DNA of 41,241 nt from NCBI RefSeq assembly GCF_902381825.1, contig NZ_LR698973.1:3203560-3244800 (forward strand). The letters run 5' to 3'. Below, piece after piece: positions 1 through 41,241 of this stretch. The position numbers were made by a program, and so were the translations under genes. The notes under the pieces were generated by a model. That model saw nothing but the letters and a program-made list of their open reading frames with translations, was not told where the DNA came from and did no database searches. This stretch comes from Pseudocoprococcus catus (GTDB lineage Bacteria > Bacillota > Clostridia > Lachnospirales > Lachnospiraceae). Within the stretch, counting starts at the first letter, position 1. Each line of letters opens with the position of its first letter.

Positions 1-1
1 T

Positions 2-1234
2 CGTATTGGTTGTTTCTTTTATTATAAAAAGCGTAAAGAAGAAGGACTCAAACAAAAAATGATATTAGAAGATGCCGCAGAAAAAGCTGATTCTGCCAAC
101 AGAGCCAAATCTTCTTTCTTGCTTAATATGTCTCATGATATACGTACCCCGATGAATGCCATCATTGGTTTTACAGACATTGCACTACACCAACAGAATA
201 TAGATGAGATTCATGACAGCCTGCAAAAGGTCAAAACAAGTTCTGATCATTTACTGCTGTTGTTAAATGAGGTACTGGATTTGAGTCGTGTTGAAAGTGG
301 AAAAGTATCCTTTTCACCTGAGCCCGTGAATCTTCCTGTATTAATTGATAGTGTGATTGCAATCATGGATGGACTTCTTTTGGATAGAAATCTCAACTTT
401 GAAGTACATCGCAACGGACCATCGATGCTCTATGTTATGACAGATTCCACCAGAATTCGTGAAATATTGACGAATCTTTTGAACAATGCAGTTAAATTTA
501 CAGCAGATGGTGGCACTATTACTTTTGAAATGAGTACTCGTCCAGGAGTAGATGAACGCCATATCGTGACATCTTATACAGTCAAAGATACGGGTGTTGG
601 CATGAGCGAGGAATTTCAGAAAAAGCTGTTTGAGCCATTTTCGCAGGAAGATAATGGTGCACGTACTCAGTATAAAGGGACCGGGCTAGGGATGGCTATT
701 ACCAAGCAATATGTGGAGTTGATGGGTGGAGCAATTACGTTTCAAAGTAAAAAGAATTGTGGTTCTTCTTTTACAGTCGAAATTCCCATGGAACTTGCCG
801 ATGAAAAAGAAATTCCAGAACAGAAGACTGTACAGAATATCAGTCTCAATGGCGTTAAGGTGCTTTTGGTTGAGGATAATGACTTAAATGCTGAACTGGC
901 AGTGACATTATTGGAAGATGCCGGTATGTGTGTAACTCGTGCTGTAGATGGGGAAGATGCAGTCAAACTGTTCGCATCTAACCCTGCAGGTACTTATGAC
1001 ATTATCCTGATGGATATCATGATGCCAAAAATGAACGGATATCAGGCAACGAAGGCAATCCGAACAATGAGCGGGGAACGTCCGGATGCAGCAACCATTC
1101 CTATCATAGCCCAGTCCGCTAATGCTTTCAAAGAAGATATTCAGGCTTCGTTGGATTCTGGTATGAATGGGCATATCTCAAAGCCGTTTAACATGGATGA
1201 GGTATCTGTCTCTATAATGCGAAATCTTATCTGA
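2..1234 (+). CDS. Hybrid sensor histidine kinase, 5'-truncated by window edge
   Basis: The reading frame is open from base 2, so the gene starts before the window. The first visible residues (RIGCFFYYKKRKEEG) look like the cytoplasmic end of a membrane segment. Then come a HisKA domain with SHDIRTPMNAIIGF (phospho-His codon 134-136), a HATPase domain with N-box (TNLLNNAVKFT), G1 (KDTGVGMS) and G2 (GTGLGM), and a C-terminal receiver with the acidic pair in VLLVEDN, phospho-Asp in ILMDIMMPKMNGY (codon 1013-1015) and Lys in SKPF. All catalytic residues are present. The missing N-terminus presumably carries the sensor. It resembles the four other kinases of this array, most closely the one at 9225. 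It lies upstream of the riboswitch promoter, so it belongs to a separate transcript. The family call is firm; the ligand is unknown. Confidence 0.95.
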   Translation, partial: RIGCFFYYKKRKEEGLKQKMILEDAAEKADSANRAKSSFLLNMSHDIRTPMNAIIGFTDIALHQQNIDEIHDSLQKVKTSSDHLLLLLNEVLDLSRVESGKVSFSPEPVNLPVLIDSVIAIMDGLLLDRNLNFEVHRNGPSMLYVMTDSTRIREILTNLLNNAVKFTADGGTITFEMSTRPGVDERHIVTSYTVKDTGVGMSEEFQKKLFEPFSQEDNGARTQYKGTGLGMAITKQYVELMGGAITFQSKKNCGSSFTVEIPMELADEKEIPEQKTVQNISLNGVKVLLVEDNDLNAELAVTLLEDAGMCVTRAVDGEDAVKLFASNPAGTYDIILMDIMMPKMNGYQATKAIRTMSGERPDAATIPIIAQSANAFKEDIQASLDSGMNGHISKPFNMDEVSVSIMRNLI

Positions 1235-1419
1235 ACTTAATATATGAATATGAGCAGGATTTTTCTATTTACAACAATATTTTTTACAATATTTCCTTAT
1301 AAGCCATGCAGCCATTTTTCCCATGAAGTTTTATTTCGTAAAGGGCTGTATCTGCACAGCGCATAAGTTGTGAACGGTTAGAAGCAAATGTCGGATATTC
1401 CGAATATCCAAGAGAATTT

Positions 1420-1578
1420 GTGGTGCCTTATATTATTCTGGATACAGTGGCAGATGTAGAAAAAAGTAAGAATGAACTGTTGCATAAAGCAATCGAGGAT
1501 TCCGCTCAAAAGGCACAGGTGCTTACAACAGCAGCAAATGTGAAACTGGGTGAAATACAGGCAATTGATGGAAGTAGG
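1420..1578 (+). pseudogene. Possible remnant of a SIMPL (DUF541) domain C-terminus
   Basis: A short stretch encodes KNELLHKAIEDSAQKAQVLT followed by TAANVKLGEIQAID, which resembles the C-terminal end of SIMPL/DUF541 periplasmic proteins (pattern: ...AVEDSKxKAxVLxxAAGVKLGxIxxIDYSW). Nothing upstream extends the homology, the first codon has no convincing ribosome binding site, and the frame runs into a terminator hairpin. It is therefore best read as a decayed gene end. This is from memory of the family; a profile search would settle it. The rest of 1235-1420 shows no gene that I recognise. Confidence 0.4.
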
Positions 1579-1616
1579 AGAACAGTTCGAGTATATGTAT
1601 CGGCTGTTCTTTTTTG
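1579..1616 (+). terminator. Rho-independent terminator after the gene remnant
   Basis: AGAACAG (1579-1585) pairs with CTGTTCT (1604-1610), with further inner pairing (CGA/TCG), followed by a run of T. It would insulate the riboswitch promoter from upstream transcription. Confidence 0.6.
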
Positions 1617-1652
1617 TTTTTGAACGTTTTTGAACGTTAAAACGGTTTTTTC

Positions 1653-1681
1653 TTGTGCATAGTAGAATATTAAAGTATAAT
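1653..1681 (+). promoter_or_regulatory. Promoter driving the c-di-GMP riboswitch
   Basis: TTGTGC (1653-1658), a 17-bp spacer and a perfect TATAAT (1676-1681) predict a start near 1688, about 27 nt before the aptamer. The -10 is perfect; the -35 matches the consensus at three of six bases. Confidence 0.6.
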
Positions 1682-1714
1682 AAAATCAGTTTTTGGCATA
1701 AGATTAAAGCTATA

Positions 1715-1790
1715 ATAAGGAAATCGGCAAACCAGATGAAAGTCTGGGACGCAAAGCTACAGGGCCTGTAAAATGGCAGCCAGTTGCATA
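1715..1790 (+). promoter_or_regulatory. Cyclic di-GMP-I (GEMM-I) riboswitch aptamer
   Basis: The conserved GEMM-I core is present in order: GGCAAACC, a P2 stem CCAGAT/GTCTGG closed by a GAAA tetraloop, GGGACGCAAAGC, then the P3 arm around GGCCTGT...ATGGCAGCC, and the closing GTTGC that pairs with GCAA. The tetraloop and the G preceding CAAA (1727, equivalent to G20 of the Vibrio Vc2 RNA) fit c-di-GMP rather than cGAMP preference, where an A is usual. An intrinsic terminator follows at 1801, so control is probably by transcription attenuation. I cannot tell ON from OFF: no strong antiterminator pairing is visible. The downstream genes are a solute-binding lipoprotein and a hybrid kinase, and a c-di-GMP phosphodiesterase-like gene lies 10 kb further on in the same run. 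Confidence 0.93.
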
Positions 1791-1800
1791 AAATGAGGTG

Positions 1801-1826
1801 CACTGTCTGTCTGACAGTGTTTTTTT
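1801..1826 (+). terminator. Riboswitch expression-platform terminator
   Basis: CACTGTC (1801-1807), a 5-nt loop and GACAGTG (1813-1819) form a perfect 7-bp stem followed by seven T. It begins 12 nt after the aptamer closing stem and 66 nt before the next start codon, as expected for a transcriptional riboswitch. Confidence 0.85.
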
Positions 1827-1891
1827 ACGGTGTTATTTCACAGACGTAACAATAAATGATTTTATCAGGAAAGAATGAGGAAAATAAAAGT

Positions 1892-3736
1892 ATGAAAAAG
1901 GCAAAACGTTGTCTGATAGCAGTGGTGTCAGGTGTACTTGCAGCAACTGCTGTTTTGTCTGGATGTGGACAGTCAAAGAAAGAAGTATCTAAAAACGATG
2001 ATCATCTTACCGTTTATCTGTGGGAAAACCGTTTGATGAAAAATATTGCACCCTATATTCATGAACAGTTTCCTGATCAGGATATTGAATTTATTATTGG
2101 TAATAATGATACCGATTTATACAGTTATTTTAAAGAACATGATGAATTACCGGATATCATAACAGTACGTCGATTCTCCGGAACAGATGCACAGGACTTA
2201 CAGCCTTATCTTATGGATTTTGCTTCTTATGATGTTGTTTCCAAGTATTATTCTTATGCGGTGCAATATTATAAGAATGCGGAGGATGAAATCCAGTGGC
2301 TGCCAATCTGTGGTATTCCGCAGACGATCATTGCCAACAAAACACTGTTTGATCAGTATGGAATTAAGATTCCAGAAAATTATGAGGAATATGTACAGGC
2401 TTGTCAGCAGTTTTATGATAATGGCATAAAACCGTATTCCATGGATCTTGGTGAAGACTGGTCTAATAATGAAATCATCCAGGCAGCGGCAATCGGTGAG
2501 TTTACAAGCCTGGATGGTATTGAATGGCGAAACGGTGCAGAAACTGCAGTGGATGAAGTAAAGTTTGATGATGCATTATGGAAACGTATTTTTTCAGAAA
2601 CCAGTCAGTTTCTTAAGGACTCGCACTTTGGTAAAGAAGATATCAATATTGACGTCGATACAGGAACCCAGATGTTTGTCGAGGGAAAATCAGCAATGTT
2701 TCATGGACATCCGACGATTATGCAGCAGCTGCAGAAACAGATGGATGCGGAGCTGATCCGTATCCCTTACTTTTCACAGACATCGGATGAATCCTATGTG
2801 TACATGACTCCGTCCTTAAACATTGCATTTAACAAAAACCTGGAAAAAGACCGGGAGAAACTGGATACTGCACTGGATGTGCTGGACTGTATGATTTCAG
2901 AAGAGGGGCAAAAGCTGATTGCGGGTGGAAGTGGTGTTATTTCATTGAATACAGATGTTCCAACCATGATGCAGGATGTGCCTGGACTGGAAGATGAAAT
3001 TAATAATAATGCTGTTTATATCCGATATTCCGCCCAAAAATCATTTCATGCAGGTCTTGAGGCTGTTCACGGATTACTGTCAGGGGAAATGGATGAAACA
3101 CAGGCTTTTGATACTTTGCGCAGTGTAATGAACCGTAAAGATTCAGAAGAAAAAGCAACGGTGAATTTTGAAAATGAATATTCCATTTCACTGAACGATA
3201 GAAGTGGCCGTGATGCAGCATCTTCCATTTTAACTACGATCAGAGAAGAAAATGATGCACAGCTGGCTCTGACACCATATTATTATTTCACTTCTTCTAT
3301 GTACAAAGGAGAATGCACCAATAGCCGGGTTGGCATGATGACAGCGAAGAGTTCAGATACAGCATTATATTTTGCAAAAATGAATGGTAAACAGGTTTGT
3401 GAACTCGTGGAAAATTATCTCGCCGATGCGGATGAGAATTTTTATGTAACCAATAAATACGAATTACCAATTGCATCCGGTATGAAAATGATCGTCAATC
3501 AAGAGGAAAGTGGATTTTCGTTAAAGGACTTAACAGTTAATGATAAGAAAATAGACAAAGAAAAGGAATACTCGATTCTTCTTACAGACACCACAATGTC
3601 TGTTTTGAAAAAAATAAATCCGAAATGTGAGATTGAGCAGCTTAAAGATACAACATTATCAAGTGAATGGATCGAAGCAATGTCAAAAGGACAGCAGCCG
3701 TCAGCACCGGAAGACTATATAGAGGTTGAACAGTAA
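1892..3736 (+). CDS. Lipoprotein: solute-binding domain fused to a 5'-nucleotidase C-like domain
   Basis: A predicted extracytoplasmic lipoprotein of 614 residues. The start at 1892 is preferred over 1856 because it gives a clean signal peptide (MKKAKRCLIAVVSGVLAATA) with lipobox LSGC and has GAGG upstream. Residues ~35-420 resemble a family-1 sugar-binding fold (TVYLWENRLMKNIAPYI; GIPQTIIANKTLFDQYGI). The last ~170 residues resemble the C-terminal domain of 5'-nucleotidases (MNGKQVCELVENYL; PIASGMKMIV; YSILLTDTTM). No metallophosphoesterase domain is present, so the C-domain probably binds rather than cleaves. A paralogue lies at 13636. No ABC transporter genes are nearby; the kinase starts 2 bp downstream, so this is likely its ligand-binding partner. 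Expression is likely under c-di-GMP riboswitch control. Confidence 0.85.
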   Translation: MKKAKRCLIAVVSGVLAATAVLSGCGQSKKEVSKNDDHLTVYLWENRLMKNIAPYIHEQFPDQDIEFIIGNNDTDLYSYFKEHDELPDIITVRRFSGTDAQDLQPYLMDFASYDVVSKYYSYAVQYYKNAEDEIQWLPICGIPQTIIANKTLFDQYGIKIPENYEEYVQACQQFYDNGIKPYSMDLGEDWSNNEIIQAAAIGEFTSLDGIEWRNGAETAVDEVKFDDALWKRIFSETSQFLKDSHFGKEDINIDVDTGTQMFVEGKSAMFHGHPTIMQQLQKQMDAELIRIPYFSQTSDESYVYMTPSLNIAFNKNLEKDREKLDTALDVLDCMISEEGQKLIAGGSGVISLNTDVPTMMQDVPGLEDEINNNAVYIRYSAQKSFHAGLEAVHGLLSGEMDETQAFDTLRSVMNRKDSEEKATVNFENEYSISLNDRSGRDAASSILTTIREENDAQLALTPYYYFTSSMYKGECTNSRVGMMTAKSSDTALYFAKMNGKQVCELVENYLADADENFYVTNKYELPIASGMKMIVNQEESGFSLKDLTVNDKKIDKEKEYSILLTDTTMSVLKKINPKCEIEQLKDTTLSSEWIEAMSKGQQPSAPEDYIEVEQ

Positions 3737-3738
3737 AA

Positions 3739-6078
3739 GTGGAGATAGAACAAACGGTAAATAAAAGAAAAAAAATAACAAGGCTGTTGCTTATACTACT
3801 TATTATTCTTTTAAGCTTAGTTTGTATAAAGTATCTTATAAGTAAGTCTAGCAAGTATATCAGCGAAAATGGAAAAAGCAGTATGGGAGCTGTTGTTGAA
3901 CAGATACAGCAGACCTATGATCTTCAGGTGAGTGGATACTACAGCCAGCTGCAGTTGGTTGAGGAATTTCTACTTCATGAGAGAGAGCTGTCTCTTGAAA
4001 CAGATGTGAACAAAAATTTCTTTGAAGCATGGGAAAAAGAATCGGAAAGCACCCTTATATTCCTTCAGGCAAATGGTCAGGCAATATCAGCAGGTGGAAC
4101 AAAAATGCGGATTGATATGCCAAGTAAACTTCTGCTGGACTTGAAGAACGGATACAATATTGGAAAACTGGTGCGTCTTGATTATGATCAGAAGAAAAAA
4201 GACGGTTATCTGGTTGCGATTCCATGTCAGGAATACACTATCAATGGAGAAACTTATACGGCAATTGGAACTGTGTATGATCATTCGAAACTGGATTCCA
4301 TGTTAAAACTGAAAGGTTATGATGGGAAAGCATATTTGTTCATGCTGGATAATGACGGAAATATTACGTATACGAACCAGAGTGGTGATAAATACCTGCG
4401 TAATTACTCTTTGTTAAAACATTTAAAAGGAGAACAGGCCATTACAGAAGAAGAGGCTGATTTGCTCAAAAAGAAGTTTGATAACAGAGAATCCGGAGTT
4501 GCACTTTTGGGAAAACAGAACCCCTATTATCTGGGGCATTGCCCGATAGAAAGCAACAACACCATTTTGGTATGCATTGTGGCAAGGGAAGTTGTGGACA
4601 ATGTGCTGAGGGATTACCAGAAAACGGTGTTGTGTACAACAATACTCATGGCAGGTTTTATACTTTTACTTTTTGCTGGATTATTCTACAGTATTTCCAG
4701 ACTTAGTCTTGCAGATCAAAAAGCAGAATATGAAAAAAGAAATAATGAACTTCATTTACAAACAATGAAGGAAATGGAAGTAGTCAATCAAAAACTGAAA
4801 AAGGCAAAGAACGTTGCAACAGAGGCTTTACAGACAGCTGAAAATGCAAATAAGGCGAAAACGGATTTCCTGTCTAATATGTCACATGATATTCGTACAC
4901 CTATGAATGCAATCATTGGTATTACGTCTTTGATCAGACATGATGCAGGAAATAAAGCAAAAGTTATAGAGTATGCAGATAAAATAGATATTTCATCACA
5001 GCACCTGTTAGGAATTATCAATGATGTTCTGGATATGAGTAAGATTGAGGCAGGAAAAACAGTCTTCAAGTATTCTGACTTTTCTATTCTGGATCTTGTA
5101 CAGGAACTTAACACTATATTTCATTCTCAAATATATGAAAAGCAGCAGACCCTTACAATCATAAAAGAAAATATTCAGCATGAGTGGGTGAATGGGGATC
5201 AGGTTCATTTGATGCAGATTTTCAGCAACCTGCTTTCCAATGCAGTGAAGTATACCCAGGAAGGTGGGGAAATTCAGTTCTTTGTAGAAGAATGTGAGAC
5301 AAAGTCATCTGTCTATGCAAAGTACCGTTTCTTAGTTAGTGATAATGGTATGGGAATGTCGGCAGATTTCAAGGATACAATTTTTGATGCGTTTACCCGT
5401 GCGGAAAGGTCCCTTACAAACAAAATACAGGGAACCGGACTTGGAATGGCGATTACTAAGAATCTGGTTGAGGCAATGGGAGGTACCATTGATGTGGACA
5501 GTGAATTGGGACAGGGAAGCTGTTTTGAGGTTCTCCTGGATCTGAAGATTACAGAGGATAGAACGGCTGCTCTGGCGGCACAAGAAGAAACGGATGAGCA
5601 GGATGGAAATATCCTTCAGGGAATGAGATTCCTGTGTGCAGAGGATAATGAGCTGAACGCAGAGATCCTGACGGAACTGTTAAAGATTGAAGGTGCGGAA
5701 TGTACCATCTGTGAAAATGGCGAAGAGATTTTGAAAGCATTTGAACAGTCTGCTCCAGGTGATTATGACATGATCCTGATGGATGTGCAGATGCCTGTTA
5801 TGAATGGTTATGAGGCAACGAAAGCAATCCGCAGAAGTTCCCATGAACTGGCAAAGACGATTCCGATCATTGCCATGACTGCCAATGCATTCTCGGAGGA
5901 CATTCAGCATTCTCTGGCAGCCGGTATGAATGCTCATGTTTCAAAACCGGTTGAGATGAAGGTGCTGGAAAAGACGATCAGAAGCATAAAATTCGGGGGG
6001 GGGGTACCGAACCGCTGGTCATTGAATAGTAACAAATGGCAGAAAATCAGATATGAAAAAAACGAAAAGTATAGTTAG
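3739..6078 (+). CDS. Membrane hybrid sensor histidine kinase (Cache-like sensor, HisKA, HATPase, REC)
   Basis: GTG start 2 bp after the lipoprotein stop, so translation is probably coupled. Layout: TM1 at residues ~14-33, an extracytoplasmic sensor of ~260 residues (Cache-like by length and position), TM2 ~296-319, a coiled coil, HisKA with SHDIRTPMNAIIGI (His383), HATPase with SNLLSNAVKYT, DNGMGMS and GTGLGM, and a receiver with AEDNELNAE and LMDVQMPVMNGY (Asp682). After the receiver a run of ten G (5995-6004) sets the reading frame of the tail: the current frame adds an unconserved ~24-residue tail, whereas eight G would end in ...GTEPLVIE followed by tandem stops TAG TAA. The window therefore may carry an off-frame allele or an indel error. 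The kinase core is unaffected. Confidence 0.93.
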   Translation: MEIEQTVNKRKKITRLLLILLIILLSLVCIKYLISKSSKYISENGKSSMGAVVEQIQQTYDLQVSGYYSQLQLVEEFLLHERELSLETDVNKNFFEAWEKESESTLIFLQANGQAISAGGTKMRIDMPSKLLLDLKNGYNIGKLVRLDYDQKKKDGYLVAIPCQEYTINGETYTAIGTVYDHSKLDSMLKLKGYDGKAYLFMLDNDGNITYTNQSGDKYLRNYSLLKHLKGEQAITEEEADLLKKKFDNRESGVALLGKQNPYYLGHCPIESNNTILVCIVAREVVDNVLRDYQKTVLCTTILMAGFILLLFAGLFYSISRLSLADQKAEYEKRNNELHLQTMKEMEVVNQKLKKAKNVATEALQTAENANKAKTDFLSNMSHDIRTPMNAIIGITSLIRHDAGNKAKVIEYADKIDISSQHLLGIINDVLDMSKIEAGKTVFKYSDFSILDLVQELNTIFHSQIYEKQQTLTIIKENIQHEWVNGDQVHLMQIFSNLLSNAVKYTQEGGEIQFFVEECETKSSVYAKYRFLVSDNGMGMSADFKDTIFDAFTRAERSLTNKIQGTGLGMAITKNLVEAMGGTIDVDSELGQGSCFEVLLDLKITEDRTAALAAQEETDEQDGNILQGMRFLCAEDNELNAEILTELLKIEGAECTICENGEEILKAFEQSAPGDYDMILMDVQMPVMNGYEATKAIRRSSHELAKTIPIIAMTANAFSEDIQHSLAAGMNAHVSKPVEMKVLEKTIRSIKFGGGVPNRWSLNSNKWQKIRYEKNEKYS
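5995..6004 (+). repeat. G10 homopolymer tract inside a kinase gene
   Basis: Ten consecutive G near the 3' end of the kinase gene. Length 10 encodes a long tail; length 9 ends in ...GGGYRTAGH; length 8 or 11 ends in ...TEPLVIE. Such tracts are prone to slipped-strand change, and also to sequencing error. Confidence 0.95.
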
Positions 6079-6091
6079 GAATAGATAGAAA

Positions 6092-6907
6092 ATGAAAGGA
6101 AAAAGAGTGATCGCAGGCATACTGCTTGCGGGAATTTTAGCAGTTACCCTGGCAGGGTGTAAAAATACAGATAACACGAAAGAAGAAACCGAAAAGCATG
6201 TTATTACCCTCGGCAGCGACAACTATCCACCATACAATTATCTGAATGAGGATGGTGTACCGACGGGAATCGATGCAGAACTGGCTACGGAAGCTTTTAA
6301 AAGAATGGGATATCAGGTGGAGGTTGTCCAGATCAACTGGGAGAAGAAAAAAGAACTGGTGGAGAGCGGAGAGATTGACTGTATCATGGGCTGCTTTTCT
6401 ATGGAAGGGCGCCTTGACGATTACCGCTGGGCAGGGCCGTACATAGCAAGCCGTCAGGTGGTTGCTGTAAATGAGAATAGTGATATTTATAAACTGAGTG
6501 ACCTGGAGGGAAAGAACCTGGCTGTTCAGTCCACAACCAAACCGGAAGGCATCTTTCTGAACCGGACGGATGAGAGAATCCCAAAGCTGGGCAATCTGAT
6601 CAGCCTGGGACACAGGGAGCTGATCTATACATTTCTGGGAAAAGGATATGTAGACGCAGTCGCCGCACATGAGGAATCTGTTGTCCAGTATATGAAGGAT
6701 TATGACGCAAGCTTTCGTATCCTGGAAGAACCTTTGATGATCACTGGAATAGGTGTTGCTTTTGCAAAAGATGATGACAGAGGAATCTGTGAGCAGATGG
6801 ATCAGACACTGGAAGAGATGCGTCAGGATGGTACATCCCTGAAAATTATTGAAAAATATCTGGATGATCCCCAGAAGTATCTGGAGGTGGATGACCTTGG
6901 GTATTAA
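6092..6907 (+). CDS. Family-3 solute-binding lipoprotein (amino-acid type), sensor partner
   Basis: 271 residues. The signal peptide ends in a lipobox (LAVTLAGC), so the protein is membrane-anchored outside the cell. The mature part is a single SBP3 fold: ITLGSDNYPPYNYLNEDG at the start of lobe 1, GIDAELATEAFKRMGY, then GEIDCIMGCFSMEGRLDDY and LSDLEGKNLAVQS typical of amino-acid binding proteins. No permease or ATPase gene follows; instead a hybrid kinase overlaps its 3' end by 17 bp. The likely role is to present a small ligand to that kinase rather than to a transporter. The neighbouring kinase at 9225 has the same domain built in twice. Ligand unknown. Confidence 0.88.
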   Translation: MKGKRVIAGILLAGILAVTLAGCKNTDNTKEETEKHVITLGSDNYPPYNYLNEDGVPTGIDAELATEAFKRMGYQVEVVQINWEKKKELVESGEIDCIMGCFSMEGRLDDYRWAGPYIASRQVVAVNENSDIYKLSDLEGKNLAVQSTTKPEGIFLNRTDERIPKLGNLISLGHRELIYTFLGKGYVDAVAAHEESVVQYMKDYDASFRILEEPLMITGIGVAFAKDDDRGICEQMDQTLEEMRQDGTSLKIIEKYLDDPQKYLEVDDLGY

Positions 6908-9065
6908 GCGAAAGAAAAGAGAAAAACGAATCCAGCTGCTCGGTGCTCTGATTGGAATCTGTGTGGCTGTAGTCTCTCTGTTTTATTTCTTCCACGCAGA
7001 AAAAGCAGAAGCAGAGAAAAGAATGGTGGAGATTGTAAACTATGTCAAAGTGCAGTGCTCCACCTACACCCATTATAATGAATCTTCGGAATCCAAAAGT
7101 CTTCTCCGGGCCATTGAAAGTGCCAGACAGATGAGTACGAATATCGACATGGAAATAGAAAACGGCGGTCAGCTAAGTCAGGAGTTCCTGAAAGAAAATC
7201 TGCAGACTCTCTGGGTGGATGGTATCCTTGTGCTGGATACAGAAGGAAAGGCGGACTGTGAATACAGCATGGATGAGTCTCTGACCGGTGAGATTACGGC
7301 ATATCTGCAAAAAGATATTATCATGGATTTTGCCGGATATGAAGAAAGATCTTATTCGGAACGGTTTGCCAGGGAAGACGGATCCTATATTGATATTGCA
7401 GCCTGTGCCAGAAAAGATGCACCGGGTATTGTGGCAATCTACTATTATACACCTCCTGAATTTGCCAGAAACTATACCCTGACGATACAGGGGCTTTTAA
7501 ATGGTTATAGTATCCAGAAGGATGGGACGATCATTGTTGCAGACGATGGGATCGTTGTTGCCAGCAATGATGAGAGTCTGTTGGGACAGAATACAGCCGA
7601 CAACGAAGTTGTTCAGGCAATGAAGAGGCATGCAGACAGTCAGCACATTTATCATTTGAAGAATGAAGGAACTGGATGCTACGGAATCATGCTGAAGCAG
7701 AGGGATTATTATATCTATGCGTATCTTCCGGATACGGAAGTGTTTCATAATCTTCCATTAAGTGTTATAGGTGTTATTTTTCTTTATTTTCTGGTGTTCA
7801 GTGTATTCTGGTTCTGGACATACAGAACAAATCTGGTGCACCGGAAACAGGAATTGGAAAAAGATGAAGAATATAAAAGAGAACTTCTGATAACTGCAAA
7901 AAAGGCAGAGGCTGCCAATCGGGCGAAGACGGAATTTCTCCAGCGGATGAGCCATGATATCCGGACTCCGATCAATGGGATCCGAGGCATGGTCAATATG
8001 GCAGACCATTATGCAGATGATATGGAGAAGCAGACGGAATACAGGACAAAGGTGAAAGAGGCTTCCAATCTGTTGCTGGAACTGGTAAATGATGTTCTGG
8101 ATATGAGTAAGCTTGAGTCAGGTGAAGTTGTTCTGGAAGAGAGTCCATTTAATCTGAGCAGTATTTTCAGGGAAGTATTTGGTGTGATCGAGCAGATGGC
8201 AGCAGAACAGAATATCCGGATCGTGTGGGAGAAAAAAGAAATCACATACCAGGATCTTATTGGAAGTCCGGGGTATGTGAAACGTGTGATGATGAATATT
8301 CTGTCCAATGCAGTGAAATATAACAGAGAAAACGGACAGATCTATATCAGCTGCATTGAAATTCCATCCAAACAGCCGGAAATGACGACGATGGAATTTG
8401 TCTGCCGGGATACCGGAATCGGAATGTCATATGAGTTCCAGAAACATATTTTTGAACCATTTGCACAGGAACATACGGGAAGCCGCACAAAATTTGCCGG
8501 AACAGGTCTGGGAATGCCGATTACCAAAAAACTGGTTAAAAAAATGGGCGGAACCATTTCTTTTGAAAGTAAAAAAGGCGTAGGGACGACATTTGTGATC
8601 CGGGTTCCATTTAAAATAGATCCGGATGCGGATAAAGGCAAAGAACAGACGGATGCATCAGAAAAATCTATAAAGGGGCTGCATATTCTTCTGGCGGAAG
8701 ATAATGAGCTGAATATGGAAATCGCAGAATTTATGCTTCAGAATGAAGGTGCTGATGTGGCAAAAGCATGGAATGGACAGGAAACTGTTGAATTATTCAA
8801 AAAAAGTGAACCTGGTGAATTTGATGTCATTCTTATGGACATTATGATGCCGGTAATGAATGGTTATGAAGCTACAAAGATGATCAGGTCTCTAGACAGA
8901 GAGGATGCAAAGACAATACCGATCATTGCAATGACAGCAAATGCGTTCACGGAGGACAGAATAAGAGCAAAAGCAGCAGGAATGAATGCACATATTGCAA
9001 AACCCATTGATAGTAAAAAAATAGAGGATACTTTGCTATTGGTTTTAAAACAGAAAATGCAGTAA
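6891..9065 (+). CDS. Membrane hybrid sensor histidine kinase
   Basis: About 724 residues. The start is uncertain: ATG 6891 is only 3 nt from GGAGG (6883-6887), while TTG 6897 has ideal 9-nt spacing; both overlap the SBP3 stop, so the two genes are translationally coupled. TM1 ~15-33, an extracytoplasmic Cache-like sensor, TM2 ~289-311 (VIGVIFLYFLVFSVFWF), HisKA with SHDIRTPINGIRGM (His355), HATPase with MNILSNAVKYN, RDTGIGMS and GTGLGM, receiver with LLAEDNELNME and LMDIMMPVMNGY (Asp650) and Lys in AKPI. All catalytic residues are intact. The receiver would need an HPt partner or direct dephosphorylation; no HPt is visible in the window. Confidence 0.93.
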   Translation: MTLGIKRKKREKRIQLLGALIGICVAVVSLFYFFHAEKAEAEKRMVEIVNYVKVQCSTYTHYNESSESKSLLRAIESARQMSTNIDMEIENGGQLSQEFLKENLQTLWVDGILVLDTEGKADCEYSMDESLTGEITAYLQKDIIMDFAGYEERSYSERFAREDGSYIDIAACARKDAPGIVAIYYYTPPEFARNYTLTIQGLLNGYSIQKDGTIIVADDGIVVASNDESLLGQNTADNEVVQAMKRHADSQHIYHLKNEGTGCYGIMLKQRDYYIYAYLPDTEVFHNLPLSVIGVIFLYFLVFSVFWFWTYRTNLVHRKQELEKDEEYKRELLITAKKAEAANRAKTEFLQRMSHDIRTPINGIRGMVNMADHYADDMEKQTEYRTKVKEASNLLLELVNDVLDMSKLESGEVVLEESPFNLSSIFREVFGVIEQMAAEQNIRIVWEKKEITYQDLIGSPGYVKRVMMNILSNAVKYNRENGQIYISCIEIPSKQPEMTTMEFVCRDTGIGMSYEFQKHIFEPFAQEHTGSRTKFAGTGLGMPITKKLVKKMGGTISFESKKGVGTTFVIRVPFKIDPDADKGKEQTDASEKSIKGLHILLAEDNELNMEIAEFMLQNEGADVAKAWNGQETVELFKKSEPGEFDVILMDIMMPVMNGYEATKMIRSLDREDAKTIPIIAMTANAFTEDRIRAKAAGMNAHIAKPIDSKKIEDTLLLVLKQKMQ

Positions 9066-9072
9066 GACAATT

Positions 9073-9153
9073 CTTTGGGTTGTGTTTCTGGCAGCCCCGG
9101 TCAGGGCGGCAGATTTAGATGAAGATATTGATGCTGCAGTGCAATTTTATTAA
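9073..9153 (+). other. Short open frame, possible secreted-protein remnant
   Basis: Between two kinases, a 26-codon frame reads LWVVFLAAPVRAADLDEDID and ends in TAA. It looks like the tail of a signal peptide plus a mature start, but it has no start codon with a ribosome binding site. Either coincidence or the vestige of a lost binding-protein gene. Confidence 0.15.
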
Positions 9154-9162
9154 ACCAGGAGG

Positions 9163-9192
9163 TTGACAAGGAGATGTATAGAGAAATATATT
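9163..9192 (+). promoter_or_regulatory. Strong internal promoter of the sensory array
   Basis: A perfect TTGACA (9163-9168), an 18-bp spacer and TATATT (9187-9192). The predicted start, about 9199, falls inside the (GACA)5 repeat and leaves a leader of ~26 nt before the ATG at 9225. This would give the downstream half of the array transcription independent of the riboswitch. Confidence 0.7.
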
Positions 9193-9193
9193 T

Positions 9194-9213
9194 GACAGAC
9201 AGACAGACAGACA
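9194..9213 (+). repeat. (GACA)5 tetranucleotide repeat
   Basis: Five perfect GACA units lie between the -10 element and the AGGAG ribosome binding site of the kinase at 9225. Loss or gain of a unit would alter the transcription start region and leader length by 4 nt. The copy number is exact in this window. Confidence 0.95.
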
Positions 9214-9224
9214 GGAGATTTAAT

Positions 9225-12053
9225 ATGATTTCGAGAGCAAAGAAATATGTGGCAGTGTTACTGGTTTTTGTATGCGTGTGTATGATATTTTCTCCCCAGA
9301 CTGCATATGCAGCCGAGGACAATTCGCAGCATGAAACTGTCAAAGTCGGTTTCTTTGCCATGGATGGTTATCATGTGATGGATGAAGAAGGCAACCGCAG
9401 TGGGTATGGCTATGATTTTCTTCGGCTGATGGCCCGTTATTGGGATATAGATTACGAATATGTCGGATATGATAAGAGCTGGGATGATATGCAGCAGATG
9501 CTTGAAGATGGCGAGATCGACATGGTAACATCTGCCCGCAAAACACCGGACAGAGAAGAAAAGTTTGATTTTTCACGTCCCATCGGAACCAATTATGGGA
9601 TGCTGACCGTCCGCAGTGACAACAGCACGATTGTGGACGGCAATTACAGCACTTATAACGGTATGCGTGTGGCGCTTTTGAACGGAAACACCCGGAATGA
9701 AGAGTTTGCGGATTTTGCAGACAACAAAGGATTTACATATGTTCCATCTTATTTTGATACGACCGCAGAGATGGCGGAAGCCCTTCAGAGCGAAAAAGTT
9801 GATGCGATTGTTACCAGTTCTCTGAGAAAAACAAACAATGAGCGAATCGTGGATAAATTTGGCAGCAGCGATTTCTATGTCATTGTTAAAAAGGGTAATA
9901 CAGAATTGCTGAATGAGATCAATTATGCGATCGATCAGATGAATGCGGTTGAGGGTGACTGGAAAACGACGCTTTACAATAAAAATTATGAAAGCATAGA
10001 AACTAAGAATCTGGAATATACGGAGCAAGAAAAAAGTATTATTGCACAATATTCCAAGGACAACCCAATTCGTGTTCTGTGTGATCCGACCCGTTATCCA
10101 TATTCTTATAATGAAAATGGTGAGATGAAGGGGATTATCCCGGATTACTTCCGGAAAATTGCAGACTATGCCGGGATTTCCTATGAGTTTCTTACACCTG
10201 CCACCAGAGATGAGTATATTGCTTATCAGAAAAATAAGGAAACCACAGATATGAGCATCGATGCGCGCCTGGAAACAGATAACTATGCTGAGACGAAAAA
10301 ATGGGGGATTACTGCACCTTTCATTACGATGCAGCTGGCAAGGGTGACACGGCGTGACTTTGATGGAAAAATTAATGTTGTTACTACTGTTGACCAGACA
10401 GTATCAAATTCAATTGAAGATGCAATGGCACCCGGCGCAGAAAAACTGATGTGCAGTACCCGACAGGAAATGATGGAAGCTGTCCGTGAGGGTAAAGCAG
10501 ATGCTGCCTTCGTCTACTATTACATGGCACAGGCGTTTGTGAATAGTGACACCACAGGCACCCTGACATATACTCTGCTGGAACAGCCTACATACACCTA
10601 CCGCATGGTAATATCATCAACAGAGAATCATGCACTGGCTGGCATCCTGACGAAAGCAATGTATGCCATGCCAAAAAATCTTGTCGAAGATCTAGCAGCA
10701 CGGTATACCACATACAAAGCAACAGATCTGACATTTGTTGACTGGATCCGTCTGCATCCTGTTGTTACTGTTTTGGCTCTTCTTATTTTTGGATGGCTGC
10801 TGACTATTATGGCTGTGACAATGGTGCGTCTCAGTGCAAGAAAAAAAGCTCAGAAGGCGGTTCAGGAGAAAGCTGAGGAAATGGCGGAACTGGCAGAGCA
10901 TGCACAGGCTGCAAACAAGGCAAAAACAGCATTTCTGTCACATATGTCCCATGATATGAGGACACCGATGAATGCAATCATAGGATTTACCGGTATTGCA
11001 ATGAAAAACAATCCGTCAGACGAAGTGAAAAATTGTCTGGAAAAGATTGACGAAAGCTCAGAGCATTTACTGTCGCTGATCAATGATATATTAGATCTGA
11101 CCCGCATCGAAAATGGAAAAGTGAAATACAATCCGGTACCGGCGGATGTGAAAAACATTACAGATTCTGCATTGGATATTACAAAAGGCTTTCTTACGAA
11201 CAGGGATATCAACTTTAAGATTCAGCGTGAAGAAGCAAAGATTCCAAATGTACTTGCGGATCCTGCACGCCTGCGTGATGTGCTGGTCAATATTCTGAGC
11301 AATGCCGCGAAATTCACTCCGGATGGAGGGACGATTACATTTGAAGCCCGGTGTCTGGAAAAGGGCGGGGATGGATATATAAATATGCGTTACCGCATTT
11401 CGGATACTGGTATTGGCATGAGTGAGGAATTTACAAAAGAAGTTTTTGAGGAATTTGCACAGGAAGATTCCGATGTGAGAACGCAGTACCATGGAGTTGG
11501 ACTGGGGATGGCTATCGTAAAGAAGTATGTAGATATGATGGGTGGAACCATTTCCGTGCAGAGTAAAAAGCATGAGGGAACCACATTTACTGTGGATATT
11601 CCTTTGGAAATTACAGATAAGGAATGTAATAAGTCAGACACAGGTTTTTCTGAAAAGGTAAATCTTACAGGTGTGAATGTCCTTCTTGCAGAGGATAATG
11701 AACTGAATGCAGAGATTGCTGCCGTGCAGTTGGAAGAGTTCGGGATGAATGTAGAAAGAGTTGTGGATGGAAAGAATGCTGTTGAGATTTTCAGAAATCA
11801 TCCGGAAGGCACATTTGATGTAATCCTGATGGATATCATGATGCCTGAAATGAATGGTTATGAAGCAGCAAAAGCAATCAGGGCAATGAATGACAGACCG
11901 GATGGGAAAAACATTCCTATTATAGCAATGACAGCTAATTCATTTGCAGAAGATGTTCAGGCATCACTGGATGCAGGAATGAACGCACATTTGTCAAAGC
12001 CGATTGTGATTGATGAAGTTATAAAAACGATTTTAAGGTATGTATATAATTGA
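9225..12053 (+). CDS. BvgS/EvgS-like hybrid histidine kinase with two SBP3 sensor domains
   Basis: 942 residues. I chose ATG 9225: AGGAG lies 7 nt upstream and a signal peptide follows (cleavage after ...QTAYAA). An in-frame ATG at 9174 lies upstream of the promoter -10 and has no usable ribosome binding site. Two tandem SBP3 domains outside the membrane: ~40-262 (VKVGFFAMDGYHVMDEEG; GEIDMVTSARKTPDREEKF) and ~280-500 (IRVLCDPTRYPYSYNENGEM). One TM ~512-534, coiled coil, HisKA with SHDMRTPMNAIIGF (His576), HATPase (VNILSNAAKFT, SDTGIGMS, GVGLGM), receiver with LMDIMMPEMNGY (Asp870). The layout matches Venus-flytrap kinases such as BvgS/EvgS but lacks their PAS and HPt parts. The G2 motif reads GVGLGM instead of GTGLGM. 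Confidence 0.95.
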   Translation: MISRAKKYVAVLLVFVCVCMIFSPQTAYAAEDNSQHETVKVGFFAMDGYHVMDEEGNRSGYGYDFLRLMARYWDIDYEYVGYDKSWDDMQQMLEDGEIDMVTSARKTPDREEKFDFSRPIGTNYGMLTVRSDNSTIVDGNYSTYNGMRVALLNGNTRNEEFADFADNKGFTYVPSYFDTTAEMAEALQSEKVDAIVTSSLRKTNNERIVDKFGSSDFYVIVKKGNTELLNEINYAIDQMNAVEGDWKTTLYNKNYESIETKNLEYTEQEKSIIAQYSKDNPIRVLCDPTRYPYSYNENGEMKGIIPDYFRKIADYAGISYEFLTPATRDEYIAYQKNKETTDMSIDARLETDNYAETKKWGITAPFITMQLARVTRRDFDGKINVVTTVDQTVSNSIEDAMAPGAEKLMCSTRQEMMEAVREGKADAAFVYYYMAQAFVNSDTTGTLTYTLLEQPTYTYRMVISSTENHALAGILTKAMYAMPKNLVEDLAARYTTYKATDLTFVDWIRLHPVVTVLALLIFGWLLTIMAVTMVRLSARKKAQKAVQEKAEEMAELAEHAQAANKAKTAFLSHMSHDMRTPMNAIIGFTGIAMKNNPSDEVKNCLEKIDESSEHLLSLINDILDLTRIENGKVKYNPVPADVKNITDSALDITKGFLTNRDINFKIQREEAKIPNVLADPARLRDVLVNILSNAAKFTPDGGTITFEARCLEKGGDGYINMRYRISDTGIGMSEEFTKEVFEEFAQEDSDVRTQYHGVGLGMAIVKKYVDMMGGTISVQSKKHEGTTFTVDIPLEITDKECNKSDTGFSEKVNLTGVNVLLAEDNELNAEIAAVQLEEFGMNVERVVDGKNAVEIFRNHPEGTFDVILMDIMMPEMNGYEAAKAIRAMNDRPDGKNIPIIAMTANSFAEDVQASLDAGMNAHLSKPIVIDEVIKTILRYVYN

Positions 12054-12102
12054 TTAGCAGAGGTTCATGAATTAGTGGAAGACAATAAAGGAAAGTAAAA
12101 AT

Positions 12103-13602
12103 ATGGATAAAAGGCAAAGAGTACTGATTGTTGATGATGCAAAGCTCAATAGGGATATATTGAAGGAGATTCTCGGAGAAACTTATAATTATCTGGAAGC
12201 CGAAAATGGAAATCAGGCAGTCCAGATGCTAGGAGAAAATATTGGAATTGATCTGATGCTTTTAGATATCAATATGCCACAGATGAATGGCTTTGAAGTC
12301 TTGGAAATAATGAAAAGAAGCCAGTGTATTGCTGAAACTCCTGTCATCATGATATCTTCAGAAGATGACGTTGATACTATGCGTAAAGCATATGAGCTGG
12401 GAATCACGGATTATATTACACGACCGTTTGATTCTGTGATTGTAAAGAAAAGAGTCCAAAACACTTTAGGGCTCTATGCGAACCAAAAGCATCTGATTAG
12501 TGTAGTTTATGATCAGGTTTACGAAAAAGAAGAAAATAATAACATCATGATCCGGATACTGAGTAATGTATTGGGATCTCGTAACAGCGAGAGCAGAGAA
12601 CACATTCTGCATATTAAAACAGCAACGGAAATGATGCTGAGACAACTGGTGAAAATAACTGATGCTTATCCACTGACAGAGGCGGATATTTCTTTGATTA
12701 CAACGGCATCTTCCCTTCATGACATTGGTAAGATTCGCATTCAAGAGGAAATACTGAACAAACCTGGCAGACTTACTGATGAAGAATTCAAGATCATGAA
12801 AACTCATAGTGAGCTCGGGGAAGCTATAATCAAGGATATGGATTTTCCACAAGATCATCCGTTGGTACGTACTGCATGGGAAATCTGCAGATGGCACCAT
12901 GAAAGATGGGACGGAAAGGGCTATCCGGATGGCCTGAAAGGAGAAGAAATACCAATCTGTGCACAGGTGGTATCGATTGTTGATGTTTATGATGCACTTA
13001 CCAGTGAAAGATGTTATAAGAAAGCATTTGATCATGACACAGCGATTCAAATGATCCTGGATGGGCAATGCGGACAATTTAATCCAATCCTCCTTAAGTG
13101 TCTGAAAGAACTGAGTATCCAGCTTTCAAAAATGTCTGGTAAAGAGACAGATGATAATAAACATTATTATGAAATACAGAGACTTTCGAATGAAATACTC
13201 AGCGACAGATCTTTACCGAGCCAAAACTATTCACAGAGTGTTGTCAAGGTCATGCAGGAAAAAATCGATTTCTTCAAATCAAACAGTGGAATGAACTCAA
13301 TTGATTACAATGCAATTTCAGGCCAATTAACTATCTTAAACGGAGAACATCAGATATTATGTCAGAGAGATAATCCGAATTTCAATTTGTTCAAAGAATT
13401 TGGAGTAAATGAAGAAGATGTTCAATGTATTCGTGTTTTATTACATCAGACATCTGTACAAAATAAAGAAATATCTGCCACGATAAAAGCGACGGTGGAA
13501 AATAACAGTCAGATGTATAAACTGAAACTGCACACGTTGTGGTCGCCTTTTAAGAAGGATGGATACATCGGAATTGTTGGATATTTTGACATTGCAGAAT
13601 AG
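12103..13602 (+). CDS. REC-HD-GYP response regulator, predicted c-di-GMP phosphodiesterase
   Basis: 499 residues, cytosolic. Receiver at ~1-125 (VLIVDDAKLNRDIL; Asp55 in LLDINMPQMNGF; Lys replaced by Arg in ITRPFD, where most receivers have KP). HD-GYP domain at ~160-345: His206-Asp207 in LHDIGKI, then HSELGEAII, then HHERWDGKGYP (His265-His266, Gly273-Tyr274-Pro275), GLKGEEIP and VDVYDALTSERCYK. All signature residues of active HD-GYP enzymes, which hydrolyse c-di-GMP to pGpG/GMP, are present. The C-terminal ~150 residues are not recognised. It is the only response regulator with an output domain in the array, so the hybrid kinases may feed it. Together with the riboswitch at 1715 it suggests c-di-GMP feedback. 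The Lys-to-Arg change is visible; its effect is unknown. Confidence 0.93.
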   Translation: MDKRQRVLIVDDAKLNRDILKEILGETYNYLEAENGNQAVQMLGENIGIDLMLLDINMPQMNGFEVLEIMKRSQCIAETPVIMISSEDDVDTMRKAYELGITDYITRPFDSVIVKKRVQNTLGLYANQKHLISVVYDQVYEKEENNNIMIRILSNVLGSRNSESREHILHIKTATEMMLRQLVKITDAYPLTEADISLITTASSLHDIGKIRIQEEILNKPGRLTDEEFKIMKTHSELGEAIIKDMDFPQDHPLVRTAWEICRWHHERWDGKGYPDGLKGEEIPICAQVVSIVDVYDALTSERCYKKAFDHDTAIQMILDGQCGQFNPILLKCLKELSIQLSKMSGKETDDNKHYYEIQRLSNEILSDRSLPSQNYSQSVVKVMQEKIDFFKSNSGMNSIDYNAISGQLTILNGEHQILCQRDNPNFNLFKEFGVNEEDVQCIRVLLHQTSVQNKEISATIKATVENNSQMYKLKLHTLWSPFKKDGYIGIVGYFDIAE

Positions 13603-13635
13603 AAAAATGCAAAGGAAATTCAGGGGGGATTCGTT

Positions 13636-15486
13636 ATGAAAATGAAAAAATGGAGCAGAGTTCTGGCTGTACTTTTGGCGCTGGTGACAGCCGTGTTACT
13701 TCTGTCAGCGTGTGGCGGGAAGCGTGCAGAAAAAGAAGATGCAGAAACAATAACGGTGTATTTATGGAGCACAAAACTGTATGATAAATATGCACCATAT
13801 ATTCAGGAACAGCTCCCGGATATCAATGTTGAATTTGTTGTAGGCAATAATGATCTGGATTTCTATAAGTTTCTTAAAGAAAACGGTGGCTTGCCGGACA
13901 TTATAACCTGCTGCCGTTTTTCACTTCATGATGCAAGTCCCCTGAAAGACAGCCTGATGGATCTTTCCACAACCAATGTTGCTGGTGCTGTCTATGATAC
14001 CTATCTTAACAATTTTATGAATGAGGATGGAAGCGTAAACTGGCTTCCAGTGTGTGCGGATGCCCATGGTTTTGTAGTGAACAAAGACCTTTTTGAAAAG
14101 TATGATATCCCTCTTCCAACAGATTACAAAAGTTTTGTTTCCGCCTGCCAGGCATTTGACAAAGTGGGAATCCGTGGGTTTACGGCAGACTATTATTATG
14201 ATTATACCTGTATGGAAACACTGCAGGGACTGTCTGCATCAGAATTGTCTTCTGTGGACGGACGCAAGTGGCGTACCACCTACAGTGACCCGGATAATAC
14301 AAAGAGAGAAGGGTTGGACAATACAGTCTGGCCGAAGGCTTTTGAACGTATGGAGCAGTTTATCCAGGATACAGGGCTTAGCCAGGATGATCTGGATATG
14401 AATTATGATGACATCGTTGAGATGTATCAAAGTGGCAAGCTTGCTATGTACTTTGGCAGCTCCTCGGGGGTAAAAATGTTTCAGGATCAGGGCATTAACA
14501 CGACATTTCTGCCATTCTTTCAGGAGAATGGCGAAAAGTGGCTGATGACTACGCCATATTTCCAGGTGGCTTTAAACCGAGACCTGACACAGGATGAAAC
14601 ACGCCTGAAGAAAGCAAATAAGGTATTGAATATAATGCTTTCAGAGGATGCGCAGACTCAGATCCTTTATGAGGGACAGGATCTGTTGAGTTACAGTCAG
14701 GATGTGGATATGCAGCTTACGGAATATCTGAAAGATGTAAAACCTGTGATTGAAGAAAATCATATGTATATCCGCATTGCATCAAATGACTTTTTCTCTG
14801 TTTCCAAGGATGTGGTTTCTAAGATGATCTCAGGAGAGTACGATGCAGAGCAGGCCTATGAGTCATTTAACACTCAGCTTCTTGAGGAGGAATCCCATTC
14901 TGAGAGTGTCGTGCTGGATTCACAGAAATCTTATTCCAATCGTTTTCATAGCAGTGGAGGAAATGCAGCATATTCTGTCATGGCAAACACGTTGCGTGGT
15001 ATTTATGGGACGGATGTGCTGATCGCAACTGGAAACAGCTTTACAGGGAACGTACTGAAAGCCGGCTATACAGAAAAAATGGCAGGCGACATGATCATGC
15101 CAAATGATCTGGCAGCTTACAGCAGCACGATGAATGGAGCTGAACTGAAAGAGACTGTTAAAAACTTTGTAGAAGGCTATGAGGGAGGCTTCATTCCGTT
15201 TAATCGTGGCTCTCTGCCTGTGTTCAGCGGCATTTCTGTGGAAGTCAAAGAAACAGAGGATGGTTATACATTGAGCAAAGTTACAAAAGATGGAAAAAAA
15301 GTTCAGGACAATGATACTTTCACAGTAACCTGTCTTGCGATACCAAAACACATGGAGACTTATCTGGCAGATGAGAATATTGTGTTTGATGGAGGGGATA
15401 CCTCTGTGAAGGATACCTGGACAGGATATACTTCAGATGGTGAGGCCATTCTTGTAGAGCCTGAAGATTATATTAATGTGAGATGA
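13636..15486 (+). CDS. Lipoprotein: solute-binding domain fused to a 5'-nucleotidase C-like domain (paralogue)
   Basis: 616 residues, GGGGGGA ribosome binding site 7-8 nt before ATG. Signal peptide with lipobox LLLSAC. Residues ~36-420 form a family-1 solute-binding fold (ITVYLWSTKLYDKYAPYI; WLPVCADAHGFVVNKDLF). Residues ~430-600 resemble the C-terminal domain of 5'-nucleotidases more clearly than in the paralogue at 1892: VLIATGNSFTGNVLKAGY, MNGAELKETVKNF, PVFSGISVEV and DTFTVTCLAIP. No metal-dependent nuclease domain, so hydrolysis is unlikely. The stop overlaps the next kinase start (ATGA), which couples the two. Inference: a ligand-capture partner of that kinase; a nucleotide-like ligand is possible but unproven. 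Confidence 0.85.
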   Translation: MKMKKWSRVLAVLLALVTAVLLLSACGGKRAEKEDAETITVYLWSTKLYDKYAPYIQEQLPDINVEFVVGNNDLDFYKFLKENGGLPDIITCCRFSLHDASPLKDSLMDLSTTNVAGAVYDTYLNNFMNEDGSVNWLPVCADAHGFVVNKDLFEKYDIPLPTDYKSFVSACQAFDKVGIRGFTADYYYDYTCMETLQGLSASELSSVDGRKWRTTYSDPDNTKREGLDNTVWPKAFERMEQFIQDTGLSQDDLDMNYDDIVEMYQSGKLAMYFGSSSGVKMFQDQGINTTFLPFFQENGEKWLMTTPYFQVALNRDLTQDETRLKKANKVLNIMLSEDAQTQILYEGQDLLSYSQDVDMQLTEYLKDVKPVIEENHMYIRIASNDFFSVSKDVVSKMISGEYDAEQAYESFNTQLLEEESHSESVVLDSQKSYSNRFHSSGGNAAYSVMANTLRGIYGTDVLIATGNSFTGNVLKAGYTEKMAGDMIMPNDLAAYSSTMNGAELKETVKNFVEGYEGGFIPFNRGSLPVFSGISVEVKETEDGYTLSKVTKDGKKVQDNDTFTVTCLAIPKHMETYLADENIVFDGGDTSVKDTWTGYTSDGEAILVEPEDYINVR

Positions 15487-18443
15487 GAAGAATGAATATT
15501 AAGAATCATAATATAAACAGAGAAAAAACTGTTATGAGAAAACGGTTAAGGATAACTGTTTTTATCGCCTGCGTCATAGGAATTGTTTTGCTGGTATTCC
15601 AATATTTTGGATTTGTGTCGAAAACGATTTATGACGAAAGTGTTTCTCATCTGACAGAGATTTTTCATCAGTCTGATAATATGCTGAGGGAATTGACAAA
15701 TAAGAATCTGACGTATCTTCATATATGGGGAGAGAATCTGCAGAATATCTCCGGTGAAGATGAAATCCGCGATTATATAGAGAATGCGCAGGAAGACGCC
15801 GGCTTTTTGGATTTCTATTTTCTGTCAGTTGACGGGAACTATAAGATGGCGACAGGGAAAACAGGGTTTCTTGGTTTACAGGAAAATATTGAAGAGAAGA
15901 TCCGGCAGGGAAATGATGTGATAACGAATGCAGCAGTTCCCGGGAAATCCCAGATGCTTGTTTTTGCCACTCCCAGGGCGCATGGAATTTATCAGGGATT
16001 TGAATATGATGCCATTGCCATTACTTATGAAAATTCTGACATCGTAGATGTGCTGGATATTTCTGCTTTTGATGGAAATGCCCAGAGTTTTATTGTTCAT
16101 TCGGATGGCCGTGTTGTGATTGATCATTCTTCTGAGTCATGGGGGAATGTGTATAATTTCTTCGGAGTTCTGAGAGATCATTCTGATATGTCTGAAAAAG
16201 AGATCCTTGAACTTTCAGAGAAGTTTAAAGCAGGAGATACAGATGCAATGCTGCTGAATCTGGATGGAAGGAATTATTATCTGGTCTATGAAAAATCGGA
16301 TATCCAGGACTGGATATTTTTGGGACTTGTCCAGGCAGATATTGTCAATGCCAGTATGAACAATCTGCAGCGGAGTACGATAATTCTTGTTAGTGTGGTT
16401 GTATTCTGTATTGCTGCACTCCTTATCAGTCTTATTATTCAAAAAGGCAGAACAAACCTCAGGAAAAAGGATACGGAGATCCTGTATAGAGATGAGCTGT
16501 TTCAAAAGCTTTCAATGAATGTGGATGATGTTTTTCTGATGCTGGATGCAAAAACATATCAGGCAGATTATGTCAGTCAAAATGTGGAAAAGTTGCTGGG
16601 TATTACGGTAGAACAGATCCGTAAAGATATTTGTATTCTGGGAAAATTGCATCCTGAAGAATCTGAAGATTCCGAGAAGAATTATCTGAAAGAAATCCAG
16701 GTTTATGAGCAGAGAGAATGGAATTTTGAATGTGTTCATCAGAAAACAGGGGAAAAACGATGGTTTTATATTGTTGCAATGGGCAGCGAGGTGAACGGGG
16801 AAAAGAAATATATCCTGGTTATGTCAGATCGCACCTCTGACTGGAAAATGAATCAGGCACTCTCTGAGGCAGTCCATGCGGCGGAGACAGCAAACAGGGC
16901 AAAGAGTATATTCCTTTCCAACATGTCTCATGATATCCGGACACCAATGAATGCAATTATTGGCTTTACGACACTGGCTGTAAGTAATATTGATGACAGG
17001 AAAAGGGTTCGGGATTATCTGGGTAAGATCCTTTCCTCCAGCAACCATCTGCTCTCATTGATCAATGACATACTGGATATGAGCCGGATTGAGAGTGGAA
17101 AGCTCCATCTGGAAGAAACAGAGGTCAGTCTGTCTGATGTGCTTCATGACCTGAAGACGATCATCAGTGGGCAAATCCATGCGAAGCAGCTGGAACTTTA
17201 TATGGATGCCATGGATGTTACGAATGAGGATGTCTATTGTGATAAGACGCGGCTGAACCAGGTGTTGCTGAATCTTTTGTCCAATGCAGTTAAGTTTACA
17301 CCAGCAGGAGGAACCGTTTCTGTCCGGATCAGACAGTGCCCGGGGACAGTAAAAGGCAGTGAACTGTACGAGATCCGGGTAAAGGATAACGGAATCGGTA
17401 TGAGTCAGGAATTCGTACAGAAGATATTTTCTCCTTTTGAGAGGGAACGTACTTCCACAGTCAGCAGGACCCAGGGGACAGGGCTTGGCATGGCCATTAC
17501 CAAGAATATTGTGAATATGATGGGAGGTACCATTGAGGTTCAGACAGAACAGGGCAAAGGCACCGAGTTTATTGTTCGTCTGCCTCTTCGGATTCAGTCT
17601 GAGCACCAACGTATAGAGAAGATCGCAGAGTTGGAAGGACTTAAAGCATTAGTTGTAGACGACGATTTTAATACGTGTGACAGCGTGACAAAAATGCTTG
17701 TGCGGGTTGGAATGCGTTCGGAATGGACGCTTTCCGGCAAAGAAGCTGTTCTACGTGCACGGCAGTCTATTGAATTGGGTGACGCGTTCCATGCTTATAT
17801 TATCGACTGGCGTCTGCCGGATATGAATGGTATTGAGGTCACCCGCCAGATTCGCAGCCTTGGTGATGATACACCGATCATTATCCTGACTGCATATGAC
17901 TGGTCAGATATCGAAGTGGAAGCCAGAGCAGCCGGAGTGACTGCATTCTGTGCAAAACCTCTGTTTATGTCAGATATCAGAGAGACTTTGATGACCGCTA
18001 TCGGCCAGAGTCAGGCTGAACCAGAAGATTCGGTTCTTCCGGCAGCAGGTTCAGATTTCAGAGGCAGATGTATACTGCTTGTGGAAGACAACGAACTGAA
18101 CAGCGAAATTGCGCTGGAGATCCTTAATGAGTATGGATTTCTGGTTGATACCGCAGAAAATGGTGCAGAGGCAGTGGAGAAAGTTAAGAATTCGATGCCA
18201 GGTAATTATGATCTGGTGCTGATGGATGTGCAGATGCCGGTAATGAATGGATACGAGGCTACCAGACAGATTCGTGCGCTGGATGATCCGGCCCTGGCGG
18301 GAATCAAGATCCTTGCCATGACTGCCAATGCTTTTGATGAGGACAGAAAGAAAGCTTTGGAATGCGGTATGGATGGATTTTTATCTAAACCAATTGTTAT
18401 TAAGGAATTGATCGATGCTTTACACGACAACCTGCTGGATTAG
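15483..18443 (+). CDS. Hybrid histidine kinase with PAS domain and two receivers
   Basis: 986 residues; ATG overlaps the TGA of the lipoprotein gene (an ATG at 15492 is an alternative). TM1 ~22-42, extracytoplasmic Cache-like sensor, TM2 ~299-318, PAS-like domain ~340-450 (YQADYVSQNVEKLLGI; KRWFYIVAMGSEVNGEKKY), HisKA with SHDIRTPMNAIIGF (His483), HATPase (LNLLSNAVKFT, KDNGIGMS, GTGLGM), receiver 1 (LVVDDDFNTC, Asp775 in YIIDWRLPDMNG) and receiver 2 (LLVEDNELNSE, Asp915 in LMDVQMPVMNGY). Both receivers keep the acidic pocket and Lys, so neither is obviously dead. Double receivers suggest an intramolecular relay or a phosphate sink. It closes the sensory array; no HPt domain follows. Confidence 0.94.
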   Translation: MRRMNIKNHNINREKTVMRKRLRITVFIACVIGIVLLVFQYFGFVSKTIYDESVSHLTEIFHQSDNMLRELTNKNLTYLHIWGENLQNISGEDEIRDYIENAQEDAGFLDFYFLSVDGNYKMATGKTGFLGLQENIEEKIRQGNDVITNAAVPGKSQMLVFATPRAHGIYQGFEYDAIAITYENSDIVDVLDISAFDGNAQSFIVHSDGRVVIDHSSESWGNVYNFFGVLRDHSDMSEKEILELSEKFKAGDTDAMLLNLDGRNYYLVYEKSDIQDWIFLGLVQADIVNASMNNLQRSTIILVSVVVFCIAALLISLIIQKGRTNLRKKDTEILYRDELFQKLSMNVDDVFLMLDAKTYQADYVSQNVEKLLGITVEQIRKDICILGKLHPEESEDSEKNYLKEIQVYEQREWNFECVHQKTGEKRWFYIVAMGSEVNGEKKYILVMSDRTSDWKMNQALSEAVHAAETANRAKSIFLSNMSHDIRTPMNAIIGFTTLAVSNIDDRKRVRDYLGKILSSSNHLLSLINDILDMSRIESGKLHLEETEVSLSDVLHDLKTIISGQIHAKQLELYMDAMDVTNEDVYCDKTRLNQVLLNLLSNAVKFTPAGGTVSVRIRQCPGTVKGSELYEIRVKDNGIGMSQEFVQKIFSPFERERTSTVSRTQGTGLGMAITKNIVNMMGGTIEVQTEQGKGTEFIVRLPLRIQSEHQRIEKIAELEGLKALVVDDDFNTCDSVTKMLVRVGMRSEWTLSGKEAVLRARQSIELGDAFHAYIIDWRLPDMNGIEVTRQIRSLGDDTPIIILTAYDWSDIEVEARAAGVTAFCAKPLFMSDIRETLMTAIGQSQAEPEDSVLPAAGSDFRGRCILLVEDNELNSEIALEILNEYGFLVDTAENGAEAVEKVKNSMPGNYDLVLMDVQMPVMNGYEATRQIRALDDPALAGIKILAMTANAFDEDRKKALECGMDGFLSKPIVIKELIDALHDNLLD

Positions 18444-18595
18444 GCAGCAGGCGAAAGAAAGGATATGGGAAAATTTCCGAAAGAGTTACGAAGGGATGCC
18501 GATAGAGACGGTGGAAGAATTGTTGAAGAATATTGTCAAAGACAGTGAGAATCGGGAACTGCCGGATACCAGGAGATGTTAGTGGAGGAGAGAAA
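18444..18595 (+). other. Intergenic stretch with a possible short gene tail
   Basis: One frame reads ERIWENFRKSYEGMPIETVE then ELLKNIVKDSENRELPDTRR before a TAG near 18581. It looks protein-like but has no start codon with a ribosome binding site, so it may be a gene remnant. Nothing else was seen here; no convincing terminator follows the kinase. Confidence 0.2.
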
Positions 18596-19069
18596 ATGAT
18601 GATCAGAGACGCAAAAGAAAAAGATATTCCGAGAATTTTAAAGCTATTAGAACAGGTACTGCAAATTCATGCAGATATAAGACCCGATATTTTTATCCCG
18701 GGTACGACAAAATATACCATAGACGAATTGAGAGAGATTTTAAAAAATAAAGAGAAGCCAATATTTGTTGCGGTGGATGAAGCGGATGTTTGTGTGGGGT
18801 ATGCATTTTGCCAATTACAGGAGCAGCCTGTTTCAAACAATATGGTACCATTTAAGTCGTTCTATATCGATGATCTGTGTGTTGATCAAGAAGCACGGGG
18901 CCAGCATATTGGTGAAAGTCTGTTTGAACATGTAAAAAAAGAAGCAAAGCGACGGGGTTGCTATGAAGTGACATTGAATGTATGGACAGGAAATACTTCA
19001 GCAGAAAAATTTTATGAGAGAATGGGAATGCGAACGAAAAAAAGACAAATGGAATACATGGATCTGTAA
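18596..19069 (+). CDS. GNAT-family N-acetyltransferase
   Basis: 157 residues starting at ATG 18596, 7 nt after GGAGG; an upstream in-frame ATG (18533) has no ribosome binding site. Typical GNAT layout: N-terminal MIRDAKEKDIPRILKLLEQ, central FYIDDLCVDQEARGQHIGES containing the acetyl-CoA pyrophosphate loop (QEARGQHIG), and C-terminal NVWTGNTSAEKFYERMGM. It transfers an acetyl group to an amine; the substrate (small molecule, peptide or protein) cannot be told. The downstream arginase-family gene follows after 52 bp and is probably co-transcribed. Family firm, function open. Confidence 0.88.
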   Translation: MMIRDAKEKDIPRILKLLEQVLQIHADIRPDIFIPGTTKYTIDELREILKNKEKPIFVAVDEADVCVGYAFCQLQEQPVSNNMVPFKSFYIDDLCVDQEARGQHIGESLFEHVKKEAKRRGCYEVTLNVWTGNTSAEKFYERMGMRTKKRQMEYMDL

Positions 19070-19121
19070 AATGATAGCTTGAAACATTAGATTGTGAGAA
19101 GAAGGCAAGGGGAAATGAAAT

Positions 19122-19934
19122 ATGACCACAAATCATCTGATTTTAGATTTTTCACATGTATATTGTGACGAGAAGATTCCAAAGAATGATAAAGTGCATT
19201 GGCTGGACTGTTCTGATATTACGGAATGTGATTTATATTGTTCCAAACGTGCAGAAGAAGAAATCAGAGCGAGAATTGCGCCCTATGGCATTCACGGAAT
19301 TCATTTTCTGGATTCTGGAAATTATCACTATGTAACAGGCATCATGACGGCGTTGATTAAACAGAAATTTTCTTTAATTTTGCTTGACCATCATACAGAT
19401 ATGCAAAAACCGATGATTGAGCAAATGACAAGCTGTGGTGACTGGGCAGGAAAAGTATTAAAAACCAATCCATGGTTGCAGCAGTTGATATTGATTGGAC
19501 CGCAGGAAAGCGATATTTTGCAGATATATCGTGAAAAAGAAGGTCTGGTGTCTGGTGCAGAATTGCAGGAAAAGCTGATTACTTTTTCTGAAGAGGAGAT
19601 TCAAAGTGTAGAAGATGAAAATAAAATTTCGGGGATAAAAAGGAATCTTCCGGTTTATATTTCTATTGACAAAGATATTTTGGATGAAGAATATTCAGAG
19701 ACAAATTGGAGTCAGGGAAAAATGCCATTACCTGTGCTGGAACGGCTGCTGATGCCATTTTTAACAAGCGGAAATATCCTGGGCATTGATATTTGCGGGG
19801 AATGTCAACAGGGAATACCATTGCCGCAGTACCTGGAAGCAGAGAAAATTAATGGAGAAACAAATAAAGAATTGTTTGATTTTCTGATGCATTACTGGAA
19901 TAAACAGCTTATGATAGGGTCAATCAAATCGTAA
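19122..19934 (+). CDS. Arginase/ureohydrolase-family protein
   Basis: 270 residues, AAGGGGA ribosome binding site. Two of the manganese-binding signatures of the ureohydrolase fold are visible: LLDHHTDMQ (Asp89, His91, Asp93; pattern DxHxD) and SIDKDILDEEY (Asp183, Asp185; pattern SxDxDxxDP with Glu in place of Pro). The usual GGDHS motif appears only as SGNYHYVT, which keeps a His. The active site could bind two metals, but the altered motifs put it outside classical arginase, agmatinase or formiminoglutamase. It may hydrolyse another guanidino or amide substrate. Probably in one operon with the acetyltransferase. Confidence 0.75.
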   Translation: MTTNHLILDFSHVYCDEKIPKNDKVHWLDCSDITECDLYCSKRAEEEIRARIAPYGIHGIHFLDSGNYHYVTGIMTALIKQKFSLILLDHHTDMQKPMIEQMTSCGDWAGKVLKTNPWLQQLILIGPQESDILQIYREKEGLVSGAELQEKLITFSEEEIQSVEDENKISGIKRNLPVYISIDKDILDEEYSETNWSQGKMPLPVLERLLMPFLTSGNILGIDICGECQQGIPLPQYLEAEKINGETNKELFDFLMHYWNKQLMIGSIKS

Positions 19935-19980
19935 GAAAAAGCAAGAATCAAAAATTGATGCAGTGTTCTCTAAATATAGG

Positions 19981-20009
19981 TTGTCAAATATTTTCATGTT
20001 AGTTATAAT
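19981..20009 (+). promoter_or_regulatory. guaA promoter
   Basis: TTGTCA (19981-19986), a 17-bp spacer and a perfect TATAAT (20004-20009). It predicts a leader of ~125 nt before guaA. The leader contains ATTGGC...GCCAAT and an inner AAAATT/AATTTT pairing but no purine riboswitch consensus that I can see. Confidence 0.7.
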
Positions 20010-20088
20010 AAAATAGAACAAATTGGCAAAAATTGGAAATTTTAGATCATAAAGCCAATAGATTATATGTAACAGATGTTAAATGACG
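19981..20088 (+). repeat. Direct repeat A (imperfect pair with 22989-23087)
   Basis: Shares with copy B the order TTG...AGTTATAAT, ACAAATTGGCAA, GCC...AATA and ATGTAACAGA...AAAT.ACG, with scattered substitutions and one ~10-nt gap. The first 29 positions align without gaps at about 20 matches. Copy A contains the guaA promoter. Confidence 0.5.
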
Positions 20089-20141
20089 AGAGATTCTTGA
20101 AGAGGAACAGCTATTAAGCAAATACAAAGGAGGAAATTCAA

Positions 20142-21131
20142 ATGAACGTTACAGAAATCAGACGTCCGGCTGACATGGAAAGAATTACAACATCAGAGCT
20201 TGCAAAGACTTTTATTGAAGAGCAGATCGCATTGATCAAAGAGCAGGTAGGAGACAAGAAGGTACTTCTTGCACTTTCTGGCGGAGTGGATTCCTCTGTT
20301 GTTGCTGCGCTTTTAATCAAAGCCATCGGTCAGCAGTTAGTATGTGTCCATGTGAATCATGGTCTGCTTCGTAAGGGTGAGCCGGAGCAGGTCGTTGAAG
20401 TATTCCGCAATCAGATGAATGCCAATCTGATTTATGTGGATGCAACAGATCGCTTCCTTGATAAGCTGGCAGGTGTTGAAGACCCTGAGACGAAGAGAAA
20501 GATTATTGGCGGAGAATTCATTGAAGTATTTGCAGAAGAAGCCAGAAAGCTTGACGGTATTGAATTTCTGGCACAGGGTACGATCTGGCCGGATATTCTT
20601 GAGTCAGAAGAAGGCATCAAGGCACATCATAATGCGGGCGGCCTTCCGGAAGATATGGACTTTGAACTTGTTGAGCCTGTCAGAGTTCTGTTTAAGGACG
20701 AAGTACGTGTTGTAGGTGAAGAACTTGGTCTGCCACATGATATGGTTTATCGTCAGCCATTCCCTGGTCCTGGACTTGGCGTTCGCTGCCCGGGTGCTAT
20801 TACGCGTGATCGTCTGGAAGCAGTGCGTGAGTCTGACGCCATTCTTCGTGAAGAGGTTGAAAAGAACGGTCTTGGCGAAAAGATCTGGCAGTATTTCACA
20901 GTTGTTCCTGATTTCAGATCAACAGGAATCAAAGGCGGAAAGCGTGCTTTTGAGTGGTGCTGCATCGTTCGTGCCGTATGTACAACAGATGTTATGACAG
21001 CAACTGTTGCTGAGATTCCACATGAATTGATGGTACACATTACAGACCGTATTACACATGAAGTCGCAGGCATTAATCGTGTGCTCTATGATTTCACACC
21101 AAAGCCAACCGGAACAGTGGAATTCGAATAA
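20142..21131 (+). CDS. guaA: GMP synthase ATP-pyrophosphatase subunit/domain without glutaminase domain
   Basis: 329 residues versus ~510-525 for the usual two-domain enzyme: the whole N-terminal class-I glutamine amidotransferase domain is absent. The ATP-PPase domain has the PP-loop LSGGVDSS (residues 45-52), IGGEFIEVF, HHNAGGLPEDM and the signature RQPFPGPGLGVR; the dimerisation domain ends in KPTGTVEFE. The enzyme aminates XMP to GMP using ATP. Own promoter, AAGGAGG ribosome binding site and a regular start argue that the short form is natural, not a truncation. No glutaminase subunit gene is in the window, so it uses free ammonia or a subunit encoded elsewhere, as in archaea. Local differences from the common form (VNHGLLRKGE for VDTGLLRK) mark it as a divergent lineage. 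Confidence 0.93.
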   Translation: MNVTEIRRPADMERITTSELAKTFIEEQIALIKEQVGDKKVLLALSGGVDSSVVAALLIKAIGQQLVCVHVNHGLLRKGEPEQVVEVFRNQMNANLIYVDATDRFLDKLAGVEDPETKRKIIGGEFIEVFAEEARKLDGIEFLAQGTIWPDILESEEGIKAHHNAGGLPEDMDFELVEPVRVLFKDEVRVVGEELGLPHDMVYRQPFPGPGLGVRCPGAITRDRLEAVRESDAILREEVEKNGLGEKIWQYFTVVPDFRSTGIKGGKRAFEWCCIVRAVCTTDVMTATVAEIPHELMVHITDRITHEVAGINRVLYDFTPKPTGTVEFE

Positions 21132-21158
21132 TTTCTAATTTGCATAAGATATTTTACG

Positions 21159-21190
21159 TAGCAGGTAGTCGATAAGGTTGCCTGCTATTG
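21159..21190 (+). terminator. Probable guaA terminator
   Basis: TAGCAGG (21159-21165) pairs with CCTGCTA (21181-21187) around a 15-nt loop, followed by TTGTTTC. The T-run is imperfect. Confidence 0.5.
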
Positions 21191-21247
21191 TTTCACTTAT
21201 TCTCATTTGCTGAATTCTAATATTATAAATGTTGTCAATAAAAATGT

Positions 21248-21275
21248 TTGATTAATGTTTATGATAGGGTACAAT
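21248..21275 (+). promoter_or_regulatory. Promoter of the AlbA_2 regulator gene
   Basis: TTGATT (21248-21253), 16 bp, TACAAT (21270-21275); an overlapping TATAAT (21275-21280) is less well spaced. The palindrome at 21296 lies just downstream. Confidence 0.5.
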
Positions 21276-21295
21276 ATAATTAGCAAAATAAAATA

Positions 21296-21312
21296 TCGCA
21301 CCAGTGGTGCGA
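21296..21312 (+). promoter_or_regulatory. Perfect 17-bp palindrome, candidate operator
   Basis: TCGCACCAGTGGTGCGA is an 8-1-8 perfect inverted repeat about 20 bp past the promoter and 27 bp before the AlbA_2 gene start. Position and symmetry fit an operator, possibly for autoregulation by the gene's own product. No T-run follows, so it is not a terminator. Confidence 0.55.
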
Positions 21313-21339
21313 GAAATAATGAAAAATGGGGTATGAAAA

Positions 21340-21897
21340 ATGGCAAGAGATACATTGTTTTCTGGAGAATCAAAAAATATTGAATACAAAATCACTTTAC
21401 CAGATAAAAGTGAAAAGTACATGAAAACAATCGTAGCTTTTGCCAATACTCAGGGCGGAAAGCTGATTGTAGGTATAGATGATAAAACACACGAGATTGT
21501 GGGTGTGGCAAACGAAATATTATTTCAGTTAATGGATGGAATTGCCAATGCCATTTCAGATTCTTGTATGCCACAGATTATTCCGGATATTGAACCACAG
21601 ACAATAGATGGAAAAACGGTTATTATTGTGTCCGTAGAAGCTGGAAAGAATCGCCCATATTATCTGAAATCAAAAGGAAAAGAGAATGGTACCTATATTC
21701 GTGTGGCAGGTACATCCAGACAGGCATTTCCAGAAAAGATTAGAGAACTTGAAATGGAGGGTGCCAGAATTTCTTGGGATGAACTTACTTGTGTAGGCTA
21801 TCCTGTTTCAAAAGAGGCAACAGAAAAGCTTTGTAGTAACATTGAAAACTTCCGGGAAAAAGCTGGAATGACAGAACGTTCAGTGAAGAACGAGTAG
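21340..21897 (+). CDS. AlbA_2 (Schlafen-like) DNA-binding domain protein, N-terminal half before an in-frame TAG
   Basis: 185 residues covering the AlbA_2 domain: SKNIEYKITLPDKSEKYMKT, IVAFANTQGGKLIVGIDDKT, YIRVAGTSRQA. The family is normally one protein of ~450-480 residues with this putative nucleic-acid-binding domain followed by an ATPase-like domain and a winged helix. Here the frame ends at TAG (21895-21897), yet the next codons in the same frame continue the family sequence (LINWKILKQSEGQL). The simplest reading is a CAG-to-TAG nonsense change. The TAG leaves the DNA-binding half intact; the rest could be re-initiated (next entry) or lost. Function of intact members: regulator or defence-linked; not settled. 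Confidence 0.8.
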   Translation: MARDTLFSGESKNIEYKITLPDKSEKYMKTIVAFANTQGGKLIVGIDDKTHEIVGVANEILFQLMDGIANAISDSCMPQIIPDIEPQTIDGKTVIIVSVEAGKNRPYYLKSKGKENGTYIRVAGTSRQAFPEKIRELEMEGARISWDELTCVGYPVSKEATEKLCSNIENFREKAGMTERSVKNE

Positions 21898-21939
21898 CTC
21901 ATTAACTGGAAAATTCTGAAACAAAGCGAGGGGCAGCTA

Positions 21940-22809
21940 TTGGCGACGAATGCCTATGCATTATTAACGTCTGATCATTTTCCATTTTCTAAAACCCAGT
22001 GTGCGGTTTTTAAAGGAACAGATCGGGCGGTATTTCTGGACAAGAGAGAATTTACAGGACCGATTTATACGCAGATTGAAGAGGCGGTGGATTTTGTACT
22101 GAGAAATATAAGACTTGGAGCAACAATTGATGGCTTGGTGAGAAAAGAAAAATATGAACTTCCACCAGAGGCAATCAGAGAAATGATTATCAATGCACAC
22201 TGTCATCGAAATTTATTGGATGAATCCTGCATTCAGGTTGCGGTTTATGATGATCGACTGGAAGTGACTTCTCCGGGCGGACTGTATAATGGACTGACTT
22301 ACGAGGAAGTCATGAACGGTCATTCTAAAATCAGAAATAAAGCAATTGCCAATATTTTTAGCCAGATGGGGCTTGTGGAAGCCTGGGGCAGTGGTATAAA
22401 GAGAATTTTTAATGCGGCGAAGGAATATGGACTTCCAGAACCAAAATTTCAAGAATTTGATAATATGTTTCGGGTAGAATTATTCCGTAATTCTTTACCG
22501 ATGACTTCAGAAAATAAACACATCGGAGAAACATCGGAGAAGCATCGGAGAAACATCGGAGAAACATCGGAGAAACGTGGAATAGTTGAGCTTAATAGTA
22601 CTCAGCAGGAAATAGTAAAGTTACTTTTGGAGAATAACCAGTTATCAGCAGCAAAATTAGCAGAAAAGATTGGCGTTGCCAGTCGAAATATAGAAAGCAA
22701 TATTAAAAAATTAAAAGAATTTGGTATTCTTGTCCGACATGGTTCTCCTAAAAATGGATATTGGGAAGTTACAGATTGTGGGGAAAAGAACAATGAAGAT
22801 ACCGAATGA
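21940..22809 (+). CDS. ATP-binding (HATPase_c_4-like) and winged-helix half of the interrupted AlbA_2 regulator
   Basis: 289 residues, same frame as the upstream half and separated from it only by the TAG and 14 codons. TTG at 21940 has GAGGGG 6 nt upstream, so re-initiation is possible. Residues ~1-185 match the C-terminal domain of these regulators (LPPEAIREMIINAHCHRNLL; YDDRLEVTSPGGLYNGL; LVEAWGSGIKRIF). A five-copy 11-bp repeat (22521-22575) encodes a GETSEK linker, followed by a winged helix (TQQEIVKLLLENNQLSAAKL; KLKEFGILVRHGSPKNGYWE). Because 11 is not a multiple of 3, repeat change would cut off or restore the winged helix. The 3' end overlaps the HicB-like gene by 17 bp. Treat the pair as a probable pseudogene with a possibly functional split. 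Confidence 0.75.
   Translation: MATNAYALLTSDHFPFSKTQCAVFKGTDRAVFLDKREFTGPIYTQIEEAVDFVLRNIRLGATIDGLVRKEKYELPPEAIREMIINAHCHRNLLDESCIQVAVYDDRLEVTSPGGLYNGLTYEEVMNGHSKIRNKAIANIFSQMGLVEAWGSGIKRIFNAAKEYGLPEPKFQEFDNMFRVELFRNSLPMTSENKHIGETSEKHRRNIGETSEKRGIVELNSTQQEIVKLLLENNQLSAAKLAEKIGVASRNIESNIKKLKEFGILVRHGSPKNGYWEVTDCGEKNNEDTE
22521..22575 (+). repeat. Five tandem copies of CATCGGAGAAA (11 bp)
   Basis: Five contiguous units; unit 2 ends in G instead of A. They encode the linker HIGETSEKHRRNIGETSEKR, with each frame recurring every three units. A gain or loss of one unit shifts the frame before the winged helix. Confidence 0.95.
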
Positions 22810-22999
22810 TTATATGGAAAAGTCCTATCGCATGGAAATTGTAGAAGACAAGGATGAAGGCGGATTTGTGGTTTCTTATCCAGATCTGCCTGGTTGTATC
22901 ACTTGCGGAGAGACAAGGGAGAGTGCAGTAGTAAACGCATTGGATGCGAAAAAGGAATGGTTTGAAGCACATATTTTCAAAATAGTGATTGCGAAGTAA
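22793..22999 (+). CDS. HicB-like antitoxin, C-terminally truncated orphan
   Basis: 68 residues from ATG 22793, overlapping the regulator gene by 17 bp. The N-terminal HicB fold is clear: MKIPNDYMEKSYRMEIVEDK, then GGFVVSYPDLPGCITCGET and NALDAKKEWFEA. Longer members continue with ~50 residues carrying a ribbon-helix-helix or HTH DNA-binding part; here the sequence diverges after WFEA and stops (HIFKIVIAK). No HicA mRNase partner is nearby. The break lies just before direct repeat B, so a recombination event may have removed the 3' part. Likely a remnant; activity as an antitoxin is doubtful. Confidence 0.7.
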   Translation: MKIPNDYMEKSYRMEIVEDKDEGGFVVSYPDLPGCITCGETRESAVVNALDAKKEWFEAHIFKIVIAK

Positions 23000-23087
23000 T
23001 CTCAACGCAGTTATAATGAAGTGGCAACAAATTGGCAACAGAAAATCAGCAAGCCCAAATAATACATGTAACAGAAATAAAATAACG
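22989..23087 (+). repeat. Direct repeat B (imperfect pair with 19981-20088)
   Basis: Second copy of the element described at 19981; it begins inside the last codons of the truncated HicB gene. In one frame it reads SYNEVATNWQQKISKPK followed by a stop, which has the look of a tyrosine-integrase C-terminal tail, but nothing upstream supports a gene. Confidence 0.5.
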
Positions 23088-23173
23088 GCAGAAAAGAGAT
23101 AAAAGCTAAATAAATGTGTTTAATAGCATCTTTGGACTTGCCGAGTTTGAATAAAACGAATCTATACAGTAGA

Positions 23174-23213
23174 AAGCTCATAGTTGTGTGTAAACGCATA
23201 GCTATGGGCTTTT
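23174..23213 (+). terminator. Strong terminator hairpin
   Basis: AAGCTCATAG (23174-23183) pairs with CTATGGGCTT (23202-23211) over 10 bp with one G-T pair; the inner TGTGTG/CGCATA continues the stem to a 4-nt loop. Four T follow. The rest of 23000-23402 holds direct repeat B and a leader with no further gene seen. Confidence 0.65.
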
Positions 23214-23402
23214 GGCATATAAAAAGTCATATGGGAAATAAATATAAAAATTCACTTTCTGTTTGAAGGCTTTTTGTGTATACTAAAAGTAGCAGGAACA
23301 TCTTTGCGAAGGAGACAAAGAATTGGCCTCGGGCTTTATGAGGGGATTCGGACAGGTCAGTCGCAACAAAGTGTTTCTGATGATGTTGCAGGAGGAAAGT
23401 TT

Positions 23403-25343
23403 ATGGGAACACGAAAAAAATTTTTGTCATTGTTGCTGATGATTGTATTACTGCTTCCGATTGGAATGGGGATTCATGTGGAAGCGGCAGTCGAGACAAA
23501 ACAAGTAGATGTTTTGTTTACACACGATACGCATTCGCATCTGAACAGTTTTTCGACAATTGTAGATGGGGAGCAAAAGGAAGTCGGCGGATTTGCAAAA
23601 ATAAAAACGCTGATCGACGAGAAGAAGAAAGTAAATCCAGATACACTTGTTCTGGATGGCGGCGATTTTTCAATGGGAACGCTGATTCAGACGGTTTATG
23701 ATACGGAAGCGGCAGAGCTGCGCATGCTTGGTTTCCTTGGGTATGATGTTACGACGTTTGGCAATCACGAATACGATTATCGTTCAAAGGGTCTGGCGAA
23801 TATGCTGAAGGCAGCTGTAAAATCCGGTGGGACATTGCCGGCACTGGTCGTTTGTAATGTGGATTGGGACAGTATGGAACAGGCTGGACTAAGTGACGGA
23901 CAGCAACAGATTCAGTCTGCTTTTGAAACATACGGTGTGAAAGATTACGTTGTGCTTCAAAAGGGAAATGTAAAAATTGCAGTAGTAGGTGTCTTTGGAA
24001 CAGACGCTTTGAAATGCGCACCGACATGCGAACTGATCTTTAAAGATCCGGTGGAGGCCGTTAAGGAAACTGTAGAGGAAATCAAGAAGAATGAAGATGT
24101 CGATATGATTGCCTGCGTGTCTCATGGCGGCACGTGGGAGGATGAGTCGAAGTCGGAGGATGAAATCCTCGCAAAAGCAGTGCCGGATATTGATCTGATC
24201 ATCAGCGGACATTCGCATACGGAGCTGAAAACAGCCATTTGCCATGGCGATACATACGTTGTTTCCTGTGGTGAATACGGAAGAAATCTCGGTTCCCTGT
24301 CGATGACACAGAAAGCGGACGGCCGATGGGAGCTGACAGATTATACGTTGATTCCGGTGTCTTCGGATGTCGAGCCGGATCAGGCAACGCAGGAAAGAAT
24401 CAATGCATTAATGGATACGGTGGATACGAACTACCTTGCTGATTTTGGTTATACAAGAGAAGAAGTGCTTGCAGAAAATGCGGTGGAATTCAACAGTCTG
24501 GATGAAATGGGGACAAAGCATGAGGAGCTGAATCTCGGTGATATCATGTCCGATGCGTATATTTATGCTGTCGAAAATTCAGAGTATTTTGATGGCGATC
24601 CGGTAGATGTAGCCGTTGTTCCAAGTGGTACGGTGCGAGACACTTATACAAAGGGCAACCTGACAGTTGAAGATATTTTCAATTCATTTTCATTAGGTAT
24701 CGGCAAAGACGGTGTACCCGGATATCCGCTGATTGACGCTTATCTGACAGGAAAAGAGCTGAAACTGGCAGCAGAAGTGGATGCTTCCGTTTCTGATTTT
24801 ATGACAACAGCGCGGTTATATTGCAGTGGTTTGAATTTTACTTACAATCCGAATCGAATGATTTTAAATAAAGTGACGGACTGTTATCTGACGCGCAAAG
24901 ACGGGGAAAGAATCGAAATCCAGGATGATCAGCTGTATCATGTTGTGACAGATTTATATACCGGACAAATGCTTGGATCCGTCATGGATCTGTCGTACGG
25001 GTTATTGTCGCTTCAGCCAAAGGACAAGGATGGTCATCCGATTGAAAATCTGGAAGATTACGCAATTATGGAAGGCGACAGAGAGTTAAAGGCCTGGGAC
25101 GCGATTGCCAGATATATGCAGTCTTTTGATGATACGGATGGGGATGGCATTGCCAATGTACCTGAGTATTATGCGGCGACACACGGGCGTAAGGTGGTGG
25201 ATGACAGTAAAAATATCCTGGATCTTGTGAAACATCCGAACAAGTTCTCTGTGATCATTATCATGATCTGTCTGATTGTTGTTGTCATCATTGTGCTTGT
25301 GATCGTTCTGATCCGCAAGCTGGTTCGGAAAGCCAGAAAGTAA
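23403..25343 (+). CDS. Membrane-anchored 5'-nucleotidase/metallophosphatase (UshA/YfkN type)
   Basis: 646 residues from ATG 23403, 7 nt after AGGAGG; the upstream extension to 23274 has no ribosome binding site. Signal peptide (residues ~1-29). Metallophosphoesterase domain with all metal motifs: THDTHSH (Asp42, His44), LDGGDFSMG, GNHEYDY (Asn121, His122), VSHGG and SGHSHTE (His270, His272). 5'-nucleotidase C-terminal domain from ~370 (LGDIMSDAYIYAVEN; VAVVPSGTVRDTYTKGNLT; YLTGKELKLAAEV). A TM helix at ~615-637 followed by RKLVRKARK anchors it outside the cell. It should hydrolyse extracellular nucleotides or related phosphoesters. The two lipoproteins at 1892 and 13636 carry only the C-domain of this enzyme class. 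Confidence 0.9.
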   Translation: MGTRKKFLSLLLMIVLLLPIGMGIHVEAAVETKQVDVLFTHDTHSHLNSFSTIVDGEQKEVGGFAKIKTLIDEKKKVNPDTLVLDGGDFSMGTLIQTVYDTEAAELRMLGFLGYDVTTFGNHEYDYRSKGLANMLKAAVKSGGTLPALVVCNVDWDSMEQAGLSDGQQQIQSAFETYGVKDYVVLQKGNVKIAVVGVFGTDALKCAPTCELIFKDPVEAVKETVEEIKKNEDVDMIACVSHGGTWEDESKSEDEILAKAVPDIDLIISGHSHTELKTAICHGDTYVVSCGEYGRNLGSLSMTQKADGRWELTDYTLIPVSSDVEPDQATQERINALMDTVDTNYLADFGYTREEVLAENAVEFNSLDEMGTKHEELNLGDIMSDAYIYAVENSEYFDGDPVDVAVVPSGTVRDTYTKGNLTVEDIFNSFSLGIGKDGVPGYPLIDAYLTGKELKLAAEVDASVSDFMTTARLYCSGLNFTYNPNRMILNKVTDCYLTRKDGERIEIQDDQLYHVVTDLYTGQMLGSVMDLSYGLLSLQPKDKDGHPIENLEDYAIMEGDRELKAWDAIARYMQSFDDTDGDGIANVPEYYAATHGRKVVDDSKNILDLVKHPNKFSVIIIMICLIVVVIIVLVIVLIRKLVRKARK

Positions 25344-25397
25344 CATAATATCGAAGAGACGACATCCATATGAAGTGACAGGAGGGTAAAGACAAAT

Positions 25398-26369
25398 ATG
25401 ATTATTTCAAATCAACAGGACAATGAGATGGAGCATTTAAATAAAAGGATTCAGACAGTGGCTGTTCTTGGCGCCGGTGCAGTGGGCTGCTATTTAATTG
25501 CGGGCCTTGCGCCAAAGCTTGGTGAAAACCTCTGGATTATCGCAGAAGGCAGCAGAAAAGAGCGGCTGAAAAAGGAAGGTCTGACAATCAACGATTGTCA
25601 GCTGTCACTTTGCGTAAAAACACCTCAGGAGGCTAAAGGTGCCGATCTTCTGATTGTAGCTGTCAAATACGGCAGTCTTGAAGGAAGTCTGGATGCCATT
25701 GAACAGATCGTTGATGATGAGACGATCGTGATGAGTGTGATGAACGGTGTTGACAGTGAAGAGATCATTGGCCACCGGATCGGCATGCAGCATATGATGT
25801 ATTCGATGATCAAAATCGCATCCGAGCGCACCGGCCATTGCGTCCGTTTTAATCCGGAAGTGACGGAGGGTGTTTATTTTGGGGAGGCGGACGGCAGCCT
25901 GTCGTGGCGTGTTGCGGCGATCGAGAATCTTTTCAATGATTCCGGTGTGCGATTCCATATTTCAGAAGATATCCTCAAAAAAATATGGGCGAAATATGCC
26001 CTGAATATTAGTATGAATCTGCCGCAGGCCATCATCGGATGTGGTCTGGGCGGTTACAGAGACAGTGCGTATGTGATGGATATCAGTACAAAATTAAAGG
26101 ACGAGGTAGTGGCAGTGGCCCTGGCCGTCGGCATCGATATCCGGGAGGAAAAGGCGGCGAGCTTTGACAGCCGGACGGTTTCACCGAAGGCCCGTTTCTC
26201 AACACTTCAGGATCTGGATGCCAAGCGGCACACAGAAGTGGATATGTTTTCGGGAGTGCTCGTCCGACTTGGAAAGCAGTTTGGAATTCCGACGCCATAC
26301 AATGCGTTGGCGCTGGATATCATCAAGGCACTTGAAGAAAAAAATGACGGCAGGTTTGATTATCAATAA
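25398..26369 (+). CDS. 2-dehydropantoate 2-reductase family protein (PanE/ApbA-like)
   Basis: 323 residues. The N-terminal Rossmann motif VAVLGAGAVGCYLIAGL (GxGxxG) binds NADPH; VMNGVDSEEIIGHRIG and KKIWAKYALNISMNLP with the family Lys and Asn follow, and the C-terminal helical domain has KARFSTLQDLDAKRHTEVD. The canonical enzyme reduces ketopantoate for coenzyme A synthesis, but no other pantothenate gene is nearby and the family contains many paralogues, so the exact substrate is open. GGAGG lies 12 nt from ATG 25398; ATG 25428 is an alternative start that removes only a non-conserved leader. It may share a transcript with the next lipoprotein gene, 20 bp downstream. Confidence 0.85.
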   Translation: MIISNQQDNEMEHLNKRIQTVAVLGAGAVGCYLIAGLAPKLGENLWIIAEGSRKERLKKEGLTINDCQLSLCVKTPQEAKGADLLIVAVKYGSLEGSLDAIEQIVDDETIVMSVMNGVDSEEIIGHRIGMQHMMYSMIKIASERTGHCVRFNPEVTEGVYFGEADGSLSWRVAAIENLFNDSGVRFHISEDILKKIWAKYALNISMNLPQAIIGCGLGGYRDSAYVMDISTKLKDEVVAVALAVGIDIREEKAASFDSRTVSPKARFSTLQDLDAKRHTEVDMFSGVLVRLGKQFGIPTPYNALALDIIKALEEKNDGRFDYQ

Positions 26370-26389
26370 CCCGGGGAGGAAATAGAGAA

Positions 26390-27202
26390 ATGAAAAAGAG
26401 AGTAATCACAGGGATGATGACAGCATCGGTAATAGTCAGCCTGGCAGGCTGTGGTGCAGGTCAGAAGGAGACCGTGGAAAGTACGGCACCGGCAACAATG
26501 ACAGAAACAGTTGCGGCCTCTCAGGCGGAGACAGCTGAAGTGACCGAGACAGAGACGACGGTGCAGGCAGACCGTGCATCAAGAATCAAAGCCTATCAGG
26601 CAGCATTGGAAAATATTTATCAGAATCATATTTTGCCGGACGGATCAGAATTGAGAGATGACATCAGTGGTGAGATGTCAGGCAACAAATTTGCTGTTTA
26701 CGATGTTGATCATGACGGCAGAGAAGAGCTTGTTTTCTGCTATACGGCAACAAGCATGGCGTCAATGACAGCGAAGATTTATGATTACGATGAAGCAAGC
26801 GGTGAATTGTATGAGGAACTTTCGCAGTTTCCGATGCTGACATTTTATGACAATGCGACCATCGGAGCCGGTATTTCGCATAATCAGGGCTATGCCGGTG
26901 AGTTCTGGCCGTATACGTTTTATACTTATGATGCAGCCAATGACAGCTACCGGGCCGAATACTTTGTCGATGCCTGGGATAAATCTTTATCCGAGGTTAA
27001 TTATAACGGGGAAGCCTTCCCGGATGATGCGGACAAAGACGGGGATGGCATTGTATATTACCTGGAGGCGCCGGATGGTAGTGAAACCGGCGAGCCGCTC
27101 GACAAGGATGCTTTTGATCAATGGATCAGTGAGAATGTCGGCAAGGAAGAAAACATTCCGTTTCAGGATTTGACAGAAGATGCAATCAGTCAGATTCAGT
27201 AA
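26390..27202 (+). CDS. Lipoprotein with EF-hand-like Asp loops, function unknown
   Basis: 270 residues. Signal peptide with lipobox VSLAGC, then a Thr/Glu/Ala-rich linker (residues ~25-65) and a folded domain. Two Asp-rich loops resemble EF-hand/FG-GAP calcium sites: YDVDHDGREELVF and DADKDGDGI. This pattern is common in uncharacterised surface lipoproteins of gut Clostridia. No enzymatic motif seen. The gene lies between a reductase and an aldehyde dehydrogenase with no clear link to either. Confidence 0.8.
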   Translation: MKKRVITGMMTASVIVSLAGCGAGQKETVESTAPATMTETVAASQAETAEVTETETTVQADRASRIKAYQAALENIYQNHILPDGSELRDDISGEMSGNKFAVYDVDHDGREELVFCYTATSMASMTAKIYDYDEASGELYEELSQFPMLTFYDNATIGAGISHNQGYAGEFWPYTFYTYDAANDSYRAEYFVDAWDKSLSEVNYNGEAFPDDADKDGDGIVYYLEAPDGSETGEPLDKDAFDQWISENVGKEENIPFQDLTEDAISQIQ

Positions 27203-27272
27203 AAAAGAAAGAAATATACATGCGTTGACTGTGTTTTTATAGAAACAGAAGGTGCGTAGGGGGGAATTGGGG

Positions 27273-28652
27273 ATGGAGCAGAGAAAAATCAGAACACTGG
27301 TCAATAGACAACGCAGGTTCTTTTATACAGGGAAAACGCAGCATATGGCATTTCGTGAGATGGCTCTGAGACGGCTGCAGATCAGCATTATGGCACATGA
27401 GGATGAGATTAACCGGGCACTCAGGCTGGATCTCGGCAAAAGCGCATCTGAAGCGTATATGTGTGAAACCGGCATGGTGCTGGCAGAGATCAGCTATATG
27501 CTCAAGCATATGCGGCAGTTTGGCAAGAATCAGACTGTGCGGACACCGCTGGCCCAGTTCGCGTCCAGAAGCTTCAGAAAGCCGTCGCCATATGGGGTGA
27601 CGCTGATCATGAGTCCGTGGAATTATCCGTTTCTTCTGACGATGGAGCCACTTGTGGATGCGCTGGCAGCAGGCAATACAGCAATCGTCAAGCCGAGCGC
27701 TTACTCACCTTTTACGAGTGAGATCATGGAGAAGATCATATCGGAATGTCTGCCCCAAAAATACGTTGCGGTTGTGAACGGCGGACGTAAAGAGAATCAG
27801 TGGCTGTTAAAGGAAAAGTTTGATTATATCTTTTTTACAGGCAGTCAGGCAGTAGGTAAAGAAGTGATGGCACATGCGGCAAAGCATCTGACACCGGTGA
27901 CATTGGAACTCGGAGGCAAAAGCCCGTGTATTGTTGACGAGACAGCCAATATAAAGCTGGCGGCCAGACGCATTGTCTTTGGTAAATATCTGAACTGCGG
28001 GCAGACCTGTGTGGCACCGGATTATGTGTACTGCGCGGCTTCTGTTAAAGATGCACTTGTTGACGAGATGAAGAAACAGATCCGGAAGCAGTTTGGAGAC
28101 GATCCGCTGGCGAATGCCAATTACGGCCGCATTGTCAATGAGAAGCATTTCAGACGTCTGCTTGGACTGATCGATCCAACAAAGGTTGTCGCAGGCGGCG
28201 TGTGTGACAGCTCACTCCTTCAGATTGCACCGACAATCATGGATCATGTGACATTTGAAGATGCTGTGATGCAGGAAGAAATATTCGGACCGATTCTGCC
28301 GGTGATGACGTTTCCTTCACTGGATGCGGTGATCAGTCAGATCAATCACAGAGAGCATCCGCTCGCCTTATATATGTTTACGGAGAGCAAGGCTAATGCT
28401 GATCGTGTGATGACAAATTGTGGTTTTGGCGGTGGCTGTATCAATGATACGGTGATTCACCTGGCGACAAGTGAGATGGGCTTCGGCGGTTTTGGAGAGA
28501 GCGGCATGGGATCTTACCATGGCAAGACAGGTTTTGACACGTTTAGTCATTATAAGAGTATTGTCGATAAGAAGACATGGCTGGATCTTCCAATGCGCTA
28601 TCAGCCGTATAATAAAGTTTTTGATTTTCTGATCCGGCTGTTTATGCACTAA
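27273..28652 (+). CDS. NAD(P)-dependent aldehyde dehydrogenase
   Basis: 459 residues from ATG 27273 (AGGGGGGA 8 nt upstream); a GTG at 27252 lacks such a site. ALDH class-3-like (fatty/aromatic aldehyde type, no N-terminal extension): SPWNYPFLLTMEPLVDALAA, cofactor loop FFTGSQAVGKEVM, catalytic general base Glu212 in LELGGKSP and nucleophile Cys246 in NCGQTCVAPDY, then QEEIFGPILPV. The C-terminus (RYQPYNKVFDFLIRLFMH) is hydrophobic and may associate with the membrane, as in fatty aldehyde dehydrogenases. It oxidises an aldehyde to a carboxylate; substrate not deducible. Confidence 0.92.
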   Translation: MEQRKIRTLVNRQRRFFYTGKTQHMAFREMALRRLQISIMAHEDEINRALRLDLGKSASEAYMCETGMVLAEISYMLKHMRQFGKNQTVRTPLAQFASRSFRKPSPYGVTLIMSPWNYPFLLTMEPLVDALAAGNTAIVKPSAYSPFTSEIMEKIISECLPQKYVAVVNGGRKENQWLLKEKFDYIFFTGSQAVGKEVMAHAAKHLTPVTLELGGKSPCIVDETANIKLAARRIVFGKYLNCGQTCVAPDYVYCAASVKDALVDEMKKQIRKQFGDDPLANANYGRIVNEKHFRRLLGLIDPTKVVAGGVCDSSLLQIAPTIMDHVTFEDAVMQEEIFGPILPVMTFPSLDAVISQINHREHPLALYMFTESKANADRVMTNCGFGGGCINDTVIHLATSEMGFGGFGESGMGSYHGKTGFDTFSHYKSIVDKKTWLDLPMRYQPYNKVFDFLIRLFMH

Positions 28653-28691
28653 TGACTGTGCGTTGAAACCGGATTTTCAAAAGAGATAGAC

Positions 28692-28720
28692 TTGTACTTA
28701 TACGTATTATTTGATATGAT
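28692..28720 (+). promoter_or_regulatory. Promoter of the aminotransferase pair
   Basis: TTGTAC (28692-28697), 17 bp, TATGAT (28715-28720); about 70 nt of leader precede ATG 28794. Confidence 0.6.
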
Positions 28721-28793
28721 AAAAGACGATTTAATTTAGTTGTGCGCCGAATTAAAGTGATGGCGGCAACAAGACTGGATGGAGGAAATTATC

Positions 28794-29987
28794 ATGGTTA
28801 TTGCAAAAAGAATGGAGCCACTTGTTGCAGGCAGCTCTATTATCCGTAAATTATTCGAAGAAGGCAAGGAAATGGCCAAAGAAGTGGGCGCTGAGAATGT
28901 CTATGATTACAGTCTGGGCAATCCAAGTGTTCCGGCACCGGACGCTGTCAAATCGTCGATTATCAAAATCCTGGATACAGAGGATCCACTTTTTGTGCAT
29001 GGCTATATGAGCAATTCCGGCTACGAGGAAGTCAGACAGGCTGTGGCGGACAATCTGAATGAGCGTTTCCAGTGGCAATATAAAATGGAAGATATCATTA
29101 TGACGGTGGGAGCAGCTTCCGGTATCAATGATATCCTGAATTTATTTTTGGACAGCGGTGATGAAGTGGTGGTCTTTGCCCCTTTCTTCGGTGAATACAG
29201 AAACTATGTGATTACCGCAGGCGGTGTTTTAAAGGCAGTGCCGGCAGACACAGAGACCTTCCAGATTAATATTGACGGATTGGATGCGGTGATCACGGAG
29301 AAGACGAAACTGATCATTGTCAATAATCCGAATAATCCAACCGGCGTCATCTATTCAGGAGACACTCTGGATCAGCTGCAGAAGGCACTGGAGCGGGCCG
29401 AGGCGCGTATTGGGCATCCGCTGTATGTTATTTCGGATGAACCATACAGAGAGCTTGTTTATGATGATAACGAGCTGCCGTTTATGCCGGCTCATGTCAA
29501 AAACTGTCTGATTGTTTACTCTTTCAGCAAGTCTCTTTCTCTTCCGGGAGAGCGTATTGGCTATATCGCTGTTTCACCGAAGATGGATTATTATGAAGAA
29601 GTAAAAGCCGGACTGGTCACTACGAACAGAATAGGCAGTGTGAATGCCCCATCACTGATGCAGCTTGTCATCAAAGAGTGTCTGAATGAGCGCCCTCAGA
29701 TTGAAGTTTACGATCAGAACAGAAAGATGCTCTATGAGCATCTGACAGCGCTTGGCTTTGAATGTCTGAAGCCACAGGGCGCCTTTTATCTTTTTGTGAA
29801 ATCACCGATCGAAGATTATGCCGCTTTTGTAGAAGAAGGCAAGAAACAGCATATTCTGATGGTGGATGCCTCAAGTTTTGGATGCCCGGGCTATGTGCGT
29901 CTGGCTTATTGTGTATCCCCTGAGATGATCAAGCGTTCTTTCCCGGCCTTTGAGAGACTGGCAGAAGCATGCAAGGCAATGAGATAG
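28794..29987 (+). CDS. Pyridoxal-phosphate aminotransferase, class I/II (aspartate-aminotransferase-like)
   Basis: 397 residues from ATG 28794, 8 nt after GGAGG; the upstream ATG 28779 overlaps that site. Fold-type I features: DYSLGNPSVPAPDAVKSSI, the GAASGINDIL cofactor cup, VNNPNNPTG, SDEPYRELVYDD, Schiff-base Lys246 in YSFSKSLSLPGERIGYIAV and the C-terminal YVRLAYCVSP containing the substrate-carboxylate Arg. It transfers amino groups between an amino acid and a 2-oxo acid; whether Asp, Ala or an aromatic acid is preferred is not readable. The HisC-like gene follows 17 bp downstream, so the two are probably co-transcribed. Confidence 0.92.
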   Translation: MVIAKRMEPLVAGSSIIRKLFEEGKEMAKEVGAENVYDYSLGNPSVPAPDAVKSSIIKILDTEDPLFVHGYMSNSGYEEVRQAVADNLNERFQWQYKMEDIIMTVGAASGINDILNLFLDSGDEVVVFAPFFGEYRNYVITAGGVLKAVPADTETFQINIDGLDAVITEKTKLIIVNNPNNPTGVIYSGDTLDQLQKALERAEARIGHPLYVISDEPYRELVYDDNELPFMPAHVKNCLIVYSFSKSLSLPGERIGYIAVSPKMDYYEEVKAGLVTTNRIGSVNAPSLMQLVIKECLNERPQIEVYDQNRKMLYEHLTALGFECLKPQGAFYLFVKSPIEDYAAFVEEGKKQHILMVDASSFGCPGYVRLAYCVSPEMIKRSFPAFERLAEACKAMR

Positions 29988-30004
29988 AGGAAGAGGTGAC
30001 CGAG

Positions 30005-31063
30005 ATGAAAGCATGGCAGGATAAAATTCGTTCAGTTGTACCCTATACACCGGGAGAACAGCCGAACAGACCGAATATGATCAAACTGAACACGAATGAG
30101 AATCCATACCCTCCGGCACCGGGGGTGCGAAAGGTTCTGAATACATTGGATGAAGATAAACTGAGACTTTACCCGGATCCGACGGCAGGTGTGCTTGTGA
30201 ACGCATTGGCAGATTATTATCATGTAGGAAAAGACCAGGTATTTACCGGTGTGGGCTCTGATGATGTGCTGGCCATTGCTTTTATGACATTTTTTAATTC
30301 AGATAAGCCGATCTTTTTCCCGGATATTACTTATTCTTTTTATCCGGTATGGGCGGATCTTTTTAAAGTGCCGTATGAGACAAAGCCACTGAAAGAGGAT
30401 TTTTCCATTTGTCCGCAGGATTATTATCCGGCCAACGGCGGTGTGATTTTCCCGAATCCGAATGCACCGACCTCCCACTATGAGGACTTATCTGTGATCC
30501 GAGAGATTCTGGACCACAATCAGGATGTGATTGTCATTGTTGATGAAGCATACATAGATTTTGCCGGCGAAAGTGCCCTGAGTCTGTTGGATGACTACGA
30601 AAATCTGCTGATCGTGCAGACATTTTCAAAGTCACGTTCCATGGCGGGAATGAGAATCGGTTATGCCATCGGTCATCCTGATCTGATCAAGGCCATGAAT
30701 GATGTGAAGTACTCCTTCAACTCCTACACAATGAGTCAAACTGCACTGGCACTCGGTGTAGAAGCCGTCAGAGATGATGTTTACTTCAAAGCATGCACCG
30801 CGAAGATCAGAGCAACCCGGGAAAAAGCCAAACAGGCATTTACAGCCCTTGGATTTACTTATCCGGAACCGGGGGCCAACTTTATTTTCGTCACTCATCC
30901 GGACTATCCGGCCAAAGAACTCTTTGCAGCCCTTCGCGAGAAAGATATCTATGTCCGCTACTTCGATAAACCGCGCATCAACAATTACCTGCGAGTCACC
31001 ATTGGAACGGATGAACAGATGGAAGCATTATTTGCGTTCCTAAAGGAATATATGAATCGATAA
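30005..31063 (+). CDS. hisC: Histidinol-phosphate aminotransferase-like enzyme
   Basis: 352 residues from ATG 30005 (GAGG ~8 nt upstream). HisC-type sequence throughout: IKLNTNENPYPPAPGV, RLYPDPTAGVL, GSDDVLAIAF, FPNPNAPT (the family usually has NPNNPTG), DEAYIDFAGESALSLL, Schiff-base Lys209 in TFSKSRSMAGMRIGYAI, and NYLRVTIGTDEQMEAL. HisC converts imidazole-acetol phosphate to histidinol phosphate and often serves aromatic amino acids too. No other his gene is in the window. Family certain; the histidine role is inferred from similarity only. Confidence 0.88.
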   Translation: MKAWQDKIRSVVPYTPGEQPNRPNMIKLNTNENPYPPAPGVRKVLNTLDEDKLRLYPDPTAGVLVNALADYYHVGKDQVFTGVGSDDVLAIAFMTFFNSDKPIFFPDITYSFYPVWADLFKVPYETKPLKEDFSICPQDYYPANGGVIFPNPNAPTSHYEDLSVIREILDHNQDVIVIVDEAYIDFAGESALSLLDDYENLLIVQTFSKSRSMAGMRIGYAIGHPDLIKAMNDVKYSFNSYTMSQTALALGVEAVRDDVYFKACTAKIRATREKAKQAFTALGFTYPEPGANFIFVTHPDYPAKELFAALREKDIYVRYFDKPRINNYLRVTIGTDEQMEALFAFLKEYMNR

Positions 31064-31095
31064 ATTAAATGTAGCGTCTAAAAAGGAGAAACAAA

Positions 31096-33507
31096 ATGTC
31101 ACAAAAAACAGTCACCGTTTCCGTTCGCCGGCTTGTGGAGTTTATTCTCAGATCGGGAGACATTGATACCGTTTCCGGCGCGTTTGGAGAAATGGATGCA
31201 ATGCAGCAGGGGGGCCTGATGCATCGAAAACTTCAAAAAGAGGCCGGGCCTTCTTACAGGGCGGAGGTGTCTCTGAAGCATACGACAGAAATGGATGAGA
31301 CGCTGGCGATTACTGTTGAGGGACGTGCCGATGGTGTCATAACAGAAACTGAGATGGCAGCAGATGAAAGCGGCGAGCTGGGACTGAAAGAAGTTGTGAC
31401 AATTGATGAGATTAAAGGGACTTATAGAAATTTAAGGTATATCACAGAGCCTGTGTCTGTTCATCTGGCACAGGCAAAGTGCTATGCCTTTTTTTATGCG
31501 GAAAAAGAGGATTTAGAGGAAATACAGGTCCAGATGACGTATGTGCATTTGAAGACGGGAAAAGTTCAGCGTTTTAGAGAAAAAATGACACGAAATGAGC
31601 TGGAAGTATGGTATACTGAACTGATAGACAGATTTGCAGTCTGGGTGCGTCATCAGATAGCCTGGATTAAAAAAAGAAATATTTCTATTGGTGCCGGCAG
31701 TTTTCCTTTTGAGTACAGAGAGAGTCAGAAAAAGCTCGTCTCAGGCGTTTATCAGACGATTCTGAGACATCGGCGGCTTTTTGTAGAAGCCCCGACAGGT
31801 ACCGGAAAGACGATTTCCGCCATTTATCCAGCTGTTCAGGCGATGGGAAATGGGTTGTCAGAGACAATTTTCTATCTGACGGCGAGAACCATTGCCAGGA
31901 CTGTTGCGGAAGATACATTCGGACTTCTTCAGGATAAGGGACTTGCCATGAAGGTGATCACCCTGACGGCAAAGGAGAAAATCTGCGTGCTGGATAAAGT
32001 TCAGTGCAGTCCGGAGTACTGTTCAAGGGCAAAGGGGCATTATGACAGGATTAATGAAGCCATTTATGATCTGATCACCCATGAAGACCGGATGACCAGG
32101 GAGTGCATCCTGGCTTATGCCGACAAATATCAGGTTTGTCCCTTTGAGTTTCAGCTGGATGCAGCTTTATTCGCGGATGCGGTCATTGGTGATTATAATT
32201 ATGTGTTTGACCCGAATGTGGCGCTCAAACGTTTTTTCAGTGACAGAAGCGGGGACTATCTTTTCCTGATCGATGAGGCCCACAATCTGGTGGATCGTGC
32301 CAGGGAAATGTACAGTGCCGTGATGTCAATGACTGAATTGACCCATGCCCGTCACGCAGTGGAAGATAAAGCTGTGGACCGGCGACTTGTCACTTATATG
32401 GATCGCTCGATACTGGCCATGTCTGCTCTTCGGGAGTCTTCAGAACAGTCCTGCCAGCTGATGGGGAATATCGGCAGTCTGATCGTTTACCTGACGAAGC
32501 TCAGTGAGCAGCTGGAGGAAACACTGAAGGAGGCGGTTCCTGCGTCACTCAGGGAAGTTCTGATGGAATTTTACTTTGACATTCGACGCTTTATATGTGC
32601 CTTTGAACGATCGGATGACCGCTATTTGATCTATGCGCTTCGAAGTGAGGACAGCTTTGAGATCAAGATTTTCTGTGTGGATCCTTCCAAAGATCTGGGA
32701 GAACGTCTGGCAAAGGGATGCGGAGCTGTATTTTTCTCTGCAACGCTTCTTCCGGTGCAGTACTACAAGGAAATGCTCAGTGATACAGCAGTATCGGATT
32801 ACGATCTTTATGTGGATTCACCTTTTGCGGAGGAAAACCGTCTGCTTGTAGCGGCAACAGATGTAAGCAGCCGCTATACAAGGCGGGGAAGAAAAGAGTA
32901 TGAACGGATGGCTGCATATATCCGGGATATTATTCGTGGCAAGCATGGCAATTATATGGTCTTTTTCCCATCATACCAGCTTATGAAGGATGTTTTTGAA
33001 GTTTTTACGGAAATGGAATTAATGAAGGCAGGCCATGGTCTGCAGTTGGTTGTGCAGGAATCCGAGATGAGTGAAGATGCAAGACAGAAGTTTCTGGATG
33101 CTTTTCAGGCGGATGCTGCAGATGCAGTTATTGGTTTCTGTGTGATGGGCGGTATTTTTTCGGAGGGCATTGATCTGAAAGAAGACCGGCTGATCGGTGT
33201 CATCATTATCGGGACAGGACTGCCGCAAGTTGGGGAAGAGAGAGAGCTTTTAAGTCGGTATTTTAATGAGAAATCCGGCAGAGGATTTGAATATGCCTAC
33301 CTTTATCCGGGGATGAACAAGGTTTTGCAGGCAGCAGGACGTGTGATCCGAACCGAGAAGGACAGAGGCGTGATCGCGTTATTGGATGAGCGATTTAATT
33401 ACAGTCAGTACAGAAAACTGTTCCCGAGAGAATGGCACAATTGCAGTAAGACCAGTCTGAATACAATCGTGCAGCAGGTGGAGGATTTCTGGACAGATAA
33501 AGCATAG
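31096..33507 (+). CDS. DinG/XPD-type Fe-S helicase with N-terminal PD-(D/E)XK-like nuclease domain
   Basis: 803 residues, AAGGAG 8 nt before ATG. The N-terminal ~200 residues carry a nuclease-like pattern: TIDEIKGTYRNL (acidic then ExK) and HLAQAKCYAFFYA, as in PD-(D/E)XK/Cas4-like folds. Superfamily-2 helicase core: Walker A EAPTGTGKTISAIYP (~231), an Fe-S cysteine insertion (ICVL, VQCSPEYC, VCPFEF), DEAH box LIDEAHNLVDRAREM (~392), and motifs V/VI GIFSEGIDLKEDRL and QAAGRVIRTEKD. It should unwind DNA or DNA-RNA structures 5'-to-3' in repair, possibly coupled to end trimming. It stands alone between unrelated genes. The nuclease assignment is by motif only. Confidence 0.9.
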   Translation: MSQKTVTVSVRRLVEFILRSGDIDTVSGAFGEMDAMQQGGLMHRKLQKEAGPSYRAEVSLKHTTEMDETLAITVEGRADGVITETEMAADESGELGLKEVVTIDEIKGTYRNLRYITEPVSVHLAQAKCYAFFYAEKEDLEEIQVQMTYVHLKTGKVQRFREKMTRNELEVWYTELIDRFAVWVRHQIAWIKKRNISIGAGSFPFEYRESQKKLVSGVYQTILRHRRLFVEAPTGTGKTISAIYPAVQAMGNGLSETIFYLTARTIARTVAEDTFGLLQDKGLAMKVITLTAKEKICVLDKVQCSPEYCSRAKGHYDRINEAIYDLITHEDRMTRECILAYADKYQVCPFEFQLDAALFADAVIGDYNYVFDPNVALKRFFSDRSGDYLFLIDEAHNLVDRAREMYSAVMSMTELTHARHAVEDKAVDRRLVTYMDRSILAMSALRESSEQSCQLMGNIGSLIVYLTKLSEQLEETLKEAVPASLREVLMEFYFDIRRFICAFERSDDRYLIYALRSEDSFEIKIFCVDPSKDLGERLAKGCGAVFFSATLLPVQYYKEMLSDTAVSDYDLYVDSPFAEENRLLVAATDVSSRYTRRGRKEYERMAAYIRDIIRGKHGNYMVFFPSYQLMKDVFEVFTEMELMKAGHGLQLVVQESEMSEDARQKFLDAFQADAADAVIGFCVMGGIFSEGIDLKEDRLIGVIIIGTGLPQVGEERELLSRYFNEKSGRGFEYAYLYPGMNKVLQAAGRVIRTEKDRGVIALLDERFNYSQYRKLFPREWHNCSKTSLNTIVQQVEDFWTDKA

Positions 33508-33589
33508 AATCAGATTGCGAGAAAAATATTTTCAGGCAGATGAGATATTTGATATAGATAATAACAGGAGATAAACGGAGGCGATAAAG

Positions 33590-34474
33590 TTGAGGATTGG
33601 TTTTATAGGGCTCGGTATTATGGGCGAGGCCATGTGCTATAATATTATCAGAAAACATGACGGTGACGTCTATATTTATGACGTAAAAACAGAACCGGTA
33701 CAGCGGTTGGCGGAAAAAGGCGGTATCGCCTGTGACAGTGCCGTTGACGCTGCAAAACATTCGGATGTGATCATTACGATGCTGCCGAGATCAGAAGATT
33801 CCCTGTCAGTATATAAAGAAATACTCCCGGCCATCAATGCAACGAAAATCTGTATTGACATGAGCACCATTGATCCTTCCGTTTCATTGAAAATCAGTGT
33901 TATGATTCAGGCTCATGGTGGACATTTCCTGGATGCGCCGGTTGTTAAGTCGAAGGCGGCCGCGGTGCTGGGCAATATCGGCATTTATGTAGGCGGCGAG
34001 AAAGAAATTTATTTCCAGGTGAAGCCAATCTTGCAGTATATGGGGTCAAATGTACTGTATATGGGATCCAGCGGCAAGGGCATCGGAATGAAAATCTGTC
34101 AGACAACGCTGCTGGCACAGATTCAGAATGGTGTCAATGAAGCCCTGGCTATGGCTGTGAAACAGGGCATTGATGTGGATCGTTTTACAGCGGCCCTGTC
34201 TTTTGGCGGTGGTCAGAATGCTTATTTTGATGAACGTCAGATGGCCATCAGGAACAAAGATTATGCGACGACATTTTCGGTCAGGAATATGTCCAAGGAT
34301 ATTGATATCTGCCGTCGGCTGGCAAAGACGGAAGGGGTTCAGGCAGAAAGTCTGGAAGGCATCAGAGAAGTCTACGACCGGGCACTTGAGGCAGGGTATG
34401 GTGATAAGGATTACAGTTCTGTCATTGATATGGTCTTTGAGAAAAACCATGTCAAATATAAACCTAAATTATAA
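33590..34474 (+). CDS. NAD(P)-dependent oxidoreductase, 3-hydroxyisobutyrate dehydrogenase family
   Basis: 294 residues, TTG start 8 nt after GGAGG (33577-33581). Rossmann motif RIGFIGLGIMGEAMCYNI; the family substrate signature is present in altered form (FLDAPVVKSKAAAVLGNIGI, usually DAPVSGG), and the catalytic Lys lies in SSGKGIGMKICQT (usually GxGxxxK.xNN). The helical domain then has DVDRFTAALSFGGGQNAYF. The missing glycines in the DAPV motif suggest a substrate different from 3-hydroxyisobutyrate or tartronate semialdehyde. It ends 185 bp before the hydrogenase operon, with a promoter between them, so no functional link is implied. Confidence 0.88.
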   Translation: MRIGFIGLGIMGEAMCYNIIRKHDGDVYIYDVKTEPVQRLAEKGGIACDSAVDAAKHSDVIITMLPRSEDSLSVYKEILPAINATKICIDMSTIDPSVSLKISVMIQAHGGHFLDAPVVKSKAAAVLGNIGIYVGGEKEIYFQVKPILQYMGSNVLYMGSSGKGIGMKICQTTLLAQIQNGVNEALAMAVKQGIDVDRFTAALSFGGGQNAYFDERQMAIRNKDYATTFSVRNMSKDIDICRRLAKTEGVQAESLEGIREVYDRALEAGYGDKDYSSVIDMVFEKNHVKYKPKL

Positions 34475-34527
34475 AAGCGGTTGATTGTTGAAAGTGTGAT
34501 TATAAAAGTATCATTCAAAAGTGAATA

Positions 34528-34606
34528 TTGAATATTGTATACAAATTGTATAAAATTAAAAACTATAGGAAACTGTGTTGAAAGAAAGAGAAACTATTGT
34601 TAAAAT
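34528..34606 (+). promoter_or_regulatory. Two tandem promoters of the hydrogenase operon
   Basis: Distal: TTGAAT (34528-34533), 17 bp, TAAAAT (34551-34556). Proximal: TTGAAA (34578-34583), 17 bp, TAAAAT (34601-34606). The proximal one is better placed for the 34660 start. Spacing is ideal in both; the hexamers are near consensus. Confidence 0.55.
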
Positions 34607-34639
34607 ATTGTTAATCACTCGGGGAGGAGAATGATTAAC
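34597..34639 (+). promoter_or_regulatory. Repeated TTGTTAA half-sites and an 8-bp inverted repeat at the hydrogenase promoter
   Basis: TTGTTAA occurs at 34597-34603 and 34608-34614, in direct orientation 11 bp apart, over the proximal -10 and start. It equals the half-site of clostridial Rex operators (TTGTTAA-N4-TTAACAA), but the mirrored half is missing. GTTAATCA (34610-34617) and TGATTAAC (34632-34639) form a perfect inverted repeat just after. A redox regulator such as Rex is a reasonable guess, not shown. Confidence 0.35.
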
Positions 34640-34659
34640 TAAAATAAGGAGGAATTGCT

Positions 34660-34899
34660 ATGACAATCACAATCTGTATTGGAAGCTCATGTCATCTGAA
34701 AGGTTCAAGAACAATTATTCAGAAACTGGAAGAATTGATCACGGAGCGTCAGTTAAACGACAAAATTGAGCTCAATGGTTCATTTTGTATGGGCGAATGT
34801 TCAAATGGTGTTTGTGTAAAGATTAACGATGAATTGTTCAGCGTTTCACCGGAGACTGTGAATACATTTTTTGAAAACGAAGTACTCAGGAGGCTTTAA
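34660..34899 (+). CDS. Small thioredoxin-like [2Fe-2S] protein (NuoE/HndA-like)
   Basis: 79 residues, AAGGAGG 6 nt upstream. Compact [2Fe-2S] fold with ligand cysteines in ICIGSSCHLKGS (residues 6 and 11) and FCMGECSNG (near residues 43 and 47), the spacing of the 24-kDa complex-I/HndA family C-terminal domain; the N-terminal helical part of that family is missing. It probably carries electrons to or from the adjacent sensory hydrogenase. It lies first in the operon, 2 bp before the next gene. Confidence 0.88.
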   Translation: MTITICIGSSCHLKGSRTIIQKLEELITERQLNDKIELNGSFCMGECSNGVCVKINDELFSVSPETVNTFFENEVLRRL

Positions 34900-34901
34900 G
34901 G

Positions 34902-36632
34902 GTGGGCGTCATTGGATTTAGAAAGGCAAAGTGCAAGGACTGTTATAAATGTGTCCGTTTGTGTGAAGTAAAAGCCATTCGTATCAAGGATGAACATGCA
35001 CAATTTGTTGCTTCAGAGTGCGTGGAATGCGGCCAGTGTCTGGAGGCCTGTCCACAGAATGCAATCACATTTATCAAGGATATTCAGTGGATCAAGTCCA
35101 TGGTGAAGAACGGGGAGAAGACCGTTGTATCTCTGGCACCGGCATACCTGGGTGTATTTGGAGATGCAGATCCGAACCAGATGGCGGCAGCCCTTCATCA
35201 GCTGGGATTTACATATGTACATGAAACGGCAGAAGCAGCTGGATATGTTGTGCAGGAATACATGAATTATTGTGACAGATCCGATAAGGATGCGGTGCTT
35301 TTGACATCATCATGTTCTGCCATCAACAATTTGATTGAGAAATATCATCCGGATATGCTGCCATATCTTCTGCCTGTTGTGACACCGGCTATCGCACATG
35401 CAAGAATGCTCAGAGCACAGTATGGACCGGATGTGAAGATCATCTATATCAGTCCTTGTGTTTCTGATGGTGGAGATGCGCTGAAAGATCCAAGAACAAA
35501 AGGCATCATCGATGCGGTGTTAGATTTTGCAACATTGCGTGACTGGCTCAGAAGCGAACAGATCAAGATTCCGAAATGTCCGAGCAGCCATATGGACAGT
35601 ATGGATCCAAAGGTGATGCGTCTGTTTGCTGTCAGTGGAGGGATTCTTTCTGCTATTAAGGCTGCAAAAGGCCGTAAGTACAAGCATAAGCGACTGTATG
35701 TCAGCGGTATTGGACCCTGTGAAGAACTTTTTGAATGTATCCGTAATGGAGAGATCAAGAACTGTGTTATTGAGCTCAATTCATGTACCGGCGGCTGCAT
35801 CAACGGACCGATGACCGGAGGCAAGAAGCGTGACCGTTTCAGATCCAAGATCAGTGTCAGCCAGAAGGTAGATGAGCATGAGGCACCGGAATTACCGCCG
35901 CTGCCGGAAGGTGTCAGCCTTTATAAGGAATATACGGCACGCTGCGAAAAGAGAATTGTCCCGTCAGATGAGCAGATTCGTGCGATCCTGTCCAAGATTG
36001 GCAAGGATTCACCGGAGAAGGAATTAAACTGTGGTGCCTGCGGTTTCCCGACATGCCGTGATAAGGCCATTGCTGTATACCGAGGCAAAACCCAACTGAC
36101 TATGTGTATTCCGTATATGTATGAGCAGGCCAAGGGTATGTCGGATATTATTCTGGCTGTGACACCAAGTATGATCATTGTTGTGGATAAGGATTATTTT
36201 ATCTGCGAATTCAACAATGCAGCAGAGGTCGCTTTTGGTGTATCCCAGCAGAAAGCGCTGGGGCATCCGGTATCGGAATTTATTTCCACAGAATATTTTG
36301 AAAAGGTTTTCCGTGAGAAGCGAAGTATTATAAATCAGCGTGTAGATTATGATGCCTATCATATTAAGACAATGCAGAATATTATATACATGCGTGAGCA
36401 GGAAAAGGCCCTTGTGATTATGCGTGACATTACGGAAGGTGTGCGCAAGCAGGAGCAGCTTCGGAAGGTGAAACTGGACACAGTGGCTATGGCTCAGAAT
36501 GTCATTAACAAACAGATGATGGTGGCTCAGGAGATTGCCGGGCTTCTCGGTGAGACAACAGCTGAAACGAAGTCAACCCTTCGCAAATTGAGAGACACAC
36601 TGATGGACAGTGATGAGGATATAAAGATATGA
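34902..36632 (+). CDS. Sensory [FeFe]-hydrogenase-like protein with PAS domain (HydS, group C type)
   Basis: 576 residues, GTG start 8 nt after AGGAGG. Domains: two [4Fe-4S] motifs (CKDCYKCVRLC; CVECGQCLEAC), H-cluster domain ~65-310, an Fe-S motif CGACGFPTC (~375), a PAS domain ~410-515 and a C-terminal helix region. H-cluster motifs are modified: TSSCSA (usual TSCCP), SPCVSDGG (usual PCxAKKxE), SCTGGCINGP. The four ligating Cys are kept, but the proton-relay Cys next to the first ligand is Ser and the Lys/Glu of motif 2 are lost. This fits group C sensory hydrogenases, which sense H2 or redox with little turnover. The PAS part and the overlapping SpoIIE phosphatase gene suggest it signals by protein phosphorylation state. 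Confidence 0.9.
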   Translation: MGVIGFRKAKCKDCYKCVRLCEVKAIRIKDEHAQFVASECVECGQCLEACPQNAITFIKDIQWIKSMVKNGEKTVVSLAPAYLGVFGDADPNQMAAALHQLGFTYVHETAEAAGYVVQEYMNYCDRSDKDAVLLTSSCSAINNLIEKYHPDMLPYLLPVVTPAIAHARMLRAQYGPDVKIIYISPCVSDGGDALKDPRTKGIIDAVLDFATLRDWLRSEQIKIPKCPSSHMDSMDPKVMRLFAVSGGILSAIKAAKGRKYKHKRLYVSGIGPCEELFECIRNGEIKNCVIELNSCTGGCINGPMTGGKKRDRFRSKISVSQKVDEHEAPELPPLPEGVSLYKEYTARCEKRIVPSDEQIRAILSKIGKDSPEKELNCGACGFPTCRDKAIAVYRGKTQLTMCIPYMYEQAKGMSDIILAVTPSMIIVVDKDYFICEFNNAAEVAFGVSQQKALGHPVSEFISTEYFEKVFREKRSIINQRVDYDAYHIKTMQNIIYMREQEKALVIMRDITEGVRKQEQLRKVKLDTVAMAQNVINKQMMVAQEIAGLLGETTAETKSTLRKLRDTLMDSDEDIKI

Positions 36633-37804
36633 ATGTAAGTCTGGATGTCTGCAGCAAGAGTCTGAACAAAAGAGAAGAAGAACTTTGTGGTGATACTGTC
36701 GAGATCGTTAAGACAGCGGATGCTGATATTATCATTCTGTCAGATGGTATGGGAAGTGGTGTAAAGGCCAATATCTTATCCACATTGACCACCAGGATTC
36801 TCGGTACGATGCTGAAAAACGGCGAGACCATTGAAGACTGCGTGGAGACCATTGCTATGACATTGCCAATCTGCAAAGTAAGGCAGGTGGCCTATTCCAC
36901 ATTTGCGATCCTTCAGATTTTCAGAGATGGGCGTGCCTATCTGGTGGAGTATGATACACCGGCCTGCATTGTGATCCGTGACGGTCAGAAGCTTGATATT
37001 GAGCATACAGAGCGGGAGCTTTCAGGCAAGATTATCAGAGAATATCGTTTTAACATTCAGGAAGATGATTATTTTGTGATGATGAGTGACGGTGTGACCC
37101 ATGCAGGTGTTGGCGGTCTGTATGGTTTTGGATGGGGACGGACGAGAGTCGGTGAGTTTATCCAACAGAGGTTCAATGATACGAAGATGACGGCAGCGCG
37201 CCTGGCGTCCTATGTGATCAATGAGTGCAGTCAGCTGTACCATCAGCGTCCGGGAGATGATACAACCGTTGTTGTGGCGAAAGTGACAGCACGAATGGAT
37301 CTGAATATTTTCACAGGTCCTCCGACAAAGCGAGAAGATGACGAAAGTGCTATCCGTGAATTCATGCGGTCACAGGGACTGCATGTTGTCAGCGGTGGTA
37401 CAAGTGCCACAATAGCGGCACGTGTATTAAACAAACATATAAAAGCATCCCTCATTTACGAAGATCCGGATATTCCTCCGACAGCTGAAATTGACGGACT
37501 GGATCTTGTGACGGAAGGTGTTCTGACCCTGAACCGTGCGGTGAGTATGATGCATGAATATAATGAAGGACGGCAGAATCAGTCGTTTTTCAAACGGCTT
37601 GATGAGAAGAATGGCGGTTCACAGCTGGCAAAACTCATTATTGAGAGATGCACGCATCTGCATTTATTTGTAGGTGAAGCGATGAATCCGGCTCATCAGG
37701 CAGCTGGTCTTCCATTTGATCTCAGTGTCCGCATGCGTTTGGTGGACAAGATCATTGAAGAAGGCAGGAAGATGGGAAAAACAGTCAGTGTTAAATATTA
37801 TTGA
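36629..37804 (+). CDS. SpoIIE-type (PP2C-like) serine/threonine phosphatase
   Basis: 391 residues, ATGA overlap with the sensory hydrogenase gene. PPM/SpoIIE fold with metal-binding aspartates: CGDTVEIV, ILSDGMGSGVKAN, VMMSDGVTHAG and RPGDDTTVVVAKV. Residues ~235-391 form a second domain (FMRSQGLHVVSGGTSATIAA; LVTEGVLTLNRAVSMMHEY) that recurs with such phosphatases beside sensory hydrogenases. It should remove phosphate from a Ser/Thr protein in response to the HydS signal. No partner kinase or anti-sigma pair is seen in the window. Translation is coupled with both neighbours. Confidence 0.9.
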   Translation: MNVSLDVCSKSLNKREEELCGDTVEIVKTADADIIILSDGMGSGVKANILSTLTTRILGTMLKNGETIEDCVETIAMTLPICKVRQVAYSTFAILQIFRDGRAYLVEYDTPACIVIRDGQKLDIEHTERELSGKIIREYRFNIQEDDYFVMMSDGVTHAGVGGLYGFGWGRTRVGEFIQQRFNDTKMTAARLASYVINECSQLYHQRPGDDTTVVVAKVTARMDLNIFTGPPTKREDDESAIREFMRSQGLHVVSGGTSATIAARVLNKHIKASLIYEDPDIPPTAEIDGLDLVTEGVLTLNRAVSMMHEYNEGRQNQSFFKRLDEKNGGSQLAKLIIERCTHLHLFVGEAMNPAHQAAGLPFDLSVRMRLVDKIIEEGRKMGKTVSVKYY

Positions 37805-37815
37805 GGATGATATGT

Positions 37816-39279
37816 ATGAAGACAACATTTATTACTGATATTAATAAAATTAAATTTGAAGTCAATACAGAAGTTGCCCGGCTGGCTTTTGCAGGAGAAT
37901 TGGACGAGAAAGCCAATGAGATTCCTTACAAGCTGATTCCGGGACGTACACCGCACTACAGATGCTGCGTTTACAGAGAACGTGAGATCATCCGTGAGCG
38001 TGTACAGCTGGCTATGGGACGTTCTGCCATGTCCGGCCAGAAGAACAAGAATATTGTGCAGGTAATCGAGGCTGCCTGTGAAGGCTGTCCGATCAACAGA
38101 TTTAATGTGACTAACAACTGTCAGATGTGTATGGCCAAAAAATGTCTTGGCGCATGTAATTTTGGTGCCATCAAGTTTGAAGGCGGCCATGCCGTCATTG
38201 ACCATAAGAAATGTAAAGAGTGCGGTAAGTGTGCAGAGGCTTGTCCTTACAATGCCATTGCCGACCTGATGCGTCCATGTAAGCGCAGCTGTCCTGTAGA
38301 TGCCATTACAATGGATGAGGACAACATTGTTGTTATTAATGAGGAGAAATGCATTAACTGCGGTCAGTGTGTGATCAACTGTCCGTTCGGTGCTTTATCA
38401 GACCGTTCATTTATGGTGGACGTAATCAAACTGATCAGCAGCGGCGCACCGGTTTACGCCATGGTGGCACCGGCTATTGAAGGGCAATTCGGCCCTGATG
38501 TCAGTGTCGGTATGATCCGTGAGGCTGTCATGAAGCTTGGCTTCAGAGACATGTATGAAGTATCTCTGGGCGCAGATTTTGTATCAAAGAATGAAGGACA
38601 GGAGCTTCTGGAGCACTATGAAGCCGGCGAGAAAATGACAACATCCTGTTGTCCGGCTTTCGTTTCTCTGATCAAGAAGCATTATCCGCAGGTGCTCAAG
38701 TATATGTCTACAACTGTTTCACCGATGACAGCTACAGGACGTCTGATCAAAGCCATGCATCCGGATGCTGTATGCGTTTTCATCGGACCATGTATTGCCA
38801 AGAAATCCGAAGTCATTGATTCCATTACTTTCGGTGGTGCGGATTATGCCATGACTTATGAAGAACTGGCCAGCATGTTCGAGGCGAAAAATATCGACCC
38901 TGAGGAATGTACAGAAACTATGCAGCAGGGAAGTAAGTTCGGCAAGCAGTACTCCGTATCCGGCGGTGTAACAGCGGCAGTACTTGAGACATTCAAGGAA
39001 GCCAACAAAGAAGTTGAGCTGAAGGTTAAGACCTGCAGCGGTGCGCAGGAATGCAAGAAAGCACTGATGCTTCTGAAAGTCGGCAAGCTTCCGGAAGACT
39101 TTATTGAAGGTATGGCATGCGTCGGTGGCTGTGTTAACGGTCCGGCAATGCTTGGCAAATCCAGAACATTCCTCAAGGACAGAAATGGTCAGATCGCCAA
39201 GGCGGATGATCGAGGTGTTCTTGAAAATGTTGCACAGTACGATGAATACGGCATTAATATGACGAGAAATCATCAATAA
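37816..39279 (+). CDS. [FeFe] hydrogenase, catalytic (group B-like, ferredoxin-type)
   Basis: 487 residues from ATG 37816, with GAGG ~9 nt upstream; TTG 37801 and ATG 37807 are alternatives. N-terminal Cys-rich region with [4Fe-4S] motifs (CQMCMAKKCLGAC; CKECGKCAEAC; CINCGQCVINC), then the H-cluster domain with TSCCPAFV, GPCIAKKSE and MACVGGCVNGPA. All H-cluster cysteines, the proton-relay Cys, and the Lys and Glu of motif 2 are present, unlike its sensory neighbour. It should evolve or consume H2 with ferredoxin as partner. Placement after HydS and the phosphatase suggests its expression or activity is what they control. Maturases HydE/F/G are not in the window. Confidence 0.93.
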   Translation: MKTTFITDINKIKFEVNTEVARLAFAGELDEKANEIPYKLIPGRTPHYRCCVYREREIIRERVQLAMGRSAMSGQKNKNIVQVIEAACEGCPINRFNVTNNCQMCMAKKCLGACNFGAIKFEGGHAVIDHKKCKECGKCAEACPYNAIADLMRPCKRSCPVDAITMDEDNIVVINEEKCINCGQCVINCPFGALSDRSFMVDVIKLISSGAPVYAMVAPAIEGQFGPDVSVGMIREAVMKLGFRDMYEVSLGADFVSKNEGQELLEHYEAGEKMTTSCCPAFVSLIKKHYPQVLKYMSTTVSPMTATGRLIKAMHPDAVCVFIGPCIAKKSEVIDSITFGGADYAMTYEELASMFEAKNIDPEECTETMQQGSKFGKQYSVSGGVTAAVLETFKEANKEVELKVKTCSGAQECKKALMLLKVGKLPEDFIEGMACVGGCVNGPAMLGKSRTFLKDRNGQIAKADDRGVLENVAQYDEYGINMTRNHQ

Positions 39280-39308
39280 ATATGTATAAAGTGCGTTCGT
39301 CGATTTCG

Positions 39309-39455
39309 AAAAGGATATAAAAAGGAGACTCTTAAACAGGCTCGTTTGCATTGCCTGGCTCTGGCAGCAGTACATAAGATGCTAAAAAAACAGCATCTAA
39401 GTACTGGCCGAGCCAGAAGCACCTGTTTGGAGAGTCTCCTTTTTATATCCTTTTT
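39309..39455. repeat. Long near-palindromic hairpin (MITE-like or structured RNA)
   Basis: A perfect 24-bp outer stem pairs 39309-39332 with 39431-39454. Inside, AAACAGG/CCTGTTT (39334-39340/39422-39428), CTGGCTC/GAGCCAG (39355-39361/39410-39416), AGTAC/GTACT (39369-39373/39401-39405) and AGATGCT/AGCATCT (39377-39383/39392-39398) continue the stem to an A-rich loop. T-run at the right end. It can act as a terminator for the hydrogenase operon but is far longer than needed. No clear target-site duplication. The rest of 39280-39583 is non-coding, apart from the promoter listed. Confidence 0.85.
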
Positions 39456-39553
39456 CTGAAGTGTTTTGTTCGCATTTTATATTTTATTGCAGGGATAAAT
39501 TCTGTGTTTAAACATATTTTCTTGAGAAATGTAGAGAATATAGGAAATAGATA

Positions 39554-39582
39554 TTGACGAAGTGATGTTTATATACTAAAAT
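39554..39582 (+). promoter_or_regulatory. perR promoter
   Basis: TTGACG (39554-39559), 17 bp, TAAAAT (39577-39582). Confidence 0.6.
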
Positions 39583-39601
39583 AATGATAACGATTACTAT
39601 T
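39583..39601 (+). promoter_or_regulatory. Fur/PerR-type operator, autoregulation
   Basis: AATGATAACGATTACTATT lies directly after the -10. It matches 14 of 19 positions of the palindrome before the rubrerythrin gene (40074-40092) and resembles the 7-1-7 Fur/PerR box. Occupation would block transcription start. Confidence 0.6.
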
Positions 39602-39643
39602 TACAAGGATTTATTAATGAATATAGAAACAGAGGAGATTAGT

Positions 39644-40042
39644 ATGCCGGGATTGAAGTACAGCAGACAGAGAGAGTCTATTATTAATTGCCTGAAAGGG
39701 CGGAAGGACCACCCGACAGCAGATATGATTTACGCGTCGGTGCGGGAGGAGTATCCGAAGATCAGTCTTGGGACGGTTTACAGAAACCTTTCTTTATTAG
39801 TGGATCAGGGAGAGATTCTCCGCTTTTCATGCGGGGAAGGACAGGATCATTATGATGCAGATACATCACAGCATTATCATTTTGTATGCAAGAAATGCAA
39901 GGCTGTTTCAGATTTGCATATGTCACCGTTGGAACATATCGATGTGCTTGCGAAGGATGGTTTTGACGGTGAGATAGATGGTCATTTCGTTTTGTTTTAT
40001 GGCACCTGCGGGAAATGCAAAGAAAATGAAAAAAATAGTTGA
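39644..40042 (+). CDS. perR: Fur-family regulator, PerR-like peroxide sensor
   Basis: 132 residues from ATG 39644 (GAGGAG 6 nt upstream); the in-frame ATG 39584 lies in the operator. Winged helix: YSRQRESIINCLK, HPTADMIYASVREEYPKISL, GTVYRNLSLLVDQGEI. Metal-sensing domain: DHYDADTSQHYHFVC with the HxH and Asp expected of the PerR regulatory site, plus structural Zn cysteines in CKKC and CGKC. PerR represses oxidative-stress genes until peroxide oxidises its Fe-bound His. The rubrerythrin gene next door and the shared operator support PerR over Fur or Zur. The stop codon overlaps the -35 of the rubrerythrin promoter. Confidence 0.85.
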   Translation: MPGLKYSRQRESIINCLKGRKDHPTADMIYASVREEYPKISLGTVYRNLSLLVDQGEILRFSCGEGQDHYDADTSQHYHFVCKKCKAVSDLHMSPLEHIDVLAKDGFDGEIDGHFVLFYGTCGKCKENEKNS

Positions 40043-40067
40043 CAAGACAGGAAAAGTGGTGTAATAT
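40039..40067 (+). promoter_or_regulatory. Rubrerythrin promoter
   Basis: Perfect TTGACA (40039-40044), 17 bp, TAATAT (40062-40067); the -35 overlaps the perR stop codon. Confidence 0.65.
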
Positions 40068-40073
40068 ACAGAT

Positions 40074-40092
40074 AACAGTAATGATTACTGTT
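40074..40092 (+). promoter_or_regulatory. Perfect 9-1-9 palindromic PerR-type operator
   Basis: AACAGTAATGATTACTGTT, symmetric around G40083, spans the expected transcription start of the rubrerythrin gene. It is more symmetric than the perR operator, so tighter repression is plausible. Confidence 0.7.
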
Positions 40093-40112
40093 TTGAAAGA
40101 AACATATTAATC

Positions 40113-40188
40113 GTAACCGTTCCGTATAATGGGGAAGCAGTCAACGGACATATCGCTGAAGGCAGTTAGTATGGATCGGAACGGTTAC
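40113..40188 (+). promoter_or_regulatory. Structured leader of the rubrerythrin mRNA
   Basis: GTAACCGTTCCG (40113-40124) pairs perfectly with CGGAACGGTTAC (40177-40188), a 12-bp stem enclosing 52 nt with room for further helices. No T-run follows, and the ribosome binding site (40210) is outside, so it is not a simple terminator. I recognise no known riboswitch core in it. Confidence 0.6.
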
Positions 40189-40223
40189 AGGATATTATAA
40201 AGTATGAAAAGGAGATTATAATT

Positions 40224-40766
40224 ATGAAGAAATGGGTTTGTACAGTATGTGGTTATGTTTATGAAGGTGAAAACGCTCCGGAATTTTGTCCAGTCTGTAA
40301 GGCACCTGCCAGCAAGTTCAAAGAACAGTCCGGTGACAAGACATGGGCTGCAGAACACGTTGTAGGTGTTGCACAGGGGGCGCCTGAAGATATCATGGCT
40401 GATTTAAGAGCAAACTTTGAAGGTGAATGTTCAGAAGTTGGTATGTACCTGGCAATGGCTCGTGTGGCTCACAGAGAAGGCTATCCGGAAATCGGTTTAT
40501 ACTGGGAGAAGGCAGCTTATGAAGAAGCTGAACATGCAGCTAAGTTTGCAGAACTCCTTGGCGAAGTTGTTACAGACAGCACAAAGAAGAACCTTGAGAT
40601 GAGAGTAGATGCTGAACATGGCGCAACAGAAGGTAAATTTGACCTTGCTAAACGTGCGAAAGCTCTGAACCTGGATGCTATCCACGACACAGTTCATGAG
40701 ATGGCCCGCGATGAGGCTAGACACGGTAAGGCATTTGAAGGTCTGCTGAAGAGATACTTCGGCTAA
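40224..40766 (+). CDS. Reverse rubrerythrin (N-terminal rubredoxin domain)
   Basis: 180 residues, AAGGAG 8 nt upstream. The rubredoxin-like [Fe(Cys)4] domain comes first ([20 protein letters not shown]), followed by the ferritin-like diiron domain with ligands in [22 protein letters not shown] and [14 protein letters not shown]. This domain order is the reverse of classical rubrerythrin and matches clostridial reverse rubrerythrins that reduce H2O2 and O2 with NADH-linked electrons. PerR-like gene and operator upstream indicate peroxide control. A clean terminator follows, so it is monocistronic. Confidence 0.95.
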
Positions 40767-40799
40767 TCACAAAGCTGCATAGAACAAGGATTTTTATGA

Positions 40800-40829
40800 G
40801 AGGGAATCACGAAAGTGATTCCCTCTTTT
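40800..40829 (+). terminator. Rubrerythrin terminator
   Basis: GAGGGAATCAC (40800-40810), GAAA loop, GTGATTCCCTC (40815-40825), then TTTT: a perfect 11-bp stem. Confidence 0.9.
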
Positions 40830-40899
40830 CAGTTTCGTCGATCTTGATCTTTCCCTTTTTACAAGTCGTAGTCTTGGATTTCAATTGATGGGCAGCGGA

Positions 40900-41148
40900 T
40901 TAATGGACCGCAGATATAATAGCCTGTCCTCGTTTAATCATGCTGGATAACTTTGCCTGATTGAGTGGTTTGCGTTTGTAAAGGACATAATCATAAAGAT
41001 CCTGTCTGTATTGGTGTACTTCTCGGAGCAATGAATTTGTAGCAGAACCATGAAACGGCTCACTGAAGATATCTTCAAGGTTTAAAACGATGCGCTCTCT
41101 TGACTTTATTTCTTTCATAGCCCAGTCTTTACGATATTCCGTTGTCAT
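40900..41148 (-). CDS. Hypothetical protein, possible remnant
   Basis: 82 residues on the minus strand (start 41148), the only plausible minus-strand frame in the window. No recognised family; composition is hydrophilic and basic (LREVHQYRQDLYDYVLYKRK). No good ribosome binding site is seen before either ATG (41148 or 41118), so it may be a fragment of an older gene or not coding at all. Confidence 0.35.
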   Translation of the reverse strand: MTTEYRKDWAMKEIKSRERIVLNLEDIFSEPFHGSATNSLLREVHQYRQDLYDYVLYKRKPLNQAKLSSMIKRGQAIISAVH

Positions 41149-41198
41149 TTGCTTATGTGTGATAAAGAAGCAATAGAAGTGTAAAAAATTTTGCCGTT

Positions 41199-41231
41199 CC
41201 TATCCGGCACTTGCGCGTTGTGTCGGATAGG
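41199..41231. repeat. 12-bp hairpin at the right edge
   Basis: CCTATCCGGCAC (41199-41210) pairs with GTGTCGGATAGG (41220-41231), one G-T pair, 9-nt loop. No T-run directly beside it on either strand. Could be an element end or a structured leader of the next gene. Confidence 0.6.
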
Positions 41232-41241
41232 TCGGGCGTTT

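Follow-up and report, generated by a model that had tools for sequence, protein, structure and literature searches.

A GEMM-I riboswitch leader, probably a transcriptional OFF switch, heads a laterally transferred sensory array encoding a predicted c-di-GMP phosphodiesterase

In a 41,241-nucleotide stretch of Pseudocoprococcus catus DNA (the window), we found a GEMM-I leader that probably acts as a transcriptional OFF switch, heading a laterally transferred, modular sensory operon that includes a predicted c-di-GMP phosphodiesterase. We hold this reading with good confidence: the aptamer, the promoter- and terminator-like sites, the gene order, the catalytic motifs and the transfer are read from sequence, and the OFF polarity comes from folding. 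The leader region holds the following features.

1576..1613, + strand: predicted intrinsic terminator ahead of the leader (a stem followed by T-rich sequence; RNA fold of 1572-1625, -14.0 kcal/mol)
1653..1681, + strand: promoter-like TTGTGC-17-TATAAT (sequence)
1716..1791, + strand: c-di-GMP-I (GEMM-I) riboswitch aptamer (RF01051, 64.3 bits, E 1.8e-10)
1775..1811, + strand: predicted antiterminator hairpin (folding; pairing kept in 96.5% of 260 cells across 20 leaders)
1800..1826, + strand: intrinsic terminator (stem scan, fold, pairing across 20 leaders)

Judged by its covariance-model match, the segment at 1716-1791 (+) is a GEMM-I aptamer. Promoter- and terminator-like sites of its own flank it, and it heads an array of SBP and kinase genes whose first start codon (ATG) lies at 1892. 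The Infernal match to Rfam RF01051 was significant and full-length (model positions 1-87 of 87, 64.3 bits against a gathering threshold of 35), and it was the sole gathering-level Rfam match on either strand of the window. The core motifs claimed by a sequence-only reading of this DNA are all present: GGCAAACC at 1726, a GAAA loop, GGGACGCAAAGC and GTTGC. The promoter-like site is conserved in most aligned homologous leaders, the L040 leader being without it, and the terminator at 1576..1613, whose loop is too long for our simple terminator scan, is predicted to shield the leader from transcription arriving from upstream. The aptamer has bases equivalent to Vc2 G20, A47 and C92, on a numbering that we presume carries over to the window motif. 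In Vc2 these are the bases touching the ligand (PMC4744006, available text). Next to the presumed C92, no pairing was seen by eye and aptamer-enforced folds place none either; the outer P1 positions are unpaired in the Rfam GEMM-I consensus, and a P1 helix was not detected in Cd1 of C. difficile (PMC9262584, available text).

We infer that the window aptamer binds c-di-GMP. It is very improbable that the leader senses a different cyclic dinucleotide, for instance 3',3'-cGAMP: some GEMM-I aptamers of related loci (L174, L040) carry A at the presumed G20 position, a base that we take to be linked to cGAMP, and PDB 5z7c, a cGAMP-specific enzyme, is among the HD-GYP domain matches, but G stands at that position in the window and in all 20 aligned leaders, and GGDEF proteins occur in six of the six array hosts tested.

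The 7-bp terminator of the sequence-only reading is likewise there: the stem GCACTGTC-TGTCT-GACAGTGT at 1800-1820 comprises 7 bp and a G-U pair and leads into seven Ts at 1820-1826. For these 28 nt the predicted fold reaches -12.0 kcal/mol (z -3.9), which 0 of 200 shuffles match, and over the 20 leaders the stem's pairing is kept in 160 of 160 cells (100%), with two pairs changed on both sides, a number that 3 of 500 shuffles reach. The predicted antiterminator pairs 1775-1789, comprising the 3' strand of P3 and the presumed ligand-contact C, with 1798-1811, the 5' strand of the terminator. Covariation failed as proof of this hairpin, since its pairs did not covary above shuffles in the 20 leaders. 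Folding gives near-equal alternative states (-32.4 kcal/mol for the antiterminator vs -32.8 for the terminator), and the predicted antiterminator probability is about 0.5 while the RNA 3' end lies at 1805-1817 and the terminator is still incomplete. Because the aptamer ends 5' of the terminator start, aptamer and terminator can coexist, an arrangement with which the Cd1 OFF switch has been described (PMC9262584, available text). The predicted structures follow that OFF design, in that aptamer and terminator are compatible and the antiterminator, which is without covariation support, competes with both. On these models, the window leader is probably a transcriptional OFF switch in which ligand binding frees the terminator. 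The opposite polarity, in which c-di-GMP would stabilise the antiterminated form and give negative feedback through the phosphodiesterase, is unlikely; GEMM-I-type aptamers do occur in both polarities, as in pilM, whose homologous aptamer belongs to an ON switch (PMC9262584, available text), but in the window it is the antiterminator that borrows the aptamer 3' strand, the terminator lying clear of the aptamer, and OFF is the polarity of the class I switches in C. difficile (PMC11477304, available text).

As an OFF switch, the leader would work as follows. At low c-di-GMP, the P3 3' strand would pair with the terminator 5' strand and polymerase would read on; at high c-di-GMP, the ligand would keep that strand in the aptamer and the terminator would form, in which state none of the extracellular binding proteins, hybrid kinases or REC-HD-GYP phosphodiesterase would be made. 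These proteins are encoded by eight same-strand genes running to 18443.

1892..3736, + strand: lipoprotein, SBP_bac_1/8 plus 5'-nucleotidase C-terminal domain, module A (Pfam; lipobox)
3739..6078, + strand: hybrid histidine kinase HisKA-HATPase-REC, module A (Pfam; H-box and REC Asp)
6092..6907, + strand: SBP_bac_3 lipoprotein, module C (Pfam; lipobox)
6849..9065, + strand: hybrid histidine kinase HisKA-HATPase-REC, module C (Pfam)
9174..12053, + strand: hybrid kinase, two SBP_bac_3 then HisKA, HATPase and REC, module B (Pfam)
12103..13602, + strand: REC-HD-GYP response regulator, predicted c-di-GMP phosphodiesterase, module D (Pfam; motifs; PDB 4mcw, E 9e-38)
13636..15486, + strand: SBP_bac_8 lipoprotein with a weak 5'-nucleotidase C-terminal match (5_nucleotid_C, below its Pfam cutoff), module E (Pfam; lipobox)
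15483..18443, + strand: hybrid histidine kinase HisKA-HATPase-REC-REC, module E (Pfam)

In order, the first junctions between these genes measure 2 and 13 nt, the third is an overlap, the next three measure 108, 49 and 33 nt, and the last two genes overlap. Two repeat tracts lie in the array, a G10 tract at 5995-6004 inside the module A kinase gene and (GACA)5 at 9194-9213 close to the start of the module B kinase gene. The REC-HD-GYP gene at 12103 is intact and stands in the same + strand run as the leader, as had been read, and we infer read-through from the leader to 12103. It is rather unlikely that a real riboswitch governs the first module or modules only (1892-6078, or to 9065), with the REC-HD-GYP gene expressed from a promoter near 9163 or by other read-through and no loop. 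The 3' half of the array could be uncoupled by a promoter-like TTGACA-18-TATATT at 9163-9192, which coincides with the longest gap (108 nt) and scores 11/12, the top value in 1200-20200, tied by a site at 19981, in a scan that gave 66 sites vs 50.9 in shuffles; its TTGACA overlaps an AGGAGG ribosome-binding site, so the site may be fortuitous. Module combinations also differ between genomes. Against such uncoupling, a simple scan (loops of 3-8 only) found no + strand intrinsic terminator in any array gap, and the gene for a relative of the phosphodiesterase is the first (L174) or second (L145) behind a GEMM-I.

The 12103 protein has LHDIGK and HHERWDGKGYP motifs, both the HD and the HHExxDGxGYP signatures being intact, and extends about 165-180 residues beyond the matched HD-GYP region. 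It combines REC and HD-GYP like known REC-HD-GYP phosphodiesterases (Pfam HD_5; PDB 4mcw, 4mdz, 4me4) and, from these motifs, would hydrolyse c-di-GMP; what sets it apart is its genetic setting, a laterally transferred sensor array headed by a c-di-GMP riboswitch. The kinases may control this enzyme. Relatives of the phosphodiesterase (80% identity) occur in L174, where REC-HD-GYP is the first gene behind a GEMM-I, and in L145, where a leader of the window's lineage, its aptamer below cutoff (42.2 vs 59 for RF03167), is followed by a GGDEF gene and then by REC-HD-GYP. A GGDEF gene also stands behind a GEMM-I in L099 and L042. REC-HD-GYP is inconstant in the array: among eight loci found by protein search, it is whole only in L059 and L061, with short fragments in L057 and L060. 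Since GEMM-I RNAs of relatives precede a cyclase or an orthologue of the phosphodiesterase, the RNA-to-enzyme leg of the loop has comparative support, and this comparison favours a real link between riboswitch and c-di-GMP enzyme. Reviews hold that c-di-GMP cyclase and phosphodiesterase genes are rarely under c-di-GMP riboswitches; running against "rarely", PMC9495176 (available text) states in general terms that c-di-GMP riboswitches control synthesis and degradation. A riboswitch-HD-GYP operon was not found in the available text of PMC5816809 or PMC9495176, and openly licensed literature (CC0, CC BY, CC BY-SA) yielded nothing on a c-di-GMP riboswitch with a histidine kinase in Lachnospiraceae. 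For c-di-GMP riboswitches and Lachnospiraceae, that literature held a review only.

With a predicted c-di-GMP phosphodiesterase among its products, the unit would couple to its own controlling second messenger. A phosphodiesterase alone behind an OFF switch is a double-negative loop and so would tend to lock the cell high or low; if the switch is OFF, the window loop would be self-reinforcing. In relatives, a diguanylate cyclase sometimes replaces or accompanies the phosphodiesterase, and a cyclase behind an OFF switch would form a homeostatic loop. The closed loop that the sequence-only reading had put forward thus keeps its RNA-to-enzyme leg (L174, L145) and gains the sign it lacked, the predicted OFF polarity making the phosphodiesterase leg self-reinforcing.

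As judged by DNA identity, the leader and modules have been transferred laterally between genera and, once, into another class. Nine of ten compared genomes, one of these nine from another class, match the main array DNA blocks at 81-97% identity; in the tenth (G026) the leader alone matches (257 nt at 87%), and in G270 the array match is mainly the phosphodiesterase gene. A DinG-type control protein has 47-51% identity in eight family genomes and 98% in the close kin G001, and was not found in Faecalibacillus. DinG was taken because the guaA-like gene at 20142, rejected as a vertical control, looks paralogous (98% to one G001 copy; 54-56% to longer GuaA-type genes in all ten genomes, G001 included). 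Clostridium fessum and Fusicatenibacter saccharivorans are among the carriers of the array. One of six genomes of the Faecalibacillus genus carries the leader and module A, as a 4.4-kb stretch. Contamination of that contig is unlikely because the DNA upstream of the stretch occurs, over most of its length, in two congeners, the last 0.9 kb, adjoining the array, lying outside the matches. A megablast search of 1620-18443 against plasmid and phage collections returned only 44- and 64-nt scraps, and carriage by either was set aside. The transfer of leader and modules, and the GEMM-I RNAs of relatives directly before a cyclase or phosphodiesterase orthologue, both read from comparison of loci, go beyond the sequence-only reading.

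A search with the first array protein alone found eight loci, six of them with a GEMM-I just upstream. Four kinase-module loci (L060, L062/L187, L184, L175) have no Rfam-detectable aptamer ahead, and among the five GEMM-I in G001, the nearest genome, one (G001:C9, 38.5 bits) lacks a same-strand kinase gene behind it. We doubt that the leader merely rides along on a mobile module, decaying and no longer regulating. Some leaders do look worn: that of G027/L060 keeps its promoter and has lost aptamer and terminator stem, the presumed C92 contact is lost in 2 of 20 (L039, L141), a conserved G-C pair is gone in L142, the T-run is interrupted in the G001 C67a leader, and leader remnants lie inside the arrays of L142 and L146. 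Against decay, the window aptamer scores 64.3 bits, the window leader has an unbroken T-run, 20 of 20 leaders retain the presumed G20, and terminator pairing survives the two-sided changes. Two bases before G20 the window has U in place of a conserved A. We considered this as evidence of decay and discarded it, since a rough regex tally, which counts false hits too, gives T in 38 of 73 cores, more often than any other base.

The nearest mechanistic model is Cd1 of the C. difficile flagellar operon, which shares the aptamer fold, the aptamer-then-terminator order, coexistence of aptamer with terminator, and an antiterminator formed partly from the aptamer 3' strand (PMC9262584, available text). 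Unlike Cd1, the window leader heads sensory kinases and c-di-GMP enzymes rather than flagellar genes and belongs to a module present in several genera. CmrRST of C. difficile is, like the window, a two-component system under a c-di-GMP riboswitch, so that the sequence-only reading, which knew of no GEMM before an SBP-5NucC/kinase array, has a precedent for a c-di-GMP riboswitch before a kinase. The CmrRST operon is described as one kinase and two regulators, and neither an SBP-kinase array nor a c-di-GMP enzyme belongs to it (PMC8844915, available text). The CmrRST riboswitch is of class II and raises transcription, the regulators bind DNA, and the locus phase-varies by inversion of a DNA segment (PMC8844915, available text), whereas the window has a class I aptamer, no DNA-binding domain among the array's Pfam matches, and repeat tracts that might slip, a possible parallel to that phase variation; on aptamer class and DNA-binding domains it falls outside the CmrRST type.

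Close copies in distantly related gut bacteria suggest that the array unit may be a transferable feedback circuit. Tentatively, leader, sensor modules and c-di-GMP enzymes might form a self-referential set-point cassette transferable across genera and classes of gut Firmicutes, each leader copy bringing new sensors and enzymes under host c-di-GMP; bistability might go with the phosphodiesterase and homeostasis with the cyclase, while length changes in the GACA and poly-G tracts might add heritable switching. One leader lineage, with other GEMM-I RNAs of the same bacterial family, heads cyclases, a phosphodiesterase and sensors that may drive them. This raises two testable questions: whether lateral transfer carries its own second-messenger feedback, and whether cyclase and phosphodiesterase behind the same switch make the difference between homeostatic and bistable control.

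The sequence-only reading had placed a GEMM-I riboswitch and a terminator at the head of the kinase array, and both elements were confirmed. The Rfam covariance-model check returned RF01051 well over its cutoff, the sole gathering-level Rfam match in the whole window, and none of 200 shuffles folded as low as the leader terminator. The leader (promoter, aptamer and terminator) and the eight-gene array are laid out as follows, with domains from Pfam (HK, hybrid histidine kinase; SBP, extracellular binding protein; PDE, predicted c-di-GMP phosphodiesterase).

1576-1613, + strand: second predicted terminator, upstream of the leader (fold -14.0)
1653 (start), + strand: promoter-like TTGTGC-17-TATAAT, from sequence
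1716-1791, + strand: c-di-GMP-I (GEMM-I) aptamer (RF01051 over the full-length model; 64.3 bits against a cutoff of 35; E 1.8e-10)
1800-1820, + strand: terminator stem, then seven T at 1820-1826 (-12.0 kcal/mol, z -3.9)
1892, + strand: ATG of the first array gene, from sequence; SBP_bac_1/8 plus 5'-nucleotidase C
3739, + strand: HK-REC
6092, + strand: SBP_bac_3
6849, + strand: HK-REC
9174, + strand: two SBP_bac_3, then HK-REC
12103, + strand: REC-HD (PDE), with LHDIGK and HHERWDGKGYP kept
13636, + strand: SBP_bac_8
15483, + strand: HK-REC-REC, last of the eight array genes
18533, after the array: GNAT gene

The window RNA is an ordinary GEMM-I member, and the terminator at 1576-1613 is predicted to shield the leader from upstream transcription. 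Phage record MT835802.1, which derives from human faecal samples, carries at 9865-9928 a stretch of 64 nt matching the aptamer region at 90.6%. Lipoboxes are present in all three free SBP proteins of the array, and the H-box and REC aspartate are intact in all four kinases. The 12103 protein aligns with PDB 4mcw (E 9e-38) through both of its motifs. Because the Pfam matches of the array proteins include no DNA-binding domain, this REC-HD-GYP protein is the set's only stand-alone response regulator, and we infer that the array kinases phosphorylate it. Elsewhere in the window, 20142-21131 encodes a GMP-synthase-like protein with no glutaminase domain by Pfam, 98% identical to one copy in the nearest genome (G001) and 54-56% to the longer GuaA-type genes of the ten genomes compared, among them another copy in G001; it is probably a diverged paralogue. 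At 34902-40766, two iron-only hydrogenase-like genes flank a SpoIIE phosphatase gene, followed by Fur and rubrerythrin genes.

Folding of the window RNA predicted an antiterminator, in which 1775-1789 can pair with 1798-1811, incompatible with both the 3' strand of aptamer P3 and the terminator. Minimum energies with antiterminator versus terminator enforced were -32.4 versus -32.8 kcal/mol; as the chain grows, antiterminator probability is about 0.5 for RNA ends at 1805-1817, and the terminator dominates at 1821. We aligned 20 leader copies (alignment A2; locus L040 was excluded because its terminator differs in sequence, and L185, L186, L149, L150 and L174 are also absent). Across these, the terminator is paired in 160 of 160 cells, with two pairs changed on both sides (as many in 3 of 500 shuffles), the aptamer in 98% of 300 cells, and the antiterminator in 96.5% of 260 cells, with covariation not above shuffles. 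The presumed ligand-contact base G20 (Vc2 numbering) is retained in all 20 leaders and C92 in 18, with U in L141 and L039; the L142 leader lacks one conserved G-C pair. In the published account of the Cd1 OFF switch, the same logic applies, and P1 was undetected there (PMC9262584); C. difficile class I switches are described as OFF in a second paper (PMC11477304). For the window leader, folds with the aptamer enforced place no P1 pairing beside C92. Separately, A occupies the presumed G20 position in GEMM-I aptamers of L174 (8236-8329) and L040 (7969-8044), and in cores of L016, L079 and L086; two A20-type aptamers adjoin sensory kinase genes or a PDE relative. An A at this position corresponds to a specificity change towards 3',3'-cGAMP.

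The array can be divided into modules A (1892 and 3739), B (9174), C (6092 and 6849), D (12103) and E (13636 and 15483), which run A-C-B-D-E in the window. Other loci carry A-B (L056, L057, L063), A-C-D (L059, L061), C-E-A-B plus another SBP3-kinase (L060), a kinase of a different kind and then A (L062), or A-C-E, an opposite-strand gene and a second leader with B (L058; the latter part seen in L094). Not every module is intact: the module A kinase is broken in L060, as are the SBP in L061 and most of the L036 array. A single G001 array has two leaders, and remnants of the leader occur within other arrays. Near the module B kinase start (9174-9230), the window has 5 copies of a GACA repeat, a candidate slipped-strand phase-variation tract; L057, L037, L094, L060 and L063 have 11, 12, 10, 2 and 2 copies, and L056 has none. 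An upstream ATG is in frame with the kinase in two cases, the window and L057; in L037, L094, L060 and L063 it is out of frame, the last two also showing a 2-nt difference. A poly-G at the module A kinase 3' end (5995-6004; L056-L061, L063) varies from 7 to 10 G, and the tail after REC in the window (G10) is unlike that in L058 and L061 (G8).

Searching genome contigs with the first array protein alone, which recovers close relatives only, yielded eight loci. Seven share 95-96% amino acid identity (best segment), in Clostridium fessum, Blautia schinkii, Fusicatenibacter saccharivorans, Faecalibacillus intestinalis, Hominisplanchenecus faecis, Eubacterium ramulus and Blautia sp. Marseille-P3087; the eighth, at 80%, is a second Fusicatenibacter locus. 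Faecalibacillus belongs to Erysipelotrichia, and we take the other carriers to be Lachnospiraceae, a different class. The DinG protein, used as a control from elsewhere in the genome, shows 98% identity in G001 and 47-51% in eight further genomes of the family; it was not found in the Faecalibacillus genome. Main array DNA blocks are 81-97% identical in nine of these ten genomes (mainly the PDE gene, at 81%, in G270), with shorter or more diverged blocks as low as 67%; the tenth, G026, has a leader match only (257 nt at 87%). On this evidence the leader and its modules have been transferred laterally. A 4.4-kb leader and module A stretch occurs in one of six Faecalibacillus-genus genomes; most of the 5.9 kb upstream of that array is found in two congeners at 80-91%, its last 0.9 kb beside the array having no match in them. 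Seven loci (L056, L057, L058, L059, L061, L037, L039) become homologous to the window from 1570 onwards, others from 1626-1636. Two Fusicatenibacter arrays have a large serine recombinase gene immediately upstream (L058 7751-9430, L185 5372-7174), and a TOTE-type primase-helicase gene adjoins the second.

GEMM-I lies just upstream in six of these eight loci, a set chosen independently of the RNA. L060 keeps the promoter and has lost the aptamer and terminator stem, and no GEMM-I was found upstream of L062. The L060 region (9823-9950; equal to L044, in G027, where only the promoter half of the leader matches) retains its first gene after this natural loss and offers a ready-made riboswitch comparison. 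The remaining loci came in part from searches with the RNA or leader, which biases their GEMM-I rate: RF01051 reaches gathering level before kinase modules or GGDEF genes in L037 and L094 (two each), L039, L095, L099, L042, L142, L143, L144, L149, L150, L040 and L036, and exceeds the cutoff in L174, L141, L185 and L186. Rfam-type searches found none in L184, L175 or L187 (the same place as L062). Four of five G001 GEMM-I RNAs precede kinase genes, the exception being C9 (38.5 bits). RF01051 is present in 134 of 397 sampled family genomes. With two candidates scored per genome, 52 of the 397 have a match at E 1e-10 to the leader DNA or, failing that, to the aptamer, eleven of them over most of the leader (G207 as two pieces). 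Other genomes have GEMM-I matches in tandem, as pairs or triplets, at G300:C26:727-987 and in G120, G299, G338 and G094.

The same leader lineage also precedes GGDEF proteins with an intact motif in L042 (G026), L099 (G197; then SBP3-HK and HK) and L145 (G270; then a REC-HD-GYP protein 80% identical to the window PDE), the L145 aptamer (scored as L177) being degenerate, since its best clan score, 42.2 bits, falls short of the cutoff of 59. L174 (G197) has a different GEMM-I (65.0 bits) immediately in front of a PDE relative (80% identity), with module E following; L175 (G229) combines cyclase, PDE and SBP3-HK with no aptamer detectable by Rfam search. At an E cutoff of 1e-100, 4 of 397 genomes have PDE matches of at least 80%; one stop interrupts the match in two of them, nearly full-length in G229 and partial in G183. 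Other family GEMM-I RNAs precede REC-GGDEF (L110), REC-GGDEF-EAL (L034) and dCache-GGDEF (L108) genes. A rough survey of first downstream proteins began with 63 picked by regular expression, 10 loci yielding none. We dropped 16: 4 were masked, 7 belonged to the cassette class or to other kinase loci counted before, and 5 started 408-618 nt from the aptamer (L070 and L071 resemble these last yet were kept). Among the 47 used, GGDEF was the commonest family (6), with MCP at 3 and EAL at 2; HATPase_c was not among the 25 families listed of 58, many proteins being cut at about 1.5 kb, so that kinases could escape. One paper states in general terms that c-di-GMP synthesis and degradation are under riboswitch control (PMC9495176).

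The loop proposed in the sequence-only reading takes its sign from the predicted OFF polarity, in which ligand-bound aptamer lets the terminator form. If the switch is OFF, high c-di-GMP would silence the PDE of the window together with its sensors. Such a double-negative loop would favour two stable states; cyclase-bearing versions would be homeostatic. The nearest precedent found, CmrRST, differs from the class I window switch in being class II and ON and in involving DNA inversion (PMC8844915). What is new is the setting, a class I c-di-GMP switch travelling in company with modules of sensory kinases and with enzymes of c-di-GMP turnover.
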